A stretch of DNA of 64,000 nucleotides from Rhizoctonia solani (Eukaryota > Basidiomycota > Agaricomycetes > Cantharellales > Ceratobasidiaceae), in the NCBI RefSeq assembly GCF_016906535.1, contig NC_057381.1, positions 434,001 through 498,000 of the forward strand, given 5' to 3'. The notes under the pieces were generated by a model. The model made no database searches, was not told the origin of the DNA, and worked only from the letters and a program-made list of their open reading frames with translations. A program made the translations under genes and the position numbers. Below are positions 1 to 64,000 of the stretch, piece after piece. Position 1 is the stretch's first letter. Each line of letters starts with the position of its first letter.

Positions 1-1125
1 AAGGTATGTGCCCTTGTAAACACGAAGTGAAGGATATGACCCAACCGGTGGATCAAATTTCTGAATGTGGGAATTGGTCGAGAGAAAAATAAAAAAGATA
101 GGTTGACCGACAAGTTCTGACAGGACTGAGCCCAAGTTGTGGTACGGGTTACGGGTGCGCCATTCTGTAAGGATTGCAGGCTGCGCGGTGAGACAATGGG
201 CTTCATCGAAGTAGAAAAAGCATGCGTTTTTTCTAACTAAGGAGTTGTTTTTCACAAGGTCAAGCATCTTCTTAGCGCTCCTACACATACTCCTGAATAA
301 ACTGTAAAGCGACACGGAGCCCTTTAGCTCTTGAAATCTAACGCCATTGGAATCATATCTGTCAGTCGCAATCATCAACCTTTCCTGCCAGAATATCCCA
401 ACAATGAACAAGAAACTTCCATATCATAGCAAAACTTACTGTGATGGCTGCACCAACCGCTTGATCGTAAAGTGCTCGACGCTCAGTACCCACTTCCTCA
501 GGGGTCTGATCTTGGTTGAGGTAATCGGCCCAAGCGGCCGCCAGAGTCAGGCTTTTGTTCATTCGGTAGTCTCGAGCATATGCAAACTTGGACTTGGCGG
601 TAGCAAATATGTGCTTCAGGAGGATAGCATATTCTGCTTGAAGCAGCTTGTCGCTTTTTCTTTCATGATCCATAAAGTATGCACGAAGTTTGATGTCGGG
701 AGGAGGATACGCTAGTATATGATATGAATCACGGTATAGTTCTGATAGCAGCTAAAAGCCCTTACTTTTTTGACCCTCGGGAAGTGGCTCACGTATATTG
801 GCAGGGATGGTAAACACAGTCTTCGCTGCTTCTTCTACCATGCGGGATTTGCCCATGCCCGACGATTGAATAACTGATATAGACTTCATATACGGCTTCT
901 TGTTGTCTCCATAGCTGGAATAGTATTCCAGTGCGGCAATAAAGCGTGTATGTGCAACTCCGAGATAGGGCTCCTCGAAAGCGGTTTGCAAGCCTGGACG
1001 ATAAGCACTAATTGCTTATGTGTAGATACCACATTGCACTTACTTCCGTTGCTGGAGCTTTTTGCGCGTGGACCACTGGGCTCCATGTCCGTATCGTCCT
1101 CAGCTTCTTTAGCTGTGGTAACCAA
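1..1125 (-). CDS. P-loop ATPase-like fungal protein, 5' part (runs off the left edge)
   Basis: Four exons join in phase: 1125-1044, 993-766, 711-440 and 384 to beyond position 1. All introns are GT-AG. The product so far (about 230 residues) has a Walker A-like SSGMGKSR, then a YPPPD motif, then a Walker B-like FFYFDEAH, and a sensor-like FFIFLSTNS about 40 residues later. This order is that of a P-loop ATPase. I remember similar proteins in agaricomycete genomes, usually annotated as hypothetical and sometimes compared with Crinkler-type NTPases; that comparison is from memory. The start is the first ATG of exon 1, which is short and acidic. The C-terminus lies outside the window. ATP binding is supported by the motifs; the biological role is unknown. 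Confidence 0.7.
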
Positions 1126-4100
1126 TGCGATAACCGATGCTGTTCAGAGGTATAAGCTCTCGGTTACATAAAGGTTGGTATACGGGTCATACGATGGTGA
1201 ACCAGATCTGCAAATGATTTGGATAGATACGCAGATTCGAGGGCAGTAAACAGCTCGATATGACCAGCTAGATGCGTGCCACACATTCTCAGGTCAGGCG
1301 GTGATGCCACGGAGTCTACGACCGTGCATGAGACAATCCTCAGCAGCAAGCAGAAATCCCAAGATGCAAGCTTATCTCGAGAAGAAAAATAGACCGAATC
1401 TGATTGACGATGCTGATTTATGGCCTTTATAATGCAAGCATTGATATCAGCCATTGCGATCGGTTTACTAGTAATTTTGCTCAGGTTTGTAGTTGAGTCG
1501 AGTTGGGTGAAGGGGGTGGCCAGCTCGACACCTACGCCTGTTAAATAGCCAAACAGCTCTGCGTGGCGGTACACGTGAGATGTGCTGAGAATAGGGGAGA
1601 GTCAATAAAATTGCCGGATGAAAATAACCGCCAATCGTGTAATATGACCAAAAGACCAAGACATAATGGTCAGACTGCACAGCATGAGAAAAAATAAAGA
1701 TATCAAGAGGAAGACAAGTAGAACTAGCTCTAGTATATTATTTCTCCTAGCCACAAATTTACACAACACATTCGATTGTATCTACGCTTATAGTGCATAT
1801 GTGTTACGAACCAAGGTCCGTAACACCGTTACGTGTAAATATAGCCACACTTCGCCACCTCGTCCCCGTTCACCCTTCCCAACCTGCTCCATGCCTACCG
1901 CCTTCATGAGACTTCGGCACTTACCAATTATTATCGTAGCACAACGGCCTCGCTTCGGCACTTTCCCATCGCGCCACTTTGTCTACATTATATCTATTCG
2001 GGCAATTCCGCCATTACTTGGACCACAACCCGCAGCCGATCACCGACGAGCCTATCGGCTCGCTCTCCCCACCTCTCGTGTACCTTCCTGCTTCATCTTT
2101 CAATTTATATTTACTTTTCTCATCGGGGCACTCGGGCACTTTCTACCGGCCCCTATGGCCCCTTTCATGTGTGCACTCATGTCGGAAGGCCTGGTGCTTC
2201 CCTCAGCCCGTTATGCCAATTTACTCGTGTAATAAACTGTGTTTATCTTTCATATTCTCTCTATTCATTTCGTCCTCCTCCGTGGCCCGACGCCCTCGTA
2301 GTACCTCCTTGTACGGCGCCCACCCGCTTAGTCAGCCGCCTTGCCTCGGTGTTGCAAGGAGAGAGTTTAGAAGAAAAGGGTGCAATAGAGAGTTTGCGAA
2401 ACGACCCATTCCCTATTTTGTTTCTATTTTTGGAATACATCACCCTAGTCAAGTCTACTGTGAAGTATTAGATGAATAGAACCAAAATAGGAGTAGAACT
2501 ATTTCGCAAGCTCTCTACTAATGAATATAGACGTGTGAACAAGGTAACTATACACATGGGATAGACGCGGATGTAAAGCCTAGTAATATATAATGTGCAT
2601 CATACAAGTACCGAATATACGATACACCAAGATGTAGACCTACAACGCCTTTTCTTCCTCTCGGCTTTGGGACCACCCCCAAAACCCGCCTTCCTACGGG
2701 GTTACTACATACAATGGAAGCAGAGGCTTGTACAGTGCTCACTCTGACATGGCAACTGTTCTCACAGGGCGCGCCCTATAGCCCCAGTTCATGACTCGAT
2801 ATACAAATATAAGGTTAACACACTGACAACAAGTATGCGTGTTTGAGTAGAAACTAGGCTGAAACCAAGGTCGATATATAGTAGATATACTGACCTTGGG
2901 CATCGAATATCTCTCGATCTAATTCATGCTGGGAAAGACAAAGCGGGCTCATGAGATTATTCACCAACACACTGAATTAGAGTATCTTATTACACCACAG
3001 TGTACATATCCTTCCACTTGGATTCGATCGCGAATACTGTTCTCGCACGATACCAAGCTTAATATGCGCAGTTCAATAGCTCCAGTAGAAGTTGAATAGA
3101 ATTGAGAGTTTGGTAATCACGTTGAAGTGAGGTTCTGATCGGCGCGGGCGCATACATTCCAGATCCATTCACATGGCACATGTAGAATTCGCACCTTGTT
3201 CACACAGCCCCCTCCCCCACGTTTTGCAAAATCCGCAAGAGCCCAACAGAAGATATCATCCACATAAAGAATACGTTATTCGAAGGAGTTTACAACGGCG
3301 ATACTATACGGTATCCGAATGATCCGTGAGGGACAAGTAAACAAAGATAGTCGTCAAGATAAGAACCCCGTGCATGTTTTGTTCTTTAGCGGATCTGCAG
3401 AGAACGAGGTCCGCATGACGCATGACGCAATCGGCACGAGGAATCCATGCGTCTAGTCTAGGTGGATCTCCGAAGAAGGTGTGGGAGAAGGAGAAGAAAA
3501 GCGAGCCGCCGGAATGTTGTGCGGTATTCTTTCGAGAAGGTTGTCAAAGGTCGTGTGGGTGGGTGGGGATGGAGACGGAGAGTTTTGGTAGCAACGATAT
3601 GGATTAGGTGGTTAGTGTGTCCGAGTTCCTAGATGGGAATCATCTACACTAGTCCAAGTGTTGATCAAGATCGTCGTATAGTGGTAAAACGATCGTCGAA
3701 AATGGGTTACTTGGTGTGGTGAACGACCGATCGATGCGTTGTGTATACTATTGTGTGCTCGGCCCGCGCGGTTCGCGCCAAAGATCTTGTCCTTCCCTTT
3801 TCCTCCTCACTCAGCTGGCGTGGAGATGGTTAAGCTTTACGGAATTACCGAGCACAAGAGGAAGGTGAAACTGTATGCGTGTAGGACATGGCCGTTGCCG
3901 GACGCGAGGGGAAACTCCCTGATCGCTCGAGGATGTTCCTGAGCGGCAGTGCACACAACGACAAGCGCGAATTCACAGCTGAGCGGGCGTGGGTGTGGGT
4001 TTTTACTTCGGTTCGAGATTGATGGTATTTTATCGTTGACATTTGTACCTGTACAAAAAAAAACTGAATGGGCGAAATGAAGAAACGTGTTTTGTAGATC

Positions 4101-4661
4101 ATAGTCAAGTTGGCAGACCCGATCGCTTCTGGTGTGTAAAGGACCCTGATTATGAACGATGAATCATGGGCGGAATTGAAGTTATTTTTGAGTATTACTA
4201 TGCAAGGTATGTTACTATAGACCAAGTTTTGCCGAGGAGAAGGTGTTTTTTTGAGGGGAATGAAATGGATAAAGTAGGTTAATGAAATAATTATGGAGGT
4301 GGAAGGAGAGGGAAGACGGATCAAAGCGGATAAACAAACTTGGGAGGACGGTTTTGACGAAATAAGATCGGGGGTGCAGGTGCCTAGAAGACCATGCCCT
4401 GAAAGCGCACGGTAGAGTGAGAGAGAGAGGAGTAGGTGGTCTGGTCTTGACTCCGATTTGCACTCGGTTGTGGGCTTTGGTTATCGGGCTGAGTTTGACT
4501 GCGCCCCTTGTTCGCTCGCTTGGCTCTAGTTGTTGACGCCTACCACCCACCCACTACCTGGCGTAGGTGAGTCGATTCAAGTTGTAGAGGTTCAGCTGAT
4601 TGAGGAATGGATAGCCCCCCTCCGCTCGTTTCTCCTTTTTCCGCTCGTTATCGACTCGGCC
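1126..4661. other. Region without a confident gene
   Basis: A 136-codon open stretch on the minus strand (1164-1574) lies directly upstream of the ATPase-like gene. It could be part of an unrecognised gene, but I see no motif or clear splice partners. At about 1800-1826 there is a short inverted repeat, GTGTTACG...CGTAACAC, of the kind seen at LTR ends, followed by a TATA-like string. I found no matching element end or target duplication. The rest of the stretch shows nothing I can name; 4.0-4.66 kb is presumably the upstream region of the next gene. Confidence 0.4.
2386..2517. repeat. Short inverted repeat
   Basis: Bases 2386-2401 and 2502-2517 are inverted copies with one mismatch in 16, separated by 100 bases. 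It could be a small foldback element or a relic. No target duplication was found. Confidence 0.5.
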
Positions 4662-7600
4662 ATGTGGGCAGCGGCAGCACGCGACGTGTCTTCGCAGTCG
4701 CCTCCTCCGCCCTCTGAGCGCCACTTGAGCATCACAGACTCGATTGCGTCTACTACAGTTGAAGAAATCAAAGAACGATACCGGCTATCTACATATGACC
4801 ACCCTAACCGTGCCTCCAATGGGCCCCCTCGCCTTCCCCATGCCCGACGCGACTCGATATTCAGCTTCAACACCAACTGGACCGGGGACGAAGCGTTCAG
4901 CATCTCGGACTTTCCTCCTCCACCTGCCATGATCCCCCGATTTGGACCTGCCATAGCCTCTTCGGTTGGTCATTTGCCTCCCATCCCGGATACGAACAGA
5001 GATAGGGACCCGCCCAATTCGGCTGCGACATACACTGATACACTCGGCTATATACATTCTCCCGGTCCAGTCGTCCAGTCCAGTGCGTACAGCAGCTCGA
5101 GCCACCTTCCTTCGCACTTCAACTCGCGCCCCAACACTGGGTCTAATAATCCTCACTCTCGGCCGAGCACCGGTAATGCGCAAGGGCTGACCGTGCAGAT
5201 CGACCATGCTCCCTCCCATTCGGATCGTATACAAATCGTGACCGGGCCGAGTCCTACCAGTCCAGCGTTCAAGTCCTCGGCGTCTGTCAGGGCAGACTCT
5301 GTACTCCAAGGGTCTGCCAACTTGTCCCCGAAGCCGACGCATGAGCAGGCAGAGCGTGTGTCTCCGACGATACCCAGTCCCAGTTCGCAGTACTTGGTTC
5401 CTTCGCCTTCGTCCGCTGCTTACACACGCACTCTTCACACCCACACACAGCACTCGCCCACCGACACTGCGACAGGGATATACACCCACAACCGACCCAG
5501 TCCAACAACCTCGGAAAAAGTTCCTGGTTTCCCCGTTGTCCCTCCTTCCCCTGCCACCGCTGCTTTTCTCCGCGAACCTGTCGCTCCCCCAAGTACCCAC
5601 ACCTCCCACGAAGGTCTCCTCGAGCCCGGTTTCATCAGGTCCCTTATGCGGGGGATTGAGCGTGACGAGCATGACGGGTTCAGTCTTGAGGATCCATCCG
5701 AAGGTCGGTACGCCAGTGTGCACGCCAGGGACTCGTTCGCTTCGACTTCCTACCGAGACTCGCTCGCTTCCTCTGCCTATCCCCGCGATTCATTTCAGGC
5801 ACGTCACCACCCGTACGACTATTCCGTCGAGGACCTCCGTACCCAGACCGAAGACCTCGAAGAGCTCGAGCCCCCACGCGTCTTTTTTCGACGCGCCCCC
5901 GCAGCGAGTTTGCCGTCTTCTCCGCGCAGTTCGTTTAGTCTGAGTGTTCGGAGCGGGGTCACTGGGCGAGCAGGGTGGGGGTCCGAGGCCGTTCCCGAGG
6001 TTCCCAAGATCCCAGACGCATTTCGACAGCCTCAACCCAAGCGGCGTTCGATCGTCAGTACCACCACGGGTATCACGGCCACGGGCACAGCGACGGGGAC
6101 GGGGACCGGCACGGAAGAAACGGGCGTAGTCCAGCATGCCGTCCTTGTTCGAACGGCGAGTTATCGTGCCCCTGCGGTGTACAAGACGACCGACGAGTTG
6201 CGCGCCGGGGCCGTTTCGCCCGGTGGACTGTTAGCTTCTCCCGTGTCCCCCAATACGTTGTCTCCTGTTGCGGCGACGGCCATGATGGGGCAACCACCCC
6301 TCGCGAGTCCGCTCCCCGTTTCCCCACTCACCCGCGCCCCATCGACGTCCACATCGATACCCTATTCGTACAATGGAAAAACATCCCCTATCCCCTACGC
6401 AGGTCGCAAAGACCTCGGTTCGGCCCACGTCCGGACGACCAGTCGGGATTTGACCATGGGCAGTGGAGGCGGTGGAGATGTCGTCCGGAGGAAGAGCCAG
6501 CTTGCGGCGCTGCACTTGTCCATTCCTGGTCCGCGCGCGAGGGAGAGGGAGAGGGAAAGGAGTGTGGTTGTGCATGAAGAGGATGGGGACGAGTTGGTCT
6601 ATGTTCGTGGGGATGATGTGGATCGGGAGCGTGCGGGGAGGGAGTCGCAATATCATCGGGAATCACAATATAATCGGGAATCGCAGTATCATCGGGAATC
6701 GCAATACAACCGGGACTCACAGTACAATCGAGAATCGCAATACAGCCCCCGGGAATCGCGCTACGACATGCGCGGCTCGCGATACGCCGACTCGTACCTC
6801 GACAGTCCGTACATGGCGCACTGGGCCGATCTGGCTTCTCCGAGCGAGATCACCCCCGCGCTCAGGGACTCGATGATCAACGATACGGCGTCGTATATGC
6901 GGCCTGGTGGGGGGAAGAGTGCTGGGTTGCGGATTTCGGCTGGGTTGGGTAGTCCTAGTGGCGCGATGCACAGTCCTGGTGGGTTACTGCACAGTCCTGG
7001 TGGGTTGTTGCATAGTCCGGCGTTTCCTAGTCCTGGCGGGAGTTTGAGCACACCAGGAACGCCCTTTCGTCCACCGTTTGCGACTCCGAGCTCTGCACCC
7101 GCCACACCCGGCCACGGACACGGCCCCGCCTCGCTCTCCATCTCCGGATCCAACCTCGACTCGCCGCGGCACGCCAAGCGCGCATCCGGCATCTCCTTTG
7201 TCTCGTCCGTCTTTTCCAAGTTCTCCGGCCACGCGAGTGCAGGCCACAACACAGGCACCAAGGGATTCCAGTTTTCGTGGAGAAACGAGCCGGTCCCGCC
7301 CATGCCCGCGGTCACGGTCCGGAACGAGGAGACGGCGTCGAATATTGTGCGAAAGGAAGGGACGATGGAGTTGCCCCAGCTCGCGCACCGGGCGGAAAGG
7401 CTGAATGAGATGCTCGAGTTGGGAAAGTTGCCTCATCGGGTGCGGTCATCCTTTCTTTATTCCTGTCCAAGGACAAAAAAAACTGATTGAATTTTGTGTA
7501 TAGAGCAAATCGACTCTTGGGGTGGCGAGTGCGCCCGGGAGCGGGGGCGGGAGGGTAGCAGACGTGCCGGTTGGAGTGGACCAAGAAGGAAACGACGTTT

Positions 7601-9752
7601 CAGGCGAAGGGTACACCGACGAGAAAGCGCTCCGACGCACACGAAGTCTTCGCTCGGTGTTTACGACTCTGTCTGACCGTTCCAGACGGTTCATCCCGGG
7701 CGCCAGCGCCGGCGGAGCATCGGGTAGCCTGCGGTCGAGTTTGGTGGATATTCCGGGCCAGCAGCATCAGCGGTTCAATAAGCTTCCCGAGGAGCATCGG
7801 CAGGAGCGGAAAGTCACTTGGGGGGAAGGGACGGGTGTGCCCCCGCCTCGGCCAGAACGGACCAAGACGAGGAGGTTGCCGAGGAAGAGGTTGTTGACTC
7901 TCCTGGCGATTGCGGTTGTGGCGCTTTGTGCTATTGTGGGTGTGAGCGTTGGGTTGACGAGGGGGCATGGGCGGGAACCGGATGCTGCTGGGTATACGTG
8001 TCCTTTGGCGAGCCAGACGGGGCAACTTTGCGATTTAGGTGAGTAGAATGAGTGTGTGGATTGGGGATGGACGCGGGTATTGATGCGGGTCGGTAGATGC
8101 GACGTGCGCATGTACGTCTTCACTTGCTGGACAGTGCAATCCGCTCGCCCAGGTCTTGGTCGACTTGGTGGGGCCTGTGAATAAGCTTTTCGATCCTTCG
8201 CCCGCGTTCACGCCTTCGTCCGTCGCGCTTTCCCTTTGGGAGATCCAAGGAAGTCCCCTACCAGGCGCGAATTGCGCAAACCAAGCCGATCTGGTCGATG
8301 TGGGCCCGGCATTGTCCGCGGCCCAAGGGTCCGTATCCGCCAACCGCACCGAATTCGCACGCAGCGCATTGCTCTGGACACTCGTCATGACCATGAGCCC
8401 CAACTCGACGGAGCGAATGCAACAGTTTGTGAAACAGCTCGACTTTACCAAGCTCGAAGCCGCCTCGTTGGACTCGTCGGTCCATGGCGAGTTTCTGTTC
8501 GGCGCGGCCGGGTACCAGATTGATTTCGCGCGCATGACCGTGTCCCAGCCCGCGATCACCTGGCAGTCGTCTGCGAAACCGAGTACGGACCAGGTCGCGC
8601 TCGTCTCGGAGGATTTACGCAAGGCGCTCGATCGGGTGTACACGTTTGCTACTGGTACGTCCGGGTGTATATGCGCAGGCGGGTTAGTCCTTGTTTGTTG
8701 ATGTGATGTTTCTTGGGTCAGCATCGTCTGCTCAGAGGAGCTCGGCGCTCGCTCGTTATTGGACGAATACGCTCCAATTCACCAGTTCGCAACTTTCGGA
8801 TTTCAGACGGATCGCGAGTGTCTCGCCTGTGCTTTTGCCCTTTGATGCAACCTCGTCGGCCGTGCGATCGCTCTTTTCCAATGTGAATGGGAGCTTCCCT
8901 CCCCCTGCTGCGTGCTATCCCACTTTGAGCACTGATGAACTGAATGCCGTCAACGCGATGGAAACGGGTGTCTTTGGGCTCACCAGGACCGGCTCTGTTC
9001 CCTCGGCTCTCAACCCGAACTGTTTCTCCTCTCGTCCGGTGTACGGGGTCTTGGATATCGCACGCCTTCGCTCATCGTTTGGTCCCTCTGAGAAAGACGC
9101 ACCCAAGCAAGCGGTTCAAGTGGCTGCCAATGCGACCTCACGTGTGTCTGTCAGACTTGGACGTGATGGTGCGGGGCTCCCCTTGACATCAGTCGCGACC
9201 GCGAATCTCACCGGCTCTGATGATGCGCGCACGTTTGGAACGATTAGTAACATGGACCACGTCTTGCTCACTTACCTTCAAGCCTTTCCATCTATCCAAG
9301 CCGCGGGAGCGCTCATCGACCACGTCTTGGCTTCTTCCGACCTCAAGGCACCTCCTCCGACAAACACTTCTGCGCTGTACAATCTAACCTCGGGCTTGAC
9401 CGAGTTGCCCATCCTCGAAGTCGCGTTCTTTGGAACGGTCGGGCCGGTGGATCTCGCGTCTGCGTCTGCGGACTTTGCGTCCCCTTCTGGAGAGTTATTT
9501 TTCGGGTCGAGTGCGGGGGATGCGTTTCGTGAATGGGCGGTCCAGCGGACGGGCGAGGTGGTTTGGTACGACGGGGCCGCTGCTACCCAGGTCGTTCGAG
9601 AAGGCCGGACTCGAGACAGTACGTTTGAAGACGTATGGAAAGGCGCCAACGGTCTACTATCCAATGCCGAGACGACGGGTGTCAGGACGTCCCGCCCCGA
9701 GGTGGCCAGGATCGTCAATGTGTTTACAACGATTGGGTACATGGGCTCTTAA
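4662..9752 (+). CDS. Large single-pass membrane protein, Ser/Pro-rich cytosolic half, extracellular C-terminal half (unrecognised)
   Basis: Four exons join in phase (4662-7439, 7504-8038, 8097-8654, 8722-9752), giving 1,633 residues. I chose the ATG at 4662 because the reading frame upstream of it has no conserved look. The first ~1,000 residues are rich in Ser, Pro and Arg. A run of ESQY-type repeats lies near residues 660-705 (about 6640-6780). One hydrophobic segment (LLTLLAIAVVALCAIVGVSV, about 7891-7950) follows a cluster of Arg and Lys, which suggests a type II orientation. Just after it comes a Cys-rich stretch created across the exon 2/3 junction (CDLDATCACTS). The rest (about 500 residues) has many N-glycosylation sequons and no domain I know. 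It resembles conserved hypothetical membrane proteins of basidiomycetes. Function unknown. Confidence 0.8.
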
Positions 9753-10966
9753 TCTTATTATCTACTGTTTTTTTGTTAGTTGTTAGTTGTTTTACCACCA
9801 CTATGCTTCCTTTTTTCGTTCTTTTTTGCTTGGTCTCGCTGGGTCTATGACTGTTTTTTTCTATTTTTCATTTCGCTCATTTTGATTATTGTGTGCGCCT
9901 TTTTTGGTCCCAGGCCAGGAGGGGCTGACATGCGTGTTTTATCACACTCTTTGCTTGGACGGGCGTAGAATGAAATAATTCGTTTTTATTTTTCAAAAAT
10001 GGACATGAGGCTGGTAGCAGATAGGAGATCGAGGCTGTTGCCACAATACGTACAACCTCCATCTCAATCGCACCATTCAATCTCTTGAGTGAAAGTGGCT
10101 CGACACCCATTAGGTTGAATTTGCAATTTGAAGCCATTGTAGTTAAACCACTGTTGCTCGTCGCTCGATGTAATATTGCGCTCAGCTCCACGTTGGCCTT
10201 CTTCGTGTTTGGATGTCATGATTTACTCCTCGTGATGCTCTCACGGGGCTTGTCTAGCGACCCAGATGGCGTCCCGTGGCGTTCCGAGTGGAATCCTGTC
10301 CCTTGGAGCAGACTCGTACGGGTTAGAGCACCATGGCGTGCGATCACTGTATTCTCCTATTGATGTTCACCACCAAACGATCGTTTTGGTCGCCCATGTT
10401 CCTGTTTTAAAAGGCTCCACATCTTGGAACTTCTTGGGCGGAGCGATTGCTCAAGTCTGGTGACTTGGTCGTGCATCTTTCCCCCAACTGAATAGCTATT
10501 GGGTCTCGTGCCTGAAGCCGGCGAAGGATACTGACGACGCTTGTGACACAAATCGCCCTGGTTGAGCGATTTCGGTCCATCGTTGTTCCTTTTGTGGTGT
10601 TAGTTCGCCATCTCTGAGCTTCTCAGTTGGTCCGTGACCGGCATACAAGGGGTTACATCCCTCGCGGAATTCTGACCGGCCGTGCGCAATATTTTCTACA
10701 TCCACACCGCCATTACTGTAGTACATTATTCAGCACTTATTTGGTCACGAGTAGCTTCTCCTTGCCCACCGATCTTCCTTTTTCGGACGACTTTGGGACC
10801 TAGGTGTTTGGTAGTGTGGTTTCGGGGGTCTTTCAGAATGCTGCGATTCTGTGTATCCTTACTCACGTTAGACGAGAGCCGACCGACAAGCTATTCATCG
10901 GCCGATGGGTTCGTTCACTGCACGCATCCCGACGTTCTGTCACCATCCCCAGCAAACATTGGACAG
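9753..10966. other. Intergenic, nothing recognised
   Basis: Downstream region of the membrane-protein gene. It is T-rich just after the stop (about 9760-9900), compatible with a 3' UTR. Only short open frames on both strands, without motifs or convincing splice sites. Confidence 0.4.
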
Positions 10967-10975
10967 TACATAAAA
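10967..10975 (+). promoter_or_regulatory. TATA-like box
   Basis: TACATAAAA lies about 125 bases upstream of the first ATG of the next small gene, followed by a C-rich stretch. Confidence 0.4.
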
Positions 10976-11101
10976 CCCCCGCCAGCCCGTTGATTGACCC
11001 CCAACGAGCTCGCCTCGATATGCACATTAACCCCTGCAGCATTTTCAGAACACCTCGGACGAGAAACCCCAGTTGAACATTACCTCCCTGTTTATCGTAG
11101 G

Positions 11102-11846
11102 ATGACCCCCCTGCCTCGAACGTGATTTGCGACTAACTCGGTGTGGTGTAGGCTTTATTCTTTGCAGGAAAGCTATTTTGAATGGAGTCGAGCTGCTCAA
11201 GTCGCTTACTTTGAGTGCTCGATCAGCGTGAGTTTGGTTGCATCTCGCTGGTTTGTAGTTGACTTTACTTTTGTTACAGGGCACAATCGCAAGTGATACA
11301 CGCACCCTCGAATTTCGGTAAGCATATAGTCGAGATGTATTCTTATATACAAATAGACTGGTTAATCCATCTGGTAATGTAGGCATAGCTTCTTACCATA
11401 TCCATCTACCAAATCCAGCCACGAAATACGGACCAGGTGGTGCGTCTAATGTGACTTCAGCTTTTGCCGTTGGTTTTCTCACATGAATCTATACTTTTAG
11501 TAGAAGCCACCGGTCCGGACATCCGGGGTAAGTCGTATCGGTGCCTTGGTTTCTTTTTCGACAATTAAACATACATGCACTGTCAGCACATCAAACTAAT
11601 ATCAACCACACCACTACACCAAAAAACATTCACTGCAAATCTGGAACTGATCTGCGTGCGTGCGATCACCCTATTTCATATAATTCGCTAGCTGACAGAT
11701 GCCATACCAGTAACGAATCATACTTTGACGACTTCAACAGTCTTCATGAGGAGCTCTCATGCACGAGCCATGAGGCAGCATTTCTGACCTTGGACGAACC
11801 AGATGACTGGGTGATAGTGAACGTTAATACTCCGGAAAGGGAGTAG
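11102..11846 (+). CDS. Small six-exon gene, 153 residues (unrecognised)
   Basis: Exons 11102-11121, 11168-11227, 11280-11317, 11383-11439, 11501-11527 and 11587-11846 join in a single open frame of 154 codons. Donors include GTGAGT, GTAAGC and GTAAGT; acceptors end in TTGCAG, TTACAG, TGTAG, TTTTAG and TGTCAG. The first intron contains a GACTAAC branch point. Exon 4 could end three bases earlier without changing the frame. The protein has no signal peptide or membrane segment. Its C-terminus is acidic, ending in DEPDDWVIVNVNTPERE. I do not recognise a family. The first exon is only 20 bases and is the least certain part. Confidence 0.5.
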
Positions 11847-12402
11847 TTCGGCGTCTAGTTTTTACTTTGGTTACGGCACACCCTACTTGTAGTTCATGAT
11901 GACTATGTTTGTTCCAAACCAGTAATGTATTCCCGTTTTCATTAGTAATTCTTCATTTAGTAAGAGACAATCCACCCACCCCTCACTGGGTATCCCCCGA
12001 TCCGCGGTAAATGCATCAGACCGATCCGGGTGCGGGTTTAATGGTATGAGCATTTTAATATTACTTCTTTTGTGATGACGTTGTGCGCCCAACCTCTATT
12101 ACGCATAAGCTATTGATATGAGCATACCTCTGACGAGCGCGTGTGACTCCTTAGAAAAAAGGCGCGGTCAGCGGCGTACGAACGATAGCCGGGCTGTTCC
12201 GAAAGTTTCAATATCGATAACACTATAAATAAGCACGCTCTCCAGGCTGCTGAATACCATTGCACACCCCTCGAAGCCCGTCCCCTGCGTAGTATGAACC
12301 AAAGCCTTTTCTTTGGTTCTAATCAGGTATCCCATATTCGACCCCAATTGCACGAGGCTAACCTCGTTGATATCGGCCGGAATAACCCTCTTACTTTCAA
12401 CC
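11847..12402. other. Intergenic, nothing recognised
   Basis: Short open frames only. Upstream flank of the TATA box at 12403. Confidence 0.4.
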
Positions 12403-12409
12403 TATAAAA
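12403..12409 (+). promoter_or_regulatory. TATA box
   Basis: TATAAAA 15 bases upstream of the ATG at 12424. This is close, so the transcript leader would be very short or the real start may be further downstream. Confidence 0.45.
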
Positions 12410-12423
12410 ACTCTCGATCCCCG

Positions 12424-12780
12424 ATGTCTCCTGTAAGGAAGGCACTTTATCAAGCTCATGGACAGTGTCCGACGCTGTGTGTTGTTTTCTTTGACCTTTC
12501 CATTCAACGAGCTCAAGTACAATTATTGCTTTTAGGCCGCCAAAGTTACGCCACGACTCTTGCAATGAGCGTATGTATACTCATAAAGCTTCTTTATGTT
12601 TGGGCTACTTTATAACGCATATATGTGCATTTAGTGAGCGTCATCCCCGAAACAGAACTCTCCGGAAATCCGCGCTCTCTGGAACATAGCGTGGCTGGTT
12701 TGCCTCGGTCAGACACGGCCAATAGTGATGGCCTTCGTTGCAAGTTAATCGAATTAATGCTATGGGGAGCTCATGCTTAA
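12424..12780 (+). CDS. Small three-exon gene, 73 residues (tentative)
   Basis: Exons 12424-12464, 12536-12570 and 12635-12780 join in frame to a TAA stop. The introns end in GCTTTTAG and CATTTAG; the second donor is GTATGT, the first the weaker GTGTCC. No domain, signal peptide or membrane helix is visible. The model rests only on the open frame, splice signals and the nearby TATA box; it could be a fortuitous assembly. Confidence 0.35.
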
Positions 12781-14221
12781 GCCTTCATCCTGTAGACCAG
12801 CTTCATGTAGCCATGAGCGATACCATGGAGCTCACCCCCCAAATACATGTCCAGGACCAAGCCATGAGGCGCGAAAGTGAGTTCAGCCTCAGGGGCACTT
12901 GGGTGAATATTCGCTTACATGAGCTGTTAGTGCGCTTGATGGCGTCTCCATAGGAATATTAATGTGGGGAGCAATGGTCGCCACAGCTCCTGGGGCGCAT
13001 ACAGCTTCGGCAACTTGCACCACCGCGAAGTCGGGGCTCAAGGCATTGTGTAGAGCTGTTAAAGATGTCACTCATTTATTTGGTGCCCGCAGGGCTGTGC
13101 ATACAGGGTACAAGGAGGGAGCGCTCTCGGTTGACTGGGTAGAAGTCTCACCGCAAAGTGCTAATGGGGCCCAGTGAACTTTTGATTGCCGAGGCACGCT
13201 GATCTTCCTGATACGATTAATTGATTGAATCGTACGCTGGAGATATTATATCGCATTTGAAGATGTATCAATGTACTATCACAGGATCTCGTGAAATACA
13301 AGCAACACAAGAAGTTTATCTGATGGTAACACGTACTCAAAATTTGCACCTATTGCCATGATTGACCACCAGCGGGGCCATGGTAAGGATAATTAGTTGT
13401 GGGGCTTGGGGTACAGATAGAGGTCGATACTAGCATGGTTTACCATGATGGGTCAGCCGGGTCCGTCTGGTTAAACCACTAGCAGCTCCGTGGCTTAGAA
13501 CCTGATGCTCCAACTGTACAAGGACTCACCAGTTTATTTTGCGGACTGACCAATCAAATGTGCGGGGGACTATACCGTTTGAGGCCTTAAACTAATAGCG
13601 TTTCTTTTCCAAAGACATCTGCCCTTGCGTCTGCATCAGGTGCAAGATGCACACAGTCAAAAAATACTTCTCACAGAACATAAGCCGATGTGGAATTCAC
13701 TGGGCTCGTGAGTGTGCTGTTACCCACAATGCGAGTATAAGTCGAAGTATACGAAATTTGAGTATCGAACGTGTCGTGTTTGGTCTATTAAGATCAATTA
13801 GTCTGATTGGGCCGAGGATACAGGAAGCCATATTTCTGAATCGGACCTGATGTCTCTTTCCTTTAAATTTGTTGCGTTTTATCGAGGAAAAATAGAGCTA
13901 ATGTTCGGCTTGGGTTCAATGGCCAAGCCGACCGGTCACGTGCATTGTGCTCAGAATTTGTCTATCGCTTATTTTGGCTCATTCACCCATTTGAAATTTA
14001 TCTTTTCCTTTGCGCCAGCCGTAGATCAAACTGGCTCAGGACTTATCTGTCTAGTTGTTTGATGCACGTTTGTTGGTCCTTCTGATATACCTATGAGGTT
14101 AATCCAGGGACTTTAGAGAGACTTGCTGTAATAACCTGGATTAATAAAAGGCAAGTACAATTGCTCTCAAGGTCGCTATTCACGGCCTTACAGATCACAA
14201 TGCATTCTAGTGGATTGAACT
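12781..14221. other. Intergenic, nothing recognised
   Basis: No open frame above about 90 codons with protein-like composition. No tRNA-like cloverleaf or obvious repeat seen. Confidence 0.4.
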
Positions 14222-17200
14222 ATGGTCGGAATGAATATGGCAACACGCCTCTCCGCTCCTGTCGTAAATACCTCTGGGCGGCTCACTAGAAATCGAATGT
14301 TCTCCGCTTCCTCTCGCGCATGCACTTCTTCCAAAATAGGGCACAATATTAGTTCGCTCGACCCAAAAGCATCTGTGGATTCTAAACCTGCATCATCTAT
14401 TGAAAAGTTTGGCTCACTGCAGGATCCTACTATCCCTGAGACTCCTGAATCCAAATCGCGTTACCAGCAGAATAGGCCGACACCACCGCGACGTCCCGGA
14501 GTTAAGCCGCCCCCCACTCTCGCTTTGCCCTCTTCTATGTTTCCACCTCCCCCACGTGTTCCAGTTCCCACGTCGTTACAAAGAGGAAGTGGATCCGAAG
14601 CATCCGATAGTCAAGAAAAGACTTTTAATCTTTACATGAACTCATTAAACAAGCATTATGACGATGAGCCCACCCTGAATGACCTTGATGCTTTGCGACC
14701 TCCTCCTTCTACTATTCTTGCTGCTCTCAATGGTGTCATCGGTAGTGGGCGTGCGCTATTAGATCCAAACCATCCGCTCCACCTTACCATCGAACGGCTC
14801 GGAGCACAAGAGGCCAGTGTAGGGGGAGGGCCAAAGTCGAAACGAACCGTCGTTGCGGGCTCAAAAAAGGCAAAACGTTTAGAATACCAAGCGCTTTACG
14901 CTGCACCGAGGCGATGATCACTCGGGGATTTACCGTGGCTCAATTGAGGATTTTTGAAAAGGAAACTAAAATGGAAAGGGGATTCAAAAAGGTCGATCTA
15001 CCGCCGGGAAAGTCTAGTTCAAAGCCTCGGGTTATCCATAGTCTCATGAACCTGCGCTGGGGGATGATCCACCCGGCCGTAGTGGGAGAATACATGGATA
15101 GAGAGAGCAAGCCAATAGAGCAATGTAGGTCTAATTTACTGCATCGGTCCACTTATTGATCCGCTAACGCCTGTGTTACAATAGCTTATCGTGTTTCACC
15201 GTCCGAGCTTTTTATATTTCTCGGACGTGACGGAGAGGATTTGATACAACTCTCGAAGCAACTCAATATGCGCATTGATGTCGACCGTCAACCTGATCCA
15301 CCGGTTAGCACGAATGACCTATCTCACCTTAATGATTCAGCTACCCGTCCTGGCTTCATGATTCGTGCAACCGGGACCAAGTCGAGTCACGAGAAACTGA
15401 GAAAGCATATCGAAGGTCAACGAGATGTAAGTTTTCACTACTGATATGGTTTAATCTGGCATAGAGTTTGATTTGGATGCCATAGATAATGACCGTTAGG
15501 GTAATCACGCTCCCTACTGGCCCGTCGCTTTCTCCTTCTCTCTTGCAGAACATCTCCCGAATCGCTGGCGCGTTTGTAGAAAACATAGACTCAAAGTTCG
15601 CATCTCTAGGCGATGCCGATAATTCAGCGGCTTCCGTATCAATAACCGCACATAGCCCTCGTAGTGCATACACTGCAGAACGATTGGTCCAACGTGCGGC
15701 TTTGGAGGTTCGTCAAGTTTTCAGTTAATTCAAGCTCTTGCATTCTCATGATCCTTCTCTCAGGCTGAATACCGATCAAAACTGCCGCTTTTTGTCCTGG
15801 AAAATGGGGAGCCCTCAGCGACTTCGCTCGAGACGGAGTACGGTTTGGGTTCTCAAGCTGATTTGTATGCGCTGTATCCATTTAGTAACCATGGATTTCG
15901 TGTACGACTTGTTCAGCAAGCGGAATCGGCTACACAGCGTTCCTCAAGTAATACTTCTGCACTGCCCTTCACTTCCAAAGCTTTCGATGTCCAAAAGTAT
16001 GGCAAGGACGAGGCCTTCATCCTAACAGGTCAGGAGCGTTCAGAAAGTGAACCACAAGTTGATTCGACGGCGACCGGCCAAAGCACCAAAGGCATAATAT
16101 TTAGAAACCTTCATGGAGAAGTCATTGACATCGACAAACTTGTTTTTGGGGAGGGCGGCGAAGGCGACAGAGTAATTACCACAATGTAAGTGGCTCTGGC
16201 TGATTTTCATGAGGTATTTATGAAGGGTGTTTTGTATAACTAGTTTCGGTCACATTGTCTTCAAAACCGGAAAGGCTACGATGCTAGATTCCCCTCTGAC
16301 TGGTCCTGTCGCCAGTGAATCCATCCTCAAATGGATAAATGAGCTGGATTCAAGGGCTAGGTCTTTTGTCCCTGGGTGAGCCCGTCATTGTCATTACATA
16401 CAAAGTGATCAATCTGAACCTCAGGTTGCTAGCCAGGCTCCCTCTACGCATGTCCCCGCCGATGTGACTTCGGTGCACCGATTACAATACCGCACGATTG
16501 AAGGCGAACATATCATCAACGTCAATGTTCAACTACCTGACCACGAAGCTGAGCCCTCTGCTGAACAGGCTGAAAGCGCGGAATCATCCGAGACCAATAC
16601 TCCAGCACAGACGTTGGAGCTGCCGACTGAGGCCCAACCCACTGAAGGAAATACCGACAGCAATCATCCTATTCCCTCACATATCAAGGGTGACTCTATC
16701 CCTGACCAAGACCGAAGCGAGGACTCTATTTCATCAGACTCACTTACCAAGCGCACGACTGGTGTAATGGAAGAAGATTCATCCAAGGGGAACCCTGATA
16801 CATCGGAAGCCACATCACTCCCCGTTGAAATTACGGTTGGTACGGAAAGTGCCTTCGAACTCATGTTACCTGAAAGGTAAGCCAGAGGATCTAAGACTTG
16901 GCCTAATCAGATACTAACGATAGAGTTCTAGTACAATGGACCTATATGTGCAGGTTGTTAACACCACACGCATAGCGAAGCCCATGATTCCAGAAACTTT
17001 AGATGTATATCTGGAAAGACTTTCCAAATTGTTCGTAATTTACACACTATACTCAAATTTGTGTTATTGATCGTCATGTTTCAGCTTCACTACCGATATC
17101 GAAATCCCCCAGCCCGATCCCCCGCAATACCTTGATTTTGATGGGAAACATTACGTCCTTGTCAAAAACACCAGTGCGCGTTCTGGAAGATCAACTTCTG

Positions 17201-17447
17201 TAGATCTACCAGATAAGTTTACGGTCAACGTTGAATCATCGTTGGATTTGGAAAGTAACTTACGGACGACGTTTACGGAGGTAAATCATTCTATATATCG
17301 TTTCAAAGCAAGTACTAACATGAAAATTAGCTTTCACACCGCTGGGAAGCAAGCAAGGAAAGCTGGGAAAGCGTAACAAGGGCCTGGCGGACTCTGGCAT
17401 CTAAGCGCTATGCACGGTCCACAGAACTTAGAGCTAGCCCTACATGA
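14222..17447 (+). CDS. Sls1-like mitochondrial inner-membrane regulator, with an apparent one-base frame break
   Basis: Exons: 14222-15124 (frame change near 14912), 15185-15426, 15486-15707, 15764-16185, 16244-16375, 16433-16876, 16932-17030, 17085-17280, 17331-17447. All junctions are in phase. The N-terminus (either ATG 14222 or 14237) is basic and Ser/Thr-rich, like a mitochondrial presequence. Exon 3 carries SPSELFIFLGRDGEDL, which resembles the RNA-binding (KH-like) part of fungal Sls1, a protein that couples mitochondrial transcripts to translation at the inner membrane; the family call is from memory. Near 14912-14917 the first frame stops at a TGA that overlaps an ATG in the continuing frame (ATGA). 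Either one base is missing, or a weak intron (14819-14910) removes the problem. C-terminus basic, ending at TGA 17445-17447. Confidence 0.6.
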
Positions 17448-17856
17448 TGTTATTTTCTACATGGATGGTATTATTTAATCTTTTTAACTACATTGTACAA
17501 ATATTAGTCATCTAATATTTAGATACACACTACTCCATCGTTGTCAAGTATTGATGTCCCAAAACGGAATGAGTCGGCCGTTGCCAACAGGGATTTCAAC
17601 ATAACCCAATGGCCACTACATGGACCAACTATGCCTGGCATTCGAAACCCACAATGATATAGGCTAGCCGCATAGTCCGGTATCACAATTGCGCCTCGGC
17701 AACTGGAACAGAGGTTTGGTCCAAGTATGCTCCGACTTTCTTGCACCGCCACAAGCCCAATAGCTCCCTTGGACCAACCTTGAAACAACATAAATACCCA
17801 CTGCATCTCCTTCATACATGTTCTTAATCCCCGCTAATCCAGTTCCACGAGCCTCG
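17448..17856. other. Short intergenic region
   Basis: Contains the 3' flank of the Sls1-like gene and the upstream flank of the next gene. Minus-strand open frames here (17519-17933) look like shadows. Confidence 0.4.
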
Positions 17857-18378
17857 ATGACGTCTCCCGGTTCTAATTTCGCTCCTCGATCCAAGTCAAG
17901 GAAAGCTCGAGGTGGTTTCTCTAGGGGTCTCAAGAGGCTCCTAACAAACTTTACTCTTCCCTATTCTAAATCGCACTCTCGTCCAAACACCCTTACGCTT
18001 TTCGACATAGTGACTTTTAGCTCGACTAAGAACTACCCTGCGCTTCGAAAGCATGCATCTCGTATATCAATGCGCTGCGAGGACAACGCCCTTAGGAATT
18101 CAGCCCCAGGCCTCCCCGTCGCTTCCAGTCCTAAGATCACAAAACATTCAAACAAAACTTACAAGGCTCCTCGCATGGCAGATAGAGTGGTAGATGTTCG
18201 CTTGGAAAGCGTATACGATGACGGCGAAACGTGTGGAGGATATGTCTTTGGCTCAGCTTTGCAAGATGCCTGGCACGCAGAGGATATTGAGAATTTTCGT
18301 ACGAGGTAAGTGTGGCTTATTCAGGTCGTCAAATCATTGCTCGTGTGCTAACCAAACACGCCTTCAAGAAACTTGTAG
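17857..18378 (+). CDS. Small basic protein, 152 residues (unrecognised)
   Basis: Two exons, 17857-18305 and 18369-18378, joined by a GTAAGT-AAG intron with a GCTAACC branch point; the second exon contributes only four codons including the stop. An in-frame ATG at 17818 would add 13 residues. The N-terminal 50 residues are rich in Arg, Lys and Ser. The C-terminal third is acidic. No signal peptide or known motif. It might be a nuclear protein, but nothing in the sequence proves it. Confidence 0.5.
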
Positions 18379-19523
18379 TACCCAACATCCATAGGGTACA
18401 TTGGGGGTCCATTGATTCGCCTCCTGCTGCTTCTCAACCCAACATATACAACTGGCCAACATCCATAGTATTCGATTAATACATGCCTAACCGAAAAGCT
18501 TTGATATGATCTACATTGACTATGCACTTCGCTTATCCCTTTTATGCCTCAATTATGATAGTTTCTATGAAACCCTCCGGCGCATACAATCACACTATTC
18601 ATCTACTTTAACGCTGCCAGTTATGTATATAATACTGTATTGAACTTATATATCCGCAAGTTCGTGATGATCTGATCCAGAAAATAGTTGAAGAACTTGC
18701 ATTTGAAGCATGTCACTCGCACTCTATTGTCTTGCCTACAACTTGCTGTACAATTTCGGTACCCCCATTTCGTTGGGTTGACTCAGTTATTGGGTCACGC
18801 TCATGGATTTTAACCTTCGAATCTTTCGGAGTGAACATACACTGGTATAGTTGTAAATGTCATGTGGCATATGTGCTCGATCTGCAATTGCAATTGATAC
18901 GGGCCCGGTGCGAGGAGTTTACATGCCAGTACCGGTATTAGTGGATTCCTGCGTAACTGCAATTAAGCATTCGCATTCCTCAAATGGTACCTGTATATAT
19001 AAACCATAAAAAAGATGAACGCCTTTGGGTGCCCAAACAGGCGACGATCTCGAATTTACTTATAAAATGCTCGGACTTCTAATCTAACTGGTAGATTACT
19101 CTTTCTGTATGTGACATTTACAGCGATCAATCAATAGGATTTCTCGTCAGTAGGGGATCTCCAGAAATCAAAGTATAAATAGGGTAAATTGATAGCGGTA
19201 CGATTACGTGCTTAGAGTCAAGATCCAGAAGCACAAGCTGCCACCAAAGACGTCACAAATCTTTCGACTAAGCATTCAATTATTCTGTTAGCCTCTCCCC
19301 GTTCACCTATATTTATCAACGGCGAGCACTTTAATTCTCTGAGTTCTTGAATAAGTAACCACCATACCATTATAGTGGCGTGTTTTCATTATATCCATAC
19401 CAAGTCACGTCTGGTAGCTATCAACCGAGATCACCGTCACGCAAAACCCCAACACATGAAACACGGCATGTCACTAATCACGTCATCGGGCTTGCGGTAC
19501 ACTGCTAACGCCCACAGTCGTGG
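18379..19523. other. Intergenic, nothing recognised
   Basis: AT-rich, short open frames only. The last part is the upstream region of the gene at 19596. Confidence 0.4.
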
Positions 19524-19531
19524 TATAAAAA
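19524..19531 (+). promoter_or_regulatory. TATA box
   Basis: TATAAAAA, 65 bases upstream of the ATG at 19596, a usual distance for a fungal promoter with a short leader. Confidence 0.6.
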
Positions 19532-19595
19532 GCCACATCCCCGTTTTAAAGGCCCACGACCTGTTCTGAGTATCCTATTTTATCAAACTCCTGTT

Positions 19596-20038
19596 ATGTC
19601 GAATCCAGCTAATACTGATTCATGTGGTAAGTTATAAAACCAAGCAACGCGTACTCGATGTAAGAAATAACAATCCCATAGCCTCCGATGCGCCAGTTGC
19701 ATGGTTTCAGTCTCCGAATGTACCGGGTAACGGACCAAAACCCGAGTTGGCAGCCTACATTTGTCAGGGAGAGACTGAACAGAAAGGGACAGGACCAGCC
19801 GGGGTCGCCTGGACTCCGACGAATCCTAGCACAGGCAAGTAGGACCAACCTTGTCGGGCGTACCGAAATTGACATACGGGCGAATTTAAGGAGAATCTGT
19901 CTCCGCAGCTGGCGAGCGAACGACTCTCGAGACTCTTTTCCCCTCTCAGGCAAGTCTGCTCCGAGTCTCGATGTTCCAAGCAGCTTAACATTCGTCACGC
20001 AGAAACCACTCGCACCCGTCTTTCACCCTAACAAATAG
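19596..20038 (+). CDS. Small three-exon protein, 90 residues, with a GC-AG intron
   Basis: Exons 19596-19626, 19682-19834 and 19950-20038 form 91 codons including TAG. The first intron is GTAAGT...CATAG. The second (115 bases) starts with GCAAGT, a GC-type donor that otherwise matches the consensus. The same nine bases CAGGCAAGT stand at both ends of that intron, so the exon sequence reads through smoothly. The protein is Pro- and Gly-rich, starts MSNPANTDSC, and has no signal peptide or known domain. If the second intron were retained, translation would end at TAG two codons into it, giving a 62-residue form. It converges on the alginate-lyase-family gene on the other strand (140 bases between the stops). 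Confidence 0.55.
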
Positions 20039-20178
20039 AGTAAATTATTACGTACGAACGCATAAGTACATACAAGGCATCTATCTCAAAGATAGCATAT
20101 AATAAAGTCCATTGTCATAAACTCAATACCATATGTCCATGCATGCAAGCCAGTCGAGCATAGTCTGACGCCCAGGTG

Positions 20179-22060
20179 TCATCCCATGAACAAAAGAGAA
20201 AGTGTTACGAGACTACTAAACCATACAAAACCTTTTTTGCATCCTGCCTGCTTCGCGTTGTTGGATCCAGTGTTCCCGCCAGCAGTGTTTGGTGTGTTGG
20301 AATTACCGCCCGACGCCGGTGCTCCGGTAAGGCCAGCGTTACTCAACGGCTGATCCCATAAGAAGTACGGCTGACCAGGGAAGCTTGCATCCCTGCTGGC
20401 CAGCCACTTGGAATATTTTCCGTCCGCATCGCCATAAATAGCAGCGACGGCAGCAACATTCGGGTAAAGTTCAGCATCGTACGACGTTTCGTTTGACTGA
20501 GCCGCTGTAAAAGTCATTGCATAGTTGCATGCATCTTGAATCGTCGCCCCGTCCTTGGTCTTGAGTTGCCATGCATCGTATCCAACATATTCCCCTATGC
20601 GAGCATTGACCTACGAACACTAAGTATTATCGCTTTAAAGAATACTAAGTACATACGATCATGGCGGCAAGATTATATGCGCGATAATGGTAGGGCCTTG
20701 TGCGGGCCGTTTCGAGGGGCTAATCAATCGGCGTTGGCTCGTGTATCAGTCCAGATTATGAACGACGTACTTGGTCCCCATTAGCAGATATTTGGCCTTG
20801 ATAAATGCCCTCAAAATATTCTTGGATTGTCTTTTTCGCTCCAGCAGTGTCGTCAACAAGTATTTGAAGTGCGGCCAATTGGTTGAAGTAGAAGCTTCCA
20901 TGATTACTATTTAGAAGGGTGTTCAGTTGGCCAACACTTTTCTTGTCGATCAACTTACTTGGTAGCTGCCTTTTCTTGTAGAGCCAATTCGTTGGTGGTC
21001 AGCCACCCAATATAGCTATTAACCCAGGTTTTCAATCCCGAATCAAGTTCGCCAGTCCACGCAGGTGCACTACCGTTGCGCAGCATCAACACGCCGCTGA
21101 CGAGCTTCGACATACATTTCAAGTCTAGCACTCCAGTATGTTGTCCGATTTGACTCCCTGGTCCACGTTTGACTTGAGCATAATTGAGATTGGGTGTCAT
21201 CGAGGTTGCCGGATCAATGAACCATGTATTGATCTCTTTGGCAGCGTTGGACGCATAGGTGTCGTCTCCAGTAATGACCCATGCCATGGAATTAAAGAAT
21301 ACCGAGTCGCTCATCGCCTGGAACATCCCAGTGTCGTTAACTTGACGAACATCGGGGTTGAAAAGTCCATCTCGTGTAATATATTCGCACGTAGTCCATA
21401 CTTGAAAGGCAAAAGAATGTCAGGGCTACGGATGTTAGGGAAGCCAAGTAATAACTAGGAAGAACTGATGTGTAATCCCGGGTCTAATCGGGCATAAGAA
21501 ATTGAACCCTTGGTTTTTGAACGCGCAAACTTCGCTGTTCGACACATCACTGAATGAATGAACGTAGGTGACACTTGCCTTGTTCTGGCGTGAGTTGAGT
21601 AGTATTCCCAGCCTTTGCACAGTCTGGCCAGTAACTGTACATGTTGATTAAATCAAGACCAATTATAAGTTTGGTACGAGAGAACACACTATGGTCCCCA
21701 GCTCAAGTAATCGCTTGGGAGACGAATCAACAAAATTGAACTATACGTAGGACAAGATCGTGGCTTACTGTGTGTTATTTGTCGGAGGCATGACCGTTTT
21801 CGAAGTCACAGCTAGCATATGCGGGCGGTTAACGAGAGGCGGACGACCTAGATCCACATAGGCTTACTCCACGGGCCTTCGGTTGCAATCTGCTTTGCAC
21901 CTTGTACTATTGTATCTTGTGCGTTCTTTGTCGTATCGGACCAGTTCTTTGCCAGGAAAAATTCGGGGGTGATAAACTCGTTGGCATAGCTTGTCAAGCC
22001 TAGCACCAGCCCAGGTGTTCCAACAAGCACCAGACCAAGACCGGTGCGAAGGAGCTTCAT
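20179..22060 (-). CDS. Alginate-lyase-family secreted enzyme, GPI-anchor-like C-terminus
   Basis: Eight exons: 22060-21868, 21811-21769, 21713-21690, 21634-21579, 21400-20959, 20906-20771, 20719-20657, 20610-20179; 398 residues, all phases fit. The third exon is only 24 bases. The intron after exon 4 (21578-21401) has a GC donor (GCAAGT). The protein starts with a signal peptide (MKLLRTGLGLVLVGTPGLVL). Motifs typical of the alginate lyase fold (Pfam alginate_lyase) follow: PPTNNTHDYLSWGPYYWPDC, NDTGMF, the catalytic-type NNHGSFY (its second Asn and His straddle the exon 5/6 junction region) and RPYHYRAYNL. It ends in a Ser/Thr/Gly/Asn-rich linker and a hydrophobic tail, as in GPI-anchored wall proteins. 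Such enzymes cleave uronic-acid polysaccharides by beta-elimination; the true substrate in a soil or plant fungus is not known from sequence. Confidence 0.85.
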
Positions 22061-23408
22061 ACTCAGCAGCAAGGGCAATAAAATCACAAGGGAAGCCCAA
22101 GGGTGATGAGGGATAACAGACCCCAGGACATTGGTTCTACCGCGTGTCACTTGGCTGTTGACAAAGAATTCAATGACGGGCGCTTGGGCTGACTATTATT
22201 AGTCTCACAGCCTTCCCCCCTGATCACCGTGCCGATACTTGCGGGAGCATCCCCAATATTGAATCACCTAAAGAAGTAAGTTTTACGATCAGTGGGAGGT
22301 GTGGTAGACTCCGGTGGTGCAGGTAGCCCAACCCTCGATGTGGGTTTTCCAAGGATCCTTACATGGTATCGTTCTACAGTCCTATTTCTCTGTGAGAGAT
22401 CATAGCAGGTAGTAAAAGCTCGAGATCATACATTGAGCTTTACCATAGATTTCAAGAAATGGCCATGGGTAGGTTTTAACAGACAGTTTATACCTCATAA
22501 AAAGGGGGCATATATATGGGTACGTTTTTGCGCTCAGTAGTGACATATACATATTTCGGCCTTATCGAGGGCTTAATGAATGGCAAACCAGGAGGCATTC
22601 GGCTTATCTTCTGCCCGCTCGTCGGTATTGGCCACAAGACCCAGACCGGTGAAGGTCAGGGGACCCCCGCGGCTGCGAGTCTGGCTCGCGTGTGGGCAGC
22701 CCAAACCAGCTCTCGTGGCCTACGGGATGGTGGGTGGGATAAAATCGACACGCAAAGGCGTGCCGCGACACTCGGTGTGTACGAGGCCAGACGGTGGAGG
22801 AGGTCAAGTCGACACGGCATGAGGCGGTCGTCACGTGCCTCGCTACATGCTCCGGCCTCGTCGCAAAACGTCCAATTTTACAACTTACTGCCAATACTAG
22901 TAGACAACAGAGATGAAAAATACCTTGGTTCTCATAAATCAGCAAGGCAGGAATTTCGCGGTCTATAATATTTCAGAGCTAAATAGCTATAGACATGGGT
23001 AAGAGGCCCATTTAGTTGCAGTGATCGAAGTGAAGCGTAAAATTTCAAATGGCTTGATGATCATCCGTTTGTCACCAAATGGGTTCGTAACCTCAGATAG
23101 GTTGAGTTTGGGCGCCCATGACTCTATAGGATCATCATATACAGTCATGATCGACTCTACTCGTAGCCTAGAGGTACTGCGCCAACCGCCTAAGGACTCG
23201 CGAAACCTCGCTTCGGTCTCGGTGTTCTCGGCCGTGGCCGCTTGACGCCCCAGCCACCTCGCTTGACTGTCTCGCACACCTTGCATTGCTCTAAAGTTGC
23301 GGATTCAATCCAACTAGAGCAATTCCAAGCGTATCTCTTACGTTGTGGGCGCTTTGGTCCAGGGCTCTATGCATGGCTGTCGGGCCGTACGGCGTAGAAC
23401 TCGACAAG
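22061..23408. other. Upstream region, partly duplicated
   Basis: Between the divergent alginate-lyase gene and secreted-protein copy 1. From about 22600 to 22870 it resembles 27640-27880 (shared GGGGACCCCCGC, TCACGTG and CTCCGGC blocks), and from about 22990 on it resembles the upstream regions of copies 2 and 3. No gene seen. Confidence 0.5.
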
Positions 23409-23415
23409 TATAAAA
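23409..23415 (+). promoter_or_regulatory. TATA box of secreted-protein copy 1
   Basis: TATAAAA 76 bases upstream of the ATG at 23491; conserved at the same place in copy 2. Confidence 0.6.
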
Positions 23416-23490
23416 TCAGTGAACGCACTCGGAACTTCCAGCATCCAACCGGGTACTCTTACTACTGCACTATTCGAGCTTCGAAACAAT

Positions 23491-24161
23491 ATGTTCGTCA
23501 ACATCTACACCATCTTTACTGTCGCTCTTGCAGCTGTCACTGTCTCAGCTAACCACGCTGTCTCGTTCACTAACAATTGTGGATCGTGGGTGTCGGCGCT
23601 CGCTACTTTCATGTTTCCGCTTCTCATATTCTGTACAGGAGTATCCGTCCGATCATCAAGAACACCGCTAACGGTGTGACCTACACCGGACCATGGCTCT
23701 CCAAGGGACAGGGCTCATCGAGCAGTGTCGCTGAAAATGCAAGCACCTCTCTTATGCCCTTAAGAACATGCATCTGATCGAAAGAAACTTTTAGTGGCCG
23801 TCTGGAATCATCGTTGGCCAGACTAACGCTAACCAGGGCAACGACTGTGTCGGCTGCACCCGTCTCGAGTGCGATTTCGCTAACTCCAATCCCTCTTGGC
23901 ACTGCTGCAACCTCTCGCGTGTGGCCGGTTTCCATGTTGCCATGAGCTTCTCTTGGACTGGAGGAGGATGCAAGGGTGCTACTTGGTGAGAACATGCGCT
24001 GAGCTTGATAAACGCTCGAAAGATCTGATTCGGCGAGTTTTTATAGCAAGTCTGCTTCGTGCCCGCCTTCCGACGCCTGGGTCCCTGGCGTCGACGACGG
24101 CAGCTCTCTCCGCTTTTGCCCTGCTGCCGGTGTCGGCCTCAAGGTCACTTTCTGCCCTTAA
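23491..24161 (+). CDS. Cysteine-rich secreted protein, thaumatin-like, copy 1 (possibly broken)
   Basis: The ATG starts a signal peptide ending near TVSA, followed by a mature start HAVSFTNNCG. Exon 1 ends at 23585 (GTGGGT donor); the next exon starts at 23639. A later exon starts at 23795 and includes DCVGCTRLECDF, HCCNLSRVAGFH and SFSWTGGGCKG. The last part ends GVGLKVTFCP and TAA at 24161. The Cys spacing and the final TFC are like small fungal thaumatin-like proteins sometimes called glycopeptides (from memory). The junction between GGGCKG and the last exon cannot be joined in frame with a good intron, because the stretch before TCTGCTTCGTGC is one base shorter than in copy 3. This copy may be a pseudogene or may use a splice site I cannot identify. 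Confidence 0.5.
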
Positions 24162-24299
24162 TCTTTTGGTGTTGTACGGGAACACAACCGATTTTAATGC
24201 TTGGACGTTGTATATGCTAAATACATGCAGTCCTCCTATTCATTTTATTTTCTCTGATCGCTTTAAACGAGCGGCCAGCTGACTTGAGTTCTGAAATAT

Positions 24300-24700
24300 C
24301 TCGCCAAGTTTTCGAGTTGTCCTGAAACAGTCACATGAGACGATGCATCCTCCGGATCACTGATCACGGCTGTCCTCGAGGGAGATTTCTTAAGTAATAG
24401 ACGTTTTGGGGTATGGGCTGCGTCGATCAAATAAGGGAGGAAGCCCTGTTTATGGAACTGTGATAGCGCATCCAGGCCGGTAATCACGACCTTCGGCTCT
24501 GTGGTGGCGGTCCTCGTTTCTTCGCCGGCATTGAGCCCAGACGCGGGATCGGAGGTAGGTTTAAGATAAGACTTTTCGGCTCCGCAATTTATCAGGCGTC
24601 AGTATACGTACTGCATGCATACAACAACTGGCTGACTCACTGGACAGTCTCCCGAACAATGGCGACCCGTCAACTTTTGTCGTCCGGCAATGCAAGTCCT
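24300..24700 (-). pseudogene. Decayed fragment of the neighbouring LRR-RhoGEF gene
   Basis: Reading leftwards, this stretch matches about 31960-31600 of the RhoGEF gene: the end of the exon before the DH domain, its intron, and the first part of the DH exon (FTGLDALLQFHKQSFLP in the gene; a similar TGLDALSQFHKQGFLP here). A block of about 30 bases is missing compared with the gene and the frames are broken. It lies between secreted-protein copies 1 and 2, so it was carried here by the duplication that built the array. Confidence 0.7.
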
Positions 24701-25239
24701 TAGGAGTATCGAATGCATCTTCGGCATATCCGTTCAGTGGCCATTGAGCAAGGTTGCCATGGGAAGGAACCTGTCCTACATGGCTCCTAGGGTTAAATGG
24801 ACAATAAATGGGATACCAAAAAAGGTCCTTAGGAACTGGGTGTAATTCATGTAGCTTCCCAACGATCATCATAGGAGTACTGTTTCAAAGCTCTGGCTGC
24901 TCGCAAAGAGTAATTACAAGCTGCGAAACTTTGAGATCGAACACCAAGCTTTAAAGTTACCACAAACTCTCAAGAAATGAATGGGGTTTCACGAGTATTT
25001 GGACCTCGTCCTAAGAATACGCATATACACTGTATATGCGGATACACCTTTAAATCCAAAGGAGCACACTACAACATCATTGAAAACTTGCACGAGGGAA
25101 AGCCAGGAGGTGTTGGACCTTATACCTTGTTCTCCTCATCGGCACAGTGATCATGATTAAGGGACAGCAGAGGCGGAAGATACCTTGACTCACATAAACC
25201 AGTAAGGAATAGGTCCTGCGGCCTATTTTAATGCGACAT
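24701..25239. other. Inter-copy spacer
   Basis: No gene recognised. Some blocks recall the segment upstream of copy 3 (about 27940-28200), such as the stretch near 25080-25240. Confidence 0.4.
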
Positions 25240-25914
25240 ATATGTATATCAAAAGCCTAGTTGGATGCATTTACGAGCAGAGAACTAAATCACACGAACG
25301 AGGCGAAATCTCAAGTGGCTCGATAGATCATCATTGTGAACCCCAAAAGTACGGGAAAAAATCCGCATGACGTCCAGTTTTTGCCAGACACCTGCACCCA
25401 GAAACACAAAGTCGGCAGCTCGACAGCACACAGATGAGGTGGAGATTCAAATTCATGAAAATTCTGGTCGGATTTTACCAGCACTCCGCATATAACGTGC
25501 GATTTTTTGCGTCCAGAAAATCCGCACTTTTGGAGTTCACCGTGTAAATTATCTGCCACTACCAAATGGGTTCGTAACCCCACATAGGTTCATTTTGGGC
25601 GCTTGTGACTCTGAGGAATCATGATATACAGACATTCTTAACTCTACTTATAGCCTAGAGATGCTACACCAGTCTCATTCGGGTCTGTAAAACCTCGCTT
25701 CGATATCGGCGTTCTCGGCTGTAGTCGTTTGGCCCCCCAGCCACCTCGCTTGACTATCCCATGCACCTTGGATTGCTCCAAAGGTGTAGATTCAGTCCAA
25801 CTAGAGCAATGACAAGTGTATCTCTTACAATGCAGGCGCTCAGATAGGCCAGGGCTCTATGCGTAGCTATCAGGCCGTATGTATACGGTGTAAGACTTAA
25901 CCAGTATAAAAACA

Positions 25915-25922
25915 GGAGACGC
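25915..25922 (+). promoter_or_regulatory. TATA box of secreted-protein copy 2
   Basis: TATAAAAA 63 bases upstream of the ATG at 25985. Confidence 0.55.
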
Positions 25923-25984
25923 CCCGGGCTATTAGCATTCACCTGAGCACTCTTACTGCTACACACTTCGAGCTTCAGAACAAT

Positions 25985-26660
25985 ATGTTTGTAAGCATCT
26001 ACAGTATCCTCACCGTTGCTCTCGCAGCCGCCACCGTCTCGGCTGGTCATACTGTCTCGTTCATCAATAACTGCGGAATGTAAGCGTCGGGACTTTTGTG
26101 ACTCGTATTTTCTCCTATAGTTTGTGTAGGAACATCCGTCCGATTATCAAGTACACTACTAGCGCTACGAACTACACTCAGACTGGACCATGGCTCTCCA
26201 CGAAGCAGAGTCTATCAATCGCGGCCTCCGGGAATGAAAGTTCTTTTCTTATTGTTTCCAGAAGATACGTCTAACCGGGTGATCTTGAATAAGTAGCTAT
26301 CTGGAACTATATTTGGCCAGACTAGCGCCGAACAGGGTATTGACTGTGTCGGTTGCACACGCCTCGAGTGCGACACTGCTGATACCGACCCTTCCTTACA
26401 TTGCTGTCACTTCTCGCGTGTGGGTGGTTTCAAAGTTGATATGAGTTTCTCCTGGAACGGAGAAGGGTGCAAAGGTGTCGTGTGGTAAGGGGGTGTAATG
26501 AGCTTGACAAACACTCAGAAGATCTAACCTGGGAAACCTTCCTAGCCCCTATGCTTCGTGCCTGTCTTCCAGTGCCTGGGCCTCCAACGTCGATGACAGT
26601 AGCTCAGTTCGCTGCTGCGCTTCTACCAAAGCACAACTCAAGGTCACTTTCTGCCCTTAG
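25985..26660 (+). CDS. Cysteine-rich secreted protein, thaumatin-like, copy 2 (diverged)
   Basis: Same layout as copy 1: a signal peptide from ATG 25985, mature start near HTVSFINNCG, a GTAAGC donor after the first exon, then NIRPIIKYT, a later exon with DCVGCTRLECDT, HCCHFSRVGGF and SFSWNGEGCKG, and an end LKVTFCP followed by TAG at 26658-26660. It is the most diverged of the three. The join to the last exon again lacks a clean in-frame intron (best donor GTAAGG after GTGTG puts TGA at the junction), so the gene may be inactive or mis-modelled. Confidence 0.45.
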
Positions 26661-28249
26661 TTTTTCTGCATGGGAATACAACAGAGTTTAAGGCTTGGGT
26701 CACAGTGTTGTATATGATAAATACATGCACCACTCGTTTTCAGTATGCCGGCCTTATAGAGTGATGTGTTTCAGGATAAAATCCAGCGAGATAATTCCAA
26801 GCCTAGATCAGAGAGCTGCTTGCTGAGAGCAGACAAAGAAATAAAACAAATAGAAGTGTTGAGTGAAATCGAGCTGAAATGAAGGTCAATATATGCCAAG
26901 TTCAAGTCCACTTAAGGGATCAAACATCTCCCAACATGATACATACTGAGGCAAATATGCTGGGACTGTTGCCTTCAGGCCATGTTGCCTTCAGGCCATA
27001 TTGCATTGAAAAAAGACATTTTCACACGCATACTAAATTTCAGGATTTTGTTGCGATATACCCCGAGCCGCCGATTAGGCTCCCTGTACCACTCGCATGC
27101 TCATGATTAGGGAGGCGTATCTCACAAGTAAAGGAAAGTATTTATTGGGTTCAAATCTCGAATAAATAGCGCATGTATACAGGCTACCCAACGAAAGGTC
27201 AGATCCTTGTAACGCGCACAAGGAACTAAGACATGTATATTCTTTGAAATTCTGGATAAAGTTAGTTGTAGCGCCACTCCAACGCCCGCCGCTATGCCGA
27301 TGCCTAAACCTTTTCATATCCATATTTGCCCACTCGGGTAAACCGCCCCTTGACGAGTTGTCTAATATATCATCACTCCGCTCTCAAAATGATCTAATAA
27401 ATCCTTATTGAAATGAAGAAAAACGAAATACAAGGGCGACACGTCAACTTTTTTTGTCCAGTAAATACGAGCCTTTGGGAGCTGACTGAATTTTCTGAGG
27501 ACCCTAATATAAGTACTTGGCCTGGGCGCGTTCGTGACTTGGCGGAATATATATGTACATCATGCGAGAGTGGAAGAAGGCGAGAATATACACAGAATGA
27601 CACCAAACATCGATGGGGAAACAGACCGGATGAGGTGGGGGACCCCCGCAGCCGCGAAGCGGCGAGGGTGGAGTGGGGACGCCCGACCGTGAGTGAAGGC
27701 TCGTGGGTGGGTGGTCCAAACTGTGCCCAACGAGATGTGGCGGGTGGGAAAAAACGAATAAGTAAACGCGAAAATACTAATCAAAAACGAGGATGAGGAG
27801 GAAGAAAGCACCAACCGTGAAACAGTCACGTGACTCACGGCACAAGCTCCGGCTAAGTCCTGGTTGTGCACCTGCGCGGGCCACGATGTACAACGCCCTA
27901 GTTGTTGCAAAGTCCCACTTCTTTATGAGAGGTGATTATGAGTAGTGAAAATATGAGATAAAATATTGATCACGAGCTTTGAATTTGCCACAAATTATCA
28001 AAACATGAGTGGGTTTTAGCGGGTCTTTGAGCTCCGTACCAGGAATGTGCATATATTATACGGATAAGTCTTTGGATCCAAAAGGGACATACATACCATT
28101 ATTGAAAGCTTGATCAAGGGGAAGCTAGGAGGTGTCGGACTCTATACCTCGCTCTGGGCAGACAGCAAAGATGAAACATCCCTTAGCTCCCATAAATCAG
28201 TAAAGAATAATTTTGGTGGCCTATTCAAGAGCGACACAGATGAACACAA
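26661..28249. other. Spacer with duplicated RhoGEF downstream flank
   Basis: 26880-27420 matches 29640-30160, including the stretch just downstream of the RhoGEF stop. 27640-27880 resembles 22600-22870. No gene supported; the open frames over 27394-27910 have no motif. Confidence 0.5.
26880..27420. repeat. Duplicated flank, left copy
   Basis: Near-identical in its last ~180 bases to 29990-30160 (AATGATCTAATAAATCC and CATATCCATATTTGCCC blocks in both). This is the downstream flank of the RhoGEF gene copied with the secreted-protein unit. Confidence 0.7.
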
Positions 28250-28675
28250 AATGCCTATTTAGCTGGATTTACGAGTAGAGAGTCGGGTCAGATGTAAATG
28301 AGGCCAGGACGGGGGGAATTCAAATGGCTCAACGATCAACCATCTCCCACTACCAAATGGGCTCGTAACCCCACATAGGTTTATTCTGGGCACCTATGAC
28401 TCTACATAATCATCATACACAGGCATGCTCAGCTCTACTCGTAGCCCAGAGGTATTACGCCAGTCTCCTTCGGGCCCATCAAACCTCGCTTCGGTGTCGG
28501 TGTTCTCGGCTGCAGTCAGCCACCTCGCTTGACTGTCCCGCACACCTTGCATTTCTCTAAAGGTGCGGATTCGATCCAACTAGAGCAATGCCAAGTGTAT
28601 CTCTTACGTTGTGGGCGCTCTGACACAGGGCTCTATGCGTGGCTATCAGGTCGCACGGTTGTAACACTTATCAAG

Positions 28676-28682
28676 TACAAAA
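28676..28682 (+). promoter_or_regulatory. Degenerate TATA box of secreted-protein copy 3
   Basis: TACAAAA at the position where copies 1 and 2 have TATAAAA; one T to C change. May weaken this promoter. Confidence 0.45.
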
Positions 28683-28757
28683 CCAATGGATGCATTCTGG
28701 ATTTCCGGTCTCCAACTGAGTGCTCTTGCTACCACACTCTTCGAGCTTCGAAGGAAG

Positions 28758-29432
28758 ATGTCTATCAACATCTTCGCCATCTCTACTGTCGCTCTTGCAG
28801 CTGTCACTGTCTCAGCTAACCACGCTGTCTCGTTCACTAACAATTGTGGATCGTGGGTGTCGGCGCTCGCTACTTTCATGTTTCCGCTTCTCATATTCTG
28901 TACAGGAGTATCCGTCCGATCATCAAGAACACCGCTAACGGTGTGACCTACACCGGACCATGGCTCTCCAAGGGACAGGGCTCATCGAGCAGTGTCGCTG
29001 AAAATGCAAGCACCTCTCTTATACCCTTAAGAACATGCATCTAATTGAAAGAAACTTTTAGTGGCCGTCTGGAATCATCGTTGGCCAGACTAACGCTAAC
29101 CAGGGCAACGACTGTGTCGGCTGCACCCGTCTCGAGTGCGACTTTGCCAACTCTAATCCTTTCTTCCACTGCTGCCAGCTCTCGCGTGAGGCCGGTTTCC
29201 ATATTGGCATGAGCTTCTCCTGGACTGAAGGAGGATGCAAGGGTGATATTTGGTGAGAATATGTGCTGGGATTAACAAGCACTCCAAAGATCTGACCTCG
29301 GAGAACTTCTATAGCAAATCTGCTTCGTGCCCGCTTTCCGGTCCCTGGTACCCCTGGCCCGTCGACGATGGTAGCTCGCTCCACTGCTGCCCTACCGCCA
29401 ATGTCGGTCTCAAGATCACTTTCTGCCCTTAA
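28758..29432 (+). CDS. Cysteine-rich secreted protein, thaumatin-like, copy 3 (best preserved)
   Basis: ATG 28758 starts a signal peptide (MSINIFAISTVALAAVTVSA), then HAVSFTNNCG. The first donor is GTGGGT at 28853 and the next exon begins at 28906. A further exon begins at 29062 (TAG|TGG). The last exon reads SENFYSKSASCPLSG..., VDDGSSLHCC and ends LKITFCP at TAA 29430-29432. Unlike copies 1 and 2, an intron from the GT after GGCK (about 29244) to CAAAG joins the last exon in frame. The intron in the middle (donor near 29000) is not certain. Expected to be secreted, disulfide-rich and thaumatin-like; role unknown (wall-associated, antifungal or effector functions are all possible). Confidence 0.55.
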
Positions 29433-30375
29433 TCTTCTTGTACAAGGACGCAACGGAGTTCAATGATTGGATGCTGTATATGCTAAATACATGCGCCCCT
29501 GATTTTCAGTACATTGGCCTTACACAGTGATATGCCAATGAGATGTTTGGGACCTCAGGCCAACTGGCGGCTTGCTAAAAACAATTAAAAAAACAGAATG
29601 AATAGAATCATGTGTGTTTAAGCAAAAATCGGTCTAAAATGAATATCAATATATACTGAGTTTAAGATCACTTAAGGGACCAAACCTCTCCTGGTATGAT
29701 TAATGCTAAGAAAGGCGCACTGTGATTGTTATTTTCAGGCTACATACCACTTAGAAAAGATATTTTTCATAAGCATACTAAATTCAGGAACTTTGTTACC
29801 GCAGTGATAATCACGTACTCTAGCGATATTGCTCGTGTGCGCGATCAGTAGGCATATCTCACAAATAGAGGAAACTATCCAGTGGGCTTAAATCTCAAAC
29901 AAATAGCACATATATGCAAATTATTCAGCGAAGAGTTTGATCCTTGTAACACGCACAAGAGCCCAAAGATATCTATATTTGAAATTCTGGATAAAGTTAA
30001 TTGTAGCGCCACTCCAACGCCCGCTGCTATGCCGATGCCCAAACCTTTTCATATCCATATTTGCCCACTCGGGTAAACTGCCCCTTGACGAGCTGTCTAA
30101 TGTATCGTCGTGCCACTCTCAAAATGATCTAATAAATCCTTATTGAAATGAAGAAAACGAAATAACAAAAAAAAAAACAAAGACAAAAGAGACAGAACCA
30201 TATAGAGCCAAAAACCTAGTAGTATACGAGATAAGACCGACCGAGAGAGAGGAGAAAGATAATGGAACAATAGTTATATATGGAACAAATGAGCGTTATA
30301 CTGCGAGCGAGCGAGAGAGAGAGAGATAAAGAGAATAAGACAGAAAAAAGAAAGAAAAGAGCGACAAAATAACGT
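29433..30375. other. Convergent intergenic region
   Basis: Between the 3' ends of secreted-protein copy 3 and the RhoGEF gene. It holds the duplicated flank and, at 30160-30370, a purine-rich stretch with GA/GAGA runs. No gene. Confidence 0.5.
29640..30160. repeat. Duplicated flank, right copy
   Basis: Homologous to 26880-27420. Lies between secreted-protein copy 3 and the 3' end of the RhoGEF gene. Confidence 0.7.
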
Positions 30376-33300
30376 TTATTGAGAGTGCGGAATGTGAAGA
30401 TTGATGGCTGTAAAGCAAGTCAGCGATTATGAACCAAGTCAAGGATAAAAAGAGAACTGACCTCGTTGCCAAGTAAGCGCCTCGGACGTCGACTGGGTAT
30501 TAAAATACAATATCGCCTTATTATCCACGATCCTCAACCCGTTCCCGTTCACAATGCTCGCAGGCTGCGCCATTGTCTGCATTCGCAACACCGCCCAGAG
30601 CTCAACCATCTCGGCCCCGGGGAGTTCTTTGCACAGTACCAACAGGTCGTTGCACAGGATCGCAACCAGTTGTTTCGGGTTGGCGTCGGACGAAAGGCAG
30701 GGAACTTCGACTTGGCCGATTGTTCCATCTGGGTTGGGCACGTCGGCGCGCGAGTTTACTTTTTTAACCAGTCGGACGAGTTGTAATCGGCCGTCCATGA
30801 TGAGACGTCTGTTCGAGATCGTTAGCCGTCATCGTTCCGAGAATGACGGAAAAAAAAGGAAACGCACCGATGAGGCTGGACGAGCGGACTGATAAACTTG
30901 CCCTTTATCCTGGTCTGCCATTGCACGAGTTTCGTCCTAGACTCGCTCTCGCGCTTACCCTCGTTCATGCTGTTCGCCAACACCGCAATCTCCTCCAACG
31001 CACGCTCGAGCGGGTCGTCACGCGATTCAGGATGGGGAGGCGTGCACGTAACAAGATTGTCCAGCTATTCCCAAATGGCATCAGCAACTCCCTATTTAAA
31101 AATAGAACACAGAGGAGGGGACTCACGAGCATCTTGTACCTCGGAATCCGCTGAATAGGCAATAACAAGTACCCCTCGAGGTTCAACTGCGAGTGCCGAG
31201 GATGTAACCTACACCGCTTCAAAAACTGTTTTATCCGCTTTCGCTGGCCCGCGTTGAGCGTCGCCGGATGGGGCGCTTGCTCCGGGGACACACCCGCGAT
31301 TCCGACGGCGACCATGCTCAGTCCTGCGCCGACCGTGCTGGGGGTGTTTGAGGCAGGTGTAGCTGTACCGGGTGTATTAGGCGCAGAGGGAGGAGCGCTC
31401 CAGAACTGAAGTCGCTGGATCGCGTTGTCAAAGTTGCTGCCGCGATCATCAGTATCATCCCAAGTGAAAAAAAAGAGGGAAACAAACTCACTTGATATAG
31501 GTAAAGTACATCTTCATAAACGCCGCATGGCTCACGAACACATTCGCGATCGCGTGCGCGGTGCGAGTCGAGACGTCCTCACCCGGACCAGTCGTAGACA
31601 AGATTTCGGCCGCGTTGATCAACGAAGGGAGGAAACTCTGCTTGTGGAACTGTAAAAGCGCGTCCAGACCGGTAAACACAATCTTCCGCTCCGCCGAGGG
31701 GATCGTCGTTTCTTTTCCGACGTTCAGTCCGGGCGCAGGCTCGGACGCAGGCTTGACATAAATGTCGACGAGCTCTTGGAGTCCCTTGACATACGACTTT
31801 TCGGTTCTGCAATCCATCAAGCGTCAGCACATACACCATGTAACATACGTGCGCACATGGCACGCATGACACAACCAGGACAACTGACTCGACAATCTCC
31901 CGTACAATGGCGACCCGCCGGCCTTTATCATCCTTGTACTTCCTGTCCTCGGCAAACTGGCCATAACTTCCGCTGCTGTCCGTCGTATTCACGCTATCCT
32001 GCCCGCCTCTCAGACTGGCAGTCGACGGCGCGCTCCGGAGCATCGGAGGCGTGCTCGTGCTCGATGCATACGACCCGTCCGACTTGGTTCGCCCGTCCAT
32101 GTACTGCGTCAACGGCGGTCTCCGCGAGTTGCGGGGCGACGGGACGAGCCCGGACCCTAGTCCGCCTTCGAGATCAGCCATGTCACGGAGATAGCTCATG
32201 ATACCCCGGAGCGCCAAGTGCTGCCGCGCGGCTTCTTCGTCGGCCCGTCGTTGGGCCTCTTCAGCCGCTGCGAGCGCCTCGTCTTCGTTTTCGTGCTCGT
32301 TCTCGTTCTCGGGTTCGTCGAGCGCGACGACGCTCGGCATAAATGGCTCGGCGGGGATGGGGATGTTGAGTAGCGGAGGGGTGTCGAATGGGAGGAACGA
32401 ACGGCGTTTGGCGCGCGGTAGGCTGGGCGACGGGACGGGCTGGAGGAGACCCGGGCTCGGGGCCCCGTGGAGTGCTTCCTGGGACCGTCGGGACGCGAGC
32501 ACGCGGGCGGTCAACACGCTCGACGCAGGGCTTCCCGCGCTCGTGACGTTGACTTGGGGCGGGACCGGTACCGGAGGTGCCGCGATCGGCTGAGACTGCG
32601 ATGGGGACTGCGACTGCGACTGGGATTGCGACTGCGACTGCTGCGGTCGAGTCGGCATAGCAGGCATATCTCCCGCCTGAGCGGCTGGCAAGCGTCCCAG
32701 CCGTTCTGCGTTCGAATGGGACCTCAACCTGCCCATGCTCACTTTCTTGAAAAACCCCCATCGGCCTTTACGTCTTTGGTCTTCCTGCGACGCGCCGGCG
32801 GTACCAGCGCCATTTGTTTTGCCGTGCGCGTACGGATCGTCGGTACCGCTATACCGCTGCCCAACACGCTCGTCCGAAGCCGCACGCGCAATCGACGGCC
32901 GCCCATCCTCCTCTGACCCCCCTCCAACTCCAACTCCAACTCCCATACCACCGCCTAGCGCTCCAAACTCGTACGACACATCCGGCGACGCCTGGTCCTC
33001 TTCGAGCTTCTGGCCCTGGATACCCGTGGCCGAGTATCGCGAATTGCGCGGGCCGCCGGTCGAGTTGCGCGAGCCGGACCCAATGGTCGAGTTGCGCGCC
33101 GACCCGCCGGCCCACATTTGTCGTGCGTCCGGGCGGCTGGGCGAGCTGCGCACGCCGAGGGACATGTACCGTTTCACTTGCCCTTGTTGCTGCTGCGGCT
33201 CGGGCAATGTCGGAGCGGTCGAGAGGATGGGCGCGCTCGGTGGCGGGCCTTGGTCGTCCGTATTGCCCATTTTCCTGAGCTCGTCTGCGCTCTTCATGCG

Positions 33301-36300
33301 TCGCGGTCCAGATGCCCACGATGTACTGAAAAAAATCCCAAAAAAGTGATTAGTGCTAGTACAACCAAAGAGGTAGAGAAAATTGCTTACGTCGCCTCGA
33401 CTTCGCTCTCAGCATCGGTAGTCACGATTTCACTTCCGCTAATACTTCCCCCGCCGCGCTTCTTCTTTTTCCGGGGAGAAGGTGCCAAGGCGCCCAGATG
33501 CATATTGAGCTTGGCAGCGGTCGTCGGAGGGGAATGCACAGGGAGCTGGAGGTGGGCAAGACCCGTCGCGGGTGGCGGCGACATCAAAGCATGCGCGGGT
33601 GGGGGAGAAAGCGCGCTTCGGGGAGGAGAGTGGGGCGCCGAGGAGGAGGTCGGGTAGGGAGAGGAAAGAGGGGACGTGGTGAATGCGTGTCCGCTCCATC
33701 TGGGATCAAGGGCCGAGCTCGATTGGGGTTGTTGTGAGTAGCTGCGCTGGGAAGTCGCGGGTCGGTTGAGAAGGACAGGACTCGCCAAGCTGCCCGAGCC
33801 GTTGACGGTGGTGGACAATAGCGGGAGTGAATTGGCGGCACGGGCAGCACCGTAAACGCCGTTGGTAGGGGAGGGGGAGTATAGGACGTGTCGCGTGGAA
33901 GCAAGGGTTCGACGAGGCTCCTCCAGGGACCGGCAAACGTGTTCCCTTCGATCTTGAGAACCTCGAGACCGGGCATGGCGCAAAACCAGACCGGTAACAT
34001 GACCAATCGGTTGCAACGGACACTGAGGGAGTGGAGCGCGCCTAGGTTGACGAGCTGAGAAGGCAAAGACTGGAGCTCGCATGCGTCGGCAATGAGTACG
34101 CGTAGGGATACGAGCGCGCCGAGAGAGGAAGGGAGGGTGCGGAGGGGATTGGATGAGACATTCAATTCTTCGAGATTAGTGCAGGATGTCAGGGCGGGGG
34201 GAAGCGCAATGAGTTCGTTGTTGGAAATGTCGAGGCAGAGCAGTGATGTGCTGATCTGGGGCAAGACCTGGGCGAGGAATGCGGGCAAGAGGGCGGGAGT
34301 CGGGCTGCTGCCAAGCAACAGATGGGTAGTGCCTAGTAACGGTAAGCAAAAACGCAATATGATATACAACGTGAATTATACACACCGGTTTGGACATCCA
34401 GGTCAGATACGGGGCGCCCCTCGGCATCGACGATAAGTCCGCGGCCCTCGTCGGCAACAATCATGGCTGCTGTGCGGTCTTCGCGATCGTGTTCGTCGGA
34501 GACACTCTCTGTCTCGTTTTCTTCCAGCACGCTTTCCAGTTCGTCGTCGGAATATAAGTCTCGCCTTGGACCCACTATTCCACCATATTCGCCATGGGAC
34601 ATCATCCCATCGGGGTCAGGAACATTCACCATTGGACTTGGGAGACCGTACACTTCTTCATCCGAGTCTTGATACACGGATACGGTACGCCATTGACTGG
34701 CGCTATTCAGTGAATTGGACCGACTTCTTCCGGAAGCGGACCAACGAATGTTATTCTCTGTTACCGGCACACGCGATGACATTGACAACTGGGATCGGTG
34801 GCCTCCTACGGCTATCCGCGGCTCATCTGAAGTGGTGGCCGTGCCAGGCGGGATGTCTTCGCCGTAGTACACATGCTCGTCGTCGTCCTGGACATCCAGC
34901 TGGTCCAAAAACGAGTGCTTGTCTTGGGGGATAGTGAGCATAAATGGAAATGAATTCGGAGAAAATACCAGACCATGGTCCCCATTGAGTCCCAACTCGG
35001 TCGCACTGGGTGGTCTAGACCGACTCGAGGGCCGGATCGTCGCCTCTCGCTGGCGTCTATCGTCGGGCAAGATGAACTCGGGTGTGGCAGGCACAGGACG
35101 CGACGGAGGCGGGCGTGGCGGAGGAGCCTTGGTCAAGCTGCTGCCCCTCGACAACATCCTACAATACACCCAACACAACAAACACAAGAAAGAGAGAAAG
35201 AGAAAAAAGTCAGATAAAAGCCGCCAGTCGTCGGTCGCAGTCGGAACAAGGGAAAAAAATGAGAAATGAGAAATAACCACTCGCGCTCACCTCGGTTCGT
35301 GTTCAGTCAAATCACCTCTCGGGCGCACAGACGTACCCGTGACTTGTGACACGGGTTCATCATACAGGGTCCGATTCCATTCCGCCCCTAGGCCGACTGC
35401 TCCTTCCCCCACGCATCCCTCGAAATTCATTTTCCCCAACGGAGTGGCTGGCAGCACCTGGAAAGTGGGCGCAAATGGCGAGTTGATGGGCGATAGCGAT
35501 GGGATGCGAGCGAGCGACGGCACCGACACCGACGACGGACTCGGTGCGCGTGACCCACTCGGCTCTGGGGACGGCCCCCGTGACCTGAAGCCCAGTCCAG
35601 CCAGCCATGATGATCGCTTGGGCTTGCCCCTGCGTGTGTGTTCAGAGTCCGAGTAGGCTTCCACCTCGTATTGGGATGCGTTGGACGGTACGCGCACACG
35701 GAGCAACGACCCGAACCGCCTTTGATCGACGCTCGGTCGATCGCTGTCTTCTGTCATCCTCCCCCGCTCGCTTTCCACCGTCATCCGCCCTGGTCGTTCG
35801 CTCTCCATCGTCCGTCGAGGACTCTTGCGCGACCGCAACGTAGAAAACTTCCCTATTGTATCAGTTGAATCAATCAAATGTATACACACTATTCAAAAAT
35901 AGAATGCAATGCAAACTCACCTTTGATACTTCCCGACTCGCTCGAACTCCACTCGGACCTGAGCTCGACGTCCGACATCGCGGCCCGCGGAAACGTCATG
36001 CTCCTCGTCGCACCAGGCCGACTCACAAATCCCATCGCCATACTCGGCTCCGTCGTCCCTAACAATGATGAACTCGTCCTGGACCTATCAATCTCCAATC
36101 CCCTTCTCGACCTATTTTCAGCACCAGTGCTCGTTCTCGGCCGTCGCGGGGTCCCGAATCGATTCGTGGGATCCTCAGGCGTGGTAGATAAATGCTCTTC
36201 AGGGTGTTCCCCCAAGGCTGAAAAACTCGCCCCGACTTGGGACGGTCTCGTCGAATTCCACGAACCGACAGAACTTTGTGCAGGCGTAGTAGCACTATCC

Positions 36301-37244
36301 CCCAACCCGGAACGAAAACTCTCAAAGCTTAATAGCGCGTGTGCGTGGGGGGTCGGACCACCTCGGCTAGGCTCCTTATGGCTCTCCACCCAGCGCTCAC
36401 CCGCCGGGCCCGTCCTGTCGTCTTGACAATTCATACTCGGCTCGTCTCGATTTCGGTAACCTCCTTGTACGCTCGTGCCGAGTTGAGCAGCGCCGCCATC
36501 AGAGTGCGCGGCTCGTTCTTCTCCCCTTCCCTCGATCTCCCCTCCCGCTGCCAAAGGGATTTCAAATGCGCCACCGCGTGGCGTTACTGGTCGCCCCGAT
36601 AGGGCTCTGAGCGCGTACACACCCGTGGGCGTGAGCGTGATGGGTCTGGGTTTGAGTCCGGTCTGGGAGGCTAATAAAGTATGGCCTCGAGTCTTTTCCC
36701 CCGCCCCAGGGTAGCTATCATCGTTGTCTGACTTCGGATTCGGATCTGACTCTGGCTTGCGGCCGTCTGGATGTGAGCGCAAAGGATCGTCGGGGTTCGA
36801 ATGTGTGTTGTCGTCTGGGTTGGATCTTGCAGCGCTGCAACTCGAGTCGGACCCAATGCGCATATGTCGTATCCCGATCGTCGATTCTGTTCGGGTCGGT
36901 CTGAGCCCTCCTGAACCAGGTCTTGCAGGTCGTACGGCACTGGATGCAGGTCTTGAACTTGAACTCCCTATTGCTCCCGACGCTCCCTTTCCAGCTGAAC
37001 CAGGTCTCGTAGCGCCTTTCCCACCTGAACCAGGCCTCCCACTAAACCCACCACCACCACCACCACCACCACCACCACGAGACAGCGCACTCTTCCCGGC
37101 CGACGCAGGTCTCGGCTTGACCAACTTTCCCGTCTTCCTCCCCGTTATATGCGTCGCTTCTGGCCCAGGCCCAGTCACCCCATTCGTGCCTTGCGACGAT
37201 CTTGGCTTTGACCATGGGATATTCAACTTGGGCATGGAAGCCAT
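30376..37244 (-). CDS. LRR-containing Rho guanine-nucleotide exchange factor (DH-PH)
   Basis: Ten exons: 37244-35921, 35852-35291, 35158-34386, 34332-33391, 33325-31889, 31806-31492, 31436-31127, 31064-30868, 30808-30462, 30407-30376; about 2,079 residues. Residues 1-890 are Ser/Pro/Gly-rich and include a Gly10 run coded by CAC/CCA repeats near 37055. About five leucine-rich repeats follow (ISNNELIALP, LNVSSNPLRTLP and similar; about 34290-33960), then ~600 residues of low complexity with poly-Gln/Ser. A DH domain starts at ETEKSYVKGLQELVDIYV and includes LLLPIQRIPRYKMLLDNL. A PH domain follows to the C-terminus. DH-PH proteins activate Rho-type GTPases to direct polarity and wall growth. Exon 4 changes frame near 33880-33870 inside a C-rich run: one base appears to be missing. 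Confidence 0.85.
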
Positions 37245-39751
37245 TCCGAGGGTATACTAGAGAGGGGGGGGGGGAGACGGAGCTGGGAGAACGAGGGAAA
37301 AGGTGAGATGAACACCAAGAGGGCTATGGTCGGTAGGCTGATCCGTATTCTCGACAGCTCGCGTCAAGTCGTAAATCGAACAACACTCCGCCAGACGCGC
37401 ACTCCCTCTAACAGGTGGTCGTTTCCTCTAACCCTGCTCAAAGTCCCAAGTGTTCATATCTCACCAAGAGACCGAAAGGACGTCATCGTTTCATTGCCTG
37501 GCTCCCCTTTTTTCTTCTTCTTCTATGTACCGAACTGCGTCTATGGACTATCAAGCGTGATGTTATCCGAGAACGGTGATCTGGGCGCTGGATCTGACGG
37601 CGGGCTGGGACGACATCGTATGATAGGGCGCCAAATCGAGCCGAAGAGATCGAATACGACGACTGAACCGAGCAAGGTGCGGTGGTTTCAATACGTTCGA
37701 CCATTGACGTATATATGGCTGACTATCATCTCGAACTAGTGGATTGAATCCAACCGCTCCTTACACGAGACAATCCATTCTTATACCATCTGGGTTCCAA
37801 TCATTTTTTTACCCACACTGGTAAGACCGCTTGAGCCGAACCCGATTGCTGTCGGGGCAAGAGCCCATGGAGGTGCGTGCTCGAGTCGAAGGAGAGCGCC
37901 TATGCGGAGAGTTAATACCGGTTCTCGTTTTGTCGATACCGGTTGAACGAGTGTCCTTGTAGATCTCTCAGATTTTCTCACTCGGTGTGTGAATTCTTAT
38001 TTTACTCCTAATCGGCGGAAGGTTTCGAGAGCATTACGAGTATATCGAAAATATGGAACGGTCTAGGTACTCGAATTCGAGTTGAGATTGAGACTCCATC
38101 AATTATCTAGGTGTATGCACTCTTTTTCGGTCAAACAGCGCCTATGTCTATTGGACACCTTGGTGATCTGTAATCAACACGCGATATATTTGGCTCTCAT
38201 ATCCAGCCAATTTTCCGGCAATCATTCCACGCCAACAAGGATGGTTCATCTATGCGCATACACCCCCATACCCGATTTTTCCCACTTGAACCATCATTCC
38301 AACCCCCGGCCGTCCGCCATCCGAAACATTCCTATCGAACAGGATCAATATCTTCGAGCACCTTGTTCCATCCATCGTTCCTGTTCACTGAATTCAAGCT
38401 CGAGCAAACTCACCCGCACCCACGGCGCAAGGCCTGGAACATCCACGCACTTCGACCCTGGTCACATCCTCCACATCATGAATGCGATCAATCCGTCACG
38501 ATAACTCGAGTGGAGACAGAGTGGGGCGGACCCCACCTGATAAGCCCTCTCTTTTTCGCTGGTGGAAGGGGGGAACAGACAGCACCATCCTTTCTCACCC
38601 CGCGTCGAGATTGTACCCGAACCTATGCTGATTAGTAAATGTTTAGCGAGCGGTATAGTCTCTGATGAAGAAGGTGTATATGGTCTTCTAGATTTATGTA
38701 CACAATAATGCTATCTCGAACTCTGATTCCTTGAAGGAGTTTTGTTGATCCGCTGGTTCGGTCTGTCCAGGACAAAGTTGGATAGCCGACGTGGTGGCTA
38801 TGGCACTACGCCACCTGGCCCTGAACTTGGACCTGAGCGTCAATGTCAGCCACGCCGTATAGCGTATACACCGGCAAGTCAAATGAAAAACGAAAAGTGA
38901 AAAATGGAAAATCGAGAGCCTAAATACTCTCCAGGCGACCTACACATCCTAGACTAGAAACTGCGGATCGCTTCGACTTGGATACGGTCGAACCGATCCT
39001 CCCGCAATAGAAGCTCCCATCACGAAATGAAAATATAAAAAAGTCGTGATAATCCAGGACCCCAGTCCGATATCGCGCCGCACATATATATCATATTTTT
39101 ACGTGGCAGTTCTGTCAGAACATATGGTCAGGAACTCTAGAAGTTCCACCTTAGCAACCTCCTAGGATCCTTGGATGCTATAACAAATGAGCGGTTGACC
39201 TCCCCCCCCCCCCCGAACGTGACATGACTGCATGACCATTACATCCACTCTGATCCGAGAAGTTATCCGATCAGGTGTATAGCGTGCTCCCCGTGATGTC
39301 ATCATCGAACTCACGGTTGCGAGGGCAACATATAATATATGCACCAGATCGAAGTCGCATCTGATGTGACTTCTGGGCCGGCGGGTTCTGTTGTCGTGTA
39401 AAGAAACACCCCGAACTCCAGTGGAAGACTTGAGTTTTGTATCAACGGTCCGGTTTAGGGAGCCAGATGTAATTGGGGTGTAGTGCTATGTGTCAGTTAA
39501 CCGGTGTGGATAATTGATCACAACAGCTATCGACAGGTGTTAGATAGAGTATGTACAGTGCGTAGTATGCGGCGCGATGAATAGCTATATCTATTGGTAG
39601 GCATGTTCGCCTGCAGAAGACACGCGGCTTGTGCTTGTTTAGCAGGGCCACGGTCCCCATCCTTAGGGCCGGTCCCGAACCTGCCTTGTGATTACCTTGA
39701 GGTCGCCTTGAGGTTGCCTTGAGGTAGGTGCGAGCCTCTGCGTTACAGGGG
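37245..39751. other. Intergenic, promoter regions
   Basis: A G-run lies at 37264-37275 just upstream of the RhoGEF start, and a C-run at about 39201-39214. 37.3-39.5 kb has no open frame with protein-like content. From about 39577 the sequence is shared with 47150 onward and forms the upstream region of the micro-exon gene, including three close copies of CTTGAGGT near 39690-39725. Confidence 0.5.
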
Positions 39752-39758
39752 TTTATAG
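39752..39758 (+). promoter_or_regulatory. TATA-like box of micro-exon gene A
   Basis: TTTATAG, conserved with its context (GTTACAGG.GTTTATAGC) upstream of gene B at 47311. About 140 bases before the ATG. Confidence 0.5.
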
Positions 39759-39801
39759 CCGTGCCCTCTCGAGTCTTCGTTCTTTGTTCTATCACTCGTT
39801 A

Positions 39802-39838
39802 GTGAGTCGATAGCTCCCCATAACTAACACCTGCGCAG
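39802..39838 (+). other. 5' UTR intron of micro-exon gene A
   Basis: GTGAGT...ATAACTAAC...GCAG, 37 bases. The equivalent stretch upstream of gene B (47361-47397) has the same length and signals (ATAACTGAC, CATAG) although bases between differ. Confidence 0.5.
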
Positions 39839-39893
39839 ATCGCGGTTGAGGTCTTCAAGAAATATCATAAAACTCATACATAAGAAACTAGAA

Positions 39894-42800
39894 ATGGTAC
39901 GCTGTCTCAACGATCTGCTTCATACTCACTGAGAAACGCTGGTAACCATATACCATGATACTACTATTGCATTGCTTTGGCTGGGTCTGACATATGCAGG
40001 AATCAAAGGCAAAGGTATGAGTCATATAAGGGTCTCAGCCACTTCGATCTGTTGAGCCTGATTGTAATCCCCGCACATTCTGAAGGATGTAAGACCGAGT
40101 TCGATGCAAGAGGCTTTGGTTCTGATAAAAGAAAATTTTGATACGCCTATATAGGAAGTGAGTAGGACTTCGGCATAGAGATCCGGATTTACAGTTCGAT
40201 TGACGAATCGATAAACCCACCCAGCAAGTGCGTACCAAACTCTCACGCTGCTCATGTTAGCAGTAAAGTAAGCTAAAATGTGGATAGGCGGTTCGTGTGC
40301 AACTTGCCAGATAGGATCTTGGTGCTGATGATGGTTGCCGCGAACGCTTCAACAGAGGGTGAGTGGGGTATTGTACTTGGATACAAAAGAGGCTAAGCCC
40401 TGTTTGGAAACAGGATGTGAGTACATGTTAACTGACGTATCCAAGCGCGGTACGATAAAGCTTGAGCAGTGGGTATGTACAGATAACAACGGCATTGGAA
40501 GTTATGACCTTAGGCTGGGACCGCATATCAATATATATAGATAGTGCGTTCGAGTGCGCGACCGTAGTGTTGTTACTAACCTGAGTTTCAAACTCAACAG
40601 AAAGTCAGTAGTCTCCTGGGTCCATATGAGTGTGACGTCATTTCGCACATCGTTTACAGATGGTAAGCGTGTAAGAGCGCAGATGAGACAAAGGACTAAT
40701 ATACGGACTTTTATAGAAGGTATATATCGCGTCTACTGGCGCCTTATTCGTACCTCTCTTGACGTATAAGCCGCAACGACAAATATGGTAGTTGGTAGGT
40801 CTACGGTACCCAAGGCTGACGAGACGATATATTCGATAGCACTTATGGCCCGTTTGTTAGGCTGTACGTTCACCGAGTCATGACCAGAGAGAAACAGGAT
40901 GATCTGTGAGTATGCTGTGCGCCTCGCAAAAAGCATGTCGGCTAATGTGAATGGGCTGCACGTTATGATAGCATTAGTAAGTTGCTCAGCTCATCTGAAA
41001 ATAATAGGCTGATGGGTATGGATAGTGTACAGGAAGTAAGTACTTGAAGCCCAACGTGGTGGTGTCCACTTTGGGGCTGCTTGTGTGTGAGCACGAAATA
41101 GTCTCGTAGCCAAATCTGTATGGCTTACTTGTCCAGCAGAAAGGAGGCGGGTGCCGCCAGAGCTGAACGCATGCCATGTCAATAGGAGGTAAGCGACCTG
41201 TTTTTGAAGAAGATGGAGCCTCATGTAGTGCACCAATGGGTAGAGAGTGAGCGAACTATGATCACTTGAAGTAAGTATGAGTGCCATGTACGATGACTTG
41301 AGGATTAGCTAATGGTCATACGTAGGATCGATGTTATACTCATCAACGGAACAGGCAGTACGTGTCTAAGTGTGAAGTTGAACACCTCGAGTGAGAGCTA
41401 ATGAGGTTTGTGTTGCTGTGTATGAGTAGTTGGTGCGTGAATTCATGGTTGTTACTGAGCGAAGGGTGAAAGAAAGGGACGCTAACTGTTGAAACCTAGG
41501 AGGTACGTACACCGTGGCCCTGAATCACTTAGATGATATGGAAAACCAATCGGAGCCTCGGTTATAGACAGTGAGTGAAGGGTGTTTATACGGAGAAAGC
41601 ATGCTGAGACAACCTTGGTACACCTATCTCCCAATTCAGAAGGTTAGGGCAGACTATCTGCTCGGTAGAGGTGCTCGCTAACTATGTCACGATGGATACC
41701 TGGTCAAACCAAGCCCGTGCGTACCGGGCAAATAGGGATAGGGTACGATGGCTTACGAGAAACTGGGTGCCAATTGGTATCTTAGCCAGTGAGTATGATG
41801 CTGATGTCGGAAACGGATGTATATTGAGGGTAGACTACGTGACGTTCGGTATCTTAGGGGGTGCGTATGGGGCTAGTGTCGAGGATGGATATGCACTGAC
41901 CACACACTGTGTGCTGTTCGGTATCTTAGCTGGTGCGTATGGGGCTGGTGTCGAGGATGGATATGCACTGACCACACATTGGGTGCTGTTCGGTATATCA
42001 GTCGGTGCGTATGGGGCTGGTGTCGAGGATGGATATGCACTGACCACACATTGGGTGCTGTTCGGTATATCAGTATGTGCGTATGGGGCTGGTGTCGAGG
42101 ATGGATATGCACTGACCAGACACTGGGTGCTGTTCGGTATATCAGCCGGTACGTATGGGACTGGTGTCGAGGATGGATATGCACTGACCAGACACTGTGT
42201 GCTGTTCGGTATCTTAGCTGGTGCGTATGGGGCTGGTGTCGAGGATGGATATGCACTGACCACACATTGGGTGCTGTTCGGTATATCAGGATGTGCGTAT
42301 GGGGCTGGTGTCGAGGATGGATATGCACTGACCACACATTGGGTGCTGTTCGGTATATCAGTCGGTGCGTATGGGGCTGGTGTCGAGGATGGATAGGCAC
42401 TGACCAGACACTGGGTGCTGTTCGGTATATCAGGATGTGCGTATGGGGCTGGTGTCGAGGATGGATATGCACTGACCAGACACTGGGTGCTGTTCGGTAT
42501 ATCAGTATGTGCGTATGGGGCTGGTGTCGAGGATGGATATGCACTGACCACATATTGCGTGCTGTTCGGTATCTTAGGGGGTGCGTATGGGGCTGGTGTC
42601 GAGGATGGATATGCACTGACCACACATTGGGTGCTGTTCGGTATATCAGTCGGTGCGTATGGGGCTGGTGTCGAGGATGGATATGCACTGACCAGACACT
42701 GGGTGCTGTTCGGTATATCAGTGGGTGCGTATGGGGCTGGTGTCGAGGATGGATATGCACTGACCAGACACTGGGTGCTGTTCGGTATATCAGTATGTGC

Positions 42801-45253
42801 GTATGGGGCTGGTGTCGAGGATGGATATGCACTGACCACATATTGCGTGCTGTTCGGTATCTTAGGGGGTGCGTATGGGGCTGGTGTCGAGGATGGATAT
42901 GCACTGACCACACATTGGGTGCTGTTCGGTATATCAGCCGGTGCGTATGGGGCTGGTGTCGAGGATGGATATGCACTGACCAGACACTGGGTGCTGTTCG
43001 GTATATCAGTGGGTGCGTATGGGGCTGGTGTCGAGGATGGATATGCACTGACCAGACACTGGGTGCTGTTCGGTATATCAGGATGTGCGTATGGGGCTGG
43101 TGTCGAGGATGGATATGCACTGACCACACATTGGGTGCTGTTCGGTATATCAGTATGTGCGTATGGGGCTGGTGTCGAGGATGGATATGCACTGACCAGA
43201 CACTGGGTGCTGTTCGGTATATCAGTCGGTGCGTATGGGGCTGGTGTCGAGGATGGATATGCACTGACCAGACACTGGGTGCTGTTCGGTATATCAGGAT
43301 GTGCGTATGGGGCTGGTGTCGAGGATGGATATGCACTGACCACACATTGGGTGCTGTTCGGTATATCAGGATGTGCGTATGGGGCTGGTGTCGAGGATGG
43401 ATATGCACTGACCAGACACTGGGTGCTGTTCGGTATATCAGTCGGTGCGTATGGGGCTGGTGTCGAGGATGGATATGCACTGACCACACATTGGGTGCTG
43501 TTCGGTATATCAGGATGTGCGTATGGGGCTGGTGTCGAGGATGGATATGCACTGACCAGACACTGGGTGCTGTTCGGTATCTTAGCGGGTGTGTATGGGG
43601 CTGGTGTCGAGGATGGATATGCACTGACCAGACACTGGGTGCTGTTCGGTATCTTAGCGGGTGTGTATGGGGCTGGTGTCGAGGATGGATATGCACTAAC
43701 CGCACACTGTGTGCTGTTCGGTATCTTAGCTGGTGTGTATGGGGCTGGTGTCGAGGATGGATATGCACTGACCACATACTGTGTGCTGTTCGGTATCTTA
43801 GCGGGTGTGTATGGGGCTGGTGTCGAGGATGGATATGCACTGACCACATACTGTGTGCTGTTCGGTATCTTAGCGGGTGTGTATGGGGCTGGTGTCAAGG
43901 ATGGATATGCACTGACCACATATTGCGTGCTGTTCGGTATCTTAGCGGGTGTGTATGGGGCTGGTGTCGAGGATGGATATGCACTGACCACATATTGCGT
44001 GCTGTTCGGTATCTTAGCTGGTGCGTATGGGGCTGGTGTCGAGGATGGATATGCACTGACCACACATTGGGTGCTGTTCGGTATATCAGGATGTGCGTAT
44101 GGGGCTGGTGTCGAGGATGGATATGCACTGACCACACACTTTATCGTTCCATACCTCAGTGGGTATGTGCAGCATGTCCATTCATTCCACAAGCTTACGG
44201 GTTTATATCTGCCATATAAGATAGTCAGTCCTTTCTTCTTTCCTACTTGCACTCTGATCGACAGTTTTGAGTTTATGCAGCAAGTGCGTATATGTCTTAT
44301 TACGGGTACGAATGCTCACTAAATTTTTGACATCCTTTTTATTTATAGGGTGTACGTTGTACAATCACTCTCGAGTGGTAACGTGTACTTACTTCCGAGG
44401 CTTGGTGTCTTCAATCAATATTAGCCAGTGAGTTTGCTACAGATATCAAGCTCTCATGAAAACTCATTGCTACTGCTTTGGTCTGCCTTCTCTTCTAGTG
44501 GGTATGTTTGTATTTACCATTCACAATAGCTACAGAGGACACCCGTTGATCGGTCGGAACATTCTCGTTTAATGTTCCAGTATGTGCGTACACGACATTA
44601 GTTTTAGTCAAGGGACTCGTGCCGACTGAACCTTGTATCTCATCCCCCAGAAGGTGCAAATTAGGCAGCAATTTGGTAGAATAGGTACTAACAAACTTGA
44701 TCGATACGCGAATGTGTAATTTCAGGCGGTACAGACTTATTTCCTCTTGGCAGCAAATTTGGGCTCACAAATTGAGGATTGGGGATATCTATTATAGAAG
44801 GTTCGTATACCCTGCATTCCTGGTTGGAGCACGTTGATGGATCGAGGACCTGCACTCATTATGTTAGGCTGTGTGTATATTACCTTGATTGCGTCGAGAT
44901 AGCATTTGACTAACATACGTCTTGCTTATTTAGCGGGTGAGTACACAGAGCCATATGTTCAAGCATGCGCTCCAGTCTTGACTGTTGTCGATGTATTCCA
45001 CAGCTGGTGCGTACATCGTCATCAGAGCGACGTTCTGTTTTGTGTTATTCAAACACTTATCGACATACGCCATTTCAGGATGCAACACTGGAGAATCATG
45101 CCCGCCAACGGGTCGGGTCTCATGACTCGGAATTACACCACGGTAAAGCTATGTTGGTCTCCGAACCGGTCGTGGATACTGACTACTGCTGTGCTCGCAT
45201 TCGACATACCAGATCAAGCACAATCAGGATCTCAGGCGCCACGTCAAAACTAG
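39894..45253 (+). CDS. Micro-exon gene A: ~74 coding exons, ~67 of exactly 3 nt
   Basis: Start ATG 39894-39896 is followed at once by GTACGC. Exon 2 is 40000-40014 (15 nt). Then one-codon exons, each between YAG/AAG and a GT donor: GAT 40086, GAA 40155, CAA 40225, GCG 40288, AGG 40356, GAT 40414, TGG 40470, ATA 40541, AAA 40601, ATG 40660, AAG 40717, TTG 40792, GCT 40861. Exons of 8 (40898), 5 (40972), 3 (41033) and 14 nt (41137) together restore the frame. Then GAG 41186, AGA 41244, GCA 41355, TTG 41430, GAG 41500, ACA 41568, AAG 41640, CCC 41714, CCA 41786, the 32-unit array (41858-44090), TGG 44160, CAA 44281, GGT 44349, CCA 44425, TGG 44499, TAT 44581, AAG 44651, GCG 44726, AAG 44798, GCT 44868, CGG 44934, CTG 45004, a 64-nt exon (45079-45142) and a 41-nt exon to TAG 45253. 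No stop occurs in about 117 codons. The predicted start reads MESKAKDEQARDWIKMKLA, like a charged helix. No signal peptide or known family. Function unknown. Confidence 0.6.
41858..44141 (+). repeat. 72-bp tandem array, each unit one intron plus one codon
   Basis: Thirty-two units at an exact 72-base spacing (41858 + 72k, k = 0-31; last one partial). Each unit has a variable triplet, a donor GTGCGTATG (also GTACGT, GTGTGT), an invariant branch-like CACTGAC, and an acceptor TATATCAG or TATCTTAG. The triplets are GGG, CTG, TCG, TAT, CCG, GAT, TGG and CGG in mixed order; none is a stop. The rest of the unit is almost invariant, so the array has been homogenised recently. The 2.2 kb has no length change. 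The long open frames on both strands here are a by-product of the 72-base period (24 codons). Confidence 0.85.
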
Positions 45254-46089
45254 CAAATCTGGGGTCGATGTTTTGGATGGTATGTAACAAGTAGCTACAA
45301 GGCAAACTGAGGTACTGATGGCTTACAAAGGGTACTGCAATATGTGTGCGCGCATGTGTTACGACTGCTAGGAAGTCAAGTGTGGTTGGAATGGAATACA
45401 TGGATTTCAGGAGAGCATAAAAGTGGTACTTGAGCTTCGGTGCTCCGATTGTCGCGAGACCCATCGATAGAGGCTGTCGTCTGGCTCTAGATACGGGCGC
45501 TGGGGGATCGGGCGCGCAACTGCGCGGTACCGGATGGTTTGGGGCATTAAGACTCGAACAGAACTGGCAGGTCGAGTGAGCCATGACTGACGGATAGTAG
45601 TGATGTGCGAAGGAAAGGGGAAGATAACCCACTGATATGTCGAAGATCACTAGATTGAGTAGCATGAACGTCAGAAGCACAGAAAAATCTGGTCTTTCGG
45701 CTTGATATCCAGAAACTTGGTAATGAGGGTTGCGCGTGAACATGAGCACCTGGGCCATATACCTTCAGGCTACAATTGCGGGGTCTCGATACATGCTGTA
45801 TGCACCACGTTCACGTATAGCCCAGTATATTGATACACACGCAAGGCACGACCCGAATCTGCGCTTTCACAAGTTCGTAAATGGCCGAGGACGAGCAAAA
45901 GCTAAGGCATCGTCAGAGACAACCTTACTTATTCGATCATAGCTATGCAAATACATGTATTGGTTTGCACCAACCTCCACATCCCAAGCTACCAACAGTC
46001 ACTTGAACACTATGTACAGTAATGAGAACAAGTCCATGAGCAAAATCGATCGTGGCTATCAGTAGTCCAAGTCTCAAGACTGATAGCAT
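45254..46089. other. Downstream flank of gene A
   Basis: The 45480-45570 stretch (GGGGGATC..., GGCATTAAGACTCGAACAGAAC-type blocks) resembles 51320-51400 downstream of gene B. A minus-strand open frame (45183-45758, 191 codons) has no motif and overlaps the last exon of gene A; I do not call it. Confidence 0.4.
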
Positions 46090-47070
46090 GTTATAGAAAA
46101 TGGGCAAAACTCACAAAGCAGATCAAGAAACGGAAAATCATAGCGTACCGCGCAACAAACGGATGAAGGCCGGACGAAAAATGAAGTGGGCAACGGTCAA
46201 TTCCCTGTGCCTTCATTCCGACGTAGAAGCGCATGCAGGTGACAGGAATGCCAAACCAAGTCATGAGTCCAGCGACAGCAGTCTGAACGTAGTGTGAGCG
46301 CCAGTATGATCGATCCAATGCAAAACACATACCATATTCGCGAACCAGTTCAGCGCTTTACCCTTGCCACTACTTGCGCTCATGTGTGTCAGGGAAGAAA
46401 GCGAGGCGCAGATGATGACAGAAACTTATAACCTGGACCTTGAGACATTGGAAAAGACCTTGGGCACATTTACAGCGAGAGAAAGGCCACAGAGTGCTGG
46501 AGAAGAAGCGAACAAGTCAGAGCTTGCAGTGGACCACGCAGAAGTGAAGAGAGCAGTATGGTCACGGACGGCAATCCCTTGATGCCAGTAGGTTGGATAC
46601 TATTGGGGAATCGAGTTAGCTGGGTTCAAGCAAAATCTGCCCTGAGACGCGCGCAATAACGAACGGTGACGCGGTGGCATCACCGGTGGTCAAATCGAGG
46701 CTAGGGTGGTTGGATGGGGCGAGCAAACCAATGATCAAGGCGCCTCCAATAAAAGGAAGGAGGATGCAGACGTGGAAACAGCGAATAGCCTTGGGGATGT
46801 TGCGGGATGGATTCTAAGACTGACCGGCAGCGATGGCCATGAGTTCGGTTCTGATGAGGAGAAAGCGACCTGGGTCATAACCAACCACCATCCGAGAACT
46901 GATGCGACTTCTGGCATTCTCCGTTATGGAAGCGCTGAGAATGTCTCTTGACCCGTAGTTGTACTGGGCCTTGGGGAGACTCGGTTCTGCTCTCGTACAA
47001 GGAAACGTCCAAATTGTTGCCGAAGACTTGAGTCCCGGGTCAACAACCCAACCCAAGGGAGCCATATTCG
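46090..47070 (-). pseudogene. Decayed amino-acid permease
   Basis: Reading leftwards it matches the permease at 63780-62960, including the segment equal to 63450-63310 (shared GAGAGAAAGGCC, AAGTCAGAGCTTGCAG, CACGGACGGCAATCCCTTGA blocks). The frame is broken by many small changes and the last exon of the intact gene is not recognisable. Together with the intact gene it marks the second half of the duplicated unit. Confidence 0.8.
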
Positions 47071-47310
47071 AAGTATAGCAGTAGTATGGGCCATTGGTCA
47101 TAGCAATTATCGATGGGAATTGGTTAAAATATCTGTGATCTATACTACGACTGGTCGGTGAGGTGCAGTGGAATTGTATCTACTGGTGGGCGCCTGGAGA
47201 AGATATGCAGCTCGTGCTTGTTTAGCAGGGCCAGGCCTCCATCTTTAGGGCCGGTCCCGAACCGGCCTGAGGTCACCTTGAGGTGAGCGCGACCCTCTGG
47301 GTTACAGGGA

Positions 47311-47317
47311 TTTATAG
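47311..47317 (+). promoter_or_regulatory. TATA-like box of micro-exon gene B
   Basis: TTTATAG in the same context as in copy A; about 150 bases before the ATG. Confidence 0.5.
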
Positions 47318-47360
47318 CTCCGTATCCTTGAGTCTTTGTTCTTTGTTCTATCACTTTTCA

Positions 47361-47397
47361 GTGAGTCGGTAGTCCCCTATAACTGACACTTGCATAG
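47361..47397 (+). other. 5' UTR intron of micro-exon gene B
   Basis: GTGAGT...ATAACTGAC...CATAG, 37 bases, aligned with the equivalent intron of gene A. Confidence 0.5.
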
Positions 47398-47460
47398 ATC
47401 GCTACCAAGCGTCGAAGCCTTCAAGAAATATCATAGAACCCATATACATCGTCGTTATAA

Positions 47461-50400
47461 ATGGTACGCTCTCCCAGGGATCTGCTTCCCACTCAACGAG
47501 CATTGCCGATAGCCATATACCATGATACTATCATTCCATTGCCTTAGCTTTGTCCGATATGTGCAGGACTCAAAGGTATGACTCATATAAGGGTCTTAGC
47601 CACTTCGATTTGCTGAGCCTATTTGTAACCCCCGCACATTCTGAAGGATGTAAGACCGAGCTCTATGCAAGACGCTATGGCTCTGACAAAACATTATGAA
47701 ACGTCCATATAGGAAGTGAGTAGGGTCTTGACCTAGAGATGCGGGTTTACAGCTCGACTGACGAATCCGCCTCGATAACTACACAACAAGTGCGTACTCA
47801 ACCCTGATGCTGCTCATGTTCGAAGCATATTAAGCTAATATGTTGACAGGTGGTTCGTATGCAACTCGCCAGATAGGACCTGGGTGCTGACGATGATTGT
47901 TGTGACCGCTTCGACAGAGGGTAGGTGAGTTGTTGTACCTGGATACAAAAGGCTGTAAGATGCTGTGGAAACAGGATGTGAGTACATGCAACTGAGATGT
48001 GTATGCACGTACGATAAAGCTCGAGCAGTGGGTATGTGCAAACAACAACTGCATCAGGATTTATGAGCCTAAACCAAGACTGCATATGAACATAGATAGT
48101 GCGTTCGAGTGTGCGACCGTGGTTGTGTTATTAACCTGAGTTATAAATTGATCGGAAAGTCAGTGGTTCCCTAAGCTCATATGAGTGTAACCTCGTTTCC
48201 CACATTATTTACAGATGGTAGGTGCCTAAGAGTGCAGATAGGGCATAGTACTGATATACGTACTCTCATAGAAGGTATATATCGCGTTCGCCGCCCTCTC
48301 ATTCGTAGCTGTCTTGACGTATATGCCGTAATTACAATTGTGATAGTTGGTAGGTCTGCCATACCTAAGACTTACGAGACGATTTGTTCAGTCGCACCTA
48401 TCGGTAATTCGTTAGGCTGTAAGTTGACTGAACTATGAGCAGGGACAAATAGGATGATCTGCGAGTGTACTCTGTGCATGACTGATGGCCATAAAGGCTA
48501 ATGTGAACGGGCGCACGCAACGCCAGCATTAGTAAGTCGTCCAACTCACACGAGAACAATAGGCTGATGCGTATGGACAGTATGCAGGAATTGAGTACTT
48601 ACAACCCAATGTGACGGTGTCTGCTTGGGGCTGCGCAAAAGTGTGAGCATGAAAGAGTTTCTTAACCAAATTGAATATAGCTTACCTATCCGGCAGAGGC
48701 GCGTGCCGCCAAAGCTGAACGCACGCTATGTCGATAGAAGGTAAGCGATCCTTTTATCTGAAGAGGATGCTGAAGTGTCATGCATGTTGCCGATGGGCAG
48801 AGAGTGAGAGAATTATAACCAATATAAGAATGAGTATGGTTGTCCAGTATGGCGACTCGGGCATTGGCTAATGGTTGCGGGAAGTTGTAGTAATAGACTG
48901 ATCAACGAATCATATGACAGGCAGTACGTATTGAAGTGCCAATCCTGGCTCCTTGAGTAGTACTAATGAGGTTCTGATTGATGGGGATGAATAGCTGGTA
49001 CGCGCATTTGTCATTCTATGGTCGAGTGCGAGGTTAGAGCGGGAGTGCTGACTGTTCGAACCACAGGAGGTACGTACATCGTGCCCCCTGAGCGAATACC
49101 TCATATATGAGAGTAATTGTAACCTGGATATCAGACAGTAAGTGAATGGCGTTCTGAAGGGGGAGTGTATGCGTATGATTTTGTACTCATATTCACCATT
49201 TCAGAAGGTTTGCACAGAGTAATCATCAGGTAGAGATGGTCACTGCCTAGATAATGGGTGATACTTGTTGAAATAAAGCCGGTACGTACCAAGTGAATGT
49301 CGAGCCACGATGACTGACGACGCTCAATTGATTGGGATGGCATAATTTAGGATGTGCGTATGGAGCTTATATAGGGTATGGGTATGAGCTGATGACAGAC
49401 TGGGTGCGGTCCGGTACCTCAATGGGTGTGTATAGGATCGTCATCAGGAATGGTTATGCGACGACGACAGATTCCGTGCCATTTGGTATTTTAGCTGGTG
49501 GGTACGGGGCTAGTGTCGGGGATGGATGTGTGCTGAGTATTGACTGCATGTCGTTTGGTATCTTAGAAGGTGCGTGTGAGGCTGGTATGGAGGATGCATG
49601 CAGAATGACGACGGGCTCTGTGCCGTTCTTTATGATAGCCAGTGCGTAGGGGGCTTGTATTGAGAATTGATTCGCACTGGCGAAAGACTGCGTGCGGTTC
49701 GGTATTTTAGAAGGTGCATATGGGTGTGGCATTAAGAATATATATGCACTAATGACTGAATGCATGTCATTCGATGCTTTAGAGTGTGCGTATTGGGCTA
49801 GTATCGAAGATGGGTGTGCACTAACAGACTCCGTACGGTCCGGTACCTCAGCGGGTGGGTACGGGGATGGAGTTTAGGATGAATATGCCCTGAAAATAGA
49901 TCCCGTGCCGGCCGGTACCTCAGAATGTGCGTATGGGGCTGATATAAGTGCCAAGTGCGCTGACGATTGAATCCGTGCCTTTTGGTACCTCAGTGGGTAC
50001 GTGTGGGGCTGGCGTCGAGGACGGATATGCACTAACTACAGACCCCGTGCCGTTGTATTTTAGGATGGGTGTGAGTCTGGTTGTCCAGGATGGGCGTGTA
50101 CTGACGCTAGACCCCGTGCCGTTTGGGACGTTAGGAGGTATGAATGGGGCTGGTTTCAAGCATGAATATGGACTGACAATAGACTGCGTGCCGTCCGGGG
50201 TGTTAGGCGGTATGTATAGGTCTGATTTGGAGGATAAACGTGTACTGACGACTGGCTGTGCGCCGTTTGGTATTTTAGGATGTGCGTATAGGGCTGGTGT
50301 CAAGAATGCATGTGCACTGACAACTGACTATGCGCTGTTTGGTATTTTAGGATGTGCGTATAGACTAGTGTCCAGAATGGACGTGCACTGACAATAAACC

Positions 50401-51189
50401 CCGTGCCGTTCGGTACCTCAGTGGGTGCGTATGGAGCTGGTATCGAGGATAGATATGCACTAACAACAGACTCCGTGCTGTTCGAGATGTTAGGAGGTAT
50501 GAATGGGGTTGTTATCAAGGACAGATATGCACTCACAATAGACTGCGTGCCGTTTGGGATGTTAGGCGGTGCGTACGAGGTTGGTGCCAAAGATGAATGC
50601 GTACTGAGGGTAGACTGTGTCGCTTGGAATATTAGGCGGTATGTGTGGTGCTTGTGTCAATGTTGAACATGTACTGACAAGAGACTCCGTGTTACTCTGG
50701 ATGTTAGGCGGTGTGTATGGGCCTAGTTTCGAGGATGGATATACCGAGAACGGACTTGCGCTGACGACAGGCTGCGTGCGATTCGGTATTTCAGAAGGTG
50801 CGTGTGGGGCTGGTGTCCAGGATGGATGTAGACTAACGACTGAATGCGTTCCGTTTGATGCTTTAGGGTGTGCGTCTGGGACTGGTGTTGAGAATGGATG
50901 TGCCCTGACGACAGACTCCGTGCCGTTTGTTACCTCAGTGGGTGCGTATGGGGCTGGTTTCGAGGACGGATACGCACTAACAGCAGACTCCGTGCCGGTT
51001 GGTATTTTAGATTGTGCGTATGGAGCTGGGATGGAGGATGGAGATATACTGACGACTTTCTGCGTGCCGTTCGGTATCTTAGGAGGTGCGCATGAGGCTG
51101 GTGCTGAGGAGATATATGCATATCAGAACATTTGTCATTCGGTCGATTTGCTAGACATTGGCACGATAACTCTCATCATGCAAGAGTAG
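47461..51189 (+). pseudogene. Micro-exon gene B, diverged copy, possibly inactive
   Basis: ATG 47461 followed by GTACGC; exon 2 GACTCAAAG 47567-47575. One-codon exons: GAT 47647, GAA 47713, CAA 47787, GTG 47850, AGG 47918, GAT 47975, TGG 48029, ATA 48096, AAA 48156, ATG 48215, AAG 48272, TTG 48347, GCT 48416, then the same 8-nt (48453) and 5-nt (48527) exons as copy A, AAG 48738, AGA 48801, GCA 48921, CTG 48995, GAG 49067, ACA 49135, AAG 49205, CCG 49279, GAT 49351, and the diverged array. Damage: no AG before CAA (47785-47786 is AA), CGG instead of an acceptor before AAA, a GC donor after the 8-nt exon, no donor after the base equal to copy A's GAA exon, and a 6-nt exon replacing the 14-nt one, which breaks the frame. 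A possible terminal stretch runs to TAG 51189. Either a pseudogene or a copy that skips some codons. Confidence 0.5.
49351..51085 (+). repeat. Diverged 72-bp array of gene B
   Basis: About 25 units with mostly 69-72-base spacing (one of 87). Triplets after the acceptor include CTG 49495, AAG 49567, CCA 49639, AAG 49711, AGT 49783, CGG 49852, AAT 49924, TGG 49994, GAG 50135, GCG 50207, GAT 50279, GAT 50351, TGG 50422, GAG 50494, GCG 50566, GCG 50636, GCG 50708, AAG 50795, GGT 50867, TGG 50939, ATT 51011, GAG 51083; no stop codon among them. Unit interiors differ widely, but GTGCGT-type donors, CTGAC/CTAAC and TTAG/CTCAG acceptors are nearly always kept. Two units have lost a signal (TCAA before 49422; GGGTGT after GAT 50064). 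Confidence 0.75.
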
Positions 51190-51935
51190 ACATCGATCGA
51201 TTCACCATTCACGCCTATACTTAGGCTCTGATAGCTTCGTGTATCCGATGTAATAATGCGCATAGGAATAGATAAGTATGTACAACTGTATGCGTACGTG
51301 AACATCGTCAGAAACCAGCAAGGGTGGGGGGATCCGGCACGAAGTGCCCGGATGAAAGCTGGGGCACCGAGACGCGAGCAGAACTCGCGGGCGGGTGGGC
51401 AGGCCTGACGATATGCGGAAGGTGTGTGATAGCCCTGTAAGAAACGCGATTCGCATGACAGTGAGTCGGAGCGAGCGAGTGGGATAGTGGGCGGGAAAGA
51501 CGAAATAAAAGTGCGATGAGTCAAAAGCGCTATGGAATACTGGTCGAGTAAGCACGACCGCTGAGCACATGGCCAGCTTTTTTTTTTAAAAAAAAAATAC
51601 ACGTCCATAGATAAACAATGGGAGCTACATGCGAACTAGGCAAACCGCTTACAAAACACAACCGAACCGTCAAAGCTACATCAGGAAGAGCAAAAGGAGA
51701 GCACAAAACACGACAGAACAGAACACAGAAGAAAGCAAACGAGAAAGTAGCACGGTCCGAGACAAGCTAGAGTCGCGTGGCGACTTACATGTGGCTTAAG
51801 GCCTAACTCGGGGTAGTGGCCGTAAGGGCGGGAGTGGGGTGGCGGCCGTAAGGGCGTATATACTACATGGTTTGAGCGGCTGCCTGCGGGCCTCCTCGTC
51901 TTCGACCTATGCCCGTGCACGTGACCAGCTACCTG
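51190..51935. other. Downstream flank of gene B
   Basis: Partly homologous to 45480-45570. A T9/A9 tract lies at about 51579-51597. No gene supported. Confidence 0.4.
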
Positions 51936-51943
51936 CGCCTAAG
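51936..51943. repeat. 8-bp target-site duplication of the hAT element (left)
   Basis: CGCCTAAG, repeated exactly at 62419-62426. Confidence 0.9.
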
Positions 51944-52172
51944 TAGGGAGCTACATGGTACAATCGGTAGCCACCGTGGTGCTTACCGCGGTAAACACGT
52001 GTTATCAACGGGTCGGTGGTTTGAATTTGCAATTTTACCAAACCGCGCGGTTTTTTACCGAGCAAACGGTGGAGCACCGTGGTAAACCGCTGATTACATA
52101 CTAAATCTATATACGGTATAAATACACATGAATGACTATATCGAGATGTATAAAATGCATATCAATCTGGAT

Positions 52173-55100
52173 CTACATGCTCTCGCAAATGATCGCTGCG
52201 ACATCGGAAATTTCGGGAAGAAGGGGAGTTCCGTACCAGGAACCAACAGCCATTTTGGCTTCAAAGGTTTCAGACGACATATTGTGCTGTAAATGATTGA
52301 TTGTTAGTCGCCCAGCAGAGAATGCGCGTTCCGCATCCACCGAAGTCGCTACACAGGAATATACATTAGTTTCAAGCCATGAGATAAGCACATGAGTACA
52401 CACCTGGTGCGGTCAGATAATCCAATGCCATACGAGCCAGGCGCGGGTTCGAGTTGAGTTTGCTCGACCAATACTCCATGGCCCCTCCATATGGAGCGAC
52501 GGACTCCACACTGGAGGACAAATAAGCCTCAATCGAGTCCGAGTTGAGTGAGGCAAAGGCCGGGGCGGTAGTGCCAGTACTAGACGTAAGAGAATGGCCT
52601 TGAAGCCACCGATTTCGCGGCTAAGTGTACTATAGATCAGATTTTGTAGATAAGACACTATATGTAATAGCCACACCTTTGAGGTTGGTTCCGGCAACTG
52701 TGAGCTTGATGTAATGGGGTCGTTTGACGGGGGGTAGCTGATGCAGAACCTCGCAAGAATCATCTGACAAATAGCCTCAACTGATGGTGCATTGTAGTGT
52801 TGGTAAAACCAGCTCAGTTTAACATCTGGACACATTGCTACAAGAATGCGTCAATCAATGTTTGAATGCAGTCTAATTTGAATATACATACCTAAAGAGA
52901 TATAATAAACTTTGCAAATACTCAAGTTTTCCATGTATTTATTATACACATTGAGTGCCGCTTGAGCCCCTACGCGCGTGACGGGGCTAATGTTGCTACT
53001 ATTGCACATAGCTGTGAGGGCGTCCTTGAGTTCCACAAGAGCAGGGAGTACTTGGTGAACCAGAGGAACGCTCCCAGAGGAGAAATGCTGGGTAGGGAGC
53101 TCAAACACCTAGGAAGAGCATAGTATTGATGTAAGCAACATGATTTAATGAGTGAAGCAAAAATTAAACTTTACCTCCAGTGCTTTGTTGAGCTCTTCAG
53201 CCAACCAACGCTGTGTTGTGTTGAGGGCAAAATGATTCAAGTTCAACCCTGGATTGTTTGTAAGCATTTTAACCGGATGCCAAAGATATAGGTAATTGTC
53301 CAATGTCTTTTGATCAGAGTTCCAGCAAGTAGCAACACGGCAAGAAAGTGAATGCTGGGTGGATTCCTTCAACTTGGGGCACGCACATAGATATTTGCGG
53401 AACTCGGATTTCAGCGTTGGCAACTTGTCAACCCTGCAAGCCAAGTTGGAAACCTAGTATCTAGACATCAGCTATGCATATAAGATAAATATTAACGTTC
53501 TACTTACGGTTGTCATAATTGCTTGTGCATCTTGAAGTTCTTGCGCTGTTGGTAGCAACAAATGCAAAGCAGAGAATTGTTCAAGAGCTCAATATACAAC
53601 ATCTTGCACAACCAAGGTATCATGTTCAAATTTGGCCTCATCAATATCTGCTGTTTCTGAGTTATCAAGCCCAAGGTTCTCACCATTGTTTGAGCTTTGC
53701 TGAGCTTGTAAAAACCCTTGGGTTGCACGTTTTGAGGCAGCCAATGTTGGTCAAGCGGCTTGTTCCAATACCTTTTGCGTACGTAGATTTGGACAAGTGA
53801 ACAGGGACATGAATGCCTAAATAGGAGCTGTTAGCAGCATGTTTTGAGGTCAAATACCCAACTGTACCTTTGCCATCAGATTGACTATATGTGCCATACA
53901 ATGGACATATGATTGCGCCCCATGAAACTGTGGGACTAACTGTCCAAGGTTTTGAACAAGCGTGAGGTTGTTACTAGCATTATCAAGACAAGCGGCAAGA
54001 ATCTTCATGAGATCATGAGTCTCAATTCAAGCTACTGAAAGGAGACAAACTTACACAATTTTCAAGTCTGTATTGCTGTAAACAAGACGCAATTTTTTCT
54101 GCAAGATAGGCGCCAGTGTGTGCCAATGTCAAACTACAGTACAAGAAAAATGTGAATAATACAACACAGTAATAATCCAGGTTGCTTACCAAATAAACTC
54201 CAGAATACAACAATGTGTATGAGCCTTAGCATACCAAATGACTACAACGCCAAGGTAGGATTCAGAGGTTGGGCTTGTCCACCCATCAATAGCAAAGTGG
54301 ATTGCGCCCAGGATGGACTAGTTATTGGATAGATGAGAAGGAGATAATATAACATGACACAGACAACTCACTTTGAAGTACTCCCAAACCTTTGGGATAT
54401 ATTGAGTATGGATGAGTTTGATGTCCCAAGAAAGTGTCACAGAGGATGGAAGTTTTGTTCCAGGGCAAAGAAGCTCAACCTTGGCTTGATGAAATTTATT
54501 GGTCAATGAGTCAAACAAACAATGAGAACAAGCTCCCCAGAGTGACAAAAGGCCCCAGTGATACACTGGAGAGTATTCCTTAACAAGATTTGCTTTTTTG
54601 TTTGTAGCCAAAACCCCACGTGCTTCATTGCAGTCATCTGCCCCATGTAGAAGTATGGTTGTCCCAGCGCCTGTGTTCTGTTGTACACCACAGTAATGTG
54701 GGTACACGCTAGTGGGTTGGGCGCTTTAGGCCGTACTACTACAGGACACTGCTTGTCTAATCTATCTAAGGCTATACTACTAACGCTTATGGCACTTATA
54801 CTACTATCTATCTACTGCAAAGGGGCCTGAGGCCTGGGAGGTGTGGTGAGCGCAGGTAAAGGGGTTAACTTCTGAATCAACTGGGGCCGGCTACTTAGCT
54901 GGCTGAAATCCCTCCTCAATGGATATGAGACAAGGTAAAATTGACTTGGGGTTTCCAAGCAATTTTCCTGTTGTATATATAGGCAAGAAAGTGCTATCTA
55001 CATGGACCATGCGCATGGGAAAAGAAGTTCATAAGACAAATGAGAAGCGTGCTGTGGGCTGCGCAGAAGCGTGGATTTCTCCTAAGCGCCCTTGGCACAG

Positions 55101-55525
55101 CATCTTGGCGCGGCATCTTGGCATGATAAGCACCAAGATCACGTGACTGAAAAACATAAGATATTGGGTTCGGAAAAAATACTAAAAATAAGAGAAAATT
55201 CAGGCGAGTCCAATGGTATTGTTTAGGAGGTTGTAACATGTTCAGTTGTGCCCGGGAGAACCTCTTGTGGCTCTTTGATCCGTACTTACAATCAAAATGA
55301 AACATGATGTGGGACCAAACAGGTTTACCCAAATGGGTCCCAATCACCTTTTCAATTGTAATCTTATAGTGTGAATAGGCCCTAGACATAAAATTTGCCA
55401 TTGCTGCCTCTGTGAATTGATTACAAAGTGTTAGAGCGGCCCACACTCTTGCATATATGTGCACATACACCCACTCACCAAGTAGCTCTTGTGGTTTGTA
55501 ATCCCAGGCATACTTGTCAGCTAAG
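52173..55525 (-). pseudogene. hAT transposase, interrupted by a solo LTR
   Basis: Exons read leftwards. A BED-like zinc finger (HFDCKYGSKSHKRF..., with one Cys changed) ends near 55240 and resumes at 54678 once the solo LTR is left out: RAQL...NTGAGTT reads in frame across the empty site. Then LPSSVTLSWDIK, FAIDGWTSPTSESYLGVVV (54310-54200), CLDNASNNLTLVQNLG and YVHCMAHIVNL (about 53985-53890), TCWNSDQKTLDNY, and the C-terminal dimerisation motif SVDAERAFSAGRLTINHLQH, with the stop at 52173-52175. The family is a cut-and-paste transposase with an RNase H-like core. Several introns are implied; some junctions (52620-52690, 53450-53520) are unclear. The 5' part continues beyond the Ty3 insertion. 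Confidence 0.75.
54679..55238. mobile_element. Solo LTR inside the hAT transposase
   Basis: Starts TGTTGTACACC, ends GTTGTAACA, flanked on both sides by TGTTC (54674-54678 and 55239-55243). It shares blocks with the LTR of the complete element nearby (GGGCGCTT..GGCCGTA near the start, TCACGTGA followed by TGAAAA near the end), so it belongs to a related gypsy family. Removing it and one TGTTC restores the transposase frame, which confirms the boundaries. Confidence 0.85.
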
Positions 55526-55529
55526 GTAG

Positions 55530-56112
55530 TGTCCTAGACGTCCTTAAGGGTCGTCTAGGTAGCGGGCGCTTGTGGCCGTATAGAGCTAAGTAAAACCGCT
55601 TAGGGCGGTGAAGATGCTACCTACGACGACTAACTACCTAAGTACAACAACCAAGGCCCTAATGGCGATGGCGAACTATGTATCTACAGTGAGAGAGTCG
55701 CTTAAGGCAACGAGTACAGGCGAGTGGGGACTTAGTAGTTACCAGCGCAAGGCCTCGTACAAATGGGGGATGCGACAAGAGGTAATCGACCTGGGTGTTA
55801 CCATGGTCGGTTGGCCTCCTTATATATTCTACAGAGATACTAATTACAAATGCATTATATCCAATACTATAACCAATAAGAACCCCGCTCCGCAGTCGGC
55901 CTTACTCATGCATACGTGTCACTGACGTGTCATGATGATGTCATAGGTGGAGGTGGCTACGTGTGATGAGTAAGCGCGGATGGGGACGTGGCTCGGCGCT
56001 TAGCGTATGATATAAGCGCCGAAGTCACGTGATTGAAAATATCGTCCGTTTGCCTTCGTTCAAATTCGAGAAATTGGGAATAAATTCCCTGGTATCGATT
56101 GTGTCTACGACA
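55530..56112 (-). repeat. 3' LTR of the Ty3/gypsy element
   Basis: Starts TGTCCTAG and ends CTACGACA on the + strand; 583 bp. Confidence 0.95.
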
Positions 56113-56833
56113 CTGCCCCCCCTCTAAGGGCCTTGGCAGCGCCGAGGGCCTTCTTTTTCATTTCTTCCTCGTACTTCTTTAAAATTTTCCCCGCATTTTT
56201 CAGGTTTTCTTGGGGTTCCCATGTATTCTCCTCGGAGCCATATCCTTTCCATTTGACTCGGAAGAACCATTTCCCATCCCTTTCTTTGGCATCGGTAATC
56301 CCTTCTACCTCGTACTCCTCTTCTCCGTCCACGGTGACTGGTGGGGGACGATTTTCGAAGGCACGTTTCTTGTCCCTCTTGACCTTGGATAGGAGTCCGA
56401 CGTAGAATACATTGTGAATGCGCATTGTTGGGGGAAGTTCTAGCCAATACGCGCGGTCGGAGATTTTTTCAGTAACCTTGAATGGTCCCAAGCGCTGTTC
56501 CGTTAGCTTGGGGCTCAGGGTTTTGAGGTTGACATTCTTGGCGTCAAGCCAAGCTTCTTCTCCAATCTCAAACTCCACTGGGTTTCCCTCTTCTCCGGCA
56601 GTCATTCTCGATTTAGATTGCCGAAGGGCTGATTCAACCTCCTTCCACTGCTTTTCCATGGTCTGGGCTAAGTCATCGGCTTCTGGAACATCCGTAGGTA
56701 CGTTAGAGGGCGTCAAGGTAGGTTCCCAACCGTACAGGGCCTTGAAGGGAGTTTTTCCCGTGCTACTATGGACCGCGTTGTTGTAAGCAAATTCGGCCAT
56801 TGGCAGCCACTTGGTCCAATCCCGTTGATTCAC
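56105..56833 (-). CDS. Integrase C-terminal part with chromodomain (separated by a frame break)
   Basis: 242 codons. It starts with WLPMAEFAYNNAVHSSTGKTPF, the usual continuation of the integrase core, then the GPF/Y-like region (LGPFKV) and a chromodomain (YEVEGITD..., FRVKWKGYGSEENTWEP) at about residues 165-215. The chromodomain targets insertion to specific chromatin. In an intact element this is the same polypeptide as pol; here one base seems to be missing at about 56833-56838, so this copy is probably defective or the base was lost in assembly. Confidence 0.85.
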   Translation of the reverse strand: MNQRDWTKWLPMAEFAYNNAVHSSTGKTPFKALYGWEPTLTPSNVPTDVPEADDLAQTMEKQWKEVESALRQSKSRMTAGEEGNPVEFEIGEEAWLDAKNVNLKTLSPKLTEQRLGPFKVTEKISDRAYWLELPPTMRIHNVFYVGLLSKVKRDKKRAFENRPPPVTVDGEEEYEVEGITDAKERDGKWFFRVKWKGYGSEENTWEPQENLKNAGKILKKYEEEMKKKALGAAKALRGGAVS

Positions 56834-59634
56834 CCTGAATACGCCCTCAGGAAGTGTTCGATGGACGGGTTGACTCGTTCCGTTTGGCCGTCGCTCTGGG
56901 GATGATACGCTGAGGAGAAGTGAGGATCAATTCCCAGGCGTTTGTACAGTGCCCTTAGGAATTTGTTGTTGAAGACCCTTCCCCTATCCGAGACCGTTTT
57001 CTCAGGCATCCCATGCCGTTTCCACACGTGTTCCAAGAATAATTCCGCCAGCTTGGGTGCCTTGAGCTTTTTGGAGCATTTGATGAAGATCCCGTACTTA
57101 GTGAAGCTGTCCACAATAACCAAGATAGAGTCATTGCTCCCGTCCTTTGGTAGGTCTACTATCATATCGTACGACACATATTGCCAGGGACGTGAGGGAA
57201 GTTCCAGGGGTTGTGGGGGTATTGACGCGTACTTGGGCTTCCTTATTCGTTGACAGGTTTCGCAGGAGTCCACATGCCAGTAAGTATCGGCACGGATCCC
57301 GGGCCAGTAGTAGTTCCTTGAGACTAGTTCCAATGTACGTTGCCTGCCCGGGTGTCCGGCTAAGGGACTATCATGGAAAATGCGGAGCAGATCCGTCCTT
57401 AATGTTCCAACGTCTGGTACTACTATGCGCCCTTGGTAGAATAACAACCCTGCTTCCATTGCGTAATCCTTGAATGCGCGCTTAATTGAGGGGGGTGCCT
57501 TGGACTCGTTTTGTAGGAATTGGAGAATTTCCTCCAGGGATTCGTCTTGGTCTAAGGCGGCCTCAATCTGGCGTTGAAGTTCCTTCTTGGGTGTTACCAA
57601 GGCTACGTTGGCGAATACGGGGTCAGGGAGCATGGTTTGATTGGCGGGTGGAACATCGGCGTGGTCTGGTCGTCGGGACAAGGCATCTGGTTTGCCGGAC
57701 TGTTTACCAGGGCGGTACACAATTTGGAAATTGTATCCGGCCAGGAGGAGATGCCAGCGTGCATGGCGGCGATTGAAGGTTCTGGACTCCTTCCAGTACT
57801 CCAGATTACGATGGTCTGTGAAAACGGTGATGGGATGCGCGGTGCCTTCCAGGAATATACGCCAGTACTCGAAGGAGCGAATAATTGCTAGGAGCTCCTT
57901 GTCGTGTGTGTCGTAATTTTGCTCAGCTCCCTTGAATGATTCGGATAGGAAGCCAAGAGGATGTAGGCGCCCATCTTCCTGCCGTTGACTGAGTATAGAC
58001 CCTAGGGCTGCACCAGAGGCGTCCGTTTCCAAGAAGTAGGGCTTGGTTGGGTCGGCATGACGGAGAACCGGAGCGCTGGTGATGGCGTCTTTCAACCCTT
58101 GGAAGGCTGCTTGTTCCCTTTCTTCCCATTTCCATGGCATATCCTTTTTTACCAGATTGTGCAGGGGGCGTGCTATGTGGCTAAAGTTTGCGACAAATCG
58201 GCGGAGGAAGTTGGCGAACCCAAGGAAGGACTGGACTTCTTTGACTTTTGATGGAACCGGCCATTCTTGTACCGCCTGGATTTTGAGCTTATCCAGGCTG
58301 AACCCTTTGTCCGAAACAATTATTCCCAGGTATTCCACAGATGTTACGTGGAAGGTGCATTTTGAGGCCTTGCAGAATAATTGGTTTTCCATTAACCAAC
58401 GCAGGACTTCGTGAACGTGTTTGGTGTGTGATGCGTCATCCTTGGAATAGATCAGGATGTCATCAAGGTATATGATGACGCATACATCTAACAGATCCTT
58501 GAACAATTCATTCATGAAGTGTTGGAAAGCGGCGGGGGCGTTGGTAAGACCGAATGTCATAACTAGGGACTCGTATAAGCCGTACTTGGTGCGGAACGCA
58601 GTTTTCCATTCATCGCCTTCCTTTACTCGGACATTGTTGTACCCCCATCTTAGGTCTAGTTTGGTAAAGACCTTAGCGCCACGGAGCTGGGCCATAAGGT
58701 CATCTGGACGGGGTAATGGATAAACGTTTTTCTTTGTCCGATTGTTCAGGCGGCGGTAGTCAACAACCAAGCGGCGGGACCCATCCTTTTTGGGCACGAA
58801 CATTACAGGTGAGCTGATGGAAGATTTGCTAGGACGGATTTTCCCTGCCTTCAACTCGTCCCTGAGCCAGTCCTTGAGTGTAGCGGACTCGGCATCAGTC
58901 ATACTGTAGAGTGGTGAGTTGAGGGGGCCTTCTTCCGTGAGCTCAATTCCTATATCATAATGTCGGTGGGGAGGAAGCTTGTTGAATTCTTCTTCCCCAA
59001 ATACCTTAGCGTACTGGTGGTACTCGGGGGGTACTCCTTCAAGAGGGTTTTTGTCTGCTTCTTCCTCTTCGGCAATGGCCACGTGTTCTGGCGGTGCATG
59101 GGGAAAGGAGAGGGTTTGTGCGTTCCAATCAATTTCTGGGTTATGTGCGTCTAGCCATTTCAATCCTAGGATGGCGGCGTGAGATCCTGTGTTGCAAATA
59201 AGGAAGGTCTCTGTCATTTTCTTGCCATCAAAGGAGAAGGTCAGGATTGCCTTTTTCCAGATTTTGCCTGCCTGGGGGCTCGACCCATCGAGCATAGTAA
59301 CGGTACGGGGCGTAGGGAGATCAATAAGTGGGAGGCGGAGTGATTCCGCGGTACGGGGGTGCATGAAAGAAGATGTGGCGCCTGAGTCAATCAGGACTTC
59401 TAAGTGTTCCGCTCGTTCCTCTGGTGTAATAGAAATAGTGAAGAGTGGGGAGATTCTATTCGTGCTATTGGATATATTACAAATTTCTATACGACCAGAG
59501 TCCTTGGGGTCCTTGCGCGCGGCAGCAGGTACCCTTAGTCTTTTCCCGGTTCGGGTCCAGACTCTTTGCCAATCTTGGCGGCTTCCTTTTTGACCCCTTC
59601 CTCCTTGGGTGTGGCTTTCCAGCCAGTGCGGCAT
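56830..59634 (-). CDS. Pol polyprotein: protease, reverse transcriptase, RNase H, integrase core
   Basis: 934 codons open from the -1 frame overlap with gag. In order: protease with IDSGATSSF (about residues 80-90), reverse transcriptase with YLDD (about residue 390), RNase H with DASGAALGS, then integrase with an HHCC finger ending CETCQRIRK and the DDE core (IVDSFTKY, SDRGRVF, HPQSDGQTERV). It ends at a stop (56830-56832) a few residues short of the normal continuation, which resumes in the next frame. The break is at a GGG run. Confidence 0.9.
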   Translation of the reverse strand: MPHWLESHTQGGRGQKGSRQDWQRVWTRTGKRLRVPAAARKDPKDSGRIEICNISNSTNRISPLFTISITPEERAEHLEVLIDSGATSSFMHPRTAESLRLPLIDLPTPRTVTMLDGSSPQAGKIWKKAILTFSFDGKKMTETFLICNTGSHAAILGLKWLDAHNPEIDWNAQTLSFPHAPPEHVAIAEEEEADKNPLEGVPPEYHQYAKVFGEEEFNKLPPHRHYDIGIELTEEGPLNSPLYSMTDAESATLKDWLRDELKAGKIRPSKSSISSPVMFVPKKDGSRRLVVDYRRLNNRTKKNVYPLPRPDDLMAQLRGAKVFTKLDLRWGYNNVRVKEGDEWKTAFRTKYGLYESLVMTFGLTNAPAAFQHFMNELFKDLLDVCVIIYLDDILIYSKDDASHTKHVHEVLRWLMENQLFCKASKCTFHVTSVEYLGIIVSDKGFSLDKLKIQAVQEWPVPSKVKEVQSFLGFANFLRRFVANFSHIARPLHNLVKKDMPWKWEEREQAAFQGLKDAITSAPVLRHADPTKPYFLETDASGAALGSILSQRQEDGRLHPLGFLSESFKGAEQNYDTHDKELLAIIRSFEYWRIFLEGTAHPITVFTDHRNLEYWKESRTFNRRHARWHLLLAGYNFQIVYRPGKQSGKPDALSRRPDHADVPPANQTMLPDPVFANVALVTPKKELQRQIEAALDQDESLEEILQFLQNESKAPPSIKRAFKDYAMEAGLLFYQGRIVVPDVGTLRTDLLRIFHDSPLAGHPGRQRTLELVSRNYYWPGIRADTYWHVDSCETCQRIRKPKYASIPPQPLELPSRPWQYVSYDMIVDLPKDGSNDSILVIVDSFTKYGIFIKCSKKLKAPKLAELFLEHVWKRHGMPEKTVSDRGRVFNNKFLRALYKRLGIDPHFSSAYHPQSDGQTERVNPSIEHFLRAYSG

Positions 59635-61055
59635 TCCGCAAATTTGTGGCCCAACTTACCGCATTTGATGCAAAGGCCTTCAGCCCTGCGGCGGTTACGC
59701 TCCTCCTTGGAGACGAAGTTGGGGTCGCTGGAGAGGCGCCCTGGTCTGGTGGCCTGTTGGCCGGTACTCGCCCCCCTATTGGGGGTGGTGTTGGAGGTGC
59801 CAGACTTATTACCCTTAGGCGGGTGGCTGGCGCGTTCCTCACAGAGGGCGTTATCAATGACCAGAGCTGCGTTCTGCAGCTCAAGGAGGGTGGTGGGGCG
59901 CCGTTCTCGGGTGGCAATGAGACGGCTGACCTCCCAGTGGAGGCCACGTGCGAATTGCCCACAAAGGGCGGCGTCGTTCCAGTCCAGGTCCATGGCAATG
60001 GTCCTGAACTTAGTGATGTACTCAGCACAAGTGCCTGTCTGAGTAAGGTTGGTGATTTGCCGCTCAGCGGCTCGCGTAGCATCCGGGTTACCGAATGCAG
60101 CCAAGAACTCCGTCCTAAAGTCGTCAACTGATTGGATTAAGGCCCTGTGGGACCCTAGTTGATCGAGGTGGGGATGAGCCCATGCTCCCGCGACGTCCTT
60201 CATGTTCATCAGGAGGAACGACAGGGTCTCCTGATTGGTTGGGAACATCCGCTGATTCAGACGTACCCATGCCAACATCCTTGTAAGCCATTGGCGGGCT
60301 TCATTCCCTATCTTCCCGGTGTAGGCGTCAGGGTGATCTACCTTGACCGGGGTTTGGTAAGTGGCTACAGGGGCCGCTGGTTGAGGGACTTGGGGGGAAC
60401 GGAGCCGGATAGGCGAAGGCGGAGGGGGAGTATAGCCTCTCGGGGGGGCTCGGACTGGGGTTGGCTGCGCAAAGGCAGGGGGAGCTTTGGTTGGGTTGGC
60501 CCAGGCGACGAGGGGCGCACTAGGCGCTGGAAAAGTGTCGGTTTTTGGTAGGGGCCTGGGCGTGGCCTCGACTGCCGGAGGTTTCCGGTCTTCTGGTGTG
60601 TGTGGGGCTCCACCCCTAGCCTCGATGCGAGTGAGGGCTTGATTGACTGCGCCCATCCAGTCTCGGGCTTCCTTGGTTGCTTCTTTTGTTTCCTCGAGTT
60701 CCCGCTCGAGCCGGAGGACTTGGTTTTGCAATCCCAAGATGAGGGAGATTGCTCGGCTGAGGGAAACTTCCCCGTAGACCTCGGGTTCGAGGCTTGTTGA
60801 CTCAACGGCGGTTGCCGGAAGAGTGGGTCCCAGCTCTCCTTGATCGAGAGGGGATTGGGGACGAGCGGAGCTCCGGGAGCGGGTTGCCATCTCATGAGGG
60901 TATGAGCGGCCTTGGTGGGAAGCGGTGCGCTGGGAGGCGCGGGAGGAAGCGCAAGAGGGGGTGCGGGAAGTAATGGTGGGCAATGTGGGGGAGATGGTGC
61001 CTGTAGCAGGACTTATGGGGCGCTTTATTGTTCTGGCGCTAAGAGTCTGCGTCAA
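59535..61055 (-). CDS. Gag polyprotein of the Ty3/gypsy element
   Basis: 506 residues. A Ser/Pro-rich N-terminus, a coiled-coil-like stretch (about residues 90-115), a retrotransposon-type capsid region, and near the C-terminus a CCHC zinc knuckle (CIKCGKLGHKFAEC). It overlaps the start of pol by about 100 bases; pol is in the -1 frame, as expected for ribosomal frameshifting. It packages the element RNA. Confidence 0.9.
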   Translation of the reverse strand: MTQTLSARTIKRPISPATGTISPTLPTITSRTPSCASSRASQRTASHQGRSYPHEMATRSRSSARPQSPLDQGELGPTLPATAVESTSLEPEVYGEVSLSRAISLILGLQNQVLRLERELEETKEATKEARDWMGAVNQALTRIEARGGAPHTPEDRKPPAVEATPRPLPKTDTFPAPSAPLVAWANPTKAPPAFAQPTPVRAPPRGYTPPPPSPIRLRSPQVPQPAAPVATYQTPVKVDHPDAYTGKIGNEARQWLTRMLAWVRLNQRMFPTNQETLSFLLMNMKDVAGAWAHPHLDQLGSHRALIQSVDDFRTEFLAAFGNPDATRAAERQITNLTQTGTCAEYITKFRTIAMDLDWNDAALCGQFARGLHWEVSRLIATRERRPTTLLELQNAALVIDNALCEERASHPPKGNKSGTSNTTPNRGASTGQQATRPGRLSSDPNFVSKEERNRRRAEGLCIKCGKLGHKFAECRTGWKATPKEEGVKKEAAKIGKESGPEPGKD

Positions 61056-61384
61056 CCGCCTAGCGTTGGACAGTCCCTACAACTAATCAGCAGCCGTGAG
61101 CGGGCGTGATGTAGAGCGGGCTTTCTGCAAGCGGGTGGATCTGCTGATTGACTCCGCTGACAAATGGTGCGGTGACCGGTGGTACGCGGACGATTAGAAC
61201 CCGTCTGCCTTGTAGCAATTTGGTACTAGGTGGGACCGACGCTGGTTTGATTATTGACAGCGAAAGGCGAGTCCGATCACCTGATTTCCCTCGTGCTAGT
61301 ACAGGGGGCCTTCTCGTTTGTCGAGTCTGAGTGGGGGTGTGCTAGTGGGCACGGTTTGCAACCAACTTAAGGTTGATTACCTAG

Positions 61385-61967
61385 TGTCCTAGACGTCCTT
61401 AAGGGTCGTCTAGGTAGCGGGCGCTTGTGGCCGTATAGAGCTAAGTAAAACCGCTTAGGGCGGTGAAGATGCTACCTACGACAACTAACTACCTAAGTAC
61501 AACAACCAAGGCCCTAATGGCGATGGCGAACTATGTATCTACGGTGAGAGAGTCGCTTAAGGCAACAAGTACAGGCGAGTGGGGACTTAGTAGTTACCGG
61601 CGCAAGGCCTCGTACAAATGGGGGATGCGACAAGAGGTAATCGACCTGGGTGTTACCATGGTCGGTTGGCCTCCTTATATATTCTACAGAGGTACTAATT
61701 ACAAATGCATTATATCCAATACTATAACCAATAAGAACCCCGCTCCGCAGTCGGCCTTACTCATGCATACGTGTCACTGACGTGTCATGATGATGTCATA
61801 GGTGGAGGTGGCTACGTGTGATGAGTAAGCGCGGATGGGGACGTGGCTCGGCGCTTAGCGTATGATATAAGCGCCGAAGTCACGTGATTGAAAATATCGT
61901 CCGTTTGCCTTCGTTCAAATTCGAGAAATTGGGAATAAATTCCCTGGTATCGATTGTGTCTACGACA
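61385..61967 (-). repeat. 5' LTR of the Ty3/gypsy element
   Basis: Same ends and length as the left LTR. I could not match the bases just inside it to a specific tRNA primer-binding site. Confidence 0.95.
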
Positions 61968-62418
61968 GGTAGAAAGAGTCTTTCAATGCTTAGAGATAAA
62001 GTGGTCATCAGGATGGTCTGAGAGTGTGCGTTTAGCAAGAATGCTGGGCATTGCACTTGAGATTGAGGGTGGTAGGTGTATTCACACAGCTAACTACATG
62101 GTTTGTATACACAGGAAGTGACTCAAACTACAGTGCTGGAAGCCTGTAGAAGCCCATAGTTGGGCCAACTGTATGAAATTCAGCCGCCTTTGGGGTTTGG
62201 CCTCCCAATGATACAAACATCTTGCGCTGGCGCTTGTGAGTGCCGGCTGAGTCAGAACAGCCACGGGCTCCACGGTAATCTGCCAACACCGTGGTTGGTC
62301 AAATACCATCCATGGTAGAATTTGCAATTCTCTTGGTTGGTTTTCTATTACCAAATGGTGCTCCACCACGATAAATTCCACGGTATTACCGGTGGAACCA
62401 TTACCATGAAGCTCCCTA

Positions 62419-62426
62419 CGCCTAAG
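62419..62426. repeat. 8-bp target-site duplication of the hAT element (right)
   Basis: CGCCTAAG, identical to 51936-51943. Confidence 0.9.
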
Positions 62427-62638
62427 TCTGGGCTCGTGCGTCTCCGCAAGCTCCGATCCACAGCCCCTAACACCGACCGTGGTTATGATACGTCCACGAC
62501 GGAAAGATAGTCTCAAGCTTCGCAATACCATAAATAGTTAAAGCCTGTAAATTTGTGTTTTTGAGATACTACATGATCATACAACAAAGCGCAGAACAAT
62601 TAAACAAATAAAACTACAGTTTACATTAACCAAGCCTA
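62427..62638. other. Downstream flank of the permease
   Basis: Nothing seen apart from an AT-rich stretch compatible with a 3' UTR. Confidence 0.4.
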
Positions 62639-64000
62639 TCAGATAATGTTAGCGCGACTATCTCGGGTGTAGTTCAACATCAGACTTACCCAGAACTTCT
62701 CCCAAACGTTCTTTGGTGGTGGTTCATCGTAAGTGTCGGCCTCAATTTCCGCAATTCCGCTGTAGAAGTCCATCTCGTGGGGTTTGGGCATGGGTTGGCG
62801 GCGAACAAACTTGGCACCAATGTATAGGATCGGGAACAAAACCAAGGGGATGTAGTTAGTCACGAAAGTATCGACAGCCCAGTTGCCCTTGAGGAACACC
62901 TTCCAGCCGGAGAACTATTGTAGACTCAGTAAAGACTCGAGCAGCGTAAAAAACCAGCAAACTTACGAAGCAGATCAAGAGACAGAAAATCATAGCATAC
63001 CATGCAGCAAAGGGTTGAAGGTTAGACGAGAAAGGAAGTGTGGAGCGGTCAATTCCCTGTGCCTTCATCCCGGCGTAGAAACGGATATAGGTGACGGTAA
63101 TACCGAACCAAGTCATCAGTCCAGCGACAGCAGTCTAAATACAGCGTGAGCACTAGTGTAATCGATCCAGTGGCAAGTACATACCATGTTCGCGAACCAG
63201 TTGAACACTTTGCCCGCACCACTGCTCACGCTCATGTATGCCAGGGAAGAGAACAAGGCACAGAAGATGACGGAAACGTATGGTAAGCCAGACTTCGAAA
63301 CCTTGGAAAAGACCTTGGGCGCATTTCCAGCGAGAGAAAGGCCGTAAAGCGCTCGAGAAGAAGTGTACAAGTCAGAGCTTGCAGCGGACCATGCGGAAGT
63401 GAGGAGAGCAGCATTGATCACGGACGGCAATCCCTTGATACCGGCAGTTTGGATACTATCGGGCGATTAGGTTAGTCAGGTTCCAGCAACATCTACCCTG
63501 AGACTCACGCAATAACGAACGGTGACGCGGCGGCATCACCGGTGTTCAAATTGAGGTTAGGGTGGTTAGATGGGACGAGCAAACCAATGATCAAGGTGCC
63601 TCCAATATAGAACAAGAGAATACGGATGTAGACCCGACGAATGGCCTTGGGCAGGTTGCGACGTGGGTTCTTGGCTTCGCCGGCAGCGATGGCCACGATT
63701 TCGGTTCCAATGAAGGAGAAAGCGGCTTGGGTCATAACCGACCACCATCCGAGGAATTGACCTATCGCCACAGTTTAGTACCGTTATGGTGTGTCAAACT
63801 CACGTGTTCGCTTACCTTTGGATCCAGCGATGCCGGCAAACTGCACAAACGGACCCGGATTCTTCCAGTACCGGAAACCAATGCGGTCATGGTTGGGGCC
63901 TCCACCCAAGTCGAGGACAATACCCAAGATCTGCTCCTTGTCAGAGACCTCAGTCAAGGTTGAGAACGGGTACTTACGATCAAACCCGTAATGGTGATGA
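62639..64000 (-). CDS. Amino-acid permease (AAT family), 3' part; runs off the right edge
   Basis: Exons read leftwards: beyond 64000-63978, 63930-63816, 63761-63509, 63455-63185, 63134-62967 and 62914-62639; phases fit. The product has several membrane segments and family-type stretches: [40 protein letters not shown], and near the C-terminus FWEKF-like NVWEKFW. These are the fungal AAT permeases (Gap1/Dip5 type) that take up amino acids with protons at the plasma membrane. The last few residues depend on whether a possible short intron after KFW is spliced. Neighbour of the hAT element on its left; a decayed copy is at 46090-47070. Confidence 0.9.

What the first reader, a model, noticed from the sequence alone, without database searches (positions are those of the whole stretch)
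39894..45253. A gene built from about 67 exons of exactly one codon each
From ATG 39894 to TAG 45253 a repeated pattern, acceptor (CAG/TAG/AAG), three bases, donor (GTGCGT, GTGAGT, GTATGT, GTAAGC and so on), divides the sequence into introns of about 50-140 bases. Many contain CTAAC, CTGAC or CTAAT before the acceptor. Joining the triplets gives a continuous frame without a stop, from a charged helix-like start (MESKAKDEQARDWIKMKLA) to normal terminal exons of 64 and 41 bases. Four odd-sized exons (8, 5, 3, 14) sum to 30. Outside the 72-bp array the introns are unrelated in sequence, so the architecture is not just one copied repeat. Known small-exon systems (schistosome micro-exon genes, aphid bicycle genes) use longer exons as far as I know; dozens of consecutive 3-nt exons in a fungus are new to me.
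Basis: partly seen in the sequence, partly recalled or inferred. Interest (0 to 1): 0.97.

Follow-up and report, generated by a model that had tools for sequence, protein, structure and literature searches.

The report
Fungal genes with one-codon exons
A small gene family in a fungus, most likely the rice sheath-blight fungus Rhizoctonia solani AG-1 IA, is predicted to be split into dozens of exons of exactly three bases that splicing would join into one short protein, and the codons in the middle of these genes vary wildly while the intron-like sequence around them stays almost the same.

Summary
From ATG 39894 to TAG 45253 the sequence fits 75 exons, 69 of them 3 nt, with 74 GT-AG introns of 34-108 nt and an open frame of 116 aa. 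Seven more loci of the genome carry the pattern or its remains, one of them decayed inside the window (47461-51130) and one a short relic. In paralogues C13 and C9 every splice site of the 42 exons outside the array is kept, and 5' exons are 92% identical where introns are 80% (w1/C9). No stop occurs in 187 array triplets; 10.9 were expected. In the 72-bp array of w1 the codon is hypervariable (mean pi 0.65) while the 69-nt intron is nearly constant (0.09); codon positions 2 and 1 are the two most variable of 72 in w1, C13 and C9. The array thus looks like a string of codon cassettes whose bulk is intron. Splicing is not shown: no RNA data were available. The only public protein found is a gene model that reads an intron as coding. 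The function is inferred: a fast-changing recognition or binding peptide.

The parts
39600..39893 (+). Upstream region shared by the family, predicted promoter and 5' UTR; the start codon is the last three bases of exon 1
   Evidence: query 39600-40010 matches 6 other places of the genome, 73-93% identity
39894..45253 (+). Predicted gene w1: 75 exons (69 of 3 nt), 74 GT-AG introns, CDS 351 nt, 116 aa
   Evidence: motif enrichment; paralogue alignment
39894..41716 (+). 5' part: 27 exons (23 of 3 nt; 15, 8, 5 and 11 nt) for the conserved N-terminus, charged by inspection
   Evidence: alignment of six copies; exon against intron identity
41786..44092 (+). Codon-cassette array: 33 three-nt exons, spaced 72 bp, in near-identical 69-nt introns
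   Evidence: hypervariable codon against constant intron; no stops
44160..45006 (+). 3' part: 13 three-nt exons outside the array, including the PWYKAKARL-like stretch
   Evidence: alignment of five copies
45079..45142 (+). 64-nt exon, conserved C-terminal segment
   Evidence: same length with AG and GT in w1, C13, C12b, C9, C16; the C12b version lies in public protein AG1IA_08049
45213..45253 (+). 41-nt last coding exon with stop codon TAG
   Evidence: 41 nt in all five copies aligned
47461..51130 (+). Decayed second copy w2: 34 strict triplet motifs left, splice sites lost at several exons, 3' part missing
   Evidence: 34 motifs; lost acceptors at CAA, AAA and the 11-nt exon, lost donors at the 8-nt exon and GAA; the 3' query finds no match there

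Best explanation
This is a family of genes in which most codons sit alone between GT-AG intron signals as predicted 3-nt exons, and the spliceosome would remove some 74 introns of about 69 nt from the window's copy to leave a 351-nt reading frame for a predicted protein of 116 residues. Shown by sequence: the AG-NNN-GT pattern, its conservation in paralogues, the open frame, the lack of stops and the variable codons. Inferred: that the RNA is spliced this way, and that splicing runs by intron definition, one short intron at a time, since an acceptor and a donor three bases apart are unlikely to be occupied at once. The predicted protein has conserved ends (a charged N-terminal segment and a C-terminal PWYKAKARL...HARQR...DQAQS tail) and a middle that differs from copy to copy: 33, 48 and 32 residues in w1, C13 and C9, 24 in C12b, 12 in C16. 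In that middle each residue lies on its own 72-bp cassette (3 nt of codon, 69 nt of intron). As 70 of 74 introns are phase 0, gain, loss or exchange of a cassette by recombination in the near-identical introns would add, drop or swap one amino acid without touching the frame. Selection would keep the codons different while recombination keeps the introns alike. The likely role, inferred only, is a fast-changing recognition or binding peptide.
For: Motif enrichment at exon length 3 only. Six-copy alignment with AG-NNN-GT at the same places; none of the 36 three-nt exons outside the array changes length in C13, C12b or C9. 5' part, w1 against C9: exons 91/99 = 0.92, introns 1105/1381 = 0.80, GT and AG 104/104; against C12b 0.93 and 0.79. 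15 of 33 variant triplets synonymous, 20% expected. 0 stops in 187 array triplets, 10.9 expected, 0 of 20,000 permutations as low; 0 in all 312 triplets, 20.7 expected. Open frames in w1, C13 and C9. Codon pi 0.65 against intron 0.09 in w1. Among unit pairs with at most 2 differences in 138 flanking nt, 28 of 74 (w1), 44 of 131 (C9) and 7 of 27 (C12b) differ at all three codon bases; no window lying wholly in the intron gives one such pair. Within w1 and within C9 each codon type goes with one acceptor form without exception, as expected if cassettes are copied. CTRAY 8-50 nt before the acceptor in 19 of 42 non-array introns of w1, 8.0 expected, maximum 18 in 1000 Markov randomisations. Of 48 introns whose length is a multiple of 3, 45 would bring an in-frame stop if retained.
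Against: No RNA or peptide evidence. No database protein found spans the joined triplets. Twelve of 74 donors in w1 are not GTRNGY, among them GTGCCG and GTATAT; two introns have only 34 and 35 nt. In the 3' part exons are hardly more alike than introns (0.79 and 0.77 w1/C12b, 0.62 and 0.61 w1/C16). The synonymous excess is modest (P 0.0008 at a null of 0.2, 0.044 at 0.3) and the copies are not independent. Joined array triplets read one base out of phase also have few stops (2; 13 two bases out). C12b, C16, w2 and C3 carry lesions and C11 has lost one acceptor. C13 has no unit pairs as close as those above, and the 3 such pairs of C16 share their codon. Codon order shows no repeated blocks beyond shuffles, and the codon-intron linkage does not fade evenly: site -66 in w1 is also linked. 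A free dynamic-programming model gave other chains.
Confidence: 0.86

Rival explanations
1. The gene is real but the triplets are mostly skipped: long-range splicing joins the ends, and the triplets are decoys or steps of recursive splicing that do not stay in the mRNA.
For: Every phase-0 triplet can be skipped without harm to the frame; 3-nt exons are hard for a spliceosome (general knowledge).
Against: Triplets lack stops, hold the same residues at many places of the 5' part and PW in the 3' part in five copies and vary synonymously more than the chance model; bases never present in mRNA would not be so constrained.
Confidence: 0.06
2. The array is an ordinary tandem-repeat coding region read straight through (72 bp = 24 codons); long open frames exist on both strands.
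For: Open frames of 780 and 641 aa on + and 826 and 673 aa on -.
Against: A repeat without a stop in one unit is open by copying alone. By inspection the frame in phase with the triplets is closed in the array unit by the TGA of the branch-like CTGAC, and the two open + frames do not put a TAG triplet in phase, so they do not explain the missing stops. The most variable bases are those between AG and GT. The pattern goes on outside the array.
Confidence: 0.02
3. The whole family is dead: relics of a once spliced gene, drifting.
For: w2 and C3 are decayed; C12b and C16 have lesions; C11 lost an acceptor.
Against: w1, C13 and C9 keep all their GT/AG sites and an open frame although introns of the 5' part differ by 8% (w1/C13) and 20% (w1/C9); with 42 non-array exons each, drift would have broken some.
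Confidence: 0.06

Closest known systems
Schistosoma micro-exon genes (MEGs)
   Same: Many very short, mostly symmetric exons; automatic annotation finds them hard (PMC10526429, passages read)
   Different: Exons 6-81 bp and mostly 15 bp, 10-20 of them, introns 0.1-5 kb, secreted products (the abstract says 3-81 bp). Here 69 of 75 exons are 3 nt, introns 34-108 nt, and 33 of the exons sit in a tandem array.
Aphid bicycle genes
   Same: Many unusually small exons of one phase in highly divergent proteins (PMC9168663, passages read)
   Different: About 17 exons on average, almost all internal exons phase 2; here 70 of 74 introns are phase 0 and most exons are one codon. The same paper tells of an aphid 'megacycle' gene with more than 100 microexons for about 2000 aa, so larger exons.
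Single tiny exons: human RPS24 (3 bp), plant APC11 and VPS55 (1 nt)
   Same: Show that spliceosomes can use exons of 1-3 nt (PMC12686416, search listing only; PMC8831610, passages)
   Different: Single microexons or neighbouring pairs in otherwise normal genes; no run of dozens in the passages and listings seen.
Hypervariable tandem-repeat proteins such as TAL effectors or fungal het WD-repeat genes (recalled, not tested)
   Same: Near-identical repeats that differ at a few codons
   Different: There the repeat is protein; here the repeat is predicted intron and only the differing codon is coding.

Membership tests
Schistosome micro-exon genes | Short exons of 6-81 bp, mostly 15 bp | tested here: not met
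   69 of 75 exons are 3 nt; definition from PMC10526429
Schistosome micro-exon genes | Exon lengths mostly multiples of three | tested here: met
   70 of 75
Schistosome micro-exon genes | Long introns, 0.1-5 kb | tested here: not met
   34-108 nt
Schistosome micro-exon genes | Secreted protein | not tested
   No signal-peptide tool; the N-terminus MESKAKDEQARDWIKMKL looks charged, not hydrophobic, by inspection
Aphid bicycle genes | Internal exons almost all phase 2 | tested here: not met
   Intron phases 70 x 0, 3 x 1, 1 x 2; definition from PMC9168663
Aphid bicycle genes | Paired CYC motifs (recalled) | tested here: not met
   The predicted w1 protein holds no cysteine
U2-type spliceosomal introns | GT-AG ends, GTRNGY-like donor, CTRAY branch before the acceptor (consensus recalled) | tested here: met
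   74 of 74 GT-AG, 62 of 74 GTRNGY; CTRAY in all 32 array introns and in 19 of 42 others, 8.0 expected within 8-50 nt of the acceptor
U2-type spliceosomal introns | Removal seen in RNA | not testable with these tools
   No transcript data held
Known protein domain families | Match to a curated profile or solved structure | tested here: not met
   No Pfam family for the predicted w1 and C9 proteins; best PDB sequence match E 0.047 for w1

The most novel reading that the evidence does not exclude
These genes are natural peptide writers: each amino acid of a hypervariable segment lies on its own 72-bp cassette whose other 69 bases are intron, so that recombination between near-identical introns rewrites the peptide one residue at a time, and skipping any one-codon exon yields further in-frame versions from one gene, a combinatorial library built by splicing. 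The codons used (177 of 187 array triplets end in G or T) even resemble an NNK library, and TAG, the only stop in such a code, is absent.
Probability: 0.35. Interest if true: 0.97.

Novelty: categorically new. Interest (0 to 1): 0.94.

Why it matters
If spliced as predicted, the gene has 211 introns per kb of coding sequence and is 93.5% intron, to my knowledge an extreme; it asks how a spliceosome handles dozens of acceptor-donor pairs three bases apart; and it shows a new route to protein diversity: a repeat array whose bulk is spliced out so that only one hypervariable codon per unit is coding. Gene finders that do not expect 3-nt exons would miss such genes; the one public protein found for this family reads at least one predicted intron as coding. 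The novelty grade rests on two features for which I saw no counterpart: runs of dozens of one-codon exons, and hypervariable codons in homogenised introns. The searches were made, over open-licence papers only, and of the larger result sets only the top was seen (for example 15 of 119, 15 of 82). A reader who counts every gene rich in microexons as one kind would call it an extreme new variant.

Tried and rejected
Dynamic programming with heavy penalties gave a single unspliced exon in each of the seven copies tried, because an intron cost more than its sites earned. With lighter penalties and free exon length it chose 3 nt for 59 of 70 exons in w1 (54 of 62 and 48 of 56 at heavier penalties) but left the final frame at the 8-, 5- and 11-nt exons; the final model comes from the paralogue alignment instead. 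The 8-nt reading GCTGATGG near 41010 was dropped: its donor is not conserved and it looks like a branch site. In C12b a 14-bp gap takes the donor of the 11-nt exon and the simplest fused exon holds a stop; in C16 the 5-nt exon is gone and the joined frame meets a stop. I describe these and mend nothing. One search used a wrong 3' anchor for C16; one search gives the right one (12 array units). In one search the synonymous count left out w2, the ATG, the GAA read across codons and one TTG exon that an alignment gap splits. A global alignment of C11 and C13 went astray in the repeats (170 substitutions, 1156 gaps) and was set aside for the BLAST alignment (1 mismatch, 11 gap openings); one search failed. 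In w1 the intron window at the acceptor has 8 close pairs with two differences. Pfam, PDB and protein searches gave no function. Rfam (curated thresholds) and ARAGORN found nothing in the window. A whole-genome search for the same architecture in other gene families could not be done.
Full report
What is there. The window is C12:434001-498000 of a 40.7-Mb, 16-contig genome. On its + strand between 39894 and 45300 the motif acceptor-NNN-donor is enriched far beyond chance and only at exon length 3: 59 on +, 0 on -, mean 1.6 and maximum 7 in 200 Markov-random sequences of the same dinucleotide make-up; outside the tandem array 27, against 0-2 at each other length from 0 to 15. The rest of the window (51 kb) holds 5 and 7 on the two strands. 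Motif counts inside repeats need care: a chance motif recurs 12 times on the reverse strand of copy C13, but with one and the same triplet.

Family. Searches with the 5' and 3' ends found copies on C13, C11, C9, C12 (594-599 kb, called C12b) and C16, and the 5' search the second copy in the window, w2. The array unit also hit C3, which on reading holds three units and a stray 3' exon. Searches with the 5' parts of C16 and w2 found the same seven places and no more; the tool calls such counts lower bounds. C11 and C13 are almost identical over 9.5 kb (1 mismatch, 11 gap openings) and count as one. A G-to-T difference in C11 removes the acceptor AG of a one-codon Ile exon.

Gene model. From the alignments (six copies in the 5' part, five in the 3' part) I took 27 exons of the 5' part, the array units, and 15 exons of the 3' part. 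In w1 this gives 75 exons, 69 of 3 nt, CDS 351 nt, 116 aa; in C13 90 exons (84 of 3 nt), in C9 74 (68 of 3 nt); all introns in these three copies are GT-AG and no frame holds a stop. C11 follows C13 apart from the exon with the lost acceptor. Intron phase is 0 for 70 of 74 in w1. C12b and C16 have lesions and w2 is decayed.

Why the triplets are codons. In the 5' part exon bases are kept better than intron bases: 0.92 against 0.80 for C9, 0.93 against 0.79 for C12b, 0.94 against 0.69 for w2, 0.87 against 0.65 for C16, 0.95 against 0.92 for C13. GT and AG are all kept in C13 and C9; C12b lacks one donor by deletion, w2 and C16 lack a few sites. In the 3' part exon and intron identity are about equal (0.79 and 0.77 for C12b; 0.79 and 0.76 for C9; 0.62 and 0.61 for C16; 0.95 and 0.90 for C13) though all splice dinucleotides stay. 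Of 33 variant triplets in five copies 15 are synonymous, 20% expected; the excess weakens under softer nulls (P 0.0008 at 0.2, 0.044 at 0.3), and variants in related copies are not independent. Stops: 0 of 187 array triplets in six copies (C11 left out; damaged copies included), 10.9 expected, no permutation of 20,000 as low; 0 of 125 others, 9.4 expected; joined array triplets read one or two bases out of phase give 2 and 13 stops.

The array. In w1, C13, C11, C9 and w2 codon positions 2 and 1 are the two most variable of the 72 positions, in C16 positions 1 and 2; in C12b they rank first and third. Mean pi at the codon against the intron is 0.65/0.09 (w1), 0.64/0.19 (C13), 0.62/0.08 (C9), 0.55/0.15 (C12b), 0.54/0.20 (C16) and 0.67/0.42 in the decayed w2. 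Pairs of units with both flanking introns identical over 138 nt may differ at all three codon bases (GAT and TCG, four pairs in w1). With up to two differences in the flanks, 28 of 74 pairs in w1, 44 of 131 in C9 and 7 of 27 in C12b do so; no window lying wholly in the intron gives one such pair. C13 has no pairs that close, and the 3 of C16 share their codon. Within w1 and within C9 each codon type goes with one acceptor form (CAG or TAG) without exception; C12b has only TAG, C13 shows mixtures, and CCG and TCG pair differently in w1 and C9. In w1 linkage is strongest at the bases nearest to the codon (-3, -5, -20, +6), but site -66 is linked as well. This fits cassettes copied with their nearest intron bases and recombined further out; codon order shows no repeated blocks beyond shuffles, so the history is not settled.

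Organism and public record. One database protein matches: AG1IA_08049 of Rhizoctonia solani AG-1 IA. Its last 34 residues equal those of our C12b copy, and its middle reads a predicted intron of C12b as protein (by inspection). The organism is thus most likely R. solani AG-1 IA. No paper in the library names that locus.

Mechanism. Shown: anatomy, conservation, lack of stops, codon hypervariability. Inferred: splicing by intron definition; array change by recombination in introns; selection for peptide diversity; a recognition or binding role. The predicted ends are conserved in w1, C13 and C9 (MExK...DExARDWIKMKLADD and PWYKAKARLDxTL..HARQR) and the middle is mostly W, D, P, R, S, L, Y and G.

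Known systems. Schistosome MEGs have exons of 6-81 bp, mostly 15, and long introns (passages of PMC10526429; its abstract says 3-81). Bicycle genes have about 17 exons, almost all internal ones phase 2 (passages of PMC9168663). Single 1-nt exons are established in plants (passages of PMC8831610). A 2024 paper states that functional microexons had not been described in filamentous fungi before (abstract and passages of PMC11121469). The Rhizoctonia paper among the hits uses the word for an aligner setting (passages of PMC4014442). In what I saw of these papers there is no run of one-codon exons.

Noticed in passing
window 47461-51130 (+): Second, decayed copy of the gene 2.2 kb downstream, with degenerate 72-bp repeats at 49956-51110 and no 3' exons
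   Followed up: yes
L024 and L025 (C13:822500-832000, C11:1258900-1268800): 9.5-kb near-identical copies (1 mismatch, 11 gap openings) on two contigs: recent duplication, nuclear haplotype or assembly redundancy
   Followed up: partly
window 56830-61076 (-): Ty3-like retroelement: pol ORF with reverse transcriptase, RNase H and integrase, and a gag ORF
   Followed up: no
window 20955-21419 (-), 30965-31513 (-), 33584-34375 (-): Ordinary genes: alginate lyase domain, RhoGEF domain, leucine-rich repeats
   Followed up: no
window 40001-52000: Positive GC skew in every 2-kb step over the two gene copies, up to 0.36
   Followed up: no
L029 5180-5480 and 5720-5740 (C3): Relic of the family: three array units and one stray 3' exon
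   Followed up: partly
public protein AG1IA_08049 (P0001): Database protein of the C12b copy that reads a predicted intron as coding sequence
   Followed up: yes
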